Origin: Streptomyces agglomeratus
GTDB taxonomy: Bacteria; Actinomycetota; Actinomycetes; Streptomycetales; Streptomycetaceae
Direction: 5' to 3'
Assembly: GCF_001746415.1 (NCBI RefSeq)
Contig: NZ_MEHJ01000001.1
Span: forward strand, 620,001-684,000
DNA: 64,000 bases
The notes under the pieces were generated by a model. The model searched no databases, was not told the DNA's origin, and was given only the letters and a program-made list of their open reading frames with translations. The position numbers and the translations under genes are program-made. Shown piece after piece: positions 1 to 64,000 of the stretch (positions are counted from its first letter, which is position 1; every line of letters starts with the position of its first letter).

Positions 1-226
1 ACTCGACCGCCCACCGGGGCGGGTGGGTGGTGGTGGCCATAGCGGCGCGTTGACCGGTGTGACCGACCGGGACGGGCGGGGCCGCACGTCCGCGCCGGTC
101 AGGACACGGGCGGCGTAGGATGGCCGGACTGCCCCGCGGTTGATCACCGTGCGCGGGCGCGGCACCCACGTGTCCGCCGCCCTTCTGCCGTGGATGGTAC
201 GAATCCCGGTCACCGCGGCTCGGATC

Positions 227-1204
227 ATGACGGAGGCGAATGTGCTGATCACTGTCGCGGACGTGGAAGCGGCGGCCGAGCGGATCACCGGGCATGTCAT
301 ACGGACCCCAACCGTGCCGAGCCCCGGACTGTCCGCGCTCCTGGGCGCGCATGTCACCGCAAAACTGGAACTTCTCCAGCGCACCGGCTCCTTCAAGGCG
401 CGCGGCGCGACAGCGAAGCTGCTCACGCTCAGCGAGGCTGAACGCGCCGCCGGGGTCGTAGCGGTAAGCGGCGGCAACCACGGCATCGGGACCGCGGTCA
501 TGGCCGGCGCGCTGGACATCAAGGCGACCGTCGTCATGCCACGGTCCGCCCCCGGCCGCGCCGTGGACATCGCCGAGGCCGCCGGAGCGAGCGTCATCCT
601 CGCCGACACCATGGACGGCGCGTTTGCCCTCGTGGAGGAACTCCGGACCAAGGGGCTCACCCTGGTGCATCCCTTCGACGACCCCGTCGTCATCGCTGCC
701 CAGGGCACAGTCGGCCTGGAGTTGGCGGAGGATGCCGGGGAGCTCACCGACGTACTCGTCAGCATCGGCGGCGGGGCGCTCATCTCCGGGGTCGCCACCG
801 CGCTGCACGCACGCCGTCCCGGTGTACGGATCTGGGGCGTGGAGACCGAAGGCGCGCGAGCCATGTCGGCGGCCCTGGCCTTCGGCGGGCCGGTGCCGGT
901 CGAACTCTCCTCGATCGTCTCGACATTGAGCGCCCCCAGCGCCTCACAGCTCACCTACGAGCATGTCTCGGCGCTGGTCACGGATGTCCTCGCAGTGACC
1001 GACGCCGAGGCCGTGCAGGGCACCCTCGAACTGGCCGACCACGCGAAGGTCTGGGCCGAGCCCGCCGCCGGATGTCTGCTGCCCGCGGCACGCCGGGTGC
1101 TGGAGCGCGTTGGTGAGGGTGCCAGGCTCGGCCTGGTGGTCTGCGGCGGAAATGCGACGACCTCCGATGTGACCGCCTGGGCCGAGCGCTTCGGGCTGCG
1201 CTGA
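227..1204 (+). CDS. PLP-dependent threonine/serine dehydratase-like protein
   Basis: This 325-residue protein belongs to fold-type II PLP enzymes (serine/threonine ammonia-lyase, serine racemase group). The motif SFKARGA carries the lysine expected to bind PLP, the GGNHGIG segment matches the phosphate/substrate-contacting SGGNHGQA-type loop, and SIGGGALISG matches the glycine-rich cofactor phosphate-binding loop. The expected role is cytoplasmic beta-elimination or racemisation of a hydroxy-amino acid. The frame is open back to 140, but the residues before MTEANVL do not resemble the family, so the ATG at 227 is preferred. There is no C-terminal ACT regulatory domain, so this is the short catabolic type rather than the biosynthetic IlvA. 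It stands alone; the substrate cannot be fixed from sequence. Confidence 0.85.
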   Translation: MTEANVLITVADVEAAAERITGHVIRTPTVPSPGLSALLGAHVTAKLELLQRTGSFKARGATAKLLTLSEAERAAGVVAVSGGNHGIGTAVMAGALDIKATVVMPRSAPGRAVDIAEAAGASVILADTMDGAFALVEELRTKGLTLVHPFDDPVVIAAQGTVGLELAEDAGELTDVLVSIGGGALISGVATALHARRPGVRIWGVETEGARAMSAALAFGGPVPVELSSIVSTLSAPSASQLTYEHVSALVTDVLAVTDAEAVQGTLELADHAKVWAEPAAGCLLPAARRVLERVGEGARLGLVVCGGNATTSDVTAWAERFGLR

Positions 1205-1281
1205 AGTGCCCCTTCCTGACTCGCCGTTGTGCTCGGCGGGTCTGATTCGTCATCCTGACCGCTGCACTACTGTGTCGAGCC

Positions 1282-1926
1282 ATGAACGCGGACCGCTGGC
1301 TGGCAGACACCCGGATCTCTTACGACACAGTCGCGGTCAGCTATGCCGACCACATACGCGAGGCTCTGGCCGGGGAACCGTATCTTCGGGCGGCTCTGGC
1401 AGTGTTCGCCGACTTGGTGCACTCCGCCGGCGGTGGACCGGTGGCGGACGTGGGCTGCGGACCTGGACACGTCACTGCCCACCTGCATGAACTGGGTGTG
1501 GACGCTTTCGGCATCGACCTTTCGTCCAAGATGATCGACGTGGCCAGGCGTGACCACCCCCGCCTGCGGTTCGAGGTGGGCTCGATGACGGACCTCGACC
1601 TCGCCGACGCCTCAGTCGTCGGCCTGCTCGCCTTTTGGTCGTTGATTCACGTGCCCGACGAAGCGGTCCCCACCGTCTTCCGCCACTTCCGGCGCGTGTT
1701 GCGTCCCGGCGGACCACTGCTTCTCGGCTTTCACGTCGGCGATGAGTCGAGGCTGAAGACGCAGGGCTACGGCGGTCACCCGATGAACGTCCACGTTCAC
1801 CGCCGCCGGCCCGACCAGGTGGCGCTCTGGCTACGCGATGCCGGATTCACTGTCGAGGCCCAGATGCTGCTCGACCTCGACGAGAGCGTTCCAGGGGCGG
1901 TCCTCTTCGCTCGCCGCCCGTCCTAG
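1282..1926 (+). CDS. class I SAM-dependent methyltransferase
   Basis: A 214-residue Rossmann-fold methyltransferase. Motif I is VADVGCGPGHVTAHL near residue 56, followed by GIDLSSKMIDVAR, where the acidic residue at the end of beta-2 should contact the ribose of SAM. SLIHVP matches post-motif II of the UbiE/Methyltransf_11 group, and VLRPGGPLLLGFHV is the usual motif III region. It is of normal length for a small-molecule methyltransferase. It follows the PLP enzyme by 77 bp on the same strand and could be co-transcribed. No substrate is indicated. Confidence 0.85.
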   Translation: MNADRWLADTRISYDTVAVSYADHIREALAGEPYLRAALAVFADLVHSAGGGPVADVGCGPGHVTAHLHELGVDAFGIDLSSKMIDVARRDHPRLRFEVGSMTDLDLADASVVGLLAFWSLIHVPDEAVPTVFRHFRRVLRPGGPLLLGFHVGDESRLKTQGYGGHPMNVHVHRRRPDQVALWLRDAGFTVEAQMLLDLDESVPGAVLFARRPS

Positions 1927-2303
1927 CGTCGGCAGTCCGGTTACAGGCAACCCTACTGAGTGAGCCAGAGTGTCCACGGGCTCCTCGGTGAGCTCTTCGA
2001 CGCGAGATATCTGCGGCGGTGCAGAATTTCGCCGCTTCCAGCCCTCACTTACCGCGACACGCGCGCGCCGCAGCGGACCTCTCACCTCTGGTTGAGGACG
2101 GAGCAGCCGGCAGTCGGGGTCTCGGCGTTTCGGCCATCCGTCCCGTAGACGTCACCCGTGCGCGGCATGGGTCCGTGCATCGCCCACGCTCCACATCTCC
2201 CGTACCCATGCGGATTCCATCGCGTCCGAAACACTTGTGTTCGATATCGCGCCCCTGTCGTTGAGTTCGCGACAGCGTCCAACCGACTGCCCAGGGGGCC
2301 CAG
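1927..2303. other. intergenic region, no gene recognised
   Basis: This gap precedes the ABC exporter. Open frames here lack family similarity, a convincing ribosome binding site or third-position G/C pattern. The only signal is an AGGGGGCC run just before the exporter's TTG start, which could serve as its ribosome binding site. Confidence 0.5.
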
Positions 2304-4196
2304 TTGACTTCAGCCGACGCCGACAGCAAGCAGAACGCCACTGCGCCTCCACCGCCGCCGCCCGCCGAGATCACGTACAGCGGGCCGTACTCGGTAAACC
2401 CACTCAGACGGGTGTCCTTGCGGACGCTGGCCGCTCAGATCCCCTCGGTACTACGGCGGATCGCCCGCATGTCCTGGGAGACCGACCGCCAGGCGGTCCA
2501 GCTCCTGGTTGCCTGCCAGGTAGTGACGGGCGTGGCCGCGGCGGTCCTGCTGGCCGCGACCGCCCGGGCGATGCAACCGATTCTCGGCACCGGCGCCGTG
2601 GGCGAACGGCTGCACGAAGCACTCCCGGCGCTCGTGGCCGTGGCCGTTGCCGCCGCCTTCGCCCGCGGTGCAGCGGCCGTGGCCACCTACGCCGAGCGGC
2701 GGATCACTCCGAAACTCACCACCGAGACGGACGCCGCACTTGTCGAGGCGGTCTGCCGGGTCGAGGCGTCGGCGTACGCGGTGGACGGGTTCGCGGACCG
2801 TCAGGAAGCCGCGGAAATGGGCGTGATCCGCACCCATGTGATGGTCACGGACGCCCAGCGCTTCATGTCGGCCCTGATCCGCATGATCACCGCCGGCAGC
2901 GTCCTGTCCGTACTCAACATCCTCATGCTGCCCCTGCTGCTCCTCGCCGTCCTCCCGGCCGGAATCGGGGCCATCCTCACTGCGCGCGTCGACTACGAGA
3001 TCCACTACGCCAACATCTCCGACCGCAATGTCCGCGGCATGATGCGCTGGTGGTCGACCTCCCCCAAGTACGGTGACGAGGTCCGCGCCAACGGCATGAC
3101 GGACTACCTCCTGTTCTGGTACCGATCCCTGTCCGAACGGTGCGACCGCCGCACCCTCGCCGCTGCCCCACGGACCCTGCGCATCGCGCTGCTCTCCTCC
3201 CTGGTGGGCGGGGTGTTCCTGGTTGCCACCTGGGCGGTACTTGCCTGGCTGGCCGTGACGGGCCGGGTCGCGCTCGCCATCGCCGCCACCGCCGTCGTCG
3301 CCGTACAGACGACGCTGGCCGCACTGTCGCAAGTCGTCATCAACGGCGCCGCCGTCTTCCACACCAGCCTCTACCTCACCGACATGCAGACGTTTCTCGA
3401 TGACGCCGCCGAACGAGCGCCCAAACGCGGCAGCCTTACGATCACCGCGCCCGTGGAGGAGATCCGCCTCGATGAGGTCGTCTACCGGTACCCGGGCAAG
3501 GACCAGCCGGCCGTCGACGGTGTCTCCCTGACACTGAGGCGCGGGCAGATCCTCGCGATCGTCGGAGTGAACGGCTCCGGCAAGTCGACCCTGACCCGTT
3601 TGCTCACCGGCATCTACCTGGCCGACAAAGGTCACGTCACTTGGAACGGCGCCGACCTCGCCGACGTCGACCCGGCCACCGTCTGGAGCTCCACCGGCCT
3701 GGTCCCGCAGATCTTCGCGCAGTGGCCGCTGCGAGTACGCGAGAACATCACCCTCGGCCAGCCCCGCACCGACGACGACGGGCCCGTGTGGGAAGCGGTC
3801 GACTCGGTCGGCATGCGGGAGGCGATCGACGAACTCCCGGCCGGCCTGGACACCCTCCTCGCCCGCGAGATCTTCGGAGGCGCGGAGCTTTCCGGCGGGC
3901 AGTGGCAGAGACTGGCGTGCTCCAGGGCTCTCTACCGCCGACCGCCACTGCTGATCCTGGACGAGCCGACCTCACAGATGGACCCTCGCGGCGAACACCA
4001 GATCTTCGAGGAGATCAAGGCGATCTCCGGCGACCGCATCACGATCGTGGTCACCCACAGGCTGGAGAACACCAAGGTCGCCGACCACATCGTGGTCATG
4101 GAGCAGGGACGCATCACCGAACAGGGCTGCTACGACGCCCTCGTCCACGCGGGCGGGATCTTCGCAGAGCTCCTGGAACTCTCGCAGGACCGCTAG
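2304..4196 (+). CDS. ABC exporter, fused permease and ATPase
   Basis: A 630-residue half-transporter: an N-terminal membrane domain and a C-terminal ATPase, expected to work as a homodimer exporting a peptide, lipid or drug. Hydrophobic segments lie around residues 72-96, 113-135, 195-240 and 318-352. The nucleotide-binding domain has Walker A GVNGSGKST near 420, signature LSGGQWQRLACSRAL near 529, Walker B LLILDEPTSQMD near 549 and the switch VVTHRLENT near 580. The start is a TTG preceded by AGGGGGCC; the next in-frame ATG falls inside the membrane domain and would shorten it. A strong hairpin follows the stop, so this is probably a monocistron. Fused exporters of this kind often accompany peptide clusters, but no precursor peptide was seen beside it. 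Confidence 0.88.
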   Translation: MTSADADSKQNATAPPPPPPAEITYSGPYSVNPLRRVSLRTLAAQIPSVLRRIARMSWETDRQAVQLLVACQVVTGVAAAVLLAATARAMQPILGTGAVGERLHEALPALVAVAVAAAFARGAAAVATYAERRITPKLTTETDAALVEAVCRVEASAYAVDGFADRQEAAEMGVIRTHVMVTDAQRFMSALIRMITAGSVLSVLNILMLPLLLLAVLPAGIGAILTARVDYEIHYANISDRNVRGMMRWWSTSPKYGDEVRANGMTDYLLFWYRSLSERCDRRTLAAAPRTLRIALLSSLVGGVFLVATWAVLAWLAVTGRVALAIAATAVVAVQTTLAALSQVVINGAAVFHTSLYLTDMQTFLDDAAERAPKRGSLTITAPVEEIRLDEVVYRYPGKDQPAVDGVSLTLRRGQILAIVGVNGSGKSTLTRLLTGIYLADKGHVTWNGADLADVDPATVWSSTGLVPQIFAQWPLRVRENITLGQPRTDDDGPVWEAVDSVGMREAIDELPAGLDTLLAREIFGGAELSGGQWQRLACSRALYRRPPLLILDEPTSQMDPRGEHQIFEEIKAISGDRITIVVTHRLENTKVADHIVVMEQGRITEQGCYDALVHAGGIFAELLELSQDR

Positions 4197-4208
4197 TCAC
4201 AGCAGAGA

Positions 4209-4238
4209 AGGCCCCGCGAACGGGGGCACGCGGGGCCT
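4209..4238 (+). terminator. hairpin terminator after the ABC exporter
   Basis: AGGCCCCGCG and CGCGGGGCCT form a perfect 10-bp stem with a 10-nt loop, 13 bp after the exporter stop. There is no T-run, as is usual for Streptomyces hairpin terminators. Confidence 0.7.
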
Positions 4239-4430
4239 CGTCAGACGAATGACGCGCGGTCGAGACAACAGGCAGGTGAAACCCCCTCAGCCGCGTGCGG
4301 CCGTACGGCTGCGCCTGTCCGCCCGCATGTCCCAACCACCCGCATGCGGCGGGACGCGCCGGCCACCACGCGCCCGCCACATGGTATGGACCTGACAACG
4401 CTGGGCGGCTACGCTGACCGGACTCGCACC

Positions 4431-4444
4431 TGAGAGCGCTCTCA
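4431..4444. promoter_or_regulatory. LacI-family-type operator palindrome upstream of the protease
   Basis: TGAGAGCGCTCTCA is a perfect 14-bp palindrome centred 60 bp before the protease start. From memory, the CebR operator of streptomycetes is TGGGAGCGCTCCCA, so this has the same CG-centred architecture typical of LacI/GalR repressors. It suggests carbon-source-dependent control of the protease. No LacI-family gene lies in the window. Confidence 0.6.
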
Positions 4445-4497
4445 AGCATGTCGCCGAACCCGCGACCACCAGCCACCGCCTCTTCTCCGGAGGAACC

Positions 4498-5639
4498 ATG
4501 AGACGCCTTCCCATCCTGCGTGCCGCCGTGGCGGCGTTACTGCTCACCGCCGCACTGAACGCAACTGGCGGCGGGGCGGCAGCAGTTGAGCCCACTGAAG
4601 CACGCCCGTCAGCGTCCACCGAGCTCCTCGACGCCATGCGCGAAGACCTAGGACTGACGCGGCATCAGACCGAGCAGCGCCTCGCGGCGGAGCGTACGGC
4701 CGTGAAGACCGAGCGCCGGGCCAAGCGCGTGGCCGGGTCCGCCTACGGCGGTTCCTGGTTCGAGCCGGCCAGAGGCCGGCTCGTCGTCGCCGTAACGGAC
4801 GAGAAGCAGGCCGCTGAGGTACGGGCGCTGGGCGCCGACACCCGACTCGTCCTCACAGCGCGGCGCTCCTCGACCGCGTCAAGAGCCGTATCGACGCCCT
4901 GAGCGCGCCCGCCGGGGTGGCGGGTTGGCATGTCGATCCGCGGGCGAACCGCGTGGTGGTCACGGTGGTGCGCGCGGACCGACACAGCCAGGACGTACGG
5001 GCCTTCGTGGACCGCGCCCGCCGCGCCGGGCCGATCGTCGTCTCCGAGACGGAACGGGCCCCGCTCACGTACGCGGCGGGCACCGTCGGCGGCGACCCCT
5101 ACTACACCGGAAACGTCCGCTGCTCCATCGGCTTCTCCGTACACGGCGGGTTCGTCACCGCTGGACACTGCGGCCGTGCCGGAGCAGCCGTGCGCGGCTG
5201 GGACGGGAGCGCCATGGGGACGTTCCAGGGTTCCTCCTTCCCCGGTGACGACTACGCGTACGTCAGCATCCACAGCGGTTGGTGGACAGTCCCGGTGGTG
5301 CTCGGCTGGGGCACCGTGCCGGACCGGCTGGTGCGGGGCTCCGCGGAGGCACCCATCGGCGCCTCCATCTGCCGCTCCGGCTCCACGACGCGGTGGCACT
5401 GCGGCACCGTCCTGGCGAAGAACGAGACCGTCAACTACAGCCAGGGCGCCGTCCACCAGATGACGAAGACCAGCGTGTGCGCCGAGGGCGGTGACTCCGG
5501 TGGCTCTTTCATCAGCGGAGACCAGGCCCAAGGCGTCACCTCCGGCGGATGGGGCAACTGCTCCGCAGGTGGCGAGACGTGGTTCCAACCCGTCAACGAG
5601 ATCCTCGGACGCTACGGCCTCACCCTCCACACCGCCTGA
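4498..5639 (+). pseudogene. secreted S1 (streptogrisin/alpha-lytic) protease, frame broken
   Basis: Two frames together make one secreted chymotrypsin-fold protease precursor. The first (4498-4902) supplies a signal peptide (MRRLPILRAAVAALLLTAAL) and the alpha-lytic-type propeptide. The second gives the end of the propeptide (LDRVKSRIDALSAPAGVAGW), then the mature enzyme with the triad His in TAGHC, Asp in GDDYAYV and Ser in GDSGGS. The span is 1142 nt, one short of a multiple of three; a single missing base around 4850-4870 restores a 380-residue protein. GGAGG lies just before the ATG. Codon 14 is TTA (4537-4539), so translation should depend on the bldA tRNA. It has no chitin-binding domain. 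A real frameshift, a sequencing error or ribosomal -1 slippage are all possible; the mature domain itself shows no decay. Confidence 0.85.
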
Positions 5640-5850
5640 CGCGCACCCCGCGGCCCCCGATGCCGCCGGCCGGTGTCACCTCCCCGGCGGCGGCATCGGC
5701 ATCTCCGGAGAAGGGTGGGTCCGGCTGTGCCCGGGGATCAGGGGCACGAGGGCAGTCGGGCAGGCTGTCTGCGGCCCGTGGCTCTGCGCCCGCCTGGTTG
5801 AGCCTGATCAGGGACGGGAGTGCCTCCAGCGCAACACGGAACGCCGATGA

Positions 5851-6107
5851 TCAGGCTTCCATCCGGGCTCGGGCCGCCTTGGCCGCCCGGCGCTTGACAG
5901 CACGCCGCTCATCTTCGGTCAGGCCGCCGCATACGCCCATGTCCTGGCCCCTTCAAGGGCCCATTCCAGGCACTCGTCCAGAACCGGGCAACGGCGGCAT
6001 ACGGCCTTCGCCTGCTCGATCTGAAGCAGCGCAGGGCCACCCGTGCCGATGGGGAAGAACAGATCCGGATCCTCCCGCCGACAGGCGGCCTCGTGACGCC
6101 AGTCCAT
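5851..6107 (-). pseudogene. WhiB-like (Wbl) iron-sulfur regulator, frame broken by 1 nt
   Basis: The N-terminal frame from the ATG at 6107 reads MDWRHEAACRREDPDLFFP and then CRRCPVLDECLEWAL, giving the four cysteines (C, CxxC, C) that hold the [4Fe-4S] cluster of Wbl transcription factors. The frame closes early at 5919, but the next frame continues with GVCGGLTEDERRAVKRRAAK, the family turn motif and basic C-terminal tail, ending at 5851. The span is 257 nt, so one base is missing; the run of four Cs at 5948-5951 (Gs in the mRNA) is the likely site. Repaired, it is an 85-residue protein. GVCGG replaces the usual GVWGG. GGAGG precedes the start. Confidence 0.85.
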
Positions 6108-6364
6108 CGTCGTGCCTCCATTCGCGTCGCCGGATACTTCTCGTACGCGTCACCGGTATGGGCCGCTGTATGCAGCAGAGCGGGTAATCGCCTGCCAAAT
6201 TGTGAACCGGCCGGGCGCGGATTCCGTTCAGCGCACGCGTAAGAGATGGGTGCGGGCCGCACGTCCAGGTCGACTCCAGCCACCGCGCCAGGATTCCGCT
6301 ACGTCAGCACCGCCTGCGACGCCGCCACGACGAGGGCGCGCCCCTGCCCCGAGGAAGCACGGCG

Positions 6365-6883
6365 TTAATCGTCCTGGGGCTGGGGCTGGGGCTGGGCGAC
6401 GATTCTGCCGCCGGGCTCGTATGCGGCCAGTTCGCGCCGCAGTGAGCCCAGCCCGTCGGTGGGTTCCTCGCGCAGGAGGGCGAGGAAGCTGCTGAGGGGA
6501 TGGTGTTGGGGGCGGGCGTCGTAGTCGATGCCCTCGGGGTCCTGGTACTCGTGCAGGTGTGTGAAGGGCACGATGACGTAGGGGCGTTTGGACCAGGGGT
6601 GGCTGTCAGCGGGATCAGGGTCTGTACGCCACTGGGTGCCGCGGGTGCGGTTGTGGACCTCGCCGACGTACCAGCAAGCGACCTGCATCATCGGCGTGTG
6701 CTCGTCCGTGAACAGGTCGTCCACGGATGCCACGCGTTCGCGGACGAGGGCTTCTATGCGGTCGAGGGAGTGTTCACTGAAGTCCCATCCACCGCCATGG
6801 CGGCTGTTCCAATCGTCGAAGCGGCCTTGCTGCTCGGCCAGCCACGCCGCGAGGCGGGGATTGTCGGCGTGGGCCTTGTCCAT
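6365..6883 (-). CDS. hypothetical protein
   Basis: Not recognised. From the ATG at 6883 the product is a soluble 172-residue protein with many charged and aromatic residues (DFSEHSLDRIEALVRERV, a predicted helix; VIVPFTHLHEYQDP). It ends in a low-complexity QPQPQPQDD tail. No signal peptide or membrane segment is present. The frame is open upstream to 7174 without family-like sequence, and a TTG at about 6942 is an alternative start. It is convergent with nothing and lies upstream of the divergent SRAP gene. Confidence 0.55.
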   Translation of the reverse strand: MDKAHADNPRLAAWLAEQQGRFDDWNSRHGGGWDFSEHSLDRIEALVRERVASVDDLFTDEHTPMMQVACWYVGEVHNRTRGTQWRTDPDPADSHPWSKRPYVIVPFTHLHEYQDPEGIDYDARPQHHPLSSFLALLREEPTDGLGSLRRELAAYEPGGRIVAQPQPQPQDD

Positions 6884-7242
6884 ACGCTCGGCGACAACGT
6901 GCTCGTCTTCGGGGTCCCAGGTCCTGTCGCTCGCACCAGCCAAGTGAACAGGACGGGGCGGCAGTCCGGTCACAGCCGGCACGACAACGGGCAAGCACAA
7001 AGCGAGCGTCCAGCAGTATTGCCTCGGGCCAGCTGAACCGGAAAGTGGACAGTCGGTACGTCGGTGAAGTGATCGCCCATCCAGAGGAACTCCTACCTGA
7101 TTCAGAGCCCCGTCGAATGGCGGAAACGGGCGGACTGAGGCCCGCAGGAGCAGGCCACACCCTCCCGAGGCCACGAGGGCGCGACGAGGTCAGCCCGCCG
7201 CCTTTCACCCGACACGGTCCGGTGGCGTGGCAGAGTGGCGGT

Positions 7243-7977
7243 ATGTGCGGTCGCTACGCCTCAACCCGCAGTCCCCAGGACCTGACCCGGCTTTTCAGTG
7301 TCACTGACTGGCTTCCCGACGAGAAGCTGGCGCCCAGCTGGAACGTGGCCCCCACCGACGACGTCTACGCCATCCTCGAGCGCGCCGGACGCGAGGGAGA
7401 CGACGAGGTGCGGCGGGAGCTGCGGTCGCTGCCGTGGGGACTCGTCCCTTCGTGGGCGAAGGACCCGAAGGCCGGGGCCCGGATGATCAACGCCAGGTTG
7501 GAGACGGTGCACGAGAAGCCCGCCTACCGCCGTGCCTTCGTCAAGCGGCGCTGCCTGCTGCCGGCCGACGGGTTCTACGAATGGGAGCCGCTCAAGGACG
7601 AAAGAACGGGCAAGACGCGCAAGCAGCCGTACTTCATCCACCCCACCGACGGGCAGGTGATGGCCCTGGCGGGTCTGTACGAGTACTGGCGCGATCCTGC
7701 CGTCGAGAACGGCGACGACCCGGCCGCCTGGCTGACCACCTGCACGATCATCACGACCGAGGCCACCGACGCGGCCGGCCGGGTACACCCCCGCATGCCG
7801 CTCGCCCTCACCCCGGACCACTACGACACCTGGCTCGACCCGCACCACCAAAACACCGACGATCTCCGTGCCCTGCTCACACAGCCCGCAGGCGGCCGGC
7901 TCAACGCCCGGCCCGTCTCCATGGCCGTGAACAACGTCCGCAACAACGGCCCCCACCTGCTGGACGAGATCGCCTGA
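7243..7977 (+). CDS. SRAP (SOS response-associated peptidase, YedK/HMCES family)
   Basis: A 244-residue protein beginning MCGRYAST. In this family the initiator Met is removed and Cys2 becomes the N-terminal nucleophile that crosslinks to abasic sites in single-stranded DNA, protecting them from strand breakage. Other family signatures are WNVAPTD, SLPWGLVPSWAKDP, MINARLETVHEKPAYR (Asn and Glu active-site residues), CLLPADGFYEWE and TTEATDAAGRVHPRMPL (His of the active site). The frame extends upstream to 7045, but catalytic Cys2 fixes the start at 7243. Length matches the family. It acts on chromosomal DNA in the cytoplasm. Confidence 0.95.
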   Translation: MCGRYASTRSPQDLTRLFSVTDWLPDEKLAPSWNVAPTDDVYAILERAGREGDDEVRRELRSLPWGLVPSWAKDPKAGARMINARLETVHEKPAYRRAFVKRRCLLPADGFYEWEPLKDERTGKTRKQPYFIHPTDGQVMALAGLYEYWRDPAVENGDDPAAWLTTCTIITTEATDAAGRVHPRMPLALTPDHYDTWLDPHHQNTDDLRALLTQPAGGRLNARPVSMAVNNVRNNGPHLLDEIA

Positions 7978-8231
7978 TCACGCCGCCTGCCGGCCCGGTC
8001 GGTGATCGCCCCGACCCGGTGGCGGAACATCTGCACCGACGCTACGAACGCAAAGCCAAGCACTTCGCGGTCCGGATTCGTTCGGGTGGCCGACGGGATG
8101 GACCAGTGCCGTGTCGCTCGCTGACGAAGCATGTACGTGCCCGTCCCGGGCACGAGAACTCCCGGGGCGTGGTGGAGATTTCCCCGGACCCCCACGACGC
8201 TCCAGGCGTTCCACCGTTCAGAGGAGGCATC

Positions 8232-8450
8232 ATGACAACTGCTCCGCCCCGGACGAAGATTGTGACCGGTTGCCGTGACTGCGCCGGCCGACCGGTGGAG
8301 ACCGTCTCCATCATCTCCGTCTCCAATCACAACGCCGGGCGCATCGGCCAGCACATCGCCGACCAACACGCGGCAGGCGCGCACACCCACTTCAACGCGG
8401 ACGGCGATTGCATCGTCGTACGTCCGCTGCCGCAGCGGCACATCGCCTGA
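8232..8450 (+). CDS. small hypothetical protein (72 aa)
   Basis: A small gene with a strong AGAGGAGG ribosome binding site directly before its ATG. The product starts MTTAPPRTKIVTGCRDCAGR and contains one CxxC pair, a mixed centre and an HTHFNADGDCIVV strand. No family is recognised; it is soluble, with no signal peptide. The open frame extends far upstream as a shadow of the SRAP gene, but only this part has its own translation signal. The CxxC plus a later Cys and several His could bind a metal, which is inference. Confidence 0.55.
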   Translation: MTTAPPRTKIVTGCRDCAGRPVETVSIISVSNHNAGRIGQHIADQHAAGAHTHFNADGDCIVVRPLPQRHIA

Positions 8451-8558
8451 CCATCGTGGCTGAGCCCTGTCCCGTACGGGCGACCGCTTACGCCATGTGC
8501 TGAAGCACCGAGAAGTGGCCGGACCGCTGTGCACCCGCACACGGATCCCGAGGACCAC

Positions 8559-9842
8559 CTACCTCTGCTCCGCTATGTCCCGGGCCTGTCGGGCAATGTC
8601 CTTCAGCACCACCTCCGGGTCGGCGGACGGCGCGACGGCCTTGCCGATGTTCCGCTTGATGGTGTTGCTGACCTGTAGCCAGGACGGTTCGTTGACCGGG
8701 TAGAGCTCGGCACCGTGCAGTGCGTTCAGGAACTGCTCGCCGCTGGGGTCCGCCGCCGCGTCCTTGGATGCCTCGGTCGCGGACACCGTCGAGGGCAACA
8801 GGTGGTAGCGCCCGGCGAACTCGCTGAGGTTCTTGTCCTCGTAGACGAACTCCAGGAACGAGCCGACCAGTTCGCGGTTGTCTTCATGCTTGAAAGCCAT
8901 CATCCAGTCGGCGACGCCCGCCGACGGCGGGACCTTCCCGTCGTCCAGCGTGTCCGACACCGGCATGCTGAGGGTGCCGACCTTCATGCCCTTCGCCCTC
9001 GCCTCGTGGAGGAGCGAGGGGTAGCCGTTGACCATGCCGACCTCGCCGCGCAGGAAGGCGTCGAAGGCGTCCTGCCGGTCGAGCTCGGCCGGCGAAACCG
9101 GGCCGGTCAGGCCGGGCGCGACCAGATTGTTCTTGATCCAGCGGAACGTCTGCGTGTTCTGCTCGGACGCGATGCTGTACCCGCCGCTGCTGTCTGCGTA
9201 CCCGCCACCGTTGCTCAGTTCCCAGATCAGGGCTTCTGCGTGCGCCTCCTCGGGACCGAGCGGCAGGGCGTACGGGTAGAGCACGCCCACCTCCTCCAGC
9301 GCCTCGGCCGCATTCTTCAGGTCCGACCACGTCTTCGGCGGCTCCGCTGCGGCCTTGTCGAACAGCTCCTCGTTGTAGAAGAGCAGCCGGCTGCTGGCCA
9401 CGAAGGGCAAGCCGTACAGGGTGTTGTCCACCGTACCCGCCTCCACGAGCGGCGGCAGGAAGTTCGCCGCCGTCCTGATCGACAGGAGCTCGTTTGCGGC
9501 GTAGAGGCGGCCCTGCGCGGCGAAGTCGGAGTACGCGCCCATCAGGGCCACGTCCGGGGCGTTGCCCTCCTTGACCATGCGGGTGACCTCGCGGTCGACG
9601 CTCGCCCACGGGTAGAGCGTCACCTCGACCTTCTTGCCGGGGTGGGCGGCGGTGAACGCGACGGTCAGTTTGTCCCAGTACGCCTGGGAGCTTGTCGCGG
9701 GGCTGGTGCCGTACTCGGCGGCCACCAGGCGCAGCGTCGTCTTGCCGCCGCCGCTCCCGGACAAGCCGCAGGCGGTGACGAGGGAGCCCAGCAGTCCGAG
9801 TGCGGCCACGGAGGCGGTCGCGCCGAAGAGTCTTGGTCGCAC
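8559..9842 (-). CDS. orphan ABC-transporter sugar-binding lipoprotein (family 1 SBP)
   Basis: A 427-residue extracellular solute-binding protein of the MalE/UgpB type. The chosen start is GTG at 9842, preceded by AAGAGGAAC; the earlier ATG at 9941 would add a charged non-signal segment. The signal peptide ends in the lipobox LVTAC, so the protein should be lipid-anchored on the outer face of the membrane. The mature part carries family features such as the ligand-binding Trp/Tyr-rich C-lobe and GEVGMVNGYPS. Binding proteins of this family normally sit beside two permease genes; none is present, so the transporter partner must be encoded elsewhere. Confidence 0.85.
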   Translation of the reverse strand: MRPRLFGATASVAALGLLGSLVTACGLSGSGGGKTTLRLVAAEYGTSPATSSQAYWDKLTVAFTAAHPGKKVEVTLYPWASVDREVTRMVKEGNAPDVALMGAYSDFAAQGRLYAANELLSIRTAANFLPPLVEAGTVDNTLYGLPFVASSRLLFYNEELFDKAAAEPPKTWSDLKNAAEALEEVGVLYPYALPLGPEEAHAEALIWELSNGGGYADSSGGYSIASEQNTQTFRWIKNNLVAPGLTGPVSPAELDRQDAFDAFLRGEVGMVNGYPSLLHEARAKGMKVGTLSMPVSDTLDDGKVPPSAGVADWMMAFKHEDNRELVGSFLEFVYEDKNLSEFAGRYHLLPSTVSATEASKDAAADPSGEQFLNALHGAELYPVNEPSWLQVSNTIKRNIGKAVAPSADPEVVLKDIARQARDIAEQR

Positions 9843-9917
9843 GATGTTCCTCTTGATTCTTTTTGGACAGTACGGCCGGAATTCTCTCCTGACGCAGGGC
9901 GTATTGCGCCCCCTGTT

Positions 9918-9935
9918 CAATGGTTGTGGCCATTG
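9918..9935. promoter_or_regulatory. inverted repeat upstream of the sugar-binding lipoprotein
   Basis: CAATGG and CCATTG flank a 6-bp spacer, 76-93 bp upstream of the lipoprotein start. The size and position fit a repressor site, but six-base arms also occur by chance. Confidence 0.3.
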
Positions 9936-10490
9936 CTCCAACTACGTTGGTTGCGACTGGTGTCTTCCGATATGCCGACGCCGATTCCGACGCGCGTAGA
10001 ACCGTCCACGGTGTCCGACGCGACTCCCGTTCGGCGCATGGGCGACCCATGACCAGGAGCGTCGCGGGGGCCCCGGCGTCCCGGGCGCGCGCCGTCAGGT
10101 CGGTCGGCGTAAGCGTGCCGAACCCGGTCCTGGCAGCATGGACGCGGAGCAGAGCACCGGTCTGGGACCGGTGTATGCAGTCGGGACGCTGAAAATCGCC
10201 GAGTCGGCCAGCGGCTTCCTCAGCCGGCTCGGAGCTTTGCGCAATCTCGGGTGGACCTCATCGGACCGTGCCCTCAACTACGGCATCACCTCGCTGATGA
10301 GCGGCGGTGTGCCGGAACGCCTGTCTCGGTGGCGGGATCTCCGTGTCAAGGACGCAGTGGAGAAGAACACCTCAAAGAGTGACCGCGACCTTCAGCAGCG
10401 GAAGCAACCGGGCGCCTGGGCGCAGCGGTCCCGCTCAACCGGCCGGTGCCGGTGCGGTGCGTTGACCTTGGAGTTCGTCCGACCACCCGA
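9936..10490. other. intergenic region, no gene supported
   Basis: A forward frame from the ATG at 10138 (beginning MDAEQSTGLGPVYAVGTL) stays open through this gap and on into the antisense of the next two genes. Its first 90 codons are not recognised and it lacks a good ribosome binding site, so it is not annotated as a gene. Confidence 0.4.
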
Positions 10491-10847
10491 TCACGGCTCA
10501 CCGCGTTCATCCGGTCGGCTGAGGCCACGGTACTCCCTGACCTGTCGCTCGACATCGTCGAGCGTGGCCCTGGCGTCTTTCAGGACTTCCTCCAACGGAG
10601 CGAGTACCAGATGTCGCGCGGTGAGGATCAGGCCGGACACGTCGCCGGCTTCCGTCTCGGCGGGCGGCCACCACTGCCCCCCGCTGGTACGACGGAGTAC
10701 GACGTCCGCCGCCTCCCGCAGGACTGCGTTCATCGCACGCTGGATACGGAGCCGGTTGTCCGGCGACCACGGCGGTGCCACGACCGGGTCCGCGGCAGGG
10801 GTTTCGACGTGCGTCGCGACGGCGGGGGCGGACAGGTCTTGCTTCAT
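10491..10847 (-). CDS. hypothetical protein, translationally coupled to folE
   Basis: A soluble 118-residue protein, not recognised. It is rich in Arg, Glu and Ala and looks mostly helical, with a long amphipathic stretch (LAPLEEVLKDARATLDDVER). Its ATG at 10847 lies 3 nt after the folE stop and uses a GAGGTGA ribosome binding site overlapping that stop, so the two are almost certainly co-translated. A role linked to pterin or folate metabolism is suggested only by this coupling. Confidence 0.65.
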   Translation of the reverse strand: MKQDLSAPAVATHVETPAADPVVAPPWSPDNRLRIQRAMNAVLREAADVVLRRTSGGQWWPPAETEAGDVSGLILTARHLVLAPLEEVLKDARATLDDVERQVREYRGLSRPDERGEP

Positions 10848-10850
10848 GGC

Positions 10851-11486
10851 TCACCTCGAGATGCTGGCGAAGGACAGGAACTCGCTGCGCGTGCGACCGT
10901 TGTCACGGATCTCCCCGAGCAGGGCGGAGGTGACGGTGCTGCTCCCGGCCGACTGCACGCCGCGCAGCGTCATACAGGTGTGCTCGGCCTCGATGACCAC
11001 ACCGACGCCCTTCGGCTGCAACTGTTCCTGCAACCATTGAGCGATCTGCATGGTGAGTCGCTCCTGTACCTGGGGCCGGCAGGCGAAGTGCTCGACCACT
11101 CGGGCCAGTTTGGAAATACCCAAGATGCGGGCGCCTGGCAGGTAGCCCACATGGGCGTACCCAACTAAGGGCAGCACGTGGTGCTCGCACACGGAGCGCA
11201 GTGTGATGGACCGGGCGAGTACCAGTTGGTCGTATCCCTCGTCGTTCGGAAAAGTCGTCAGGTGGAACGGCCTCGGGCTGAACAGCTCCGCGTACGCACG
11301 GGTCATACGCCCCGGCGTGTCACTCAGTGCTTCGGTGTCGGTTCGCATGCCGAGCGCGGTGAGGAACTGGTTGGCCGCCTTCTCCGCTCCGGCAAGGTCG
11401 ATCTCCTCGAACTCGAGGTCAGTGTCAAGGTCTTCGTCGCTCACCGGCTGCTCGGACTGAGGACTTCGGTCCATCTCTGCCTCCAT
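10851..11486 (-). CDS. folE: GTP cyclohydrolase I
   Basis: FolE converts GTP to 7,8-dihydroneopterin triphosphate, the first step of tetrahydrofolate and pterin synthesis. The 211-residue product carries SVCEHHVLPLVGYAHVGYLP (zinc Cys and His), ILGISKLARVVEHFACRPQV and EAEHTCMTLRGVQ (second zinc Cys), in the usual order. The start is taken at the ATG at 11486 (MEAEMDRS); earlier codons back to 11552 look non-coding. The acidic N-terminal 40 residues are longer than in E. coli FolE. It is followed by a coupled gene of unknown function rather than folP/folB/folK, so this may be a second, specialised FolE rather than the housekeeping copy. Confidence 0.93.
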   Translation of the reverse strand: MEAEMDRSPQSEQPVSDEDLDTDLEFEEIDLAGAEKAANQFLTALGMRTDTEALSDTPGRMTRAYAELFSPRPFHLTTFPNDEGYDQLVLARSITLRSVCEHHVLPLVGYAHVGYLPGARILGISKLARVVEHFACRPQVQERLTMQIAQWLQEQLQPKGVGVVIEAEHTCMTLRGVQSAGSSTVTSALLGEIRDNGRTRSEFLSFASISR

Positions 11487-11882
11487 TGGGGCCCCCGTCC
11501 ATGGAGCCACAGCGTCGGACGATCCGCACGCGGACCGCTGTCCCACCTGCACTTACGGTGACGAAGAGCCCGGCGAGTTGCGCAGGCTCCCGGGCTGTGG
11601 GCACATAGGCAGGAGGCCGGGCCTGGCTGTGCAGGGGGCCGATGGGGTCATCTGCGCGAACTTCTCGCATCAGCGTCAGGTGGGCGGCTGCCGATCGGAA
11701 GGGGAGCCAAAGATCCTGCGCGCCGCACACCGCTCAACTGCCGACCGAGGAACCGGGCGGACTGAACAGCGCGTGCCTGGATGCCTTCGCCGTGCTGATG
11801 TCCGACGTCGGCGCCCCAGGTTCATCGACCGCCGCCCGTACTACGCCGGCGTCCGAATCCCGATGAGTAAGCGAGCGAGCCG
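11487..11882. other. intergenic region, no gene seen
   Basis: This gap separates the divergent folE and PPOX genes and presumably holds both promoters. No palindrome or gene stood out. Confidence 0.4.
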
Positions 11883-12297
11883 ATGCCGTTCACAGATCCC
11901 GAACGCGAATACCTGCTGAACCAGCCGCTGGGCCGGTTGGCCACACTCGGCCCGGACGGTGGCCCACAGGTCCGCCCGGTGCTGTTCGAGTTGAACCTCA
12001 CGACGGGCACCATCGACATCGGCAGCTGGGACATGGCGGCCACCCAGAAGTTCCGCAACGTCCGGACTCGCCGCCAGGTCTCCTTCATCGTGGACGACGT
12101 CGTCTCGACCGATCCGTACCTGGAGCGCGGAGTCGAGATCCGGGGCCGGGCCCAGCCGGTCCCCTGGTCATGGCCCGTTGTACGACGGCTGCTCGGCGGA
12201 CATCATCCGGGTGCATCCGTGCCGCATCGTCGCCTGGGGCCTGGACGGCACCACCCCGGTCACGCTCACCGCACGCGATGTCCTCCGGACCCGGTGA
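11883..12297 (+). pseudogene. PPOX-class F420/flavin-dependent oxidoreductase, frame broken by 1 nt
   Basis: The first frame (MPFTDPEREYLLNQPLGRLA... VEIRGRAQPV) is the split beta-barrel of the pyridoxamine-oxidase-like family that uses F420 or flavin. The expected C-terminal strands appear in another frame: GPLYDGCSADIIRVHPCRIV then AWGLDGTTPVTLTARDVLRT and a TGA at 12295. The span is 415 nt, one more than a multiple of three; removing one C from the CCCC run at 12161-12164 restores a continuous 137-residue protein. As drawn, the first frame would run on into antisense of the convergent methyltransferase. The two genes overlap tail to tail by about 30 bp. Confidence 0.8.
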
Positions 12298-13078
12298 AGA
12301 CCCGTCGTACGGGCAGTCGTCTGACCTTGAGCATGTCCTGTACGAGCCCGTCCTCCACGTGGAAGCCCGCGGCCGCCAGCTCCTCGTCCAGGGTCGGTCG
12401 GGTCATCGGCCACAGGTGGAAGGCCTCCTGGGCCCGGCGCACGACCCGGTCTTCACGGCGCACCAGGTAGGTGTAGACGTATCGGATGCGATCGTCCTCG
12501 GGCCACTCGGTGAGGTGGCCGACATAGGTGTCGGCTCCGACGCGTGCCTCCCCCAGCACATGATGCCGGGGCGCGGCCGGGAGCCGTGCCGGCGGCCGGT
12601 CGAAGAACAGCAGGCCCTCCGGAACCAGCAGACCGGCCAGCGTCCGCCACACCGTACGGCGCTCGGCCGGTGGCAAACAGGCGATCACTCGGAGACAGAC
12701 AACGAGATCCACCTGCCCCGCGAGATCAAGGTCCTGCGCCGCACAGGCATGGACCGTCACCCGGCCGGCCAACCCGTCGGCGGCCGCCAGCCGGGAGAGC
12801 AGGACCGACCGCATCGCGGTCGCGGGTTCCACTGCGTGCACCGGCACCGACGACGCGCCGGCAAGGGTCTCCGTGACCAGACCGGTGCCGGCGCCCAGCT
12901 CAAGGATTCCGACTCTGGCGGCGGCAGCCGGGCCAGCCAGTACGGCCGCGTGTGTCCGGTAGCTCGCGGCGTGCAGGATGTCGTAGAACTCCGCCGACAG
13001 CGCGTACGCCCCACCAGGGACTCCGCACGTCTGGCATCGGCTCGCCGGTCCGGCTGGCTCAGTCACCCCTGGGTCCAC
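12266..13078 (-). CDS. SAM-dependent methyltransferase
   Basis: A class I methyltransferase of about 270 residues. Motif I is ILELGAGTGLVTETL, followed by HAVEPATAMRSVL for ribose binding, DLVVCLRVIACLP for the post-II segment and LAGLLVPEGLLFF for motif III. The N-terminus YALSAEFYDILHA is typical of small-molecule methyltransferases. The start is uncertain: GTG at 13078 and GTG at 13066 are both possible, and the frame is open to 13240. An upstream CQTCG pair lies at the N-terminus. The substrate is unknown. Confidence 0.8.
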   Translation of the reverse strand: MDPGVTEPAGPASRCQTCGVPGGAYALSAEFYDILHAASYRTHAAVLAGPAAAARVGILELGAGTGLVTETLAGASSVPVHAVEPATAMRSVLLSRLAAADGLAGRVTVHACAAQDLDLAGQVDLVVCLRVIACLPPAERRTVWRTLAGLLVPEGLLFFDRPPARLPAAPRHHVLGEARVGADTYVGHLTEWPEDDRIRYVYTYLVRREDRVVRRAQEAFHLWPMTRPTLDEELAAAGFHVEDGLVQDMLKVRRLPVRRVFTGSGGHRVR

Positions 13079-13284
13079 TGATCCATCATCCTCGAACCGG
13101 GCCCCGCCCACGAGCCGGCCGATTCCAGGGGCAGCGACCGGCTGCGCTCGCGTGCAGCGCTGCCGGAGCCCTTTGATCGCGAGTCCTTCCACGCGCAGGA
13201 CATACGTCCAGGAGGTCGGCCACTCCTGGGCGACGGCCACGTCGGTCGTCGCTGTCTCCCCTCCTGGGTTCTGCTGCTGCCGGT

Positions 13285-13716
13285 TCAGCCGGCCCCGACC
13301 GCAAGTGGTCCGACCCGGGACTCAAGCCATGCCGGTAGCTCAAGGATCCGGACGCCCTCCTGTTCGTCGGGATCGGTCCGCGCGACCAGGCACACCATGT
13401 CCTCGGCGCCAGTGTTCACCGGCATGTGGGGCGTATTGGCGGGGATGTGGATGTAGTCGCCCGCGCGCAGGACCACGTGCTCGGCCAGGTCCTGCCCGTG
13501 CCAGACCTCGACCTGGCCGCACTGGATGAAGATGGCCGACTCGTGCCCCTCGTGCAGGTGAGGACGCCCCCTGGTGCCAGCGGGCATCACCAAACGGTGC
13601 AGACAAAGCCGCTCCGCGCCCGCCGACTGGGCGCTGATCCCCGCGCCGAACGTGCCGCCCTGAACACCCTCGTACTGACCGGTCCGCACCACCGTGCACT
13701 GTCTGTTATCCGTCAT
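13285..13716 (-). CDS. cupin-domain protein
   Basis: A 143-residue single-domain cupin. Motif 1 is GRPHLHEGHESAIFIQCGQV, with two His and a Glu as metal ligands, and motif 2 is HIPANTPHMPVNTG with the third His. Such proteins bind a divalent metal and act as small oxygenases, isomerases or sensors. The ATG at 13716 overlaps the TGA of the reading frame upstream (ATGA), implying coupling to the HTH-like remnant at 13713-13880. The substrate is unknown. Confidence 0.8.
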   Translation of the reverse strand: MTDNRQCTVVRTGQYEGVQGGTFGAGISAQSAGAERLCLHRLVMPAGTRGRPHLHEGHESAIFIQCGQVEVWHGQDLAEHVVLRAGDYIHIPANTPHMPVNTGAEDMVCLVARTDPDEQEGVRILELPAWLESRVGPLAVGAG

Positions 13717-13880
13717 GTGCGCAGTACAACAGCCCGTTGGCAGCGTTCGATCAGTTCGCGCCAGGTCCAGCCACGCGCCACGGGCCACTCGCCTGCCCTG
13801 AACCGCCAGACCTGTCTCTCCTGGAGACGCCTGCGGCTTCCGCCGCCGTGAAGAGACCCTCGGTCTCTTCGTAGACGCCG
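13713..13880 (-). pseudogene. possible helix-turn-helix gene, frame broken, coupled to the cupin
   Basis: Two frames read end to end give GLFTAAEAAGVSRR followed by RQVWRFRAGEWPVARGWTWR and a short tail ending in TGA at 13713, which overlaps the cupin ATG. The joined text resembles a DNA-binding helix-turn-helix, and one missing base near 13811-13826 would join the frames. The start cannot be located, so this is a tentative call based on the coupling and on protein-like composition in both frames. Confidence 0.35.
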
Positions 13881-14185
13881 GGCTCCGCGCATTGCCTGTG
13901 CTGGTGAACCGCGACCCCGGTGTGCCATGCGCCACGAGTACCCCACGGCCGGCGATCACACGCCCGCATTCATCCGGTAGGACACGGACCGCCCCCTTTT
14001 GTCCCAACGCGTCACGCCGCCGCTGCCCCAACGCATGGCGCCGCGCTGTCCTGCGGGGTGGCGCCGACCTCGTCGCCCGCGCCGTGTTCAGGCTGCCGCG
14101 GTTCGACATTCCGATCCCTGCGTTCCGAACCGAGACGCGCGTACGCAGTGAACGTCATCCAGCAGCGAAACCGCCCGGACGAGAC
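13881..14185. other. intergenic region, no gene supported
   Basis: Apart from a possible N-terminus for the broken HTH-like frame, no gene is supported here. Confidence 0.4.
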
Positions 14186-16645
14186 CTAACCCGCGCTGAT
14201 GGCCGTCACGTGCGTGCTGCCGTCACGCAGCGCTGTGATGCGGACCTGCCCCGCGGCGAAGGCGTCGCTGCCGTTCGGGCCGGGGATCTGTGAGAACGGC
14301 GTCCAGGAGCCGTCCGGTCTCCTGACGTTGTGCCAGACCCGTCCGTCGAGTCCGACCGCCACGACCTGGGCGGAGCCGTCGGCCGTTCCCGCGATGCCGA
14401 CGGCGCTGGCCCCCATGGTGGCGCTGGTGACGCCGCGCGGGGGCCGGAATCCGGTCCAGGAGCCGTCGGGCCGCCGCTGCTGGTGGTACACGATCCCATC
14501 GAGCCCGATTGCGAGGACCTGGGAGGATCCGTCGGGCATGCCGGTGATTGCCAGTGCGGGGCCGGAGAACGTCGGGGCACCGTTGTAACCGGCCAGGCGT
14601 CCCCAGGGCGTCCACGTACCGTCCCGCCCGCGGGCGCAGTGGTACATGGCACCGTCGGTGCCGAAACTGAGCAGCTGGGCGGAGCCGTCGGGCATGGCCG
14701 TGATCGACACCTTCGTCGCACCCCAGCGGCTCTTCGCGGTGAGGCCGGGCAGGGCCCGGAACCCCGGCAGGGTGCCGTCGGCGCGACGCTGCTGGTGGAA
14801 GGTAGTCCCGTCCATCGCGGTGACCACGATCTGGCAGGTGCCGTCGGGGAAGGCCGCGATGTCCGCCTCCCGGACGGTGAAGTCGGACCGGCCGTCCGGT
14901 CCGGCCACACGCTTCCAGGGCTGGAGCGTGACCGCGCCTCGTACGACGGTCAGCCACAGGGCGTTGTCGGGCGCGATGCCGAGCACCACGACGGAGCCGT
15001 CCGCCATGCCGGCCGCGGCGCTCTGGACCCCCGTGAACGAGGCGGCGCCGGACGCGGCACCCGGCAGCGGACGCATGCTGCTCCACGAGCCGTCCGGGCG
15101 GCGCTCGGTGTGGAAGAGCGCCCGCCGCTCGACGTCGTACGGGGGCAGTTTCGCGGAGTAGAACCACACCGGGTTGGTGATGGCCACCAGTTGGTCCAAT
15201 GTGGTGGAGGCGGGTTTCAACCGGCGCACCTCGGCCCGGGCGAACAGGGACGCCTTGCCCCAGCCGCGCCAGCGCAGCTGCCCCTTGCCGCTGCCGTCGA
15301 TACACGTGGCGGCCATGATGCCCCACTCGGTGTAGAGCGTGGCGACGCTGTCGGGGGCGCCCGTCACGTTCAGGGTCATGTCGACGGCGTCGAAGAACGA
15401 GAGGGGCAGTTCCTCCCCTGGTCCCGCGACCGCCCCGCCGGCGCGGGCGGTGAAGTCCACGGTCACGGCCGCGGATTCGACGGCGTACGAGCGGCCCTTG
15501 CGCAGTGCGTCCAGCACGGCGGGCGTCGACAGGTTGGCGGCGCGCACCACGTTGTGGGGCCGTCCGACGGCGTCCGAAGGGCTGTGGGCGTCGCTGTTGC
15601 CGACGGCGGCGACCCGCTTGCCGAGGCAGAGCATGACGTGCCAGGCGGCGATGTTGGCCGCGTCGTCGAGGGTCCACGGTCCGTTCCACACCTCCAGCGC
15701 GTCCACGCGGTCGAGACCGAACTCCCAGAAGGATCCCGCTGCCGGGGTGAGCGGATGGGCGGCGATCGTGAGTCCGCCCAGGCTGTGCACGCGTCGGGCG
15801 TGGCCGTCGAACACACCCTTGTCGGCGGGGCCGTAGCGCCAGTCCACCCACTCGCCCTGAGGCAGGCCGACGGCCAGCCAGTGGCCGTGGCGGGTGGTGA
15901 CCTCCTCGGCGTTGATGACCAGCAGGTCGGCCGGGATGTTGCCGTGCCACGTCACCCCGGTGGAACTGGTGTTGTGGTCGGACGTCGCGATGAAGTGCAG
16001 CCCCTCCTGGCGGGCGGCCGCGACGATCTCGTCCACCGTGCGCTTGCCGTCGGAGTGCACGCTGTGCAGGTGCAGGTCGCCCCGGTACCAACCGGGTCCG
16101 CGCCCCGCCACCGCGGTCGGCAGGATGTCGTACGGGGTCCGGGGCAGCGGGTCTCCGAAGTGCAGGGTGACGTCGACCTGCCAGGCCATGCCGCCGGTGG
16201 CGCCGACCATCGGCCCCAGGATGACGGACCAGCCGCCGGGCTCGACCGGAGCGGGTACGTAGCCGGGAGTGGCGTCGGCCGCGGAGAGGGTGAAGCCGGA
16301 CCGTTCGCCGCCCGACCAGCCGCGGAAGCCGGACGGGCCGAAGATGCCGAGGTCCAGGATGCCGGCGGAGGCGTCGTGGGAGGTGGACACGGAGATCCGT
16401 TGCACTCCGGTGGGGACGTCGAAGGCGACGTACGCCCACTGGTCGTTGCCCTGCGGGGCGCGGCCACGGTAGGTGGTGGTCACCGTGTCGGTGCCCTGGC
16501 CCCTTGTGGCGGCATGCGTGACGGGCGCGGGGACCAGCGCGGCGGTTCCGGCCGCGGCCATGAGGGCGCCTAATCGGAGCAGGGATCTGCGCTCGACAGC
16601 CGGGCCGGGGTCGGACTCGGCGTTCGGGAGCTGTTCACTCGGCAC
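14186..16645 (-). CDS. Tat-exported CehA/McbA-type PHP metallohydrolase with C-terminal repeat domain
   Basis: An 819-residue exported protein. The start is GTG at 16645 (ribosome binding site GGAGAA); earlier codons are antisense to the neighbouring gene. ERRSLLRLGAL at residues 18-28 followed by an Ala-rich stretch is a twin-arginine signal. After a beta-sandwich region comes a PHP phosphoesterase domain with DLHLHSVHSDGK, ATSDHN, HPLTP and GNSDAHSP, the metal ligands of CehA/McbA hydrolases that cleave carbamate, amide or phosphoester bonds. The last 280 residues are repeats of about 50 residues with the pattern ITAMPDGSAQ...GxDGxxYH...RxDGxW, likely a beta-propeller that binds a polymer or surface. 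Secretion as a folded metalloenzyme fits the Tat route. The substrate is unknown. Confidence 0.85.
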   Translation of the reverse strand: MPSEQLPNAESDPGPAVERRSLLRLGALMAAAGTAALVPAPVTHAATRGQGTDTVTTTYRGRAPQGNDQWAYVAFDVPTGVQRISVSTSHDASAGILDLGIFGPSGFRGWSGGERSGFTLSAADATPGYVPAPVEPGGWSVILGPMVGATGGMAWQVDVTLHFGDPLPRTPYDILPTAVAGRGPGWYRGDLHLHSVHSDGKRTVDEIVAAARQEGLHFIATSDHNTSSTGVTWHGNIPADLLVINAEEVTTRHGHWLAVGLPQGEWVDWRYGPADKGVFDGHARRVHSLGGLTIAAHPLTPAAGSFWEFGLDRVDALEVWNGPWTLDDAANIAAWHVMLCLGKRVAAVGNSDAHSPSDAVGRPHNVVRAANLSTPAVLDALRKGRSYAVESAAVTVDFTARAGGAVAGPGEELPLSFFDAVDMTLNVTGAPDSVATLYTEWGIMAATCIDGSGKGQLRWRGWGKASLFARAEVRRLKPASTTLDQLVAITNPVWFYSAKLPPYDVERRALFHTERRPDGSWSSMRPLPGAASGAASFTGVQSAAAGMADGSVVVLGIAPDNALWLTVVRGAVTLQPWKRVAGPDGRSDFTVREADIAAFPDGTCQIVVTAMDGTTFHQQRRADGTLPGFRALPGLTAKSRWGATKVSITAMPDGSAQLLSFGTDGAMYHCARGRDGTWTPWGRLAGYNGAPTFSGPALAITGMPDGSSQVLAIGLDGIVYHQQRRPDGSWTGFRPPRGVTSATMGASAVGIAGTADGSAQVVAVGLDGRVWHNVRRPDGSWTPFSQIPGPNGSDAFAAGQVRITALRDGSTHVTAISAG

Positions 16646-16794
16646 GGCGGGTTCTCCGTTCACGGGGTGGGTGACAGGGAAGGCGTGCGGGGCGTGCAGG
16701 GGCGTGCTGGGTGCGGGCGGATCCGTACGAGGACGACGCGGGGTGAAGAGGGACGAGCGGGTGCTCCCGGTGAAGGGCACGGGGCCGCCGGTGT

Positions 16795-17586
16795 CTAACG
16801 GCGTGCGCGCTGGGCTTCGACGATCTGTCGTACGGAACCGTCGACGTCCGCCCGGGCCTGGATCCGCTCGGCGAACCCGGGGAACTGCCCGGCGATGGCG
16901 CTCAGGAGCCGCAGCTCCACCGGCGCCACGTTCACCTCGCACCGGTCGCGGCGGACGGCTCGTACCACACCGTCGGCGACCTGGCCGGGCGTAACGGTCC
17001 GGATGCCGTTCGGCGTGGCGGCACCGGTGTCCGCGAACATCCCCGCGTCGCGGACGAAGCCGGGCTGTACCAGGGACACCCCCACCCCCGTGCCCCTGAG
17101 CTCTTGCCGCAGGGCGAGGGCGAATCCGCGCAGCCCGAACTTGGTCGCGTTGTACAGGGACGTCGACTTGGTCGCCGCCTTGCCGGAAATGGAGCCGACC
17201 ATCACGATGTGGCCGCGTCCGCGGGCCACCATGTGCTCCGTGAGCAGCCGGGACAGCAGGACGGGTGCGCGCAGGTTGACGTCGAGGGCGCGGTCGAGCT
17301 GCTCCTCGGTGTAGTCCACGAGGTCGCCGCTGGCCGGCAGGGCGGCGTTCGCGACGAGGATGTCCGCCTCGGCGCAGGTCTCGGCGAGGCGGACGACGTC
17401 GGACCGGAAAGCCAGGTCGGCGACCACGGTGCGCGCGCCGCAGGCTTCCGCGGTGGCCTTGAGGACGTCCTCGCGCCGCCCGCTGACGGTGAGGCGGGCC
17501 CCCTGGGCCGTCAGGCGGGCGGCCAGAGCGGAGCCGATGCCTCCGGTGGCCCCGGTGAGCAGAACACGCGATCCGGATATGTCCAC
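16795..17586 (-). CDS. short-chain dehydrogenase/reductase (SDR)
   Basis: A 263-residue classical SDR. The dinucleotide-binding motif TGATGGIG is near residue 11, NAAL takes the place of NNAG, the catalytic Ser is in VGSISG, and YNATK is the active-site YxxxK. The start is GTG at 17586 with GGGAG upstream. It is divergent from the TetR gene, and the shared region holds a perfect 20-bp palindrome, so the SDR is the likely target of that repressor. It resembles broad-specificity reductases; the substrate is unknown. Confidence 0.9.
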   Translation of the reverse strand: MDISGSRVLLTGATGGIGSALAARLTAQGARLTVSGRREDVLKATAEACGARTVVADLAFRSDVVRLAETCAEADILVANAALPASGDLVDYTEEQLDRALDVNLRAPVLLSRLLTEHMVARGRGHIVMVGSISGKAATKSTSLYNATKFGLRGFALALRQELRGTGVGVSLVQPGFVRDAGMFADTGAATPNGIRTVTPGQVADGVVRAVRRDRCEVNVAPVELRLLSAIAGQFPGFAERIQARADVDGSVRQIVEAQRARR

Positions 17587-17618
17587 GACGACTCCCGAGC
17601 GGCGACGGCGACCCTTTG

Positions 17619-17638
17619 CTGTTCGTTCGAACGAACAG
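17619..17638. promoter_or_regulatory. 20-bp palindromic operator between SDR and TetR genes
   Basis: CTGTTCGTTCGAACGAACAG is a perfect 20-bp palindrome, 33 bp upstream of the SDR start and 117 bp upstream of the TetR start. Size and symmetry match TetR-family sites, so it most likely binds the divergent regulator. Confidence 0.8.
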
Positions 17639-17754
17639 TAGGGATCGCTCCGCTCCATGTCCACACCTCTGCCGCCCCAACTCCCCCGGCACAGACAGTG
17701 AATGACCCGGCCCCGGCCGGGCGGCCGCGTCGGCCGATGGGGCAGAATGCCGAC

Positions 17755-18327
17755 ATGCCCCGCGCTTCCGACACCCGCCAGAGCATCGTCGACGCCGTCT
17801 TGCGGATCATCGGGCAGGACGGCATCGCCGCCGTCACCAATCGGCGGATCGCCAAGGAGGCCGGCCTCTCCCTCGGTTCCGTCACGTACCACTTCGCCAC
17901 CCAGCACGAGCTGCTGCGCGAGAGCCTGCTGCACTTCGTGGCCGAGGAGACCCGGCACTTCACGGAGCTGGCCGACGCGTGCACCGACGAGCGCTTCGAC
18001 ATCGGACAGGCGGCCGAGGCGGTGGCACAGGTGGCGGGCGGCAACGCCTTCGACAGTCGCCACATCGCGCCCTTCGAGCTGTACGTCCAGGCCGGCCGCG
18101 ACGAACGGCTGCGTGCCGCCGCGGCCGAGTGCTTCGCCGCCTACGACCTGCTGGCCACCCGGATCCTGACCCAGCTCGGCGTGCCGGACCCCGAACGCCT
18201 GGCCGGCGCGGCCGTCGCCCTGGTCTTCGGGCAGCAGCTGCGCCGCCTGGCCACCGGCGCCCCAGCCGAGGAACTCGTCGACACCCTGCTCATCCTGACG
18301 CGGTTCAGCGAGGCGGAGACCCCTTGA
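17755..18327 (+). CDS. TetR-family transcriptional regulator
   Basis: A 190-residue repressor. The N-terminal HTH reads TNRRIAKEAGLSLGSVTYHF, with the usual YHF at the end of the recognition helix. A helical ligand-binding domain follows. It is transcribed away from the SDR gene across a perfect palindrome, implying autoregulation and control of the SDR. Its TGA at 18325 lies in CCTTGACATCC, which looks like the end sequence of IS200/IS605 elements of streptomycetes, so the element adjoins, and may have supplied, the stop codon. Length is normal for the family. Confidence 0.92.
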   Translation: MPRASDTRQSIVDAVLRIIGQDGIAAVTNRRIAKEAGLSLGSVTYHFATQHELLRESLLHFVAEETRHFTELADACTDERFDIGQAAEAVAQVAGGNAFDSRHIAPFELYVQAGRDERLRAAAAECFAAYDLLATRILTQLGVPDPERLAGAAVALVFGQQLRRLATGAPAEELVDTLLILTRFSEAETP

Positions 18328-18333
18328 CATCCT

Positions 18334-18353
18334 CTCCGCCTTAAGGGGCGGAG
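18334..18353. repeat. IS605-type end hairpin (tnpB side)
   Basis: CTCCGCC and GGCGGAG form a perfect 7-bp stem around TTAAGG, just after TTGACATCCT. This fits a right-end hairpin of the element. Confidence 0.65.
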
Positions 18354-18375
18354 TTTCCCGTCTGCCTGCCGGTGG

Positions 18376-19028
18376 TCACCGGTTGGGGCTTCGGGTGGGT
18401 TCCTGTTTCTTCGCGCTGTGCCGTGACGGGTCCCGGTCTTACCCGCGCTCCGGTCGATGCCGACCGCGCTGCCGGTATCCGGCAGTGTCCCGGGTTCGGT
18501 CTCGACCACGAACGATGCGAAGTACCGGCCCGCGCTGTCCTTGATCACGGTCACCGTGGAGGGAGACGAGGGCAAGGACCTAGACCACTTCACGGCCAGA
18601 TCACCGACCTTGGGAAGCCGCAGCTTCCCACCGGCCGTCACCTTCCATCCGGCGTTCGCAGTGAAACGGATAGCCTGGCGGGTGTCCTTGCGAGACTTGA
18701 AACCAGGTGCACCCATGCGCGGGCGCTTGCCCTTCAGACCGTCGAAGAAATTCCGGTACGCGATGTCCAGATCCCGAAGAGACTGCTGCAACACAACCGA
18801 CGACACCTCGGCGAGCCAAGCCCGCTCGGGAGTCTTCTTCGCAACGGTCAGCTGCCTGGACAGCTCACCGAACGCAACAAACGGCAGCCCCGCGCAACGA
18901 GCGGCCTCACGGACACGAAGCGCGTCATTGAAGACAACCCGAACACACCCGAACGCCCGCCCCAACGCCAGACGCTGACCGGCACTCGGGTACACCCGAA
19001 ACGAATACCGAAGCTGCACGATGACCAC
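18376..19028 (-). pseudogene. tnpB: TnpB (IS605 OrfB) remnant with internal deletion
   Basis: From the GTG at 19028 the protein follows TnpB (VQLRYSFRVYPSAGQR, LRDLDIAYRNFFDGL, APGFKSRKDTRQAIRF) up to AVGID, the first RuvC aspartate. It then jumps straight to a family-like C-terminal tail (KQEPTRSPNR then TGA at 18376) in another frame. The rest of the RuvC fold, the zinc finger and the remaining catalytic residues are missing, so RNA-guided cleavage is impossible. The start lies 15 bp from the divergent tnpA start. Confidence 0.85.
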
Positions 19029-19043
19029 ATTACCCTTCGGTTT

Positions 19044-19316
19044 ATGTCACCACATGGAACCCCAACCCCGGTATACGCACCGGCAGTCACGTCTTCTCCT
19101 CCTGGTGACTACCCGCCCAAAGCCCAGCTCTCCAAACTGCTCAACTCCCTCAAGGGGGTCAGCTCCCGCAGACTCCGTCAGGAGTGCGACAGCCACGTCC
19201 GCCGGTACCTGTGGGGCGGACACTTCTGGTCCGGCTCCCACTTCGCCGGCTCATGCGGCGGGGCGCCACTGACCGTGGTCAAGCAGTACATCGAGAACCA
19301 GAAGCGGCCCATCTGA
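19044..19316 (+). pseudogene. tnpA: TnpA (IS200 HUH transposase) remnant with internal deletion
   Basis: The 90-residue frame has the TnpA start (MSPHGTPTP) and C-terminal half (YPPKAQLSKLLNSLKGVSSR, YLWGGHFWSGSHFAGSCGGA, VVKQYIENQKRP). The HUH metal-binding motif that should precede YPPK is deleted, while the Tyr in VVKQYIENQ, probably the nucleophile, is kept. It should be inactive as a transposase. Confidence 0.85.
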
Positions 19317-19374
19317 CCGACATGCCGAAGGCGCAGGGAACTCCGGCGCTCCGCACCTCCGGGTCAACAATGCG

Positions 19375-19400
19375 CTTCACCCCCACCCTGAAGGGTGAAG
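19375..19400. repeat. IS605-type end hairpin (tnpA side)
   Basis: CTTCACCC and GGGTGAAG form a perfect 8-bp stem with a 10-nt loop, 58 bp after the tnpA stop. This fits the left-end hairpin. Confidence 0.65.
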
Positions 19401-19562
19401 CACTTGGCAAGATCAGAGGCAGACGCCGGTGCGTTAGTTACTGCGGACCGGCAATCATGCGGTGCGGTCAGGAGGGAGTCAACTCTGTCGGCGCACAGCG
19501 GCGTTGGGTCGCGCCCCTCATGCCCGGAGGATGTCGTGGAACCGGTCACCTAGCATCCGGTT

Positions 19563-20366
19563 ATGGCGATGTTCGTACACGTGACCTCGGCGGCGAACGC
19601 GCCGCGCATCCGACGGTCCGGGATCCGCGCAGCCGGCTCCGGGCAGGGCGGCCTGCGTGGGGTGTACTGCTTTCCCGTACTGCCGTCGTACACCCTCACC
19701 CACCAGTGGCTACGTGAACTGGCCCGTTTCGGCAGCAGGGGAGGGATTGTGGCCGTCCACGTGCGACTGGACGACGACCAGCTCGTACTGGTCGGACGCT
19801 ACACGGACCGGACGCGCGATGCCCAGGCCACCGTTCCCGCTGCCGAGGCGGTGCGGCGGATCGCCGCTCTGGACGATCCGCGGGGGTGGGAGGTGTTCGT
19901 GCCCCGGGCGATCGGGCCGCGCGAAGTGCACCGCATCCGCACCGCGCCACAGGGGGTGGGCTGGCGTTACCAGCCGGACGCGCACGGCGTCCGCCCCTGC
20001 ACCTGCTTCGGGTGCCGGATCCGCGGAGGGTACGGGGCGCGGCGCCTGCGCGAGCGGATGCCGCACCCGCTGGACGGTCCGCCGCCACCGGCCAGGGTGC
20101 TGCTCGCCCGGGTGGCAGCAGCCGGTGAGCCCGGCGACCCTGCCGTGCTGCGGGAGGTGCTGCACTGGTTCGGAACGCGTCGACGGGGCCCGCTCTCCCA
20201 GCTGACCGGGCTTGCTGCCCATCCCGACCCCAGTGTGCGGGAGGAGCTCGTGTGGGCGGTCGTCCGCTGGTCCACCCCTGGGGTCGCCGAGTTGCTGGAC
20301 GGTCTCGCCGAGGACCCGCACGCGGACGTCCGGGAGGCGGTGGAGGCGGTCCGCGAGTCACCGTGA
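19563..20366 (+). CDS. hypothetical protein with possible ADP-ribosyltransferase-like N-terminus and HEAT-like repeats
   Basis: A 267-residue soluble protein. The N-terminal half (MFVHVTSAANAPRIRRSGIR, then GVYCFPVLPSYTLTHQWLRE) has the layout of DarT/KptA-like folds, where an opening H-T is followed by a small-residue loop and a Gly-rich strand; this is a pattern-level impression, not a firm assignment. A CTCFGCRIR cluster follows near residue 146, possibly binding metal. The C-terminal third has two or three alpha-helical repeats (GLAAHPDPSVREELVWAVVR, EDPHADVREAVEAVRES) of the HEAT/PBS-lyase type. It stands alone between the IS remnant and the GntR gene. Confidence 0.65.
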   Translation: MAMFVHVTSAANAPRIRRSGIRAAGSGQGGLRGVYCFPVLPSYTLTHQWLRELARFGSRGGIVAVHVRLDDDQLVLVGRYTDRTRDAQATVPAAEAVRRIAALDDPRGWEVFVPRAIGPREVHRIRTAPQGVGWRYQPDAHGVRPCTCFGCRIRGGYGARRLRERMPHPLDGPPPPARVLLARVAAAGEPGDPAVLREVLHWFGTRRRGPLSQLTGLAAHPDPSVREELVWAVVRWSTPGVAELLDGLAEDPHADVREAVEAVRESP

Positions 20367-20420
20367 TCGCCGGCCGAAGGCGGCACGGCGGGGTGACCGG
20401 CCGCATCGTGGGCACAGGGA

Positions 20421-20486
20421 GTCCACGCTGTGGTCGGCCGGATGGCGGATCGCGTCCACGTTGTGGTCGGCCGGGTGGCGGATCTC
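20421..20486. repeat. 33-bp tandem duplication
   Basis: Two adjacent 33-bp copies beginning GTCCACG and ending GGCGGATC differ at three positions. They lie in the gap before the GntR gene. There are only two copies and no spacers, so this is not CRISPR; it is a simple duplication or a paired binding site. Confidence 0.7.
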
Positions 20487-20593
20487 GTTGCTCTGCCGCT
20501 GAAACCGCAGGTCAGACGGATGTGTACGGGCCGTCAGGTGGCGCAATACTGCGGCAACACCATCGGAGTGCTTCTCCTTGTACGTTCCCTGCC

Positions 20594-21361
20594 ATGCCAG
20601 CCGAACCCACCCCCGCCGCCCTCCCCGTCGCCGCCGCGCGCCGTCGGCGGCTGCGTGCGGACCGGGCCCGGCAGCTCGCCGACCTGCTGCGGCACCAGAT
20701 CCTGGCGGGCGGCTTCCCCAGCGGTGTCCTGCCCTTGGAGGACGCCATTGCCGCCGACTACCGGGCCAGCCGCAACACCGTCCGGCAGGCTCTGGACCTG
20801 CTGCGCGGCGAGCGACTCGTCGACCGGCAACCCGGCGTCGGCACCGTGGTGGTCTGCGTGAAGTACCCGCACGGGCTCGACCGCCTCCAGGGCCTGGCCG
20901 AGACCCTGCACGAACACGGCCGGGTCACCAACGAGGTCCGCACGGTCGGGCCGGTCACCGCGCCAGGCCCGGTGGCCCATCGGCTGGGCCTGCCCGAGCA
21001 CACCGACGTGCTGTGTATCGAGAGGCTGCGCCGCCTGAACGGACTTCCGCTCTCCCTGGACCTGTCCTATCTGCCCATGGACGTGGGCGGTGAACTGCTG
21101 GGCTGCGACCTGGAGAACACGGACGTGTTCCGGCTCCTGGAGTCGCTGACCGGCGCTCCGCTGGGCCATGCCGAGATCACCCTGGAGGCCGTCAACGCCG
21201 ACGCGCACTCCGCCGCGGTGCTCCAGGCCCCCCGCGGGGCCGCCGTACTGATGCTGGAACGACTGACCTGTCTGTCCGACGGGCGGCCGGTGGACCTGGA
21301 GTTCATCCGGTTCCGCGGCGACCGCATCACCATGAGCGGCCTGTTGCACCGCTCCGTCTGA
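20594..21361 (+). CDS. GntR-family regulator (HutC/UTRA type)
   Basis: A 255-residue regulator. The winged helix spans residues 25-90 (ADLLRHQILAGGFPSG, DYRASRNTVRQALDLLRGER, then QPGVGTVV). The rest is a UTRA ligand-binding domain with ERLRRLNGLPLSLDLSYLP and ERLTCLSDGRPVDLEFIRF. ATG at 20594 is preferred to upstream codons that run through a tandem repeat. It is the first gene of a same-strand set (ferredoxin, ABC transporter, flavoprotein) and very likely controls that operon in response to its substrate. Confidence 0.9.
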   Translation: MPAEPTPAALPVAAARRRRLRADRARQLADLLRHQILAGGFPSGVLPLEDAIAADYRASRNTVRQALDLLRGERLVDRQPGVGTVVVCVKYPHGLDRLQGLAETLHEHGRVTNEVRTVGPVTAPGPVAHRLGLPEHTDVLCIERLRRLNGLPLSLDLSYLPMDVGGELLGCDLENTDVFRLLESLTGAPLGHAEITLEAVNADAHSAAVLQAPRGAAVLMLERLTCLSDGRPVDLEFIRFRGDRITMSGLLHRSV

Positions 21362-21429
21362 TCCCTGAGCTTCCCGCCCTTCCGTTCCCTGTTGTTCCCG
21401 GCCCTGCCGGGGCCCCTTAGGAGACCACC

Positions 21430-21657
21430 ATGCCTCTCGTTCCGCAGCGCGCCGACGTGCCCGTGACCATCGACGAGTCTCAGTGCATCGACGGCTGCAC
21501 GCTCTGCGTCGACATGTGTCCTCTCGACTCGCTCGCGATCCGCGAGGACAACGGCAAGGCGTACATGCACGTGGACGAGTGCTGGTACTGCGGCCCGTGC
21601 GCGGCCCGCTGCCCCACCGGCGCGGTCACCGTCAACATGCCCTACTTGCTCCGGTGA
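21430..21657 (+). CDS. 2x[4Fe-4S] ferredoxin, AprB-like
   Basis: A 75-residue ferredoxin. The first cluster site is CIDGCTLCVDMCP (CX3CX2CX3CP, one residue longer than the usual CX2C opening) and the second is CWYCGPCAARCP. It should pass electrons to or from the flavoprotein encoded downstream; the pairing recalls AprB with AprA of adenylylsulfate reductase, or ferredoxin-linked fumarate reductases. A TTAGGAG ribosome binding site precedes the ATG. The next gene starts 14 bp after the stop. Confidence 0.9.
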   Translation: MPLVPQRADVPVTIDESQCIDGCTLCVDMCPLDSLAIREDNGKAYMHVDECWYCGPCAARCPTGAVTVNMPYLLR

Positions 21658-21671
21658 AAGGTCGAACTCCC

Positions 21672-23024
21672 ATGCCCCGCGAAAGAAACCCCCTCCTCCC
21701 GCTGCTGCCGGTCGCCCTGCTGCTCCCCCTGGCCACCGCCTGCGGCGGTTCGGCCGACGCCGACGGCAACGCCGAAGCGAAGACGGTCACCGTGACCGTC
21801 GGCTACCAGTCCAAGACCATCAACACCGTCACCGCCGGCACCCTGCTGCGTTCCCTCGGCTACTTCGAGGAGGAACTCGCGGCCCGCGGGAAGAAGGACG
21901 GCACCACCTACAAGGTCGAGTGGCAGGACTACGCGACCGGCGCCCCGATCACCGCCCAGATGACGGCCGGGAAGATCGACATCGGTTCGATGGGAGACTT
22001 CCCACTGCTGATCAACGCGGCCCGCGGCAAGCAGCTGGGGCAGCCGACCCGGTTGGTCTCGGTCACCGGCTACAACCTGCGCGGCGGCCTGAACACCGTC
22101 GTCAGCGCGCCCGGTTCGCCTCTGCGCTCACTGGCCGGCCTTCGCGGCAAGAAGGTGTCCACCAGCGTCGGCTCAGCCGCCGACGGCACCCTGGTCCGGG
22201 CCCTCCGGCAGGCCGGCATCGACCCGGACAAGGGCATCCAGAAGCTCAACCAGCAGCCCAGTGTGGGCGCTTCGGCCCTGACCGCGGGCAGTGTCGACGC
22301 GCTCTCCCAGTTCGTCGCCTGGCCCGGCAAGCAGGCCTTCGAGGGCAAGGCCACCGCTCTGTACGACGGGGCCGAACTGAACCTGCCGACCTTCCACGGT
22401 GTCACGGTCCGGGAGAAGTTCGCCAAGCAACGGACCGGGATTCTCGACGACTTCCTCAGGGCGCAGCGGCGGGCCACCGACCACCTGCGCGCCCATCCGG
22501 TCACCGCGGCCGAGTCGGTGGCGAAGGTGACCGGGCTGCCGGCCGAGGTGGTCTACCTCTACAACGGCGCCCAGGGCATAGCCACCTTCGATCCCGAGCT
22601 CCGCCCGGAGCTGATCGCCGCGCTGAAGGAGGACGTACCGGTGCTGAAGGCGGCCGGTCTGGTGGGCGACGTCGACGTAGACGCCTTCGTCGACCCGGCG
22701 CCGCTGAGGCGGGCCGTACGGTCCGCGGCCTACCCGAAGGCGGGCACCGCCAAGCCCGAACTGTGGCTGAAGGGCGCGAGCACCACCCGCTCCTTCGACA
22801 GCCCCAAGGAGCTGTTGAAAGCCGCGAATGGCGCCGACGTCCGGGCCGCGTACGTGCCGGACGCGCTGACCGGCACCCTGTGGTTCGCCGACAAGGCGGT
22901 GTGGGTAGCGGACGGCAGCGAGCTGCGCGCCTTCGTCACCCCGGCGAGTGCGAAGAGGTACGTGGACGCTCACGCGGGGGCGCGGGTCATCCGTTACGCG
23001 GACGCCGTGAGGCTGGCGTCATGA
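21672..23024 (+). CDS. ABC-transporter binding lipoprotein (TauA/SsuA type) with NosL-like C-terminus
   Basis: A 450-residue lipoprotein: the signal peptide ends in the lipobox ATAC, followed by an NMT1/TauA/SsuA-type binding fold ([40 protein letters not shown]). Family members take up sulfonates, nitrate, thiamine precursors or similar anions. The last 70 residues, from about [20 protein letters not shown] through [18 protein letters not shown], look like the NosL fold of copper-chaperone-like lipoproteins but lack its MGH metal motif. The stop overlaps the permease ATG (ATGA). Confidence 0.85.
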
Positions 23025-23908
23025 GCGTGGGCCGCCGGCTGCTCCGCCTGGCCTCGCTGGCCGCGGCCCTCGGGGTGTGGCAGCTGCTGACCTCGCTGGA
23101 CGTCAACCTGTGGCTGCGGTTCGAGCAGTTCCCCACGGTCGGCGAGGTGGCCTCCGCCTTCGCCGACCGGGTCGGCACCGCCCCGTACTGGCAGGACTTG
23201 GGCCACAGCCTGCGCCGGATCGTGGTGGGTTTTGTGCTGGCCGCGTTGGCGGGGGTGGCGGTCGGAACGGCCGTCGCCCGGTCGCGGTGGGCCGCCGACC
23301 TGCTGGGCCCACTGGTGGAGGTGGTGCGGCCGGTGCCGGCCATCGCGCTGGTTCCGGTCGCCATCCTGCTGCTGCCCACCAACGAGCAGGGCATCGTGTT
23401 CATCACTTTCACGGCCGCCTTCTTCCCGGTGGTGGTGTCGACCCGGCACGCGGTCCGGGCGCTCACCCCGGTGTGGGAAGAGGCCGTACTCACCATGGGC
23501 GGCGGCCGGCTCCGGGTGCTGTTCTCGGTGGTGCTGCCGGGAGCGCTGCCGGGCATCTTCGGCGGCCTGTCGGTGGGCATCGGCGTTTCGTGGATCTGCG
23601 TGATCTCCGCGGAGATGATCTCCGGCGAGTACGGGGTGGGCTACCGCACCTGGCAGGACTACACGATCGTCGACTATCCGGGGGTGTTCGTCGGCATGGC
23701 CACCATCGGCGCCCTCGGGTGGCTCACGTCGACCGCGGTGGAACTGCTGGGCCGTCGCGCCACCTCCTGGCTGCCCCGCCCGGCCGCGCGGGGAGCCGCC
23801 GGCGCACCGCGTCCGGCGTTCCGCAGGGCCGCCCGCACCCGGGCGGACGCCGCCGAACCCGCCGCCACCATCCGCACCGCTGTTCCCCGGAAGGAGCCGG
23901 TCCCATGA
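23021..23908 (+). CDS. ABC-transporter permease (TauC/SsuC type)
   Basis: A 295-residue membrane protein with about six hydrophobic segments and the inner-membrane-protein signature [20 protein letters not shown], which contacts the ATPase (EAA loop). [14 protein letters not shown] is typical of sulfonate/nitrate permeases. It starts within the binding-protein stop and its own stop overlaps the ATPase start, so all three are translationally coupled. The final 50 residues are a hydrophilic Ala/Arg/Pro-rich tail not usual for the family. Confidence 0.9.
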
Positions 23909-24660
23909 GCACCACGACCCTGCTCGCCCTACCCGCGCCGCCGGGCGCCGAACTCGTCCTGCACGACGTACGCCTCGGCCACGGGGACGGCGCTGCCGTC
24001 CCCGGCACGGTGGCGCTGCGGATCGCGCCGGGGGAACTGCTTGCCGTGGTGGGGCCCTCCGGCTGTGGCAAGTCCACCCTGCTGCGCACCGTCGCCGGGC
24101 TGCTGCCCCCTCTCGACGGGCAGGTCACCCAGGACGGTGAGCGGATCGGACAGCCCGCCGCCGACCGCGCGCTCGTCTTCCAGCACGACGCCCTGCTGCC
24201 CTGGCGTACCGTCCGCGCCAACGTGGAACTGCCGCTGGCGATCCGCCGGGTCCCCCGGGCCGAGCGGCGGCGGGCAGCGGCCGACTGGCTGGACCGGGTC
24301 GGTCTGGCAGGGCACGCCGACAAGCTGCCGCACCAGTTGTCCGGCGGGCAGCGGCAGCGCGTCCAGCTGGCCCGCGCCCTGGCCGGCCGGCCCCGCGCGG
24401 TCCTGATGGACGAACCCTTCGGCGCGCTCGACGCGCACACGCGCGCCGAGATGCAGGACCTGCTGGTCGACATCCTGCGGGACACCGGCGCCACCGTCGT
24501 CTTCGTCACCCACGACGTGGACGAGGCTGTGCACCTCGGCGACCGGGTCCTGCTGCTCGGCTCCGGACAGGTGCTGGACGTACCGCACCCGCGTGCGCGC
24601 GACGCCCGGCACGCGCCCGGCACCACCGAACTGCACCGCCGCATCCTCGAATCCCTCTGA
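23905..24660 (+). CDS. ABC-transporter ATPase (TauB/SsuB type)
   Basis: A 251-residue ATPase with Walker [11 protein letters not shown]-loop [10 protein letters not shown], signature [15 protein letters not shown], Walker [13 protein letters not shown] and H-loop [15 protein letters not shown]. It powers the importer made with the two preceding genes. ATGA overlap with the permease gives the start. The flavoprotein gene follows by 32 bp. Confidence 0.93.
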
Positions 24661-24692
24661 AAGCCAAGCCAAGCCACCCGAAAGGCACCTCC

Positions 24693-27464
24693 GTGGACAC
24701 CCTGGTGGACACCCCGCCGGCCATCCCCGCCCTCGCCGACGCGACCGAACTGTCCTGCGACGTCCTGGTCATCGGCGGCGGCACCGCCGGCACCATGGCC
24801 GCGCTGACCGCCGCCGGACGCGGCGCGCGGGTGCTGTTGCTGGAGAAGGCGCACGTCCGGCACTCCGGCGCCCTCGCCATGGGCATGGACGGCGTCAACA
24901 ACGCGATCATCCCGGGCCGGGCCGAACCCGACGACTACGTCGCCGAGATCACCCGCGCCAACGACGGCGTCGTCGACCAGTCCACCGTCCGGCAGACCGC
25001 GACCCGCGGCTTCGCGATGGTGCAGCGCCTGGAGTCGTACGGGGTGAAGTTCGAGAAGGACGAGCACGGCGAGTACGCGGTGCGCCAGGTGCACCGGTCC
25101 GGTTCGTACGTGCTGCCCATGCCGGAGGGCAAGGACGTCAAGAAGGTCCTCTACCGGCAGCTGCGGCGTCGCGAGATGCGGGAGCGGATCCGCATCGAGA
25201 ACCGGGTCATGCCGGTCAGGGTGCTGACCCACCCGGACGACGGCCGGGCCATCGGCGCCGCCGGGTTCGACACCCGCACCGGGCGGTTCGTCACCGTCCG
25301 GGCGGGCGCGGTTATCCTGGCCACCGGGGCATGCGGCCGGCTCGGTCTGCCCGCCTCCGGCTATCTGTACGGGACGTATGAGAACCCCACGAACGCGGGC
25401 GACGGGTACGCGATGGCGTACCACGCGGGGGCCGCGCTGACCGGGATCGAGTGCTTCCAGATCAACCCGCTGATCAAGGACTACAACGGGCCGGCGTGCG
25501 CGTACGTCGCGAACCCGTTCGGCGGGTACCAGGTCAACCGGCACGGCGAGCGGTTCGTAGAGTCGGACTACTGGTCGGGACAGATGATGGCCGAGTTCTC
25601 GGCCGAACTCGCCTCCGACCGGGGTCCGGTGTACCTCAAGCTCAGTCATCTGCCGGACGAGACCATCGCCTCCGTCGAATCGATCCTGCACACGACCGAG
25701 CGGCCCACCCGCGGCACGTTCCACGAGGGCCGCGGCCATGACTACCGCACCCACGACATCGAGATGCACATCTCGGAGATCGGGCTCTGCGGCGGGCACT
25801 CCGCCTCCGGTGTACGGGTGGACGCGCACGCCCGCACCACCGTGCCCCGGCTGTACGCGGCCGGCGACCTGGCCTGCGTACCGCACAACTACATGATCGG
25901 CGCGTTCGTCTACGGCGATCTGGCCGGCGAGGACGCCGCACGCCACCGGGCGTACGAGGGCGAGCTGCCCCAGGACCAGCTGGCCGCCGCCCACGACCTC
26001 GTCTACCGGCCGCTGCGCAACCCCGGCGGGCCGCCGCAGCCGCAGGTGGAGTACAAACTGCGGCGGTTCGTCAACGACTACGTGGCACCGCCGAAGACCG
26101 GCGCGAAGCTGTCCCTGGCGGTGGAGGCGTTCACCAGGATGTCGGGGGAGATCGACGGGATGGGCGCGCGCACGCCGCACGAACTGATGCGGTGCGCGGA
26201 GGTCACCTTCATCCGGGACTGCGCGGAGATGGCCGCCCGCGCCTCACTGGCCCGGACCGAGTCGCGGTGGGGCCTGTACCACGAGCGGCTGGACCACCCG
26301 GGGCGGGACGACGCGGGCTGGCTGCACCATCTCGACCTGCGCAAGTCCGCTTCGGGGGCGATGGAGTTCACGGCGCGGCCGGTCGAGCCGTACGTGGTCC
26401 CGGTGCCGGAGTTCGCTCCGGCACCCGGACCGGAGAGGTGGCTGGGCGAGGTCGCGCTGGTGCCGGTGGCCACGGCGGGGCCGCGGGACGCCGCCCCGGC
26501 CGCCCGCCCGGCCACGCCTCCGGCCGCGCCCTCGGCCGCGCGGGACGTGGCAGCGCCGGCCACGGTCGAGGCCCTCGATGTCTCCGCGCCCAGCCCCGCC
26601 CTCCTGCGCCTGCTCTCCCTCGCCGAGGAGTCCCCCGACCTGGACGCGCTGCGCCCCTACCTGGACGACGCCGACCCGGCGGTGCGGGCGGCCGCCGTGG
26701 CCGCCCTCGGTGAGACGGTGCCGGCCGGCGCCGGGCCCGCGCTCGCCGAGCGCCTGCGGGACGCCGCGCCGCAGGTCCGGGCCGCCGCCGCGGCCGCGCT
26801 GCGCGAGCTGGTCGAAGTACTGCCCGCCGAGGCGCGGTTGGGGGCGGGGCTGCGGGAGGCGCTGGACGTCCCCGACCCGGCCGTGCGGGCCGCCGCGCTC
26901 GACGTGCTGCGCGCCCTGCGACTGGGCGACGCCGGGGTGTACGCCGCCGCGCTCGCCGACACGGACATCGACGTACGCATCACCGCCGTACGGGCCCTGG
27001 TCTCGGTGGACGCGGTCGCGGAACTGGCGGTCGCCGCCGCCGACCCGGCCCGCGAGGTCCGGGTCGCCGTGGCCCGCGGCCTCGCGGCCGTGCACTCCCC
27101 GGCACCCGCGCCGCTCGACCCGCTGCTGGCCGACGCGGACCCGCTCGTCCGCGCCGCCGCGCTCGCCGCACTGGCCGCCACCGGCTGCCCGCCCCCGTAC
27201 GCCGCGCGGGCCGCCGCGGCGCTCGAGGACCTGGCCTGGCAGGTCCGGGCGGGTGCTGCGACCGCGCTCCGTGCGGCGCCGCCCGCCCTGGCGGTCCCTG
27301 CCCTCTCCGGTGCCCTCGCCGACCCGAACGCGGATGTCCGCAAAGCCGCCGTCCTCTCGCTCCTCCCCCACCGCACCGAACCCGGGGCTCGGGCGGCCCT
27401 CGCCACGGCCGCCTCCGACCCGGACGCCGATGTCCGCGCCTACGCGTCCCGCGCGGCCTCGTGA
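24693..27464 (+). CDS. AprA/fumarate-reductase-type flavoprotein fused to HEAT repeats
   Basis: A 923-residue fusion. Residues 1-600 form an FAD-binding oxidoreductase: the dinucleotide site is VLVIGGGTAGTMAALTAAGR, then LEKAHVRHSGALAMGMDGVN, FGGYQVNRHGERF, GGHSASGVRV and LYAAGDLACVPHNYMIG. The order and spacing fit AprA (adenylylsulfate reductase alpha) more closely than succinate dehydrogenase; the His in GGHS aligns with the AprA substrate His. A Pro/Ala linker follows, then residues 630-923 carry about eight HEAT/PBS-lyase repeats (pattern DPAVRAAAVAALGE). The start is GTG at 24693 with GAAAGG upstream. With the AprB-like ferredoxin and sulfonate-type importer it likely oxidises or reduces an imported sulfur compound; the direction and substrate are inference. 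Confidence 0.88.
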   Translation: MDTLVDTPPAIPALADATELSCDVLVIGGGTAGTMAALTAAGRGARVLLLEKAHVRHSGALAMGMDGVNNAIIPGRAEPDDYVAEITRANDGVVDQSTVRQTATRGFAMVQRLESYGVKFEKDEHGEYAVRQVHRSGSYVLPMPEGKDVKKVLYRQLRRREMRERIRIENRVMPVRVLTHPDDGRAIGAAGFDTRTGRFVTVRAGAVILATGACGRLGLPASGYLYGTYENPTNAGDGYAMAYHAGAALTGIECFQINPLIKDYNGPACAYVANPFGGYQVNRHGERFVESDYWSGQMMAEFSAELASDRGPVYLKLSHLPDETIASVESILHTTERPTRGTFHEGRGHDYRTHDIEMHISEIGLCGGHSASGVRVDAHARTTVPRLYAAGDLACVPHNYMIGAFVYGDLAGEDAARHRAYEGELPQDQLAAAHDLVYRPLRNPGGPPQPQVEYKLRRFVNDYVAPPKTGAKLSLAVEAFTRMSGEIDGMGARTPHELMRCAEVTFIRDCAEMAARASLARTESRWGLYHERLDHPGRDDAGWLHHLDLRKSASGAMEFTARPVEPYVVPVPEFAPAPGPERWLGEVALVPVATAGPRDAAPAARPATPPAAPSAARDVAAPATVEALDVSAPSPALLRLLSLAEESPDLDALRPYLDDADPAVRAAAVAALGETVPAGAGPALAERLRDAAPQVRAAAAAALRELVEVLPAEARLGAGLREALDVPDPAVRAAALDVLRALRLGDAGVYAAALADTDIDVRITAVRALVSVDAVAELAVAAADPAREVRVAVARGLAAVHSPAPAPLDPLLADADPLVRAAALAALAATGCPPPYAARAAAALEDLAWQVRAGAATALRAAPPALAVPALSGALADPNADVRKAAVLSLLPHRTEPGARAALATAASDPDADVRAYASRAAS

Positions 27465-27593
27465 ACGTAGTCGACCGGCGGCTCTCCAAGCGGAGTTCGA
27501 CGCTTCCCATGCCGTACGAAGACCTGCCGCGCCGGGCCCGCCGAGGGTGCCGGGCGCGTCGCCCGGACAGGTCCCGGACAAGGGTGTGACCAG

Positions 27594-27618
27594 CCCGGAC
27601 AGCCGGCGGCTGTCCGGG
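27594..27618 (+). terminator. hairpin after the flavoprotein operon
   Basis: CCCGGACAGCC and GGCTGTCCGGG form a perfect 11-bp stem with a 3-nt loop, 130 bp after the flavoprotein stop. It lacks a T-run but is the strongest structure in the gap and probably ends the operon. Confidence 0.55.
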
Positions 27619-27750
27619 ACACGCGATCGCCGTTGCTCCGGCTGTCGCCGGCCACCAGGCTCTGCGGTGCCCGGCTGACCAAACCCTCGCCACGTGGCCT
27701 TCCGTGTCTTCGATGACGAACAGACCGCGAAGCCCGCACGAAGGAGAGAC

Positions 27751-28131
27751 ATGAAAACCCGTCGTACCTTGTTAGCGGCCGTGATGCTCACCGCGTCAGC
27801 GGTGGCCGGCCCCACCGCCGGAATGGCCACCGCCGCTTCCGCGGCACCTGCTGCGGCCTCCGGAACAGCAGCCGTCAACTGCAATTGGGACATCCCAGGG
27901 CGTGAGGGCATCTCGCACATGCACTACAAGGCGGGTGCCACCTTCCGCGGGGGCCCTTACTCGGAGTGCGACGGATACAAGCAACCGAACCAGGGTTGGG
28001 CTCACGCGACCTGTTACTACTACAACCCCGACCGCGGCACGAAGTGGTTCTGGTCCCCCGACTGGACTTCCTGGGTGTTCAGCGGAAACGTCTCCTTCCC
28101 CTACGGTGACGAGCCCACCAGGCGCTGCTGA
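27751..28131 (+). CDS. small secreted protein
   Basis: A 126-residue exported protein: the Sec signal (KTRRTLLAAVMLTASAVAG) probably ends near ASA-AP. The mature part of about 90 residues is rich in Tyr, Trp and Gly with four Cys (NCNWDIPGREGISHM, YSECDGYKQ, ATCYYYNPD, PTRRC), likely two disulfides. No family is recognised. AAGGAGAG precedes the ATG. Codon 8 is TTA (27772-27774), so bldA-dependent, late-growth expression is expected. An intrinsic terminator follows. Confidence 0.75.
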   Translation: MKTRRTLLAAVMLTASAVAGPTAGMATAASAAPAAASGTAAVNCNWDIPGREGISHMHYKAGATFRGGPYSECDGYKQPNQGWAHATCYYYNPDRGTKWFWSPDWTSWVFSGNVSFPYGDEPTRRC

Positions 28132-28201
28132 ACCCACCGCTGCCCGACACACCGGCAGCCGATGCCGCACCCGCGCTCCGCGGACCGCGCGGTGCAGTGC
28201 G

Positions 28202-28237
28202 CAGGCCCTCGGGACTCGGTCCCGAGGGCCTGGTTTT
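28202..28237 (+). terminator. intrinsic terminator with T-run
   Basis: CAGGCCCTCGGGA and TCCCGAGGGCCTG form a perfect 13-bp stem with a 5-nt loop, followed by GGTTTTT, a textbook intrinsic terminator and rare in this genome type. It closes the small secreted-protein gene between convergent genes. Confidence 0.88.
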
Positions 28238-28289
28238 TGAGGCCCACGGCCACTGGCGTTGTACCGGTGGCCGCAGGGCAGGGCTGAGG

Positions 28290-29667
28290 TCAGTCGAGGA
28301 AGGCGCCGCCCGATTCGGGCAGTTCGTACGAGCCGGTGACCGTCGGTCCGGTGGACGAGCCGGGCAGGACGCGACCGCTGGAGGCCGCGGCAACGGCGAG
28401 GTCCGCCTTGCCGTCGGCGTTGAAGTCGCGCAGGCGCAGGCCGTGACCGAAGGACTCGTACGCCGCGGAGCTGCCGGTGACGGACTGCGGGATCCAGGAG
28501 GAGCGGGACCCGGACAGACCGCCGGAGCCACCGCGGAAGAGGTGGACGCCGCCCTGGTCCTCCGGCCGTTCACGTCCTCGTTGGGGACGCCGACCGCGAG
28601 ATCGCGTAGCCGTCGCCGTTGGAGTCGGCGGCCGAGACGTCGTAGGCGAAGTCGTCGTAGTTCTCGGGCGTGCCCGAGACTCCGGCGGTGTCCTGTGTGA
28701 GCTTCGCCGAGCGGGTGCTGCTGGGGCCGGAGGATGCGCCGTACCAGAGGTTGACCGCGCCCTTGCCGTTGCTCTCATCGGGCTCGCCGACGGCGATGTC
28801 GCCGTAACCGTCCTTGTCGAAGTCTGCGACGGCGGCGTTCAGGCCGTCTTCGTCCTGTCCGGCGGCGAGGGTCTTGGAGGCGCCCGAGGACAGGCCGGTG
28901 AAGGTGCCCTTGAGGAACCAGGCGCGGACGTTGTAGTCGGTGCCGGACGCCTGCACTCCGAGGACCACCAGGTCCGCCTTGCCGTCGCCGTCGACCTTGC
29001 CGGCGGCCAGGCCGGACGAGGACCAGCCCACACCCGCCTTGTCGATCTCGCTGACGCTGCCCGTGGTGCCGGACTTGGTGAAACCGCCCCGGTACAGCCA
29101 GGCGTCACCGCCGCCGATGACTGCCACGTCCGGGGAGCCGTCCCCCGTGAAGTCGCCCGTCGCCAGGTCCCTGCCGAAGTGGCCCTTGGCGTTGCTCTTG
29201 GGTGTGATGGCGGTGCCGCCGGCCAGGCCGGACGCGGAGCCCCAGACGACAGTCACCGAGCCCTGGTACTGGACATCGCCCACGTGCTCCATGGGGTTGC
29301 CGACGACGAGGTCCGCGTAGCCGTCCTTGTTCAGGTCGGCGCCGGCCAGGCTTTCGCCGAACATGTCGTCTTCCTCGCCCGCGCCGGGGACACCCGGGCT
29401 GTCCTGGTGGATCACCTGGGTGCGCGAGGTGTTCAGGCCGCGGGCGCTCCCGTAGGTGATCGTGACGGCGCCGCCGGACCAGCCGTCCGGTCCGGAGATG
29501 CCGGTGTAGGTGTTGCGGTACGCGATGTCCCGGTATCCGTCGCCATTGAAGTCGTCGTAGTGCTTGGCCGCCGCGGCGGCGGCCGGGGCCGGGTTGATGG
29601 CGAGCAGACCGGTGGTCAGGGTGGCCACGGTGCCGATCGCCAGGGCGAGACGGCCGCGTTGATGCAT
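28290..29667 (-). pseudogene. secreted FG-GAP/integrin-like repeat protein, frame broken
   Basis: A Sec-exported beta-propeller protein of about 459 residues. The start at 29667 (MHQRGRLALAIGTVATLTTG) gives a signal peptide, then at least six FG-GAP repeats such as DFNGDGYRDIAYR, DLNKDGYADLVVGNP, DFTGDGSPDVAV and DFDKDGYGDIAVGEP, whose DxDxDG loops bind calcium. Near 28605 the frame is lost, but the next frame reads DLAVGVPNEDVNGR; near 28560 it shifts again to DQGGVHLFRGG, continuing to DFNADGKADLAVAAASSGRV and a stop at 28290. Two single-base deletions about 45 bp apart (span 1378 nt) explain this; a single insertion would destroy one consensus repeat. Confidence 0.8.
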
Positions 29668-30081
29668 GCGGGAGACTCCTGCTGCTTGCTTGTGGTGGGG
29701 CGCGCCGGGGCGCCCGTTCTCGATGGGAACCGCCGCGTTGGCCCCATATGGCGGGGCTCTGCCTAGGGGTGGCTGGGCGTGCGGCGTACGGAAGACCACC
29801 GGAGGGGCCTGAGGGTTGTACGGAGCCGGTGAGCCATCTCAACAATTCTGGGCAGCGGACCGCCCAACGACGAGGCATCACCTGAGCCATCGGCCGGATC
29901 GCGGCTGTCCCCGCGTACGCCAGCACCGCGGCGTGTCGGCACGCGACCTTGGCAGCCGTGCGGCCACGGTCGTCGCGGCCGGTCACAACGCGACACAGCG
30001 CCGCGCGGGACCATTGGACCGCCACGGGGCGACCACCACTGGCGGATGGCCGCCGAAGTCCACGCCGAGGAGACCGCTGCC
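29668..30081. other. intergenic region, no gene seen
   Basis: This gap lies between two minus-strand genes and should hold the FG-GAP gene promoter. No supported gene or strong palindrome was found. Confidence 0.4.
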
Positions 30082-31347
30082 TTATGGCCGGTGGAACCGC
30101 ACCTCCGGCTGAGCCGCGGTCGGTCCGTCCAGTACGGGCCGGTCCATGCCCCGCAAATGGACGTCGAGGAAGGCGGCGACGTAGGTGCGGGTGATGGCGA
30201 CGGCCCTGTCGGCAGGGAGGGGTGGTTGTGGCAGACCGAAGTGCCGTGAGATGACGGGGCTGTCGGAGAAGGTGAAGTGCTCCGAGCCGGCCACGGTCAG
30301 CCAGCGCTTCCACCCGTCGAGCGCCGGCCACACGGTGTTCCAGCTCGTGTCGGACCCACCGGGCCGGTGTACTGCGTCGTCCGTCCCGAGCATCATGAAC
30401 GGGCGGCCCCCGAGGCCCCCGGACGGCAGTTCCTCCTGGAAGCCGCCGTCCATGTTGATGCCCGCCCCGATCCTGCGATCCGCCACCATCGCGGTAGCCG
30501 CGGCGGCGCCGCCGATGGAGTGACCGGCCATGCCGATCCGCCGCTTGTCGATCATCGCCGCGTACTTGGTGACGGCATGGCAGCCCGTCAGGCGGTCGAT
30601 GACGAACGACATGTCGTCGGCGCGCGTCGCGGCGACGAGGCTCTCGTCCACGCCGCCCTCCTCGACCGCCGTACAGGCCTCGCAGGTCAGCACGCGCCCG
30701 CCCGGCATCGCCGTACCGAGGGACTCGTAGGCGTGGTCGACGGACGCGACCACGTACCCGCGGCCGGCGAGGTCCTCGGCGAGGTGGGTGAGTGTGTAGC
30801 GGGAGACGCCGAAGCCGGGCGAGAGGAGAACGAGAGGGTGTCGGCCACGTGCGGGGCGGGCGTCGCGTCGGCTGTGCGTACGCATCTCAGCCAACCGCGC
30901 CGCCGGCACGGCCTGTTCGAGGTTGAGGCCACGCAGCAGCAGCCGCGCCTCCTCGGTCGTGGCGTACGGCGCGGGCGCGGGTCTGGGACCCGGCGGGCCG
31001 GAGTGCCGGGCAGCCGGGTAGTGCAGCGTCACCATCAGCTCCCGCGCGCCGGCCTCGCGCACCCAGGGGTCGGGGCGCGAACGGTCGACGAGGTGGAGGA
31101 CCGAGCTGCCGACCGCGTACGGCCCCGTCGGAGCGGGAAGTTCGGCGCGGGCGGCGGATACGAAGGCGGCCGGGACCGAAGAAGCCACCGATGACCGGGG
31201 AGCCGCCGGAGCAGGCACGGAGGGACTGGAAGGAGCGGACAACCGAGGTGCGACGGCGGAGGCCGATGCGGTGGCCGCTGTGGAGACGGGTAAGGCGAGG
31301 GCGCAGAGAAGCGCGACGGCCGTGGCCGTACGAGTACGTGTGACCAT
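30082..31347 (-). CDS. secreted alpha/beta-hydrolase, PAF-acetylhydrolase/lipase-like
   Basis: A 421-residue exported hydrolase. A Sec signal (VALLCALALPVSTAATA) precedes a Pro/Ser/Ala-rich linker to about residue 70. The catalytic domain has LVLLSPGFGVSRYTLTHLAE (oxyanion region), VASVDHAYES, the nucleophile elbow GMAGHSIGGAAAA, GTDDAVH and SEHFTFSD, giving Ser-Asp-His. This matches platelet-activating-factor acetylhydrolase and related actinobacterial lipases. Cys residues in LTCEACTA may form a disulfide. It is probably monocistronic and acts outside the cell on esters; substrate not known. Confidence 0.85.
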   Translation of the reverse strand: MVTRTRTATAVALLCALALPVSTAATASASAVAPRLSAPSSPSVPAPAAPRSSVASSVPAAFVSAARAELPAPTGPYAVGSSVLHLVDRSRPDPWVREAGARELMVTLHYPAARHSGPPGPRPAPAPYATTEEARLLLRGLNLEQAVPAARLAEMRTHSRRDARPARGRHPLVLLSPGFGVSRYTLTHLAEDLAGRGYVVASVDHAYESLGTAMPGGRVLTCEACTAVEEGGVDESLVAATRADDMSFVIDRLTGCHAVTKYAAMIDKRRIGMAGHSIGGAAAATAMVADRRIGAGINMDGGFQEELPSGGLGGRPFMMLGTDDAVHRPGGSDTSWNTVWPALDGWKRWLTVAGSEHFTFSDSPVISRHFGLPQPPLPADRAVAITRTYVAAFLDVHLRGMDRPVLDGPTAAQPEVRFHRP

Positions 31348-31459
31348 GACCCGACGCTAGACCGGCCGGTCCTCGGGGCGCGTCGGACCAGAGGCGCAAT
31401 CGGGCGCTCGTCTCTCAGCCGAAAGTCGTATACGCGGCCGGCCGTTCCTACGTGGCGGG

Positions 31460-31655
31460 CGGCCGGCCCGGCAGGTCACCCAACCGCCCTGGCGGAGGAA
31501 GACCAAGCCGGCCTGAAGGACGTTCCGGCCCGCCGTCGCGAACCGGACCCGGCCGCCGGGCATGTCAGCGACCTCGGCAAGATACTCGGCAGCCGCCCAG
31601 CCACGTTCCCTGACGGGACCGACACAGTTGACGCCTGGGCTCACACAGCTGCGCA
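31460..31655 (+). pseudogene. possible decayed ISL3-type transposase fragment
   Basis: The frame LAEEDQAGLKDVPARRREPD then AAGHVSDLGKILGSR resembles, with many changes, the ISL3 segment in which LK.VLAR is followed by AGHV..FA.ML. No start, termini or catalytic part is visible, so it can only be a relic. The rest of the 31348-31718 gap shows no gene. Confidence 0.3.
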
Positions 31656-31718
31656 CACCACCGGCAGAGAAGGACTACACAGAACCGCGAGCACTCCGAC
31701 ACCGGTCCAGCCCTTCGG

Positions 31719-32891
31719 TCACGGTATGGACCGTAGGGGCGGATGCTGCGTGGTTATCCCTGAAGGCTGGAGCAGTGGCGGGGGTTCGGGGCCGGGGTCC
31801 TCGGTGACCACGACGCCGGCGGTAGCGTAGTCAAAACCGGTCGGCCAGCGAGTGTGCTCGCTGGCCAGCGCGCCGGTCAGACGTGCGTGGAGAAGATCGG
31901 CCGTGCGCAGGTCGGAGCCGCGCAAATCGGCCAGGCGCAAGTCAGCTCGGCGAAAGACAGCGCCGCCTGCGTCGGCCTTGCGCAGATTCGCTTCGCGCAA
32001 GTCGGCTTCGGTGAAGTCCGCATCGCGCAAGTCAGTTTCGACCAACCGGGCGCCCCGCAGATCGGCCAGCACGCAGCGGGTTCGGCGCAGGATGGCCGTT
32101 TTGAGGTCGGCGTGCCGCAGGTTGGCCGAGACGAGTGATGCCTGCGTCAGATTGGCGCGGTAGAGGCCCGCCGCTTCCATACAGGATTGGTCGAGGTTGA
32201 CCTCGTGCAGCCACAACCCGTCGCAGTCGGCCCGGCGCAGGTCTGTGACGCCGAGGTTGACCCAGGACTGCTCCCGGGGTTGTTGCAGCAGGACGCCGAG
32301 CCCGGTCAGTGCCACCTGGGCGTCGGCAGCGCGGACCTCCAGCGGCACGACGTCGTTGATGGGCACGGCCGCCGCTGGAGCTTGCGGTCCGGCGGGCGGC
32401 CAGGGCAGGTGAGTACGCAGGTATGCGGCCTGGATCGAGATGACGGCCTCGCGGTCGCGGGCGGAGTGCTCCGCGATTCGCCACAGCGCGTGGAGCCCGC
32501 CGATGCGTGTTTCCAGTTTGTCGCTGCCGAGCTGATCGACGGCTGTGCTGAACCGGTCCGTGACGTGCCCCTCCTGGGTGGCGCGCAAGCTGTCCTGGCT
32601 GACTCGTAGTTGCCGCCAGGTGGCGTACGCGCCGAACGCCACGACCATGCCGCCGACCGTCTGCAGAAGTGTCGTACGGACGTCGTTCACCGCTTTCAGC
32701 CGGTCCTGCGCAGCGACGCTCGCCCCGGCGAGATCGTGGTCGACCACCATGCCCGGCAGGACGACGAGCACCGTGCCCAGAACCGCCGGCACAGCTGTCC
32801 CGGCCAGCAGGCCGACGATCGCACGATGCCTGACCAGCCGACCGCGCCGCGGCCTGCGTCCGCGGTCCGGCTCCCCCGTCTCCATGGGCAT
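31719..32891 (-). CDS. membrane-anchored pentapeptide-repeat protein
   Basis: A 390-residue protein. Two hydrophobic segments near residues 25-50 and 72-92 are followed by a conserved cytoplasmic stretch (EGHVTDRFSTAVDQLGSDKL, GGLHALWRIAEHSARDREAV). The C-terminal half is a right-handed quadrilateral helix of A(D/N)LxxA pentapeptides, e.g. DLRDADFTEADLREANLRKA. Its N-terminal half closely matches the divergent neighbour at 33151, so the two are paralogues. Pentapeptide helices often mimic DNA or act as scaffolds; the function of this membrane-linked class is unknown. Confidence 0.85.
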   Translation of the reverse strand: MPMETGEPDRGRRPRRGRLVRHRAIVGLLAGTAVPAVLGTVLVVLPGMVVDHDLAGASVAAQDRLKAVNDVRTTLLQTVGGMVVAFGAYATWRQLRVSQDSLRATQEGHVTDRFSTAVDQLGSDKLETRIGGLHALWRIAEHSARDREAVISIQAAYLRTHLPWPPAGPQAPAAAVPINDVVPLEVRAADAQVALTGLGVLLQQPREQSWVNLGVTDLRRADCDGLWLHEVNLDQSCMEAAGLYRANLTQASLVSANLRHADLKTAILRRTRCVLADLRGARLVETDLRDADFTEADLREANLRKADAGGAVFRRADLRLADLRGSDLRTADLLHARLTGALASEHTRWPTGFDYATAGVVVTEDPGPEPPPLLQPSGITTQHPPLRSIP

Positions 32892-33150
32892 GGGAGCCTA
32901 GGCGCCGCCCAAGGAACGATCAAGAGCGGCTTGGAGCGCTGGAGCAGCTGGAGCAGCTGGACAATATGATCACTGCTGCCGACCGCAGCATCTGTGGGCG
33001 GGAACCGCCGAAAGAGATCAAGACTTGCGGGCCGACGCCGACGGGCAGGGCCTGCCCTCAACATGCGTCCGAGTGATTCTCAGCCATCAGAAGCAGCCGA
33101 CGAGGGTGTCGTAGTGCTGGGTTACCGAACCACGCGATGTGCTGCTCGGC

Positions 33151-34095
33151 ATGAAGCGGCAGCGATTGCGACAAGTCTTGGTGACGTTTGCGGCCCTGGT
33201 CGCGCTTGTGCTGTTCGTAGTGGCGGTGTGGCTGGTCCCGTGGTGGCTCGATGGGTTTCGCCCTGCGACGGTTACGTCCGAGCAGGCGACCATCGTTTCG
33301 GGAATGCGTACGGCGCTGGTGGCAACGGGTGCCGGTGCGCTGGCAGTTGCGGGCCTGTTCTACACGCACCACACATTGAGGCTGACCCGAGAGGGCCACA
33401 TCACCGACCGCTTCACCAAGGCTGTCGAGCAACTGGGCTCCGCCGTGATCGAGGTTCGCCTGGGGGGCATCTACGCCCTGGAGCGGATCATGCACGACTC
33501 GGTCAGGGACCACTACGCCGTCGTGCAGGTGCTGGCCGCTTTCGTGCGGGAACACGCACGGGACCAGTCGGCTGCCTCAACACCTGACCCTCCGCTGGTG
33601 TCTGCCGTCGCCCGCCTCGTCGAGCGAGCACGCCGACGGCGCTCACACCCTGCGGCACGGGTGAAGCCGACCGAAGACGTACAAGCCGCCTTGACCGTAC
33701 TCGGCAAACGTCCGGAGGGGCGCCGTGAGCCCAAGAACATCAATCTGAGCGGTGCCCGCCTGGAAGGCGCGGACTTGAGGGGCGCGCGCCTGGACTTCGC
33801 AGAACTCTACGACACGCACTTGGAGCACGCGCTTCTGAACCGGGCCGGGCTGTGGGGTACGAACCTGTCTCATGCTCATCTGGAGCACGCGGACCTGGCC
33901 AATACCCGCCTGCCCGACGCCAATCTGTCGGGAGCTTTCCTGACGGGCACGAACCTGTGGGGAGCAGACCTCAGTAAGACCAAGGAATTGACTGTGGAGC
34001 AGGTCGTGGCAGCCCGGCCCGCGCGCACCACGGTGCTACGTCCGGACCTGGAAGCGAGTGGACGGGTTCAGGAGCGGATCGCGCAGTACGACTGA
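33151..34095 (+). CDS. membrane-anchored pentapeptide-repeat protein (paralogue)
   Basis: A 314-residue paralogue of the divergent gene at 31719-32891. Two membrane segments (VTFAALVALVLFVVAVWLVP and TALVATGAGALAVAGLFY) precede the shared stretch EGHITDRFTKAVEQLGSAVI, GGIYALERIMHDSVRDHYAV. The C-terminus has pentapeptides ARLEGADLRGARLDFAELYD and ADLANTRLPDANLSGAFLTG. ATG at 33151 is preferred; GTG at 33139 is possible. The 260-bp divergent gap probably carries both promoters. Confidence 0.85.
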   Translation: MKRQRLRQVLVTFAALVALVLFVVAVWLVPWWLDGFRPATVTSEQATIVSGMRTALVATGAGALAVAGLFYTHHTLRLTREGHITDRFTKAVEQLGSAVIEVRLGGIYALERIMHDSVRDHYAVVQVLAAFVREHARDQSAASTPDPPLVSAVARLVERARRRRSHPAARVKPTEDVQAALTVLGKRPEGRREPKNINLSGARLEGADLRGARLDFAELYDTHLEHALLNRAGLWGTNLSHAHLEHADLANTRLPDANLSGAFLTGTNLWGADLSKTKELTVEQVVAARPARTTVLRPDLEASGRVQERIAQYD

Positions 34096-34367
34096 GGGTT
34101 TCCGCCTGGCGGCGGAGAGGACCCCGGCCGCCGGCAGGGCGAACGCGGGGGAACGCGGCGGAGGGGCCGTAACGGTCGAAGAGCAGCCCTGTGATTGCCT
34201 GGCCGGTGGGCTCAAGTGCCCGCAGCGGGCGCCACTGCGCTCGAACAGGCAGCGGCGGCCCGTCGGGGAGGTGCGGGCTGGATGCGGACGGCTCTCGTAC
34301 AAGACGTCAGGGCGTGCGCGCGGTGAAGCACCGCCCCTCAGAACCGGTACGCCCCCGTTGGGTCGGC

Positions 34368-35156
34368 TCAGGCGTGCGCGACCCAGTCCCGGTCCAGCCG
34401 ATCGGCCAGGCCGGCAGCGGTGAAGGCTGCGTGGAGCTCGTCGCGGCCCTCGGTGAAGTGGGCCCAGCTGTCGTGGTGGACGGGCACGACACGGCGGACG
34501 CCGAGAATCTGGGTCGCCTGGGCGGCCTGCGCGCTGTCCAGGACGAGCGGTGCGCCGTCGAAGAGGACGGGGAAGCGAGGGGCTCCGGCGAAGAGGATGG
34601 CTGTGTCCACCGGAGCGAAGCGCTCCGCGATCTCTTTGACCGCATCGAGTGAGGCGTTGTCGCCGCTGACGTAGACGGTGGGCAGGCCGTCCGCGGTCAG
34701 GACGAACCCGACGACCTGACCGGTTATCGGCTCGATCTCCTCGCGTTGCCCTGGGCCGTGGATGGCGGGAACGCCGGTCACGGTGATCGTGCCGCCATCG
34801 GGCCGGTTCAGCTCGATGTGCTCCCAGTCAGCCAGCCCCGTGGCCTTCTCCCCCAGGCGCTTACCGCCCCCGGGCGTGGTGAGGGTGAGCGGGACGTCGG
34901 CGAGCAGGGCGCGGCCGGAGTTGTCGAGGTTGTCGGCGTGCTCATCGTGCGAGAGCAGGACCACGTCGATGGGACCGAGATCGGCGGGAGTGACAGTGCC
35001 GGGCGCGGTCTTGGTCAGCGTCGCTCCCGGCGAAGGGTAGTCGCCAGGACCGTCGAAGGTCGGGTCGGTCAGGAAGCGCAGGCCGCCGTACTCGAAGAAG
35101 GCGGTCGGGCCGCCGAGAGCGCGGACCGGGAACTCGTTGGCGTCGTGCCGAGACAT
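34368..35156 (-). CDS. MBL-fold metal-dependent hydrolase (UlaG-like)
   Basis: A 262-residue metallo-beta-lactamase-fold protein. Metal ligands are seen in LSHDEHADNLD (HxxHxDxxD variant), PAIHGPG, YVSGDNASLD and PVHHDSWAH. The layout matches the UlaG/L-ascorbate lactonase and YfhI-like group of cytoplasmic hydrolases. Of three in-frame ATGs (35165, 35162, 35156), the last is best placed relative to GAGGA. An inverted repeat overlaps this ribosome binding site and a CGNR regulator is divergent, suggesting repression by that protein. The substrate is unknown. Confidence 0.85.
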   Translation of the reverse strand: MSRHDANEFPVRALGGPTAFFEYGGLRFLTDPTFDGPGDYPSPGATLTKTAPGTVTPADLGPIDVVLLSHDEHADNLDNSGRALLADVPLTLTTPGGGKRLGEKATGLADWEHIELNRPDGGTITVTGVPAIHGPGQREEIEPITGQVVGFVLTADGLPTVYVSGDNASLDAVKEIAERFAPVDTAILFAGAPRFPVLFDGAPLVLDSAQAAQATQILGVRRVVPVHHDSWAHFTEGRDELHAAFTAAGLADRLDRDWVAHA

Positions 35157-35166
35157 GCCCATCATT

Positions 35167-35198
35167 CCTCACGGTTGGAACTGTCATTTTCCGTGAGG
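35167..35198. promoter_or_regulatory. inverted repeat between MBL hydrolase and CGNR regulator
   Basis: CCTCACGG and CCGTGAGG are perfect 8-bp arms 16 bp apart in the 90-bp divergent gap. One arm covers the ribosome binding site of the MBL gene. It is a likely operator for the CGNR regulator. Confidence 0.55.
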
Positions 35199-35246
35199 TC
35201 AGGCTAGCCGGGCATCACGAAAAAACGCAAGCGATACCATGAGGGA

Positions 35247-35855
35247 ATGGAAAAGCCCGCGGTGGCGAACCACCCACACGCCGCCCTGCCCCCCGCTCCC
35301 GGCGCCGACCGGCACCACTGCCTGGACTTCGCCGACACTGCCGCGACCCTGCCCGCCGGCCAGAGTTACGACATGCTCGCCGCCCCCGACTCCGCCATGC
35401 GCTGGCTCGCCACCCATGACCTGACCACCCCGGACGTGCAGCTGTACGAGGTCTGCGCGCAGCGGATGCGCACACTGCGCGGCCACGTGCGGGCCCTGTT
35501 CGCCGCCCGTGTGGAGGGCGTCGCCCCGCCCGAAGAATCCTTGCGAGCGGTCAACCAGGCGCTCACTGCCGTACCCAGCGCTCCCCTGCTGGCCTGGGAC
35601 GGCGCGCAGGGGCTGCGCCGCGTCCAGGCCCACCCCACCGATCAGGCCGTCAACCACGCACTGGCGACGATCGCAGCCGACGCGGCCGACCTGCTCACGG
35701 GCCCGGACGCCGACCTCCTCGCCGCCTGCGGCTCCGCGCCCTGCGACCGGTTCCTCCTGCGCACCCACGGCAGGCGCCATTGGTGCTCCACCCGCTGCGG
35801 CGACCGCGCCCGCGCGGCCCGCGCCTATGCCCGGCGCAACGACACCTCGGAGTGA
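35247..35855 (+). CDS. CGNR-type zinc-finger regulator (ABATE domain)
   Basis: A 202-residue protein of the ABATE/CGNR family of putative transcription regulators. The N-terminal domain (HHCLDFADTA) is the ligand-sensing part. The C-terminal finger is CGSAPCDRFLLRTHGRRHWC then STRCGDRARAARAYAR; the four Cys are kept, but the name-giving CGNR reads CGDR. It is divergent from the MBL hydrolase across a short gap with an inverted repeat, so local regulation is likely. The start is uncertain: ATG at 35247 has GAGGGA immediately before it, and a GTG at 35262 is an alternative. Confidence 0.8.
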   Translation: MEKPAVANHPHAALPPAPGADRHHCLDFADTAATLPAGQSYDMLAAPDSAMRWLATHDLTTPDVQLYEVCAQRMRTLRGHVRALFAARVEGVAPPEESLRAVNQALTAVPSAPLLAWDGAQGLRRVQAHPTDQAVNHALATIAADAADLLTGPDADLLAACGSAPCDRFLLRTHGRRHWCSTRCGDRARAARAYARRNDTSE

Positions 35856-36053
35856 CGCGCCTCGCCCCTGCGCGACCCGACCGCCCGCCCGCATCGGCGC
35901 TACACCAGGCGAAGTCGCTCTTGCCGCGCGGGCGGGTCTGGTCGAGTCGCCGTAGCGGGACGCGCTCCAGGAAACCGAGCACTCCACCCGCGACGGTTCA
36001 TGGGACACACCTTTGGTGGTTCCCACGGCTCAGGCGGTCGCGCGGCAGCCTCC

Positions 36054-37223
36054 TCAATGGAGAACGGGACCGTGCCAGTCCAGGCACAGGACGGTGGCGT
36101 CGTCTCTCACGTGGCCGTTGCAGGCGTCGGTGACCGCGGCGACCAGGGTGCGCACGACCTCGCGCGGGTGTTCGGTGGCGGTATCCCGGATGAGGCCGGG
36201 CAGGTCGGCTGTCTTCGCCTGGCGTTCTTGCATGCCGTCGGTGTAGAGCACGAGGCGGTCACCGGGCCGCAGTTCGATGTCCTGCACCTGGTACGAGCCC
36301 TGCCCAGCGACGCCGAAAGGCAGGTCCGCGGCCAGGCGCAGCTCTTCGCATGTGCCGTTGCGCAGCCGTAGCGGCCAGGGGTGGCCGGCGTTGACGAGCT
36401 GCGCGCTGGACCCGTCCAGGGCGATGCGCAGCAGCTGGCCGGTGGCGAAGGTCCGTCGGCCGTGGTCGAGGAGGGCCTGGTGGGCCTGCCGGGCCTGCTC
36501 GGCAAGCTCCGCGCCTGCGCGGCGGGCCCCTCGGGAGGCGTTGACCAGGAGGGTGGCAATGAGCGAGGCCTCGACGTCGTGGCCCATGGCGTCGGTGACG
36601 GACAGGTGCAAAGTGTCGTGGTCGAGGGTGTAGTCGTAGGTGTCACCGGCGATGTCGGAGGCCGGGACCAGTGCACCGGCGAGGGCGAACTCGGCGGCTT
36701 CGCAGGACGGGGCCGAGGGCAGGAGCTGGCGCTGGATCTCCGCCGCCAGGCTGACCGAGGTGGTGCGGTTGCCCCAGTGGTACAGGTCTGTGAACCGGCG
36801 GTCGGTGACGATGATGTACGCCAGCGCGTGCGCGGCCTCCTCGACCTGATCCAGCACGTCCTGTGGTGCCTGGGTCAGGAACAGTTCCAGGACGCCGATG
36901 GTGTCGCCGCGGTTCGTGACAGGGGCGAGGACCCGCTGCCCCTGTTCGCCCTCCGGCGCCTGCACCAGCTTCTGGGTGCGCAGGACCTCGTCGTAGATGC
37001 TGCCGGCGAGAGGGACCTGATCCGCGTGGCGGCCCTGTTGCGCAGCCGCCTTCTCGCTGACGCGCAGCAGGCGTCGACCGACGACGTCGACGAACAGGAA
37101 CGACACGTATCGCGCGCCGAACCGGTCACGCAGATTGCGCGCCACGACATCGAGGGAGCCCACCGGCGCGGCATCCTCCGCCGCCGCCAACACCTCCGCC
37201 AGTCCGATCCGATCACGCGCCAC
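36054..37223 (-). CDS. GAF-PP2C (SpoIIE/RsbU-type) serine phosphatase
   Basis: A 389-residue phosphatase. Residues 1-150 resemble a GAF sensor ([40 protein letters not shown]). Residues 170-385 are the SpoIIE phosphatase domain with [20 protein letters not shown] (metal Asp), [35 protein letters not shown] and [11 protein letters not shown]. It should dephosphorylate an anti-sigma-factor antagonist (STAS protein) in a stress or developmental pathway. No STAS or anti-sigma gene lies nearby. The GTG at 37223, with GGAGG upstream, is preferred over the ATG at 37277. Confidence 0.9.
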
Positions 37224-37490
37224 ATCAGCCTCCCTAAGTTGGGGACTCTCCTTCCCGCCTATACGGCAATGCATCACAGCCGACTTTCAGAGGCGTTCGG
37301 GTCGCTTGGGGCATGTCGCCCAATACCACCTGGGATACCCGTAATGCCGGCCCCGGCCGACTCGGCATCACGGCCTGCTCCCTGCCGGCGCGTCGACCGC
37401 GAACCACTGCGGCGCGGACCGAACAGGCCCCCTACCTGGGGTTTCCCACGGTCGGGGGCCTTTCCCGACCCTGGGGCCATCTGTGGGTCC

Positions 37491-37567
37491 GGTACCGGTC
37501 AAGGGGCCGGTGACGGTCATGGGGCCGGTACCAGTCAGGGGCCGGTACTGGTCAGGGGCCGGTGACG
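37491..37567. repeat. 17-18-bp tandem repeat overlapping a gene end
   Basis: Four consecutive units of the form GGTxxxGGTCAxGGGGCC (18, 18, 17 and 17 bp, from 37491) and a partial fifth. The last units overlap the end of the adjoining minus-strand gene, so its C-terminus (KSVTGP) derives from repeat sequence. Confidence 0.8.
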
Positions 37568-38883
37568 GACTTGATCGTGTACGGGTGGGAGGCCTGCTGC
37601 CAGATCACCGTGAACCTGGCGGTCGGGCGGGCATCGACCTGGGCCACCCGGCCGTCCGACGTCAGCGTCTTCGTGGTGCCGAAGGTGCCGGAACGGCTGA
37701 TCAGGCGGGCGCTGCTCTTCGTGTAGCTGTACGGGATCGTCGCAGTGGGGACGACCGTGTGGAAGACCAGCATGCCGTCGCCGTCGTCATCGAGGGCGAG
37801 GTCGGGCCGGTCGCCGAGACCGAGCGTGGTAGTGGTGCTGCGGGTGCCGCCGGCGGACAGCCGGCGGCCGACCAACTCGAGCTTTTTGCTGCTGTTGTAG
37901 CGGGTCCACGCGACCACCGAGTCGCCGTCGAGGTCGGTCCCGAGGGTGTGGTGGAAACCCACGTTGTCAGTGGAGGCCGAGATCCGCAGGGGGGAGGCCA
38001 GTGTTCCGGTGCGGCTCCAGCGCGAGGTCCAGACCTGCGGGCGGGTACCGCCGCCGGAGCGGTAGCTGACGACCGCGTCGCCGTCCCGGTCGACGCCGAC
38101 ACGCACCATGCCGAAACCGCCGTACGACGCGATCGGTGAGGTGAGCACCTTCGTCGCGGAGACGGTGTCCTTGATCCGCTTGGCCACGACCTCCGAACCG
38201 CGCACCCAGGCGACGACGAACTGGCCGTTGCGGTCGACACCTATGGCCGGCTTCTCGGCCGAGCCCGAGCCGAGGGTTATGGGCCCGCCGAGCGTTCCGT
38301 CGACCTTGAGGCGGCGGGCGACCGCGTACCAACTGCCGTCGCGGATCTCCGTCCATGCCGCCATCGCGGTACCGCCCGGCGTCACGGCGACCACGGGGCC
38401 GGTCGCGGGCCCCGACGTGGAAAGCCGCTGCACCGTACCGACGAGGCTGCCGGAGGCCGCGACCCGCCGGCCGACGACGTGCCCGTCCTGCTCCCAGACC
38501 ACCGCCGAGTCACCGGTGTCGTCGGAGTCGGCCTCCGGCCACGTCACCGAGGCGCCCTCCGGCGAGAGGGTGCGGATGGCTCCCGTCGTGCCGCTCGCGC
38601 TTTTCACCCTGGTCTGGATCCGGTAGTGGCAGTACGTCGTCGACAGGTCGCAGGCCCGCCAGGTCAGCAGGGCGTCGCCCTGCCGGTCGACCGAGACCCT
38701 GGGCGAGTCGTCGGCCGTCCAGCCGGAAGGCGACACGTTCCACGCCGAAGTCCACGCGGCCTGGGCGTTCATGGTCACCGTCGCGGTGACCGCGATCCCG
38801 GCCGCCGTGGCGACAGAAACCCCGGCAAGGACCCGACGCTTCACCGAACGCCGGTGTCGTGCTGTTCGCAGAGCCACCCTCAT
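37552..38883 (-). CDS. secreted beta-propeller-like protein
   Basis: A 443-residue exported protein. A Sec signal (VLAGVSVATAAGIAVTATVT) is followed by repeats of about 50 residues with the pattern VSVDRQGDALLTW, ADSDDTGDSAVVW, IGVDRNGQFVVAW, VGVDRDGDAVVSY, TDLDGDSVVAWT, LALDDDGDGMLVF. This Asp/Gly-rich strand-turn pattern implies a propeller, possibly calcium-binding. Its ATG overlaps the stop of the 55-residue gene upstream (ATGA), making it the third gene of a coupled operon. The role is unknown. Confidence 0.75.
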   Translation of the reverse strand: MRVALRTARHRRSVKRRVLAGVSVATAAGIAVTATVTMNAQAAWTSAWNVSPSGWTADDSPRVSVDRQGDALLTWRACDLSTTYCHYRIQTRVKSASGTTGAIRTLSPEGASVTWPEADSDDTGDSAVVWEQDGHVVGRRVAASGSLVGTVQRLSTSGPATGPVVAVTPGGTAMAAWTEIRDGSWYAVARRLKVDGTLGGPITLGSGSAEKPAIGVDRNGQFVVAWVRGSEVVAKRIKDTVSATKVLTSPIASYGGFGMVRVGVDRDGDAVVSYRSGGGTRPQVWTSRWSRTGTLASPLRISASTDNVGFHHTLGTDLDGDSVVAWTRYNSSKKLELVGRRLSAGGTRSTTTTLGLGDRPDLALDDDGDGMLVFHTVVPTATIPYSYTKSSARLISRSGTFGTTKTLTSDGRVAQVDARPTARFTVIWQQASHPYTIKSVTGP

Positions 38884-39047
38884 CCTCTTCTCATAGCCGC
38901 CATGGCTTGGGCACAGCCGTCACACAGGCGGCCCAGAACATCCAGCGCAGCCACGTGCTCAAACGTCACAGTGCGGCTGCGGTCCCAGGGGAAACCCAGC
39001 CGGGACGTGGCCAGCCGGTACTGCACAGAGTTCGCCTTCGGCGGCAT
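38880..39047 (-). CDS. small protein with CxxC (55 aa)
   Basis: A short gene placed 2 bp after one gene's stop and overlapping the start of the next by ATGA, so it is almost certainly translated. The product starts MPPKANSVQYRLATSRLGFP, has a helical stretch TFEHVAALDVLGR and ends LCDGCAQAMAAMRRG with a CxxC pair. No family is recognised. Confidence 0.65.
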   Translation of the reverse strand: MPPKANSVQYRLATSRLGFPWDRSRTVTFEHVAALDVLGRLCDGCAQAMAAMRRG

Positions 39048-39049
39048 GG

Positions 39050-39658
39050 TCAGCTCAGCTTGAGCTGGAAGTAAGCCGTTTCCCGGTAGCCGGCGTTGGG
39101 CGGGTCGACCTCGACGGTGACCGGGATCCCCGCCCGAGTCGGCTTGATCCGGACCGGGACCGTACGCTTGTCGTCCTCGGCGAGGGGCGGCATGAGCGTG
39201 GCCGCGGACTTCTCCCGGTTGAGCCAAGACAGGCTGTAGTCGGTGCCGTAGTCGTCGAGGGACGTGCCGGGACGGACGACGAGCGGCGCGGAGCCTATGC
39301 CCGAGACACTGCCCTCGAACGATTCCCCACCGAGGTGCTGCTCTTCGTCGGTGTCGTTCTCGTAGGTGACGGTAAGGCTGTACGTGCCGTCGGCTTCACG
39401 GCGCGCCGGGCTGACGGTGACCCTCAGGCCGTCCTCGTACCGGGCGGTCGATCCGGGGCCGAGGGGGTCGGCCACACTCCCGGAAGCACCGGCTTGTTCC
39501 AGCTGCCCGTACCCGTCCAGGCCCTTCTCGAACTCGGCCAGCGCCCACGCCCCGGCGACGACCAGGACCGCGAGGACCAGTACCGCGATCGCGCAGCCGT
39601 TGAACCACCGTGTGCTGCCTGTGGTCGGAGTGTCGGGGGTGGTGATCTCGGTGTCCAT
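39050..39658 (-). CDS. membrane-anchored hypothetical protein
   Basis: A 202-residue protein with a short cytoplasmic N-terminus, one membrane segment (GCAIAVLVLAVLVVAGAWAL) and an extracytoplasmic beta-rich domain (YEDGLRVTVSPARREADGTY, VTYENDTDEEQHLGG, then VPVRIKPTRAGIPVTVEVDP). This is the DUF4352-like immunoglobulin-type layout often seen in actinobacterial surface proteins. The start is ATG at 39658 (MDTEITTPDT). It is first of the coupled operon with the 55-residue protein and the secreted propeller protein. Confidence 0.7.
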   Translation of the reverse strand: MDTEITTPDTPTTGSTRWFNGCAIAVLVLAVLVVAGAWALAEFEKGLDGYGQLEQAGASGSVADPLGPGSTARYEDGLRVTVSPARREADGTYSLTVTYENDTDEEQHLGGESFEGSVSGIGSAPLVVRPGTSLDDYGTDYSLSWLNREKSAATLMPPLAEDDKRTVPVRIKPTRAGIPVTVEVDPPNAGYRETAYFQLKLS

Positions 39659-39811
39659 GCAGGTCACGTTAGGAAACAGCAGCCAGACGATCATGAGCAG
39701 GCGTACTCAATGCCCAGCTGAGTAGCTGTACGACCCGTCTTGCGTGACGTGCATGAGGTGCTCCCGGGCTTCGCGCACAGTGAGGGGACTTGTCCGGCGG
39801 CCAGGGCCCCG

Positions 39812-40642
39812 TCAGGTGGCGGGCAGCGGTTGGTTCGCGTGCGGGTGCAGGCGGTTGGTGAGGAAGGCGAGGATCTCGTCGCGGGCCCGGACCGTGGGGT
39901 GGCCGGCCTCGTCGACGAGATGGGCGGTGACGACGCTGTGCGGGGTGCCGACCAAATCGGCGAAGAAAGGCGGCGGGGCCGGATGGGCGGCGCTGTCCGG
40001 GAGTACGCGCCCGTCGAAGGCGTCGCCGAGCAGCGATCTGTAGGCGGCGAAGCGCTGCCCCGTGCACCAGCGGTCGCCCGCGAAGCGGTAGGCGAGGACG
40101 GTGAGTCCGTCGCGGTGGAGCCGGTCGCGCACCGCGCGCGCGTCCGCCGCGTCGAGTTCGAGTCCGCCGGGGTCGTCGAGCGGCAGCGACGGGTGGTTGA
40201 CCACCGGGGCGATCACCGCGGGCTCCAGGGCCATGGTGAGCGCGAAGTTGCCGGTGAAACAAAGGCCGATCGCCCCCACCCCCGGCCCACCGCACGCGGT
40301 GTGGGCCTGGCGCGCCAGGCCGCGCAGCCAGACCGTCACCGGGCTGGTACCGCCCCCGGCGAAGGCGCGGAACTCGGCGCTGACACAGGCGCGGCGGACG
40401 ACTTCCCGGCCGCCCTCGACCGTGGGGAAGGCGCCGTCCGTCCCGAACAGCGAGGGCACATGGACGGTGAAGCCCGCGTCCCGCACCCAGCGCGCGAGCC
40501 GCAGGACGTCGGGACTGATGCCCGGCATCTCCGGCAGCACCACGACCGCGGGCCCGGCCCCGGCCACGTACACCGTCTTCTCCACCCCCTCCACGGCCAC
40601 GCTCCGGCGGGTGAAGTCAGTGATCGGATCGTCGTCGCTCAT
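39812..40642 (-). CDS. dienelactone-hydrolase-family alpha/beta hydrolase
   Basis: A 276-residue cytoplasmic hydrolase. AVVVLPEMPGISPDVLRLAR matches the start of dienelactone hydrolases. The nucleophile elbow is GAIGLCFTGNFAL, with Cys in the Gly-x-Cys-x-Gly position as in true dienelactone hydrolases, and the late Asp/His appear in YRFAGDRWCTGQRF and DEAGHPTV. The start is ATG at 40642. The GlxA-type regulator is divergent 174 bp away, so the pair may respond to an aromatic or lactone compound. Confidence 0.85.
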   Translation of the reverse strand: MSDDDPITDFTRRSVAVEGVEKTVYVAGAGPAVVVLPEMPGISPDVLRLARWVRDAGFTVHVPSLFGTDGAFPTVEGGREVVRRACVSAEFRAFAGGGTSPVTVWLRGLARQAHTACGGPGVGAIGLCFTGNFALTMALEPAVIAPVVNHPSLPLDDPGGLELDAADARAVRDRLHRDGLTVLAYRFAGDRWCTGQRFAAYRSLLGDAFDGRVLPDSAAHPAPPPFFADLVGTPHSVVTAHLVDEAGHPTVRARDEILAFLTNRLHPHANQPLPAT

Positions 40643-40816
40643 GGGGGCCAGCCTGCTCCCGGAGCCGGCCGCCGGGTGAGGGGCGGGATCGCCAAGGCCA
40701 GGGGTAATCTCGCCACCAGCGAGAGGGGCGATCGGTACGCGGCAAAGGCCCCGTCCTCGCCCGCCGCCCTCGCCCCCGGCGGGCCGCGGCCGGGACACCA
40801 AGGGGGTACGGGAGCA

Positions 40817-41863
40817 ATGACGGAGGCGACGCGGCAGGCAGCAGAAGGTGCGTGTCCGGGCGCCGGACCGGGTGCGCTGCGGGTGGGAGTCCTGGCATAC
40901 CCGGACTGCTTCGCGTCCGAAGTGTTCGGCGTCCCGGATCTGTTGACGATGGCCGGCCATGTCGCCGGACCGGACGCGCCCGGCTACCGGGTGTCGGTCG
41001 TCTCGCCGCGCCGCCGGGTCACCGCCTCGGGCGGTGCGAGCCTGGACGTGCGTCCCCTGCGCGAGGTGGATGTCCTCGTGGTCCCCGGCTTCGAACTGCG
41101 CCCGGACACGGACCTCGACGCGCGGCTCGCCCGGCTCGCCCCCGAGATCGCGGCGATCCGCGCGCAGGCCGCCGTCGGCACCGCCGTCGTCTCCCTCTGC
41201 GTCGGCGCGTTCCTGCTCGCCGAGGCCGGACTCCTCGACCGGCGCCGGGCCACCACCTCCTGGCTGTACGCCGGCGAACTGGCCAGACGCTGCCCGAACG
41301 CCGACGTGCGGCCCGATCACCTGGTCGTCACCGACGCGGGTGTGACGACCACGGCCGCCTTCAGCGCCATGTACGACTTCGCGCTGGACCTGATACGCCG
41401 GCACAACGGCGCCCGGGTGGCCCGTACCACCGCACGGTTGGCACTCGTCGACGACGCCCGGATCTCCCAGACCCCGTACGTCGACACCCGGCTCCTCCCG
41501 CAGCCCGGCCGGGAGTTCTCCCAGCGCGTCATGCGGCGGCTCGACCAGAACCTCGCCGAGCGGTACGACCTGGCCGCACTCGCGGACGCCTTCCGGGTCA
41601 GCACCCGCACGCTGCTGCGCCGCTTCGCCGACGAGACCGGACGCAGCCCGCTGGCCCATCTACAGGCTTCCCGGGTCCGCCGCGCCCGCCATCTGCTGGA
41701 GACCACCGACAGCACCGTCGCCTCCGTCGCCACGGCCGTCGGCTACCAGGACCCCGGTACCTTCGCCGCCCTCTTCGCCCGCCACACCGGCCACCGCCCG
41801 AGCGCCTACCGGGCCGCCTTCCACCGTTCGGCCCGGACATCCGCCCCGGACAGCGGCGTCTAG
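40817..41863 (+). CDS. GlxA/AraC-family transcriptional regulator (DJ-1/PfpI domain)
   Basis: A 348-residue regulator. The N-terminal DJ-1/PfpI-like domain includes VLVVPGFELRPD and VVSLCVGAFLLAEAGLLDRR with the nucleophile-elbow Cys. The C-terminal AraC domain has two helix-turn-helix units (LAERYDLAALADAFRVSTRT, VASVATAVGYQDPGTFAALF). It is divergent from the dienelactone hydrolase. An IS1634-type element inserted exactly at its 3' end: the target duplication TCTAGT contains the stop codon TAG, which is therefore preserved. Confidence 0.9.
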   Translation: MTEATRQAAEGACPGAGPGALRVGVLAYPDCFASEVFGVPDLLTMAGHVAGPDAPGYRVSVVSPRRRVTASGGASLDVRPLREVDVLVVPGFELRPDTDLDARLARLAPEIAAIRAQAAVGTAVVSLCVGAFLLAEAGLLDRRRATTSWLYAGELARRCPNADVRPDHLVVTDAGVTTTAAFSAMYDFALDLIRRHNGARVARTTARLALVDDARISQTPYVDTRLLPQPGREFSQRVMRRLDQNLAERYDLAALADAFRVSTRTLLRRFADETGRSPLAHLQASRVRRARHLLETTDSTVASVATAVGYQDPGTFAALFARHTGHRPSAYRAAFHRSARTSAPDSGV

Positions 41864-41864
41864 T

Positions 41865-43639
41865 CCCGTACTTCGCGGGTCGTTGATTCGTATGGTGTGA
41901 CCGGTCCGGGAGTGTCCCGGGCCGGTCGCATGGCGTTGGTCCGGATGTGTCGATGACTTCCCGGTCCCCGCGGCCACGATCTGAGCGTCAGCGCCTTGAA
42001 GTGGTGGTGACGTCCGTGGTGGAAAAGCGTCTGGGCGCTCGCCTGTCGCTGCCGAGTTTCTGCGCCGGCTGGACGTGGCCGGGATCGTCGACGAGGTGTG
42101 TCCAGGCGGCGCGAGCGCGCATCTGACGCACGGGCAGGTCATCGAGGCGCTGGTGGCCAACCGGCTGACCTCGCCCGCACCGCTGGTGCGCGTCGGGGAC
42201 TGGGCCCGCACCTGGGCGGTGGAGGAGGTCTTCGGCATCACACCAGACCTCCTCAACGACGATCGCCTGGCCCGTGCGCTGGACGCGATCGCCCCGAAGC
42301 TGGAAGTCGTCGCCGGCACCGTCGGCGCGCGGGCGATCACCGAGTTCGGGATCGACGTCTCGCGGCTGCACTGGGACATGACCAGCATGTCCGTCCACGG
42401 CGCCTTCCCCGCCCAGGACCAGGACGAGCAGTACCCGCTGATCGCCTGCAACGGGCATCCCAAGGACCGGCGGCTGGACCTGAAGCAGATCCAGACCGGG
42501 CTCGCGGTGACGGCCGACGGCGGGATCCCCGTGCACTCCCGGGTCTTCGACGGCGCCGCCGCCGAGGTCCGTCAGGTCGTCGGCGCGATGAACGACCTCA
42601 AAGCGATGGCCGGCACCCGCGAGTTCTTGATGGTCGCCGACTCCAAGCTGGTGTCCTACTCCAACATCACCGCCCTGCTTGAGGCCGGGGTGGAGTTCGT
42701 CGCGCCCGTCCCAGCCGCGCAGATCAAGGACGAGGTCTACGCGGTCCTGGATCCTCAGCGGGGCGAGCCCGTCGACCGGGTGCCTGAGCGGGACGAGAGG
42801 AAACCCGAGGCGGAACGGGAGACCTACCGGGTCCTGGAGGACACCCACACGCTGACCGGCCGCCGCAAAAGCGATCCGCCGCTGACCGTGCGCCGGATCC
42901 TGGTCCACTCCACCGCCGTCGCGGCCGGCCAGCAGGCTGCCCGGGCCAAACGACTGGCCAAAGCCGCCGAAGACCTCGACAGGCTCACCGCCGCGGCGGG
43001 CGGACGGCACTACAAGACCAGAGAGAAGATCGTTGCCCGGATCGGCGTCATCGCGACCAAGCGCCGCGTCACCTCCTGCCTGCGCTGGCACATCACCGCC
43101 GACGAGCACGGCACCCCCAGCCTCACCTGGCACTTCGACCAGGACGTACTGGGAGCCGAAACAGCCGTCGACGGCTGGTGGGCGCTGATCACCAGCGTCC
43201 CGGCCGAGAAAGCCGGCCCGGCCCACGTCCTGATCCATTACAAGGGCCAGGGCACCGTCGAACGGCGTTACCACGACTTCAAGGGCCCCCTCGCGGTGGC
43301 ACCGGTCTTCGTGCAGCACAACCGGCGCGTCGCCGCGCTGATCCAGGTCATCTGCCTGGCCCTGCTCGTCTTCTGCCTGATTGAGCGGCAGGTTAGACGC
43401 GCGCTCGGCCCCGACGAGACCATGCCCGGCCTCTACCCGGACAACCGCCGCGTCCGCCCCACCGGCCGGATGATCCTCTACCAGCTCGGCGAACTCACCC
43501 TGCGGATCGGCAACGTCACCGACCCGCCAACCGTCCAGATCAACCGTGGCGTCCAACTCCACCTCCTCGACCTACTCGACACCGACATCACGCAAACCCG
43601 CTGGCCACAGACCTGAAACGGTCACCCGCGAAGTACGGG
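41865..43639 (+). mobile_element. IS1634-family (IS4-type DDE) insertion sequence, 1775 bp
   Basis: Terminal inverted repeats CCCGTACTTCGCGGGT (41865-41880) and its complement (43624-43639) match over 16 bp and bound one transposase gene. A 6-bp direct duplication flanks the element. Its transposase carries one frameshift, so it may be non-autonomous unless that is a sequence error. Confidence 0.9.
42001..43616 (+). pseudogene. IS1634-family transposase, frame broken near the N-terminus
   Basis: From the GTG at 42001 the frame reads VVVTSVVEKRLGA, a family start. The next frame continues PVAAEFLRRLDVAGIVDEVC and runs to 43616. The span is 1616 nt, one short; a missing base at about 42040 (GCTC-GCC) restores continuity. 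The remainder is intact: first catalytic Asp in LHWDMTSMSVHG, second in LMVADSKLVS and Glu in GTVERRYHDFKG, the DDE triad of IS4/IS1634 transposases. If translation began at GTG 42075, most of the protein but not its N-terminal segment would be made. Confidence 0.88.
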
Positions 43640-43851
43640 TCTAGTGGCCCGTCTCGGAGCCTTGGCCGGGTGAACGGCTGGGCGTCCGGGGCGGACGAGG
43701 CGGTAGGCACTCGGTATCAAGCCCGGCGGCAGTCTTTGCCAAACGGTCGATCACTTGGTTTTTCTGGTCGGGTAGTTTCCGAGGCATCCATTGATCTTGA
43801 TGCGCGGGCTCGTTCGGCATGACCGGCCGGGGCCGTCAGGAGGCGTGCGCC

Positions 43852-44157
43852 ATGAGTGTGGTCAATCTGCTGGAGACTGCGGCCGGTCTGCCGGAGGCAT
43901 GGCGCTCCCACCAACTGGGCCAGGTGGGGGCGGCTTGCGTGAAGGTACTGCGCATGGACGAAATGCCGGTGCGGGAGGAGAGCCACGATGCCGCCGAGGC
44001 TCTCCTCGTGCTCGATGGCCAACTGGAACTCATGGTGGATGACACCCTGGTGTCGGTGCGGCCGGGCGAGTTGTTCATGGTGGCGGCGGGAACCGCACAC
44101 ACCGTCCGTCCCGGAAGCAGGGGCACGCTGGTGATCGTGGACCTGCCGGAAGAATGA
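43852..44157 (+). CDS. small cupin protein
   Basis: A 101-residue single cupin domain with the ribosome binding site CAGGAGG. Motif 1 is ESHDAAEALLVLDGQLEL (one His in place of the HxH pair) and motif 2 is PGELFMVAAGTAHTVRPG with His. Metal binding may be partial. It is of DUF-type 'cupin_2' length. It begins 207 bp after the IS element; the interruption may have separated it from the GlxA gene's original downstream region. Confidence 0.75.
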   Translation: MSVVNLLETAAGLPEAWRSHQLGQVGAACVKVLRMDEMPVREESHDAAEALLVLDGQLELMVDDTLVSVRPGELFMVAAGTAHTVRPGSRGTLVIVDLPEE

Positions 44158-44283
44158 TGGTTCGTCAGGCCGCTGTGGTGAGCGCCCAATCCAACTGCGG
44201 ATGGGCGAGTCGGGAGGTGAAGTTCGCGCGCAGGACACCGGCTCCGGCCGCCCAGGCATCGCCGAGCTCCTGGCGATGGGGGT

Positions 44284-44571
44284 TCAGGCCTGACGGGAAG
44301 CGACTACGCCTCGCGGTGCAGCGTGATGCGCCAGCCTGTCATGTGTTGCCGCCTGGAGCCGCCGCAGCCACAGGGAGGCCGTGCACAGCAATCCCACGAA
44401 AACTGCCAGGAGAAGTACGGAAACCCACATCTGCCGACTCCCTGGAAGCGTCCATCCCATCCAGGCCGCCGCGGCCGCCCACAACAGGACACCTGCCACG
44501 TAGAAAGTGCGGACCCGGCGCAGCTGCCGCGCGGCCCGCAAGGACATGAGGTGATCGGTCTTCGGTGCCAT
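44284..44571 (-). CDS. small membrane protein
   Basis: A 95-residue protein from the ATG at 44571, with two membrane helices (FYVAGVLLWAAAAAWMGWTL and WVSVLLLAVFVGLLCTASLW) and basic ends. No family is recognised. Downstream, at about 44165-44310, another minus-strand frame (ELGDAWAAGAGVLRANFTSR, ending TTAA) looks protein-like but has no start; it could be a gene fragment. Confidence 0.6.
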   Translation of the reverse strand: MAPKTDHLMSLRAARQLRRVRTFYVAGVLLWAAAAAWMGWTLPGSRQMWVSVLLLAVFVGLLCTASLWLRRLQAATHDRLAHHAAPRGVVASRQA

Positions 44572-44775
44572 GCCGGGCCGTGTACCCCGATCCGCGCGAT
44601 CCACCAGGCGAATTTCGCCGCCCACCCCGTGCGGGCCGGCGGCGCGAAACGGGCATCCCGAGCGTCCGATCCCCATAACCAGCGGGTGCTGGGCGGCGAC
44701 GCTCCCGAGGCCACGATCACCACAGTGCTGCACCGACCAGCAAGCGGAAGCCTCCTTGAAGCCCGCATACTGCCC

Positions 44776-45210
44776 TCAATCCAGGCAGAACTCGTTTCCC
44801 TCCGGGTCGGCCATCACGATGATCCCCTCGTCCAGGCCATTGGGTTCGAGCCGGTACAGCCGCTTCGCTCCCAGCCCCTCCAGCCTGGTGGCCTCCTCCT
44901 CCAGCGCGACCATCCGCTCGTCGCCGGTCAGGCCGGGTGCTGCTCGCAAGTCCAGGTGCAAGCGGTTCTTCGCCGTCTTCCCCTCCGGGACCTTCTGGAA
45001 GTACACCCGCGGCCCTTTGCCTTCCGGGTCCGTGATGGCCGACCGGTCGTTGTGGTGCTCAGGCGGTACGCCCCACGCAGTCAGCGCGGCCGTCCAGTGG
45101 GGGAAGCCCTCGGGCGGCGACTGAATGCGATAGCCCAGCGCCTGAGCCCAGAACGCCGCCTGCGCGCCCGGATCGGCGCAGTCGTAAGTCACCTGGAATT
45201 CCTTGGCCAT
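44776..45210 (-). CDS. VOC (glyoxalase/bleomycin-resistance-like) protein
   Basis: A 144-residue protein of two beta-alpha-beta-beta-beta units. The N-terminus VTYDCADPGAQAAFWAQALG and C-terminus IIVMADPEGNEFCLD are the ends of the Glyoxalase_6-type fold; NRLHLDLRA carries a His and the final Glu/Cys region another ligand. The ATG at 45210 with GGAGGCGGC upstream fixes the start. Members act as dioxygenases, isomerases or drug-binding proteins; the substrate is unknown. Confidence 0.85.
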   Translation of the reverse strand: MAKEFQVTYDCADPGAQAAFWAQALGYRIQSPPEGFPHWTAALTAWGVPPEHHNDRSAITDPEGKGPRVYFQKVPEGKTAKNRLHLDLRAAPGLTGDERMVALEEEATRLEGLGAKRLYRLEPNGLDEGIIVMADPEGNEFCLD

Positions 45211-45525
45211 GCCGCCTCCGACCGCTCGAAACCTGCCCACGTCCTCGCTCCGGTTCGCCTCCCGGAACACACGGCCATCCTCGCACCGGCCTCGGACAAA
45301 CCGCTCGCCAACCCCGGGATCGGTCACCCCGGCCACCTCCACAAGCACGACGCAGCCGTCGAACGCCCCCATCTCTCCCACGCCGGACAGAGTCATGCCC
45401 ACGCAACCCGAACCAATGATCACCTTCGGAAACAGGCTGACCGAAGTCTCGTCGTCTCCCCGAGTGCGGCAGACGGCGTCACGCCACGCCCTGAAGCCGG
45501 GGCGGAGGAACGACATCGTCGCGCT
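45211..45525. other. intergenic region, no gene seen
   Basis: Between two minus-strand genes. The VOC frame is open here, but its text has no family pattern and the VOC ribosome binding site is at its left end. Confidence 0.4.
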
Positions 45526-46680
45526 CTACGTGTTCGGGTCCCGGAAGCGGCCGAATGCCTTCGTGAGGGCGGTCAACGGTGAGCTGCCCGCCTTGACGGG
45601 CCCGGGCGCGGGCGGACGGGGCAGCGCACCGTCGCCGCCGCGCACCTCGGCGAGCGCGGCGTGCGCCGCCTCGGCCGCCACCCGGTAGAGGTCACAGGAC
45701 TTCGTCATGGCATCGAGCGCCTCGGCGTACTTGACGGCCATACTCCGGGCGTGGACCAGTTCCTCGTCCGGGGTCAGCAGGTGCCAGCCCTGGCGCAGCC
45801 GCGTCAGAGCTCGCTCGGCGTCGTCGGGCAGCGGCCGCGGCAGCACGGCGTACTTCCGGATGATGTCCAGGAGTTCCGTCGGTTCGGAGCCGTCCAGGAA
45901 GACGTTGCGCACTGTGAAAAGCTCCGCGTCGTAATCCGGACTCCGCGGCTCCGCGGGCAGGACGACGGCGCCGCCGCGCGGCAGCCGCACGTTCGACTCC
46001 CGTTTCAACGCGAAGTCGGCGATCTGCGCCTGCTCCGGCGTGGCCCGGTGCTCGACCACGCGGTGCCGCAGGCTCGGCGGCAGGAACGTGGAGACCGGCC
46101 GCTGCCCCCGCGCGTCCGGCGTCATCGCCTCGTGCACCACGACATGGATGTACCAGCTCTTCCGGGAGCAGTCCCGCAGCCGGTGCCGCAGCTCGTCGTC
46201 GTCCTTCGGCAGGTAGTTCGCCGCCCGCAGGCGCACGCCCGGCACCGTGTCGTCGTCCCAGGCGACCCGGTCGCTGTCGGGCCAGAACATGGTGGCCGGC
46301 GAGGGCCACCGGTCGTCCCACGTCCGCTCTGCCTCGGCGGCGAGGACCCAGGTGACGCCCCCGCCCTCCTTGCGGCAGTCCTCGGAGTCGTACATGGTCA
46401 ACTGCGCACGCACCGTGACGTCGTCGGCCACGCGCCAACGGGCCTCGAAGAGGCGACGGGCCGACGGGCCGGGGTCGGCGGACTCGTCACGCGGGTGCAG
46501 GACGGTGGAACGGGCCGCCTCGACAGGGTCGAGGTCCAGGAAGTCGTCGAGCACCCCGGCCGCCTTGAGGGCGGTCAAGTTGCGCCGGACGTCCTGCTCG
46601 GGCTCGGGCCCGAGGTGGCGCCCACGTCCCAGCCACGCGGTGTCGGGGACGAGGGGTGAAGAGCTGCTGTACTTGGCCAT
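45526..46680 (-). CDS. hypothetical protein
   Basis: A soluble 384-residue protein, not recognised. It has Trp-rich beta segments (GGGVTWVLAAEAERTWDDRW, SRKSWYIHVVVHEAM), a strongly charged middle (PKDDDELRHRLRDCSRK) and a helical C-terminus (AVKYAEALDAMTKSCDLYRV). There is no signal peptide or membrane segment. It has good third-position G/C bias, so it is a real gene. A nucleotide- or effector-processing role cannot be argued from sequence. Confidence 0.7.
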   Translation of the reverse strand: MAKYSSSSPLVPDTAWLGRGRHLGPEPEQDVRRNLTALKAAGVLDDFLDLDPVEAARSTVLHPRDESADPGPSARRLFEARWRVADDVTVRAQLTMYDSEDCRKEGGGVTWVLAAEAERTWDDRWPSPATMFWPDSDRVAWDDDTVPGVRLRAANYLPKDDDELRHRLRDCSRKSWYIHVVVHEAMTPDARGQRPVSTFLPPSLRHRVVEHRATPEQAQIADFALKRESNVRLPRGGAVVLPAEPRSPDYDAELFTVRNVFLDGSEPTELLDIIRKYAVLPRPLPDDAERALTRLRQGWHLLTPDEELVHARSMAVKYAEALDAMTKSCDLYRVAAEAAHAALAEVRGGDGALPRPPAPGPVKAGSSPLTALTKAFGRFRDPNT

Positions 46681-47149
46681 GGAACCGTTCTGTGGTGATC
46701 AGGGGCCCGACCAGTATGAAGCCAAGGCCCTGGTTTGGAACTGAGAGCTCCCGAAGCTGCTGGATCAGCACCTTCCCACTGATGCCGGTGACCAGTCGCC
46801 CGGTCTCCCAGCAACCCCGCGGACCGCCGACGAGCGTCCGCATGACAACCCTCGCGGAACTCCTCCGCGGCTGAACCGGCCTCCCGGCCGGGACGGGCGG
46901 GCGCAGCCGTTGGATCACGCGACGGGCCTCACCTCTTCGCCCGCGCCAGGCGCACGACGCCAGCCGTGCCCACAGCCGGGGTGAGTGGTTCGGGCACCAG
47001 CGGTGATCACACACGAGGCCCCGGGCGACCCGACCACGGCATATGACAGCCTCCAACATTTCCTCGTTCCGACGATCTACTGTGCGGTCACCACGCCCGA
47101 TCACCGGGTGTGGTCATCACAGCCGCACCGACAACGACCTGGAGGAGAG
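46681..47149. other. intergenic region, no gene seen
   Basis: This divergent gap separates the hypothetical gene and the SH3-like gene. Frames on both strands lack family similarity or ribosome binding sites. Promoters for both genes are expected here. Confidence 0.4.
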
Positions 47150-47422
47150 ATGGCCAGTCCGCAGCAGCCATTCGGCACTGTCGTCAGCAGCATCGGCGTC
47201 AATCTGCGCAAGTACCCCAGCACTGATTCTGTGGTCACCGGAACACTCGAACACGGCACCAAGATCGGTCTGCGGAGCAAGGTCCGTGCCCAGGTCATCG
47301 ACGGCAACGGAATCTGGTACCTGCTGCGGGACAAGCCCGTCTGGGTTGCGGCGCGGCACGTCGAGAACACCGGACAGGTTCCCCTGTCCAAGGATGTGGA
47401 GCCTGCCCACCCAGTGGGCTGA
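47150..47422 (+). CDS. small SH3-like (SH3b) protein
   Basis: A 90-residue protein consisting of one bacterial SH3-type barrel: SSIGVNLRKYPSTDSVVTGT, LEHGTKIGLRSKV, GNGIWYLLRDKPVWVAARHV. GGAGGAG lies directly upstream of the ATG. No signal peptide is visible, unusual for SH3b modules, which mostly bind cell-wall material, so it may be a cytoplasmic partner or leave by another route. Confidence 0.75.
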   Translation: MASPQQPFGTVVSSIGVNLRKYPSTDSVVTGTLEHGTKIGLRSKVRAQVIDGNGIWYLLRDKPVWVAARHVENTGQVPLSKDVEPAHPVG

Positions 47423-47742
47423 CACATCCGAGGGGGCTTCGAGCCTCATGAGAACACCGAGCGCAGGACTCCTTCGGCTGTCGCAGGTGTCATCGCTGGC
47501 GACAAGCGCCCACGCGCCGTCACCTTCACGCCGGCGCAGGAGGTGTACGGCGACGACCGGGCAAGCACGCACTCGACAGGCACCGGTTGTGGTGCTGTGC
47601 GACCGGCGGGTGCGGGTGGTGGCGGGCTGGCCGTGGCCGAGGCCGGGCGTGCCGTCCTCGGCCGTCAGGATCCTGACAGTACGCCGCAGAGGCAACAACG
47701 GGACATCCCTGCCGATCGCTCGCCTACAGCCACACTGGAGCC
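47423..47742. other. intergenic region, no gene seen
   Basis: Nothing supported. It likely holds the promoter of the 88-residue gene at 47743. Confidence 0.4.
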
Positions 47743-48009
47743 ATGAGCAAGCACAGCTTCAGCATCGACCAGACCGGCACGGGCTGTACGCCGAGCCCTG
47801 CCCCCGGGTTCCAGTACCGCCACAACCTCCGCTACGAGAACCCGGCCGGTGGCGCCTGGACCAGCCCTGAGGGGCACACGCTGCGCACCACGTGCGGCCT
47901 CACCGTCGTGACCTGTGCCTGCGGCCTTGCCACCGAAGCACTGCCGAGTAACGATGCGCGGCTCGTCTACGAGGAACACCGCAACGCGATCCGCGACGAG
48001 ATGACATGA
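47743..48009 (+). CDS. small hypothetical protein (88 aa)
   Basis: An 88-residue soluble protein starting MSKHSFSIDQTGTGCTPSPA with four Cys (CTPSP, TTCGLTVVTCACGLATEA), a CxC plus one upstream Cys that could hold a metal or a disulfide. The C-terminus is a charged helix (LVYEEHRNAIRDEM). No family is recognised. Confidence 0.55.
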   Translation: MSKHSFSIDQTGTGCTPSPAPGFQYRHNLRYENPAGGAWTSPEGHTLRTTCGLTVVTCACGLATEALPSNDARLVYEEHRNAIRDEMT

Positions 48010-48380
48010 GCAACGGGCCCTGTCGCCGGCGTTGCCATGTCAGCGCAGGCCAGGCGGCAAGTGCTGCGGCACGGGGCCGCGGCGGTGATGTCGCCGCGAC
48101 CCCGTGCCGGTGATCCTCCCTCAGTCAAGGCATGTCTGGCGTACGGTCAGTGGTGCAGTCGTCGGGCCCGCCGACTGTCGGGCGGGCGGTGCCCGGCTCA
48201 CTCGACAGCCCTGCTCCGAGGGCAGCTGTAGCCGGCTGGTTGCCCCGTTGAACGCACTCACGCCGGCGCGCGGGACACAGCGGGAGGCACGCCGTCGGGA
48301 CAGCCCGCGCAATGTCCGCTACATGGTGGCACCGGGCCGCTACTCGTGACGTCGTACAGGTGTCGCCGACGATGACGGTG
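48010..48380. other. intergenic region, no gene seen
   Basis: A convergent gap between the 88-residue gene and the minus-strand secreted operon. No clear hairpin with a T-run was found. Confidence 0.4.
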
Positions 48381-48767
48381 TCAGGTTCGTATGCCGCCGA
48401 CATTCACCGGACAAGAGCGCTCGACGAGCTCTCCCACGCGGCGAGCCGCCTGATCGAACCGTTCCTCGTCCGCCGGGTGGGGATGCGCATACCAGTCCAG
48501 CACTGTGTCGAACGAAGGACGAAGCTCCTCAGGTGCGTCACGCGCAAGTTCGCTGATCACTTCCTGGCGGCCCGCAGGGGTGAGGGTTCGACTGTTTTGC
48601 AAGTCCATGGCGGTGGCCGTGGTGCAAAATTTCCTCTGCACTTCGGCGCTCTCGAACTGCGGATCCGAAGAATCGAACACGTAGAAAACAGCCGTGGCGG
48701 ATATTGCGGAAACAGCACAGGACGCGGCAAGCACGAATCGATTATTCATGACGTCAGACAGACTCAT
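48381..48767 (-). CDS. membrane-anchored hypothetical protein
   Basis: A 128-residue protein with one N-terminal membrane segment (FVLAASCAVSAISATAVFYV) and an extracytoplasmic, mostly helical domain containing two Cys (RKFCTTAT and ERSCPVN). Its start overlaps the end of the metzincin-like gene by 14 bp, so it is coupled to it and could be its inhibitor or anchor; that role is inference. Confidence 0.65.
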   Translation of the reverse strand: MSLSDVMNNRFVLAASCAVSAISATAVFYVFDSSDPQFESAEVQRKFCTTATAMDLQNSRTLTPAGRQEVISELARDAPEELRPSFDTVLDWYAHPHPADEERFDQAARRVGELVERSCPVNVGGIRT

Positions 48768-49278
48768 TAATGGCGCTTATGTCATGTGAGTCGTAGTTCA
48801 GATACCACTTGTCCGAACGCATACACGAATTGCCGTCCGTGTCGTTGGAAGAGTTACGGTGACCGATGTCCCCAGTGTGGCCGAACTCATGGCAGCCCAG
48901 ACTTTTCCACTGACTCGCCGTCTTGGAATAGCTTTGATTCAAGCGCACTCGAATGATGTCACAGGACGTTCGAAAGGCGTTCCAGTCGGTGCAGTCCGTC
49001 TTCCCGTGCCAGCCGTTACGTTCGTATTCACCATCGTAGACTTCAATGTCGCCACCGCCCCACGAGGTGGTAATTACAGTCTTCTCCAGCTGAGCCTTTC
49101 CATGGTTCATCGCCAGAGTCCCATTACCGGTCAATGAGAATCCCTTAACTGCTTGATTCCGGTTGTCAGGATCTATTCCACTGTCGTCGTGGTCAGCGTA
49201 ACCAGGCGTGGACAAGATCATGACCAACGCCATCGAAGCGAAGACGACAGTGGCCGGCCTGCTGGGAGAGCCATGCAT
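48754..49278 (-). CDS. secreted metzincin-like zinc protease
   Basis: A 174-residue exported protein. The signal peptide (PATVVFASMALVMILSTPGY) likely ends after GYA. The zinc site is HEFGHTGDIGH, with the three His at metzincin spacing, but the Gly of HEXXHXXGXXH is replaced by Asp. The following NSSNDTDGNSCM gives the Met-turn. Four Cys (KTDCTDW, TSCDIIRV, GCHEFG, NSCM) suggest two disulfides. Start: ATG at 49278. Downstream, a membrane-anchored protein overlaps its stop; upstream, a lipoprotein gene ends 49 bp away. Confidence 0.8.
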   Translation of the reverse strand: MHGSPSRPATVVFASMALVMILSTPGYADHDDSGIDPDNRNQAVKGFSLTGNGTLAMNHGKAQLEKTVITTSWGGGDIEVYDGEYERNGWHGKTDCTDWNAFRTSCDIIRVRLNQSYSKTASQWKSLGCHEFGHTGDIGHRNSSNDTDGNSCMRSDKWYLNYDSHDISAINESV

Positions 49279-49327
49279 GGAAGACTTCTTTCTGTGGGAG
49301 ACAGGCAATAACGCGGTCGCACCCGCT

Positions 49328-49993
49328 TCATTCCTTGGCATCGTCCGCAAGGGCGGCCGGCTCCTCGACACCCTTCAAGTCACCCGCTTCCACGGCTCTT
49401 GCGGCTTTCTGCACCTGCTTTTCCAGTTGCTGCGGCGTCAGCGACTCGATCCGCTCGCCGAGCTGATCGCCTTCGTTGGCAGCGGAATCGAGTTGTTGAC
49501 CGTCGACGAGTGCGCGCCCCTGGGAATTCACCAGCCTCCAATGGCCACGCTCCTCGGACTGCGTCAAGAAATATATGCCCTCATCACCTTTTGCTGTCCA
49601 GGTCACCCCCTCAAGCTGGTACCCACGCCCTTCCTCGTCCCAACCCCACTCGTCGACGAGCACCGTTTGCGGCTTTGTGGCTCTCGCACTGTGCAGGACT
49701 TCTTCTACGTGCAAGGTCACCTCGCGCACTTGCTCGCGGCCGCCATCTTCCTTCGATCCCACCCATCGCCCTGGCTGGACGTCCGTCACCTGCGCCTTGA
49801 CGACAAGGTCGGATGTAGCAGCCATCTTCTCCACATCGTCGAAGTGATGAACCTCCCGCCCCTCCACGATGCGCTCGGGCTGGGAATCGCGGGTATTTCC
49901 TCCCTCACCGCACGAGGCCGTCGAAAGACACAAGCCGACAGCGACCACAGCCACCCCGTACTTCCGCGGAAAAGCGGAACTGAAAATCTTCAT
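49328..49993 (-). CDS. lipoprotein of unknown function
   Basis: A 221-residue protein starting MKIFSSAFPRKYGVAVVAVG with GGGGGAC upstream. The signal ends in a lipobox-like STASC. The mature domain (ATSDLVVKAQVTDVQPGRW, EVTLHVEEVLHSARA, GDEGIYFLTQSEERGHWRLV) is beta-rich and ends in a charged helix (RIESLTPQQLEKQVQKAAR). No family is recognised. It is the first gene of an operon with the metzincin-like protease and the small membrane-anchored protein. Confidence 0.7.
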   Translation of the reverse strand: MKIFSSAFPRKYGVAVVAVGLCLSTASCGEGGNTRDSQPERIVEGREVHHFDDVEKMAATSDLVVKAQVTDVQPGRWVGSKEDGGREQVREVTLHVEEVLHSARATKPQTVLVDEWGWDEEGRGYQLEGVTWTAKGDEGIYFLTQSEERGHWRLVNSQGRALVDGQQLDSAANEGDQLGERIESLTPQQLEKQVQKAARAVEAGDLKGVEEPAALADDAKE

Positions 49994-50382
49994 ATGTCCC
50001 CCATAATTCAAACTGAAAGGAGAGTCGCGCGCCCCCTGCTTCATTGGACGCGCGACATGGTGTGCGACTCGAACGAACCGGACGCCCGCGTAGTGGAGGT
50101 GCCGCGCTCGCCACTGGGTCGGCACCTCGCCCACCGTCGGTCGTCAGCGCCGTCTTGTAAGCGGCGGTGTCCAGCCGGCCCGCACCGCCGCACCACCGGC
50201 CCCGCTCCGGCTGCCCGAGCGGCTGGGGGCTGGGTCATTGACGAGGTGTCCGGCCCACCCCCGGGCCGGACCCGTACCGCGCGTCATGGGCGGGGCGCAT
50301 CGCCCTCGCGGCACGCCGAAGCCGATGCCGTCTGCCTGGCCCTGCCCGCGAACCAACCCTGCACGCGAGGAGGGCTCCGCGG
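49994..50382. other. intergenic region, no gene seen
   Basis: Upstream of the lipoprotein operon; should contain its promoter. Open frames here look like shadows. Confidence 0.4.
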
Positions 50383-50562
50383 TCAGCGGCGTTTACGCCG
50401 TCCCCAAATCAGGTACGCTCCAACCGCAGCCAGCGCAGCGGAAAGCGCAGCCGTTCCGACCGATCCGTCGGCCTGCGATGTCCCGAATCCGTGGATCACC
50501 GTAAGGAAGGCGGCAAAGAGGCAGCTGCCTCCGAGGAACCGTTCCCAGGTTCGGACCGACAT
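50383..50562 (-). CDS. small membrane protein (59 aa)
   Basis: Start at the ATG at 50562 (MSVRTWERFLGG), preceded by GAGGGG. Two hydrophobic segments (GGSCLFAAFLTVIHGF and AALSAALAAVGAYLIWG) and a basic end GRRKRR are the layout of a small two-span membrane protein. It follows the lipoprotein gene at 50597 on the same strand by 34 bp and may belong to that operon. Confidence 0.6.
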   Translation of the reverse strand: MSVRTWERFLGGSCLFAAFLTVIHGFGTSQADGSVGTAALSAALAAVGAYLIWGRRKRR

Positions 50563-50596
50563 ATTTGCGCACCCCTCGTGCCGAGAACTCACGGTT

Positions 50597-52366
50597 CTAC
50601 CCCTTCAGCTTTTCTTTGAGGCCTTCGGAGCACGGAACGGTCGCTGTCTCCTCGGCGCGCAGGGCCGCGTACGTACCTAGACCGAGGCCCTCACCGGGGT
50701 CGCTGTCCGCGGCGAACGTGTCCAGCGCGACACCACGGGTTGCTTCCGCCTTTGTGTTCTTGGAACACGACAGCTCTGCGATGCTCCATGCTTTCACAGC
50801 CCGTGCCGTGGGATTGCTAGCCGTCTTCTCCCCTGCCAACTGCTCCAGGAAAGCTTGGGATTCCAGGGCTGTTTCCTTCTGGAATCCTTCACATTCCGTG
50901 GTGGTGGTCCACAGCAGTGTCATCCAGGCCTTCACTGCGTCGCTGCCTTGCGCATACCGCCCTGTGGCCCGCGCCAACGCGTCTTTGAGCTGGGGCAGGT
51001 CGTGGTCAAGTACTGCACATGGCTGGTCTGTCCGCAGCAGTGCCAGCGTCGCAGATGTCGTCACCGTGATCCGGTCGAGGGGGTCCTTCGTCCGCTTCAA
51101 GGCAGCCTCTGCGCTGCTCCGCACATCCTGCGGCCCCAGCGGTTCGCCGGCTCTGAGGGACGCCTGCAGATAGAAGCGCACCTGCTCTCGCAGTGGCGCC
51201 TTGGACGCTGGTTTCCGGACGTCACCGAGGGCGGCGGACGCTCCGGTCAGTTGCGCCTGCGCGACGGTCGCGAGGTAACCGTCGATGGCCGAGTTCTGGT
51301 CCGGTTGATCCGGGATCCGGCCACGGAGCAGGGCAATGTTCTGCATCGCGCGGACAGTCGCGTCCGCCACATCGATGGATGACCGGCCAGGCAGTGACGC
51401 GAGAGTCGTGGACGCGGCGGACAACTCGGTCACGGAAGCCGATATGTTCCGGTAGTACGGACCGTCGCCGGCAAGTGCGTCCCGCAGCGCGTCCTGGGCT
51501 CGCTGCCTCACAGCCCGGATGTCGGCGCTGTTCTGACGCTTGTCCGATTGTGCCGCGATCGATACTTGCAGGAGGAGGACGGATTCCGGCACGGACCATG
51601 CTTCGTCGCTTCCTGCCAGCCTTGAGATTTCCCCTCTGACGACGTCGCCCGTCTTGGCACTCACAGTGCACGCGTATCCCTGCGCCGACAATGTGCGTGC
51701 AGCGACGTAGTCCGACAGCGCATCACTTGTACTCGTCGCCCGGCATGGCTGGGTCCGCGTGTCCAGATGCTGCTTCACCAGGTTCCGCACCTGCTCGGCC
51801 GTCTGTCCCAACTGTGCGTTGCCGGAGTCGCCTCGGTGCACCTCTTCGGCCATCCGCGCTACGGCCTCCACCTCCGGAAGGGGCTGGGGGCGCCGGAACA
51901 GGGCTCGCACAGCAGTGGTCGCCGCGGTGTGGACGCGGCCCGGCGGAAGCTGACCGGGGAACGCCCGCACACCGGTCCGCAGGTGCTGGATGCGCAGGGC
52001 GGCGTCGCCTTCGTGCGTGGTGAGAACCCGGTCCGACCACCAGCCGGCGTGCTCGGCGAGGTGGGCGTCCGCGGCGGACTCGCCGGTGTCGCGAAGTACC
52101 GCCAACGCTGCCGCTGTCCGGTGCGGGTCTTCGCCGGTCAGCGGAACAGTGGTCATGCCGGACGGGCTGTCGGTGAAAGTCGCTGCCAGCCGGGCCTCCA
52201 CCGCTGCGGGAGCCCGCACACGGGGCCCGATGCGCAGACCTTCGTCCTCTGAAGAGGGTGGTGCCTGACAGCCCACCAGGCCGAGGGCTGTGGCCAGCAA
52301 AGCGACGTAGATGCGGCGCCGGGGGGCGGAGGCGGACCTCCGCCCCCCGGTGGTCGAAGACGACAT
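50597..52366 (-). CDS. large helical lipoprotein of unknown function
   Basis: A 589-residue protein with a basic N-terminus, a hydrophobic stretch and the lipobox LGLVGC near residue 33. The rest is almost entirely helical with many Ala/Arg/Leu, resembling tandem alpha-solenoid helices (HTAATTAVRALFRRPQPLPE, AIDGYLATVAQAQLTG). Six Cys occur in the mature part. It starts 3 nt after the stop of the upstream secreted-protein gene and is co-translated with it. No family is recognised; a surface scaffold or partner of the beta-rich protein is plausible. Confidence 0.7.
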   Translation of the reverse strand: MSSSTTGGRRSASAPRRRIYVALLATALGLVGCQAPPSSEDEGLRIGPRVRAPAAVEARLAATFTDSPSGMTTVPLTGEDPHRTAAALAVLRDTGESAADAHLAEHAGWWSDRVLTTHEGDAALRIQHLRTGVRAFPGQLPPGRVHTAATTAVRALFRRPQPLPEVEAVARMAEEVHRGDSGNAQLGQTAEQVRNLVKQHLDTRTQPCRATSTSDALSDYVAARTLSAQGYACTVSAKTGDVVRGEISRLAGSDEAWSVPESVLLLQVSIAAQSDKRQNSADIRAVRQRAQDALRDALAGDGPYYRNISASVTELSAASTTLASLPGRSSIDVADATVRAMQNIALLRGRIPDQPDQNSAIDGYLATVAQAQLTGASAALGDVRKPASKAPLREQVRFYLQASLRAGEPLGPQDVRSSAEAALKRTKDPLDRITVTTSATLALLRTDQPCAVLDHDLPQLKDALARATGRYAQGSDAVKAWMTLLWTTTTECEGFQKETALESQAFLEQLAGEKTASNPTARAVKAWSIAELSCSKNTKAEATRGVALDTFAADSDPGEGLGLGTYAALRAEETATVPCSEGLKEKLKG

Positions 52367-52369
52367 GCG

Positions 52370-52927
52370 TCAGACAGTCCCGCCTACTGGGCTGGAGCGC
52401 CGGAAGGCACTCACGTCGTAGTGAGTGTTGCCGTACTTCATGCTGGCGGTGACCGTGTGGGACACCCAGATCCATCGCCCGTAGGGGTTGCCTCGGCCGA
52501 TGACCCTCCCATGGTCCGCGACCACGCTGGAGTTTCTGTCGCCTGCGTAGACCCCGCCGCCGCAGTCGTCCTCGCCGCCGATGCCGCCCGGCGACAAGCC
52601 GCCGCCACCGACGCTCACGCTGCCTATGCCGTACTTGTTGAAGCAGATACCGTCGCTGAGCTTGATGGTGTAATTGGACACCGGCCCGGCGGCGTTCCTC
52701 TTCCACGAGGCGGAGATCTTGGACGAGTCAAGCGTCCACGTCCTCTGCCCCGCGCCACGCCAGGTGTCCTTGAAGCCCACCTTCAGCGTGCCGATACTCA
52801 CCCGGCGGGTGTTCGACTTGCTGTTCTCGATGGCTGCCGCCGGCAACACACTCGCCGCGAACACCGCCGAGGCAACGGCCCCGAGCACGACAGCGCGTGC
52901 AGCGGTCCGTCCCTGATTATTCCTCAC
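52370..52927 (-). CDS. secreted beta-rich protein
   Basis: A 185-residue exported protein. Start GTG at 52927 (GGGGGAA upstream). The signal peptide (AVVLGAVASAVFAASVLPAA) ends near AAA-IE. The mature part is beta-rich with a glycine-rich loop (GSVSVGGGGLSPGGIGGEDD) and two Cys (GICFNKYG, EDDCGGG). No family is recognised. It is coupled to the large lipoprotein. Confidence 0.7.
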   Translation of the reverse strand: MRNNQGRTAARAVVLGAVASAVFAASVLPAAAIENSKSNTRRVSIGTLKVGFKDTWRGAGQRTWTLDSSKISASWKRNAAGPVSNYTIKLSDGICFNKYGIGSVSVGGGGLSPGGIGGEDDCGGGVYAGDRNSSVVADHGRVIGRGNPYGRWIWVSHTVTASMKYGNTHYDVSAFRRSSPVGGTV

Positions 52928-53574
52928 GGAAATTCCCCCATTTATTTTTCGTCGCCCGGGCGCAGGCATGCGAAGGCCGCTCCACCCGTAACGAAAGTCG
53001 ACAGATCGGTCAGGAAGGTGTGGAGATTCCCCTGACGGCGTCTGCCGCTGGCGGTCACCCAACAATCGCCCCTGGTCAGGGGGCAGTTCGCGGTGGGCGA
53101 CCTTGGATCCGAGTATGTCCGTCGTGATCTGGTCACCGCAACGTTATTGAGCAACACATGAGGTTGTTCAACTGCGTGAGATTTCAACGACCCGAAGCCG
53201 GTTCCTTAATCAGTCCCTACCCGTTCGTGGCCGGACACCGTCGACGACACATCGGGGGTCCATGCCCATGGCGAGGCGCTGACGCAACGGGGGCCATAGC
53301 GGGCGGAAGGAGTAGTTCCGACCACAGATGGCCTCGGATGGCACTTTCGGACAGAACACAAGGTGAGTGTTCGCACACGTGATCGGCCGGTCCCGTTCAG
53401 TGACCGGCGCCTGGATCCCTGCCCCGGCTTGCAGCACAACACCCGCGATTCATGCGCCGGCCAGCCGAACCTGTCGAAAAATTTCCTGATCCGATGCCGG
53501 AACACCGAAGGAAATGACCGAAAGCGCTCATCTGCTTTTGACTCATGAGCGGATGTCCGGTGAAGGTCCTTCAC
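52928..53574. other. divergent intergenic region before the NRPS locus
   Basis: It separates the secreted-protein operon from the exporter of the NRPS cluster, so it should carry two promoters. The only notable structure is the inverted repeat at 53147-53171. No gene is supported. Confidence 0.45.
53147..53171. promoter_or_regulatory. inverted repeat upstream of the NRPS cluster
   Basis: TTGAGCAAC and GTTGTTCAA are 9-bp arms with one mismatch and a 7-bp spacer. It may be a regulator site for the cluster or the divergent operon. Confidence 0.4.
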
Positions 53575-54885
53575 ATGCCCGCCACATCCCGAGCCGTGAA
53601 CAGCGGCCCCCTGCGTATGCGCGACTTCCGCCTGCTGCTCGCCGGAGCGGCGGCCGGACAGTTCGGCGCCCACGTCACCCTGGTCGCCCTGCCCCTTGTG
53701 GCCGTGCTCGAACTGGAAGCGACCGCCTTCCAGGTGGGGCTGCTCACGGCTGCAGAGACCGCCGCGTTCCTGGTCATCGGCCTGCCGGCCGGAGCATGGG
53801 TCGACCGCATGCGGAAGTTGCCGCTGATGATCCGGGCCGATGTCGTACGAGCCGTGGCCATGGCAAGCGTCCCGGCAGCGGGCGTGGCCGGTGTCCTGAC
53901 GATGGTGCAGCTGTACGTTGTCGCTCTGGTCACCGGCGTCGCCACCGTCTTCTTCGACGTGGCCCACCAGAGCTTTCTGCCCCAGTTGCTGCCCCGGGAC
54001 CAACTGGTCAAGGGGAACGGGGCGCTGGAGACCGTACGCTCGTCCGCGCAGGTGACCGGCCCCGGGCTCGGTGGCGGTCTGGTGCAGCTCCTCGGTGCCC
54101 ATCTCGCCGTGGTCGCCGACGCCATCGGTTACGTCCTCTCCGCGCTCTTCCTCTGGCGCATCAAGCGGCCGGAGCCCCGCCCCGAGGCTGTCCCCGGCGC
54201 GTCGCTGCGCGCGGACATCGCGGAAGGGCTGCGCTTCGTTCTGGGTCAGCCGCTGCTGCGGGTGATCGCCGCCGCCACAGCCCTCGGCAACTTCTTCACC
54301 GCGCTGTTGCTGGCCACTCAGACGGTTTTCCTCGTCCGTGACCTGGGCCTGCAACCGGGGGCGGTCGGCCTCGTCCTGTCGGCCGCGGCCGTCGGCGGGC
54401 TCTTGGGCGCACTGGTCGCGGGCACCCTGGCCGCACAACTGGGCCACGCCCGGATCATCTGGCTCTCCGCACTGGTGACAGGCCCGTTCGCCCTGCTGTG
54501 GCCGCTGTCCGAGCAGGCGGGAGGAGCAGTGGTGTTCGCGCTCGGCTCGGGCATCGTCTTCTTCGGTGCCGTGGTCTACAACGTCGCCCAGGTGAGCTTC
54601 CGCCAGTCCCTGTGTCCGCCCGGCCTGCTCGGCCGCATGAACGCCACCTTGCGCTTCCTGATGTGGGGCACGCTCCCGCTCGGGGCACTGGCCGGCGGGG
54701 CGCTCGCCGACGGCTTCGGCGCCCGCACCGCGCTGGTGTGCTGCGCGGCCGGTTTCCTCGCCGTACCTCTGCCGCTGCTGCTCTCCCCACTGCGCGGGAT
54801 GCGGGACCTGCCCAATGTGCCCGTGCACCCCGAGTCCACCGCCGCGGGCACTGACGAACGGGCTCCGGCCACCCCTCTCGCCTGA
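53575..54885 (+). CDS. MFS exporter of the NRPS cluster (EntS-like)
   Basis: A 436-residue major-facilitator protein with about twelve membrane segments, of the MFS_3/EntS group that exports enterobactin-like siderophores and other peptides. Features include the loop GLPAGAWVDRMRKLPLMIRA between helices 2 and 3 and PQLLPRDQLVKGNGALE in the centre. The ATG at 53575 has GAAGG at good spacing; the ATG at 53545 lacks one. The free-standing C-domain gene follows by 46 bp on the same strand, so it probably exports the cluster product. Confidence 0.88.
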   Translation: MPATSRAVNSGPLRMRDFRLLLAGAAAGQFGAHVTLVALPLVAVLELEATAFQVGLLTAAETAAFLVIGLPAGAWVDRMRKLPLMIRADVVRAVAMASVPAAGVAGVLTMVQLYVVALVTGVATVFFDVAHQSFLPQLLPRDQLVKGNGALETVRSSAQVTGPGLGGGLVQLLGAHLAVVADAIGYVLSALFLWRIKRPEPRPEAVPGASLRADIAEGLRFVLGQPLLRVIAAATALGNFFTALLLATQTVFLVRDLGLQPGAVGLVLSAAAVGGLLGALVAGTLAAQLGHARIIWLSALVTGPFALLWPLSEQAGGAVVFALGSGIVFFGAVVYNVAQVSFRQSLCPPGLLGRMNATLRFLMWGTLPLGALAGGALADGFGARTALVCCAAGFLAVPLPLLLSPLRGMRDLPNVPVHPESTAAGTDERAPATPLA

Positions 54886-54931
54886 CCCCGGCCCGCGTCC
54901 GCCGCCGTAGACACCCGACAGGAAGGACCCC

Positions 54932-56299
54932 GTGCTCAGCATCACGAGCCAGTACCTGGCTCGCTACCGGAATCTCGTCACCGGGGCCGGAGCCTCTGCC
55001 CCGCTGCCCGTCACCGGAGCCCAGCGCCGCTTCATCCTGGTGCGGTCCCTCGACCCCACCGGGCGGCCGGACCTCGTGCCGATGTTCTTCGCCTTCCCGC
55101 GCGGCACGGTGGACGTCGTACGCCTCGCCGCTGCGGCGAATCGCCTGGCGGCACTGCACCCGGTGCTCCGTGGCCGGCCCGGCGTGGTGCGCGGCACCCC
55201 TGTGCTGTGCCTGGAGCAGCCGGAGGTGCCGGTCGTGCGCGTACCCCGAGCGCCCGACGAGGACGCCGGCGCGGCCCTGCGCCGCGCCCTGGGAGCCTGG
55301 GCCCCCGACGGGCCGCCCCTGCGGCTGTTCCTCACCGATGACGCGTCGGAGCGCGGGCCCGCCCGGTACGGGGAGTCCGCCCCGCACGGTCGCGGCGACG
55401 CCCGGGAGGTGCTCGCGATCGTCCTCGACCACACCGCGTGCGACGGCGGGTCACTGGCCCGGATCGTCGGGGAACTGGGCGCCGCTTACGCGGAGGGGCA
55501 CCGGGCGGAGTTACCCGCGCCCGCCGACACAGCCGCCGAACTGGCCGCCTACCGCGACGCCGTGCTGCTCCAGCTCGATGCCGAGGAACGGGCTGCCTCA
55601 CCCGAGGCACTGGCGTACTGGGGCGCCCGGCTGCGAGCCGTCCGCGACCGGGCCCCCGCGCCGCGGCCGGGTGCCCCGGTGGCCGGAACGCTGCCGAGCG
55701 GTTCGGCTTCCGCGATCCTGCCCTCCCCCGCCGCCGGCGTGCCCTTCCCGGAACTGCTCGACGCCTGCCGCGCGGCCGCGCGCGTCCTGTACGGACCCGG
55801 TCACGTGGTGCCGCTCGGCTACCCGTGGGGCGGCCGTCCGCCCGGCGCGGAGCGGGTGCTGGGCTGCTTCCTCAACACGGTGGTCTTCCCGGCCGCCACC
55901 GGGCCCGCCCCTTTGGGCGCGGAGGTTACCGCCGATGCCTGGTGGGACGACCTGGACCGGGCCGACGTCCCCTTCGACGCCGTCGCGCACGCGGCCCGGG
56001 AGGCCGGGTCCGGCTGGTCCGGCCGACTCGACGGGCTTTTGACCGTCGACGACAGCAGGCTGCGGCCCGTGCTCCGCCTGGCCGGTGTCGAGGGCCTGGA
56101 GGTGTACGTCGACGGCAGACCCGTGCGCGGACCCTTCGCGGTCTCCGTCACCCAGGGACGCGAACTGCACGTGCGCATGGGGTGGGACCGCGCCGTGCTG
56201 GACGACCACACCGCCCGGGACGCCTTCGACGCGCTCGCCGGCGCACTCGGGGCCGCGGCCCGGACGGCGCCGGCTGCCGACCGGTGCCCCTCCGCCTGA
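54932..56299 (+). CDS. free-standing condensation-domain protein
   Basis: A 455-residue protein corresponding to one NRPS condensation domain and nothing else. The N-lobe starts LPVTGAQRRFILVRSLDPTG; the active-site motif reads DHTACDG near residue 169, keeping the catalytic second His and the Asp-Gly but with Asp for the first His; the C-lobe has LGCFLNTVVFPA, like the FVNTLPL segment. It could act in trans between the carrier proteins of the neighbouring A-T proteins, release the product, or acylate it. Start: GTG at 54932 with GGAAGG upstream. Codon 194 is TTA (55511-55513), making it bldA-dependent. Confidence 0.85.
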   Translation: MLSITSQYLARYRNLVTGAGASAPLPVTGAQRRFILVRSLDPTGRPDLVPMFFAFPRGTVDVVRLAAAANRLAALHPVLRGRPGVVRGTPVLCLEQPEVPVVRVPRAPDEDAGAALRRALGAWAPDGPPLRLFLTDDASERGPARYGESAPHGRGDAREVLAIVLDHTACDGGSLARIVGELGAAYAEGHRAELPAPADTAAELAAYRDAVLLQLDAEERAASPEALAYWGARLRAVRDRAPAPRPGAPVAGTLPSGSASAILPSPAAGVPFPELLDACRAAARVLYGPGHVVPLGYPWGGRPPGAERVLGCFLNTVVFPAATGPAPLGAEVTADAWWDDLDRADVPFDAVAHAAREAGSGWSGRLDGLLTVDDSRLRPVLRLAGVEGLEVYVDGRPVRGPFAVSVTQGRELHVRMGWDRAVLDDHTARDAFDALAGALGAAARTAPAADRCPSA

Positions 56300-56300
56300 C

Positions 56301-56460
56301 CGTCCCGCACCACCCCAACGGCCCGGACCGTCCGTGCCACCCATCGGCCTTGCCCGTCCGTGCCACCCATCGGCCCGGCTCGTCCGCACCACCCCAACGA
56401 CCGGCCCGTCCCCACCAACCCATCGGCCCGGCCCGTCCGCGCGATCCGCGGCCGGACCGC
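56301..56460. repeat. 26-bp imperfect tandem repeat before the C-A-T gene
   Basis: Five to six units beginning CGTCC at 56301, 56329, 56355, 56381, 56407 and 56434, of 26-28 bp, with the core CGTCCGTGCCACCCATCGGC. They fill most of the 225-bp gap between the free C protein and the C-A-T gene. Unit lengths are not multiples of three and the units are not part of either protein. Confidence 0.8.
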
Positions 56461-56524
56461 ACCACGCCCGGGCACGACCGTGCCCGGCACACCATCACCC
56501 GACCCGACAACCCCAGGGATCATC

Positions 56525-59500
56525 ATGCTTCCGCTCTCCTCCTCGCAGGAGATCGTCTGGCTGCACGAACAAGTGCAACCCGGCAGCCGTGCCTACAACT
56601 TCACCGCGGCGCTCGACCTGTGGGGCCCGCTGGACATCGACGCCCTCGGCCACGGCCTCGCGGCCACGCTCGACCGGCACGCGGGCCTCCGCCTGGAACT
56701 GGTCGCCGTCAGCGGCGCGATGCCCGGCCAGCAGGTGGCCGAGGGCTGCGCGCCCCGGCTGCGCACGGTCGACCTCACCACGGAGCCGCACCCCGAGGCC
56801 GCTTTCCAGGAGCTGCTGCGTACGGAGGCGGAGACCCCGCTCGACACGTACGAAGCACCGTTGCTGCGCTGGACACTGGTGCGGCTCGCGGACCAGCACC
56901 ACCGGCTCGTCCACGTCGAGCACCACCTGATCCACGACGGCCACTCGTTCGCGATCCTGCTCAACGACGTGTTCACCGTCTACCGGGGTCACGTCCTGGG
57001 CGAGCCGGCCGTACTGCCGCCGGCGTCCTCCTACGCCGACCACGTCGACGCGCAGGCGCGCGGCGGGGACGACGGGGCGCGGCGTTCCGGCCTGGACTTC
57101 TGGACCGCCGAACTGGCCGGGCTGTCCTACGACATGCCACTGCCGGGCCTGTCCCGGCCCGGTGCCCGGCGCCGCCACCACGGCGGCCAGATGCGGCAGA
57201 CGGTCGGCGCGGATCTGGCGGAACGCCTGCGCGAACACGCACGCCTGCGCGGCCTGACGCCGTTCTCCACCCTCCTCGGCCTCTTCGCCGAACTGCTGCG
57301 CCGCCACGGCGGCCGCTCGCAGCTGGTCGTCGGCACCGCGGTCGGCAACCGGCCCCGCGGGCACGAGGAGACCGTCGGCATGTTCGTCAACACCATCCCT
57401 CTGCCGCTGCGGCTGGACCCGGCCGCCCCGGCCGAGGAGACGATGGACGAGGTGACCGACGTCCTCATCCGCGCGCTGCCGCATCAGGACGTGCCGGTCC
57501 AGGAGCTGACCCGCGCCCTCGGGCTGCACACGTCGGGGGCCGACAACCCGCTGTTCGACGTGATGTTCAGCGCTCATGACGCCGCGCTGCCCGAGATCGA
57601 CGTACCCGGTCTGGACATCACCCTGTTCGAGGGGTTCAACACCGGTACCACCAGGTTCGATCTGGACGTCGTGTTGCTGCCCGACGACCGTCGCGGCGTC
57701 GGCCCGCGGCACGGCGCCGCCGGCATGACCCTGGTCTGGGACTACGACGCCGACATGTTCGGCGAGGAAGTGGTGCGGCTGCTCGCCGGCCGGTTCCTGG
57801 ACCTCCTGCGGGCCTACCTCGACGCCCCGGGCACCACCCTGGCCGACCTGGCGCTCCCCGGGCCAGTCGCACAGCGGTCCCCCGAGCCCGTCGCCGGGCA
57901 GACCCCCGGCGCGCCCGCCGCCGAACCGGCCCTTCTCACCCACGCCCCCGGGGCCGGCCCGCTCGACTCGCTCACCGCGCACGACGCGTCCCTCCCGGCG
58001 ATGCTCATCGGCGCCCGGCGCCTCACGTACGGCGATCTGGAGGCCAGGGTCACCGCCCTCGCCGAGCGACTGCTCGCGGCCGGGGTGACCGCCGGTCAGC
58101 CCGTGGCGGCCGTCCTGCCGCGCGGCGCCGACGCGGTCGTCACACTGCTCGCCTGCCTCCGCACCGGGGCGGTCCACTGCCCGCTGTCGCCATCGGATCC
58201 GCCGGCCCGGCTTGACCTGCTGCTGCGCCGTCTGGAACCGGCCCTCGTCCTCACCTCGGCCGAGCACCCCGTGGCGGTCCCCGACGGTATGCCGACCGCC
58301 ACGGTGGACGCACCGGAGCTGCCGAAGGCGCACGCCGCCCACGCGGTCCCGGGCGCCGCGTACATCATCCACACCTCCGGATCGACCGGCACGCCCAAGC
58401 CCGTCGCCGTCGGCCGCACGGCACTGGCGAACCATCTGACCGGGGTGGCCGACCGGTTCGGCTTGCGTCACGGCGACCGGGTGCTGCTGTTCGCCCAGCC
58501 GTCGTTCGACGTGGCCCTGGAAGAGGTGCTGCCCTCCCTGTACGCGGGGGCGTGCCTCGTCGTACCCGAGCGCGAGGTCCTCACCGGCAGCGAACTGACC
58601 GAGCTGCTGACCGAAGCCCGTGTCACCGTGGTCAACCTCCCGACCAGCTACTTCCTCGCCACCCGGGAGGAGTTGCGGCCCGCCCTCCGGGACGGCCGGT
58701 GGGCGCCGCGGCTGGTGGTGCTCGGTGGTGAGCGCCTCCCGGCCGACGTGCTGCGCGCCTTCCTGGTGGACACCGGCGCCGTGGTGCTCAACGCCTACGG
58801 CGTCACCGAAGCCGCCATCAGCTCCACCGTCCACCGCATCACCGCCGGCGACCTGGCCGACGGGGCGGAGGTCCCGCTCGGGACCGAACTGCCCGGTGAG
58901 CGAGTCCACATCCTCGACGAGCACCGCCGCCCCCTGCCGGACGGCGCGGTGGGTGAGCTCGCGATCGCCGGGGCGGGGCTTGCCGAGGGTTACGTCGGCA
59001 ACCCGGAGGCCACGGCCGCGCGGTTCGTGCACCTTGACGCGCTCGGCGGTGAACGGGTCTACCTGACCGGCGACGTGGGCTACCGGGGCCTGGACGGGCT
59101 GCTGTACTTCCTCGGCCGCCGGGACAACCAGGTCAAGCTGCGCGGTTACCGGATCGAGCTGGAGGAGGTCGAGGCGGCCGCCTCGGCCGCGCTCGGCGGC
59201 CGTTCCTGTGCCGTCGTCCTGAACACCGACGCCACGGGCGGACCCCGGCTGGTCGGGTTCCTGGAGTGTCCCGACGAGGGCGGGGCGTGGGACGAACGGG
59301 CGTTGCACGCGGAGCTCGGCCGACGGTTGCCGGCCGCCCTCGTACCGGGGCGTTGGGTGCGCCTCGACGCGATGCCCACGCTGGCGGGCGGTAAGCCGGA
59401 CCGCACGGCACTCGCACGCAGGGCGGCGGAGCCCGGCCCGGCAGGCGCCGCGCACCCGTCGGGCCATGAGGACGCGGGCGGCTGCGCGCGTCTGCCCGGC

Positions 59501-59809
59501 TCGGGCGACAGGGTGGCGCGAAGCGGCGAGGACCGCACAGTTGGGACGCCGGCCGACCCGATGACCGTGCTGCTGGCCGACGGCTGGCGTGAAGTCCTGG
59601 GGCACGACCGCTTCGACGGGACCACCGACTTCTTCGGGGCCGGCGGCCACTCCCTGCTCGCCGCGCAGTTGGCGGCCTGGCTGGAGCCCCGGCTCGGACA
59701 CCGTCCGCCGATGCGGCTCTTCTTCCGTAACCCCGTTCTCGCCGACCAGGCCGGAGCACTCGCCGCCACCGCCAATGCCACCGCCACCGCCACTTCGACG
59801 GAGTCGTGA
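56525..59809 (+). CDS. NRPS module, C-A-T
   Basis: A 1094-residue synthetase with condensation (about 1-440), adenylation (about 480-970) and carrier (about 1015-1085) domains. The C motif is HHLIHDG at 133. Adenylation core motifs: A3 TSGSTGTPKP near 616, A5 NAYGVTEAA, A7 YLTGDVGYR, A8 NQVKLRGYRIELEEVE, A10 GGKPDR (usually NGKVDR). The carrier attachment Ser is in GGHSLL near 1043. By alignment to PheA the specificity code reads D-V-E-N-V-G-A-I-S-K, near the codes of N-hydroxyornithine domains as I recall them, which is weak evidence. The start is ATG at 56525; the frame is open through the upstream repeats. No tailoring domain is present. Confidence 0.93.
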   Translation: MLPLSSSQEIVWLHEQVQPGSRAYNFTAALDLWGPLDIDALGHGLAATLDRHAGLRLELVAVSGAMPGQQVAEGCAPRLRTVDLTTEPHPEAAFQELLRTEAETPLDTYEAPLLRWTLVRLADQHHRLVHVEHHLIHDGHSFAILLNDVFTVYRGHVLGEPAVLPPASSYADHVDAQARGGDDGARRSGLDFWTAELAGLSYDMPLPGLSRPGARRRHHGGQMRQTVGADLAERLREHARLRGLTPFSTLLGLFAELLRRHGGRSQLVVGTAVGNRPRGHEETVGMFVNTIPLPLRLDPAAPAEETMDEVTDVLIRALPHQDVPVQELTRALGLHTSGADNPLFDVMFSAHDAALPEIDVPGLDITLFEGFNTGTTRFDLDVVLLPDDRRGVGPRHGAAGMTLVWDYDADMFGEEVVRLLAGRFLDLLRAYLDAPGTTLADLALPGPVAQRSPEPVAGQTPGAPAAEPALLTHAPGAGPLDSLTAHDASLPAMLIGARRLTYGDLEARVTALAERLLAAGVTAGQPVAAVLPRGADAVVTLLACLRTGAVHCPLSPSDPPARLDLLLRRLEPALVLTSAEHPVAVPDGMPTATVDAPELPKAHAAHAVPGAAYIIHTSGSTGTPKPVAVGRTALANHLTGVADRFGLRHGDRVLLFAQPSFDVALEEVLPSLYAGACLVVPEREVLTGSELTELLTEARVTVVNLPTSYFLATREELRPALRDGRWAPRLVVLGGERLPADVLRAFLVDTGAVVLNAYGVTEAAISSTVHRITAGDLADGAEVPLGTELPGERVHILDEHRRPLPDGAVGELAIAGAGLAEGYVGNPEATAARFVHLDALGGERVYLTGDVGYRGLDGLLYFLGRRDNQVKLRGYRIELEEVEAAASAALGGRSCAVVLNTDATGGPRLVGFLECPDEGGAWDERALHAELGRRLPAALVPGRWVRLDAMPTLAGGKPDRTALARRAAEPGPAGAAHPSGHEDAGGCARLPGSGDRVARSGEDRTVGTPADPMTVLLADGWREVLGHDRFDGTTDFFGAGGHSLLAAQLAAWLEPRLGHRPPMRLFFRNPVLADQAGALAATANATATATSTES

Positions 59810-59811
59810 CC

Positions 59812-61746
59812 ATGCAGCCGACAACCTTCCCGTCCGACACGCCGACCACCGGTCCCGCCCGAAGGGTTCCGGACGGCCTTCCGGACGGCGCTCCGCTGAG
59901 TGTCGTCCAGGGCGCCGCGACCCCCGGTGACGGGACGGCCGGGGTGCTCGCCCTGTTCGAGACCTGGGTACGCCGCACCCCGGCCGCACCCGCCGTGATC
60001 GACGGCGATCACACCTGCACGTACCGGCAGCTCGATGCCGCCGCCGACCAGGTCGTGACCGTCCTGCGCGACCGGGTGGGGGCGGGCGACCTGGTCGGTG
60101 TCTGCCTGGACCGCTCCGCCGCGCTCGTCGTGACGGCCGTGGCGATCGCCAGGATCGGCGCGGTGTACCTGCCGCTGGGGCCGCGCCCCGGTGAGCGCCG
60201 CCTCGGCGCCGTCACGGAGGACCTGGACGTCGTCTGCCTGATCGGTGACGCCGCTGTGCTCCCTCCCCGGCACCGGGCCGCCGAGCACATCCGCCTGCCA
60301 CTGCCGGGCGAAGGCGCCAACGCGGCCGACGCCGTGGTGGCGGCCTTCGCCCCACCGCCCCCCGGCGCTCTGCGCGCACCTCGCGAAGCGTTCTACGCCG
60401 TGCTGACGTCCGGCTCCACGGGCCGGCCCAAGGCGGTCGTCGTCGCCGAGCCGGCCCTCGGCACGGTGCTCGACTGGTACCGCGCGGAAACGGGACTCGC
60501 GCCCGGTGACCGACAGTCCCTGCTCATCGGCGTCGCTTTCGACCCGCACTTGCTGGAGCTGTGGGCCGGGCTGACCTCGGGCGCTGCCCTCGTGCCCGCG
60601 CCGGACGACGTCCGCTGGGACACCGGACTGCTCACCTCGTGGTGGCGCGAGGCCGCCATATCCGTGGCGGTCGCCGCCACTCCCACGGTCGAGCCGATGC
60701 TGGAGCAGCCCTGGCCGCAGGACCTGGTTCTGCGCCATCTCGTCGTCGGCGGCGACCGCATGCGCCGCCGTCCGGGCGCCGACGTGACCGCGACCGTCCA
60801 CAACGCCTACGGCCCCGCGGAAGCCACCGTCGTCACCACCACCCACGCCATGCGCGCTGCGGACGCCGACGCGGAGGGCCCCGGCGCTCCGCCGATCGGA
60901 GTCCCCCTGCCGGGGGTGACCGTGGTCGTCACCGGCGCCGACGGCCGGCCCGTGGCACGGGGCGAGGAGGGCGAACTCCGTATCGGCGGCAGCGCCCTGG
61001 CGCTCGGGTACCTGGACCCGGAGCTGACCGCTTCCCGCTTCACCGACCCCGCGCCCGGCGTCGTACTTCCAGGAGTGGGCCGGCTGTACCGCACCGGCGA
61101 CCGGGTACGGATGCGGCAGGACGGGCCGCTGGAGTTCCTCGGCCGTCTCGACGACCAGGTGAAGATCAGTGGCGTACGGATCGAGCCCGCCGAGGTCGAG
61201 GCCGCACTGGAGCGGGACCCGGCCGTCCGCGGCGCCGTCGTCACCGCGCCGCGCACCCCCGACGGCCGGACGCGCCTGGTGGCGTACGTACGACTCGTAC
61301 CCGGTGCCGCGGCCTCCGGCGAAGCGCTGCTGACAGCGGTGCGGGCGTGGCTGCCCGAACAGGCCGTGCCGTCGGCCGTACGGCTCGTCGACTCCTTCCC
61401 GCTGGACGCCAACGGCAAGGTCGACCGGGCAGAACTGACACAGGAAGCGACCGCCCCGGGCGCGGCCGGCGCACCGGATGCCGGTGCACCGGCCTCCGCG
61501 ACCCCCGGCGAGCGGCTCGTGCTCGCCGCCGTACGCGACCTTCTCGCGCGGCCCACGACCGTACTGTCCGACAACTTCACGGAGGTGGGCGGCACTTCGA
61601 TTGTCGCGGCCCGGCTGCTGACCGTCATCGAACGGGAAGGCGGCGTACGTCTGCGTGCGCCGGAACTCCTGCGCCAGCCGGACCTGCGGGCCGTCGCCGC
61701 CCTCGTCGACCGCCGCCGCGAGGCGGCACAGGGAGCGGGTGCCTGA
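59812..61746 (+). CDS. NRPS A-T protein (no C domain)
   Basis: A 644-residue adenylation-carrier didomain. A3 is TSGSTGRPKA near 200, A4 AFDPHLLELW, A5 NAYGPAEATV, A7 LYRTGDRVRM, A8 DQVKISGVRIEPAEVE, A10 DANGKVDR; the carrier site is EVGGTSIV with Ser near 595. The code reads D-P-L-A-V-G-A-V-V-K, which I do not recognise. ATG at 59812 is 2 bp after the upstream stop; GTG at 59806 overlaps that stop and is also possible. It lacks a condensation domain, so it must hand its amino acid to a C domain on another protein. Confidence 0.93.
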   Translation: MQPTTFPSDTPTTGPARRVPDGLPDGAPLSVVQGAATPGDGTAGVLALFETWVRRTPAAPAVIDGDHTCTYRQLDAAADQVVTVLRDRVGAGDLVGVCLDRSAALVVTAVAIARIGAVYLPLGPRPGERRLGAVTEDLDVVCLIGDAAVLPPRHRAAEHIRLPLPGEGANAADAVVAAFAPPPPGALRAPREAFYAVLTSGSTGRPKAVVVAEPALGTVLDWYRAETGLAPGDRQSLLIGVAFDPHLLELWAGLTSGAALVPAPDDVRWDTGLLTSWWREAAISVAVAATPTVEPMLEQPWPQDLVLRHLVVGGDRMRRRPGADVTATVHNAYGPAEATVVTTTHAMRAADADAEGPGAPPIGVPLPGVTVVVTGADGRPVARGEEGELRIGGSALALGYLDPELTASRFTDPAPGVVLPGVGRLYRTGDRVRMRQDGPLEFLGRLDDQVKISGVRIEPAEVEAALERDPAVRGAVVTAPRTPDGRTRLVAYVRLVPGAAASGEALLTAVRAWLPEQAVPSAVRLVDSFPLDANGKVDRAELTQEATAPGAAGAPDAGAPASATPGERLVLAAVRDLLARPTTVLSDNFTEVGGTSIVAARLLTVIEREGGVRLRAPELLRQPDLRAVAALVDRRREAAQGAGA

Positions 61747-61747
61747 G

Positions 61748-63631
61748 ATGACCGCCCTCACCACCCGCACCGACACCGCCTCGAAGGAAGAACCTGTGCC
61801 GACCGAACGCACCCAGGCCGCCCCCGACAGTCCCCGGCCGCCGTTCGCTGCCGGGCTGCCCGCCCTCGTGGCGTGGCACGCCGAACGCACCCCGCACGCC
61901 CTGGCCGTGGCCGATGGAGACACCACCCTCACCTACGCCGGCCTCGTCTCCTGGGCCCGGGCTCTCGCCGCCCATCTGCACGAGCACGGTGTCCGGCCGG
62001 GTGACCGCGTGGCGCTGCTCATGCCGCGCTCCGCGCGCACCGTCGTCGCGACGCTCGCCCTGTGGTGGGCGGGCGCCACCTGCGTACCGCTCGATCCGGC
62101 GCACCCCCGCCCGCGTTCCGAGGCGATGGCCGCCGACGCAGGCGTGACGCTGACCGTCGGTGACGGCAAGCTCCTCGAATCGGTGGCCCTCACCGGCCCG
62201 TCCCTCGCGCTCCCCGCGGAGGAGCCGCTGTCCGGCTCCCGGGCGGCCGCACCCGAACCGGGGCCCGGCGCGGCGGCGTTCATCATGTTCACCTCCGGCT
62301 CGACCGGACGCCCCAAGGGTGTCTGTGTGCCGCACCGGGCCGTCGCCGAGCTGTTGTCCGAGCCGGCGTACGTCACCCTCACCACGCGGGACCGGGTGCT
62401 CTTCCACTCCCCCATGACCTTCGACGCGTCGACGTTCGAGGTGTGGGCAGCCCTCGCCAACGGCGCCGCCGTGGTGGTGTGCACCGTCGAACGGCCCTCT
62501 TTCGAGGACCTGGCCCAGCAGGTGGAACGCCACGGCGCGACCGTCGCCTTCTTCACCACCGCCCTCTTCCACCGGCTCGCCGCCCGCCGCTCCCGGGTGT
62601 TCTCCCTGCTCCGCACAGTCGTGGTGGGCGGGGAAGCGCTGTCCGCCGAGCACGCCCGGCGGGTTCTGCGCGCGTTCCCCTGGCTGGAACTGGTCAATGG
62701 CTACGGCCCCACGGAGACGACCACGTTCGCCACCGCGCACCGGGTCACCGATGCGGACTGCGACGGCCACGTGCCGATCGGCCGGCCCATCGCGGGCGCG
62801 ACCGCGCACGTCCTGGACGGCACCGGGCGGCGGCCCGTCCCCGACGGCGGGCGGGGCGAGCTGTGGATCGGGGGCAGCCGGTTGGCACACGGCTACACCG
62901 GCCTCCCCGAGCTCACCGCCGAACGCTTCGTCGACCACCCCGAGCTGGGCCGTCTGTACCGCACCGGCGACCTCGTCTCCGTCCGTCCGGACGGCAACCT
63001 GGACTTCCACGGCCGGACCGACGACCAGGTGAAGGTGCGGGGCTTCCGCGTCGAACCGGGGGAAGTAGAGCACGCCCTGCGCCGGCAGCCCGACGTGGAC
63101 GACGCCGCCGTCACGGTGCTCCGGCCCACCCCCGACGACGCCCGGCTCGTCGCCTACGTCGTGGCGGCCCCCGGTCCCGTGCCCCGGTCCGGCGTGCTGC
63201 GTGACCGTCTCGCCGCGACCCTGCCCGCGCACCTGGTCCCCGACGAGGTGACGATCGTCGGCCGGCTGCCGCTGACCCCTTCCGGGAAGGTCGACCGCCG
63301 GGCTCTGGCCGCTCTCGGAACCGGGGACGGGGACGCGACCCCGGCCGCGCCGCTGACGCCGTTGCAGCAGGCGGTCGCGGACATATGGAGCCGCGCACTG
63401 GGGCGCGAGGTCACCCAGCCGGACGCCGACTTCCTGGCCCTGGGCGGTCACTCCCTGCTGGCTCTCGTCGTCACCGACGACCTGCGCGAGGAGCTGGGCG
63501 TCGACGTGCCACTCGCCGGCTTCTTCGCCGCCCCGACGGTGGCCGGCCAGGCCGCCCTGGTCGAGCAGGCCCTGCTCGACGCCCACAGCGATCTGCGCCC
63601 GAGCGCCCAGGAGGACACCGATGACCAGTGA
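61748..63631 (+). CDS. NRPS A-T protein (no C domain), valine-like code
   Basis: A 627-residue adenylation-carrier didomain. A3 is TSGSTGRPKG near 181, A4 TFDASTFEVW, A5 NGYGPTETTT, A7 LYRTGDLVSV, A8 DQVKVRGFRVEPGEVE, A10 PSGKVDR; the carrier site is LGGHSLL near 568. The code D-A-F-F-V-G-G-T-F-K is two changes from the valine code DAFWIGGTFK of gramicidin/tyrocidine, so a branched aliphatic residue is likely. ATG at 61748 is 1 bp after the previous stop, but GTG at 61796 has the better GGAAGAA ribosome binding site. The next gene's ATG overlaps its stop by 11 bp. Confidence 0.93.
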   Translation: MTALTTRTDTASKEEPVPTERTQAAPDSPRPPFAAGLPALVAWHAERTPHALAVADGDTTLTYAGLVSWARALAAHLHEHGVRPGDRVALLMPRSARTVVATLALWWAGATCVPLDPAHPRPRSEAMAADAGVTLTVGDGKLLESVALTGPSLALPAEEPLSGSRAAAPEPGPGAAAFIMFTSGSTGRPKGVCVPHRAVAELLSEPAYVTLTTRDRVLFHSPMTFDASTFEVWAALANGAAVVVCTVERPSFEDLAQQVERHGATVAFFTTALFHRLAARRSRVFSLLRTVVVGGEALSAEHARRVLRAFPWLELVNGYGPTETTTFATAHRVTDADCDGHVPIGRPIAGATAHVLDGTGRRPVPDGGRGELWIGGSRLAHGYTGLPELTAERFVDHPELGRLYRTGDLVSVRPDGNLDFHGRTDDQVKVRGFRVEPGEVEHALRRQPDVDDAAVTVLRPTPDDARLVAYVVAAPGPVPRSGVLRDRLAATLPAHLVPDEVTIVGRLPLTPSGKVDRRALAALGTGDGDATPAAPLTPLQQAVADIWSRALGREVTQPDADFLALGGHSLLALVVTDDLREELGVDVPLAGFFAAPTVAGQAALVEQALLDAHSDLRPSAQEDTDDQ

Positions 63632-64000
63632 CACCCCGCGGGCCACGGCCCCGGACCTCCAGGAGGAACTGCTGCGCCGGGCGCGGGCACGCGCCGCGGG
63701 CCGTTCCACCGCGCCCTGGCCGACGGGCCACCGGAGCCAGGGCCCCGCGCCGCTGTCCCACGCCCAGCGCCGCATGTGGCTCATGGACCGGCTCGGCCAC
63801 GCCGACGCCTCGTACAGCGTGCCCTTCGCCACCCGGCTGCGCGGCCGCCTGGACATCGACGCCCTGCGCACCGCGCTGACCGCCCTCGTACGCCGCCACG
63901 AGATCCTGCGCACCCGGTACGGGCAGCGGGACGGGGAGCCCTTCCAGGAAGCCCTTCCGGCGCCCGACGCGATCGAGGTTCGCATGGTGGAGGCAGACCC
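63621..64000 (+). CDS. NRPS, N-terminal condensation domain (partial)
   Basis: Cut by the right edge. The first 126 residues contain a linker of about 45 residues and the start of a condensation domain: PLSHAQRRMWLMDRLG, SYSVPFATRLRGRLDIDALR, LVRRHEILRTRYG. This is the LCL/dual type opening of an elongation module. Its ATG lies inside the end of the preceding A-T gene (overlap 11 bp), so it is translationally coupled and the cluster continues beyond the window. Confidence 0.9.
   Translation, partial: MTSDTPRATAPDLQEELLRRARARAAGRSTAPWPTGHRSQGPAPLSHAQRRMWLMDRLGHADASYSVPFATRLRGRLDIDALRTALTALVRRHEILRTRYGQRDGEPFQEALPAPDAIEVRMVEAD

Follow-up and report, generated by a model that had tools for sequence, protein, structure and literature searches.

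Among the closest described systems is the omicsynin cluster omn of Streptomyces sp. 1647, for which the available text of PMC12783407 assigns the Arg module to OmnB and the A domain for the variable penultimate residue to OmnE, and reports that, once the R domain had been deleted, no omicsynins were made and carboxylic acid forms remained. The chymostatin cluster of Streptomyces mobaraensis, with its conserved terminal R domain, and the deimino-antipain cluster are named there as homologous to omn (PMC12783407); the deimino-antipain/antipain cluster is MIBiG entry BGC0002051, as stated in the available part of PMC10548850.

We assign the split NRPS locus described here to this antipain/chymostatin/omicsynin family, with a probability of about 0.92; its product would be a tetrapeptide aldehyde with a ureido link, acting as an inhibitor of serine and cysteine proteases.

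Gene row, terminal gene and flanking DNA

The window, i.e., the whole stretch of 64,000 nucleotides that was analysed, corresponds to bases 620001-684000 of the largest contig of a 9.1 Mb genome. According to Pfam and the table of open reading frames (ORFs), the row on its + strand opens with an MFS exporter, followed by a lone, divergent C protein, then a C-A-T protein and a pair of A-T proteins, and closes with the first part of a C gene. The same row had been put forward in a sequence-only reading of the window, and Pfam together with profile comparison showed it to be real:

53545..54885, + strand: MFS exporter, 446 aa (Pfam MFS_1 4.2e-28, MFS_3 2.7e-26)
54932..56299, + strand: free-standing divergent C protein, 455 aa, motif VLDHTACDG (profile comparison, motif, tree)
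56360..59809, + strand: C-A-T protein, 1149 aa from GTG (Pfam; EHHLIHDG; A-domain letters DVENVGAIS)
59806..61746, + strand: A-T protein 1, 646 aa, T motif GGTSI, proposed ureido starter (Pfam)
61655..63631, + strand: A-T protein 2, 658 aa from GTG 61655, with ATG 61748 as alternative; letters DAFFVGGTF (Pfam)
63621..64000, continuing to L009:14566 in the contig extension, + strand: start of the terminal gene (981 aa), C domain (Pfam, contig extension)

The “dense overlaps” of the sequence-only reading are found in part of this row only: by the ORF table, the C-A-T gene overlaps that of A-T protein 1 by 4 nt and the gene of A-T protein 2 overlaps the terminal gene by 11 nt, whereas gaps of 46 nt and of at least 60 nt lie between exporter and lone C and between lone C and C-A-T, respectively. 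Between the two A-T genes, a start at GTG 61655 gives an overlap of 92 nt, and a start at ATG 61748 gives none. As the C domain of the C-A-T protein begins at residue 56, its true start may be later, for example at the Met at 56525. NCBIfam at its own cut-offs recognised nothing but the amino-acid adenylation domain, and did so in two of the three A domains; the genome holds two MbtH genes, neither of them near the cluster.

One has to look beyond the window edge for the gene that decides the product class. The terminal gene (L009:11621-14566) encodes a 981 aa protein composed of a C domain (residues 40-470), an A-domain remnant (about 490-575), a T domain (587-650) and an SDR-type R domain running from about residue 676 to the end. 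The remnant matches the AMP-binding C-terminal subdomain at 496-564 (E 2.9e-7), the large A core being missing, and the R domain measures about 306 residues, in line with the published feature of about 300 residues. It contains TGGSGGVG at residue 681 and YGRAKLDCE at residue 801, which correspond to TGxxGxxG and YxxxKxxxE, the extended-SDR motifs reported for the omicsynin-type R domain in the available text of PMC12783407. Its A-less C-T-reductase module, which determines the class of product, was out of sight for the sequence-only reading. Among related terminal proteins, the R-domain and T motifs are found in 36-39 of 46 rows, the fetched DNA stopping in or before R in many of them.

To the right, a SpoIIE-type phosphatase gene (L009:15985-17139) is followed by a − strand Mce/MlaD gene set, so that the cluster seems to end after the terminal gene. 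On the left, GC content is 59-68% at window positions 47000-53999, against 72-78% in the cluster from 54000; the frames tried in this segment gave no Pfam or NCBIfam match above cut-off, and it is possibly a foreign stretch. A DUF4277/DDE transposase gene lies at window positions 42075-43616.

Conservation of the row and the lone C protein

A search of 295 genomes of the same genus with the lone C protein returned matches at E 1e-8 or better in 83 of them; identity reached at least 50% in 31 genomes (our own included), the remainder being matches of about 30% to ordinary C domains. Exporter, lone C and C-A-T adjoin in 28 of the 29 foreign loci from this search, and the last one is cut by a contig end. 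A second search provided 50 fetched loci, 49 of which belong to Streptomyces or Kitasatospora and the last to Chitinophaga. In 46 of these, the six genes run in the same order and on the same strand, and in all 46 the MFS exporter adjoins the lone C; among the exceptions, L056, L078 and L088 are cut by contig ends, while the Chitinophaga locus, L090, is a distant match with another order. The gene set is widespread in Streptomyces, and Pfam and the kept order confirm that the NRPS line is split into separate polypeptides, as first proposed from the sequence.

The locus of S. noursei B-3066 (L043), which we take to be the deimino-antipain strain, is collinear with ours, its proteins being 77-88% identical to their counterparts here where the two were compared. 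The lone C of Streptomyces sp. HMX112 is 78% identical to that of the window, and this strain has a region tabled as “Antipain, High” (PMC12982422, in the available part of that paper).

Assigning the lone C itself to a family is not an easy task. Neither Pfam nor NCBIfam gives a confident assignment, the Pfam Condensation match staying under the cut-off (E 0.0026, 17 bits vs. 30.6), and a PDB sequence search yielded weak matches only (best E 0.00035). Profile comparison with the C domains of the terminal genes aligned 388 columns with 98.2% probability (E 3.2e-14). The first His of the active site is replaced by Asp in VLDHTACDG; the second His, correctly called as kept in the sequence-only reading, and the Asp are both present, and H167, C170 and D171 are invariant among 26 aligned relatives. 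The lone Cs of L078, L079, L081, L082, L084, L086 and L087 carry DHxxCDE instead of DHxxCDG; four of these seven loci have a putative cyclase gene (see below), L081 and L082 lack it in the fetched DNA, and L078 is cut off.

We then consider the C-domain tree, built from ten lone C, ten C-A-T and ten terminal C domains together with eight C domains of our own genome (8 of its 33 matches). Lone C (support 100/100), C-A-T (100/100) and terminal C domains (99/98) form separate clades, and the three C domains of the window each pair with their L043 counterparts, a pattern suggestive of genes that move as a set. The lone C had been expected to cluster with trans-acting or terminating C domains; instead it falls in its own clade, in a tree that holds no labelled trans-acting references and for which the program gave long-branch warnings. 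With a lone C branch length of 2.14 and these warnings, any place given to it among C-domain types is tentative.

Predicted product and alternative readings

The assignment to the antipain family is based on the terminal C-T-R gene, the EHHxxHDG signature, the extended-SDR motifs, the collinearity in 46 of the 50 loci and the “Antipain, High” region of HMX112. Among C domains in MIBiG, EHHxxHDG is reported from ureido-forming ones only; it occurs as EHHLIHDG in the C domain of our C-A-T protein and in 47 of 48 C-A-T rows, the single row without it being probably the distant Chitinophaga locus. This signature leads us to read A-T protein 1 as the ureido starter.

The positions of the A-domain letters follow GrsA numbering rather than an alignment to a solved structure. 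By this numbering, DVENVGAIS of the C-A-T protein is presumably Arg-like and DAFFVGGTF of A-T protein 2 presumably Val/Leu/Ile-like, whereas DPLVAVGAVV of A-T protein 1 (ten letters, one position doubtful) gave no assignment and is unlike the common codes for Phe. Compared with L043, two letters differ, and both belong to the C-A-T protein.

Gene content, motifs and the kept gene order come from the sequences themselves; the chemistry, the order of steps and the residue identities proposed here are drawn by analogy with the published family. A-T protein 1 would load the starter, an aromatic residue and, by analogy, Phe; the C domain of the C-A-T protein would link the amines of starter and Arg through a carbonyl, forming the ureido bridge. 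The lone C, acting in trans, would then join the ureido-Arg unit to the branched aliphatic third residue held on A-T protein 2, and the C domain of the terminal protein would join this chain to the residue on its own T. As the terminal protein has no working A domain, its T would have to receive its residue in trans, with the Arg and the starter A domains as candidates; both this step and that of the lone C are deduced from the domain count. Release as an aldehyde would fall to the SDR-type R domain, and export to the MFS protein. The likely product would be aromatic-CO-Arg-Val/Leu/Ile-X aldehyde.

The requirement for a C domain in trans, proposed earlier for both A-T proteins, probably holds for one of them only: A-T protein 1 is best read as ureido starter through EHHxxHDG, and the lone C is the likely trans supplier for A-T protein 2. 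The branched aliphatic residue foreseen in the sequence-only reading is likely as well, and its statement that the order of the product cannot be read from the gene order is borne out or likely.

Of the alternatives, the one given most weight, though very unlikely and in the end rejected, is a capreomycidine subtype resembling chymostatin or omicsynin, in which the Arg on the C-A-T protein would be cyclised before condensation. Capreomycidine is present in both of these products (PMC12783407, available text), and five of the 50 loci (L079, L084, L086, L087 and L088) have, between C-A-T and the first A-T gene, an acyl-CoA-dehydrogenase-type gene that is probably the arginine cyclase (OmnC/AnpI) making capreomycidine. 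However, neither the window nor the adjoining 26 kb on its right side holds an ortholog of this putative cyclase, and the genome as a whole yields at best a match of 39% identity, against 79-90% among the five loci; furthermore, the lone C has DHxxCDG here, whereas the four aligned lone Cs of cyclase loci (L079, L084, L086 and L087) all have DHxxCDE. With the putative cyclase gene absent, plain Arg is expected at position two, as in antipain.

Still less probable is a new split NRPS of unknown product whose lone C serves both A-T proteins. The layout is indeed the one described from the sequence, and the lone C is very divergent; against this stand the ureido signature, the A-less terminal R module and the existence of a published family (PMC12783407, as far as its available text goes), as well as the frequency of the layout, given lone C matches at 50% identity or more in 31 of 295 genomes. 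A lone C serving both A-T proteins was itself rejected, the ureido signature of the C-A-T protein making A-T protein 1 a starter. That assembly errors or decay have broken larger C-A-T genes into the A-T frames seen here has a negligible probability: nothing was found in its support, and with the same separate frames in the same order in 46 of 50 loci, the split layout cannot be put down to faulty assembly.

The A-domain remnant and comparison with described clusters

The remnant in the terminal protein is conserved among the relatives compared. Of 47 terminal rows, a count that includes the window and leaves out the wrongly assigned L088, 43 cover at least 95% of it; the other four (L064, L079, L084 and L087) break off where the fetched DNA does. 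None of the 44 rows with a letter at the A10 column has the lysine, three more having a gap. Pairwise dN/dS against nine chosen relatives was 0.18-0.40 for the remnant, 0.25-0.52 for C, 0.15-0.40 for T and 0.15-0.28 for part of R, rough values since synonymous distances climb as high as 0.67; the low values for the remnant point to constraint on a segment that is unable to activate an amino acid. Its role could be that of a linker, or of a docking site used by a foreign A domain. We tentatively suggest, as a possibility we rate below even odds, that a family-wide dead A-sub, devoid of A core and A10 lysine and kept by purifying selection, could be a docking platform for the trans-charging of the terminal T. 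Such a platform would help to explain why the fourth residue differs among family members, and would offer a handle on A-domain sharing between discrete NRPS proteins, a question also posed by capreomycin. A limited literature search that took in the available text of PMC12783407 found no published description of a remnant in the terminal module.

For capreomycin, the available text of PMC12400406 describes CmnI, a module devoid of its A domain that depends on CmnA-A1 for charging in trans, as proposed here for the terminal T; unlike our locus, it belongs to another product class and has no reductase, and that text mentions no A-sub remnant. Chymostatin contains capreomycidine (PMC12783407, available text), while an ortholog of the putative cyclase is missing here.

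The omn cluster, like our locus, has five discrete NRPS genes with three A domains and a terminal SDR-type R domain, and its Arg module and variable branched aliphatic penultimate residue have presumable counterparts here, a likeness based on the published description of genes and domains (PMC12783407, available text). Unlike our locus, omn has the arginine cyclase gene omnC; it also has the TetR regulator gene omnR and the classical SDR gene omnG (PMC12783407, same text), and no TetR or SDR family match was obtained in the subset of flanking frames that was scanned. A described cluster of the same architecture was to count against the sequence-only reading, and the omicsynin, deimino-antipain and chymostatin family is such a case as far as the published description of its genes and domains goes (PMC12783407, available text). 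Both the cluster type and its odd split layout are already known, as they fit the published description of the family: a layout resembling broken NRPS logic is the normal form of widespread, described protease-inhibitor clusters.
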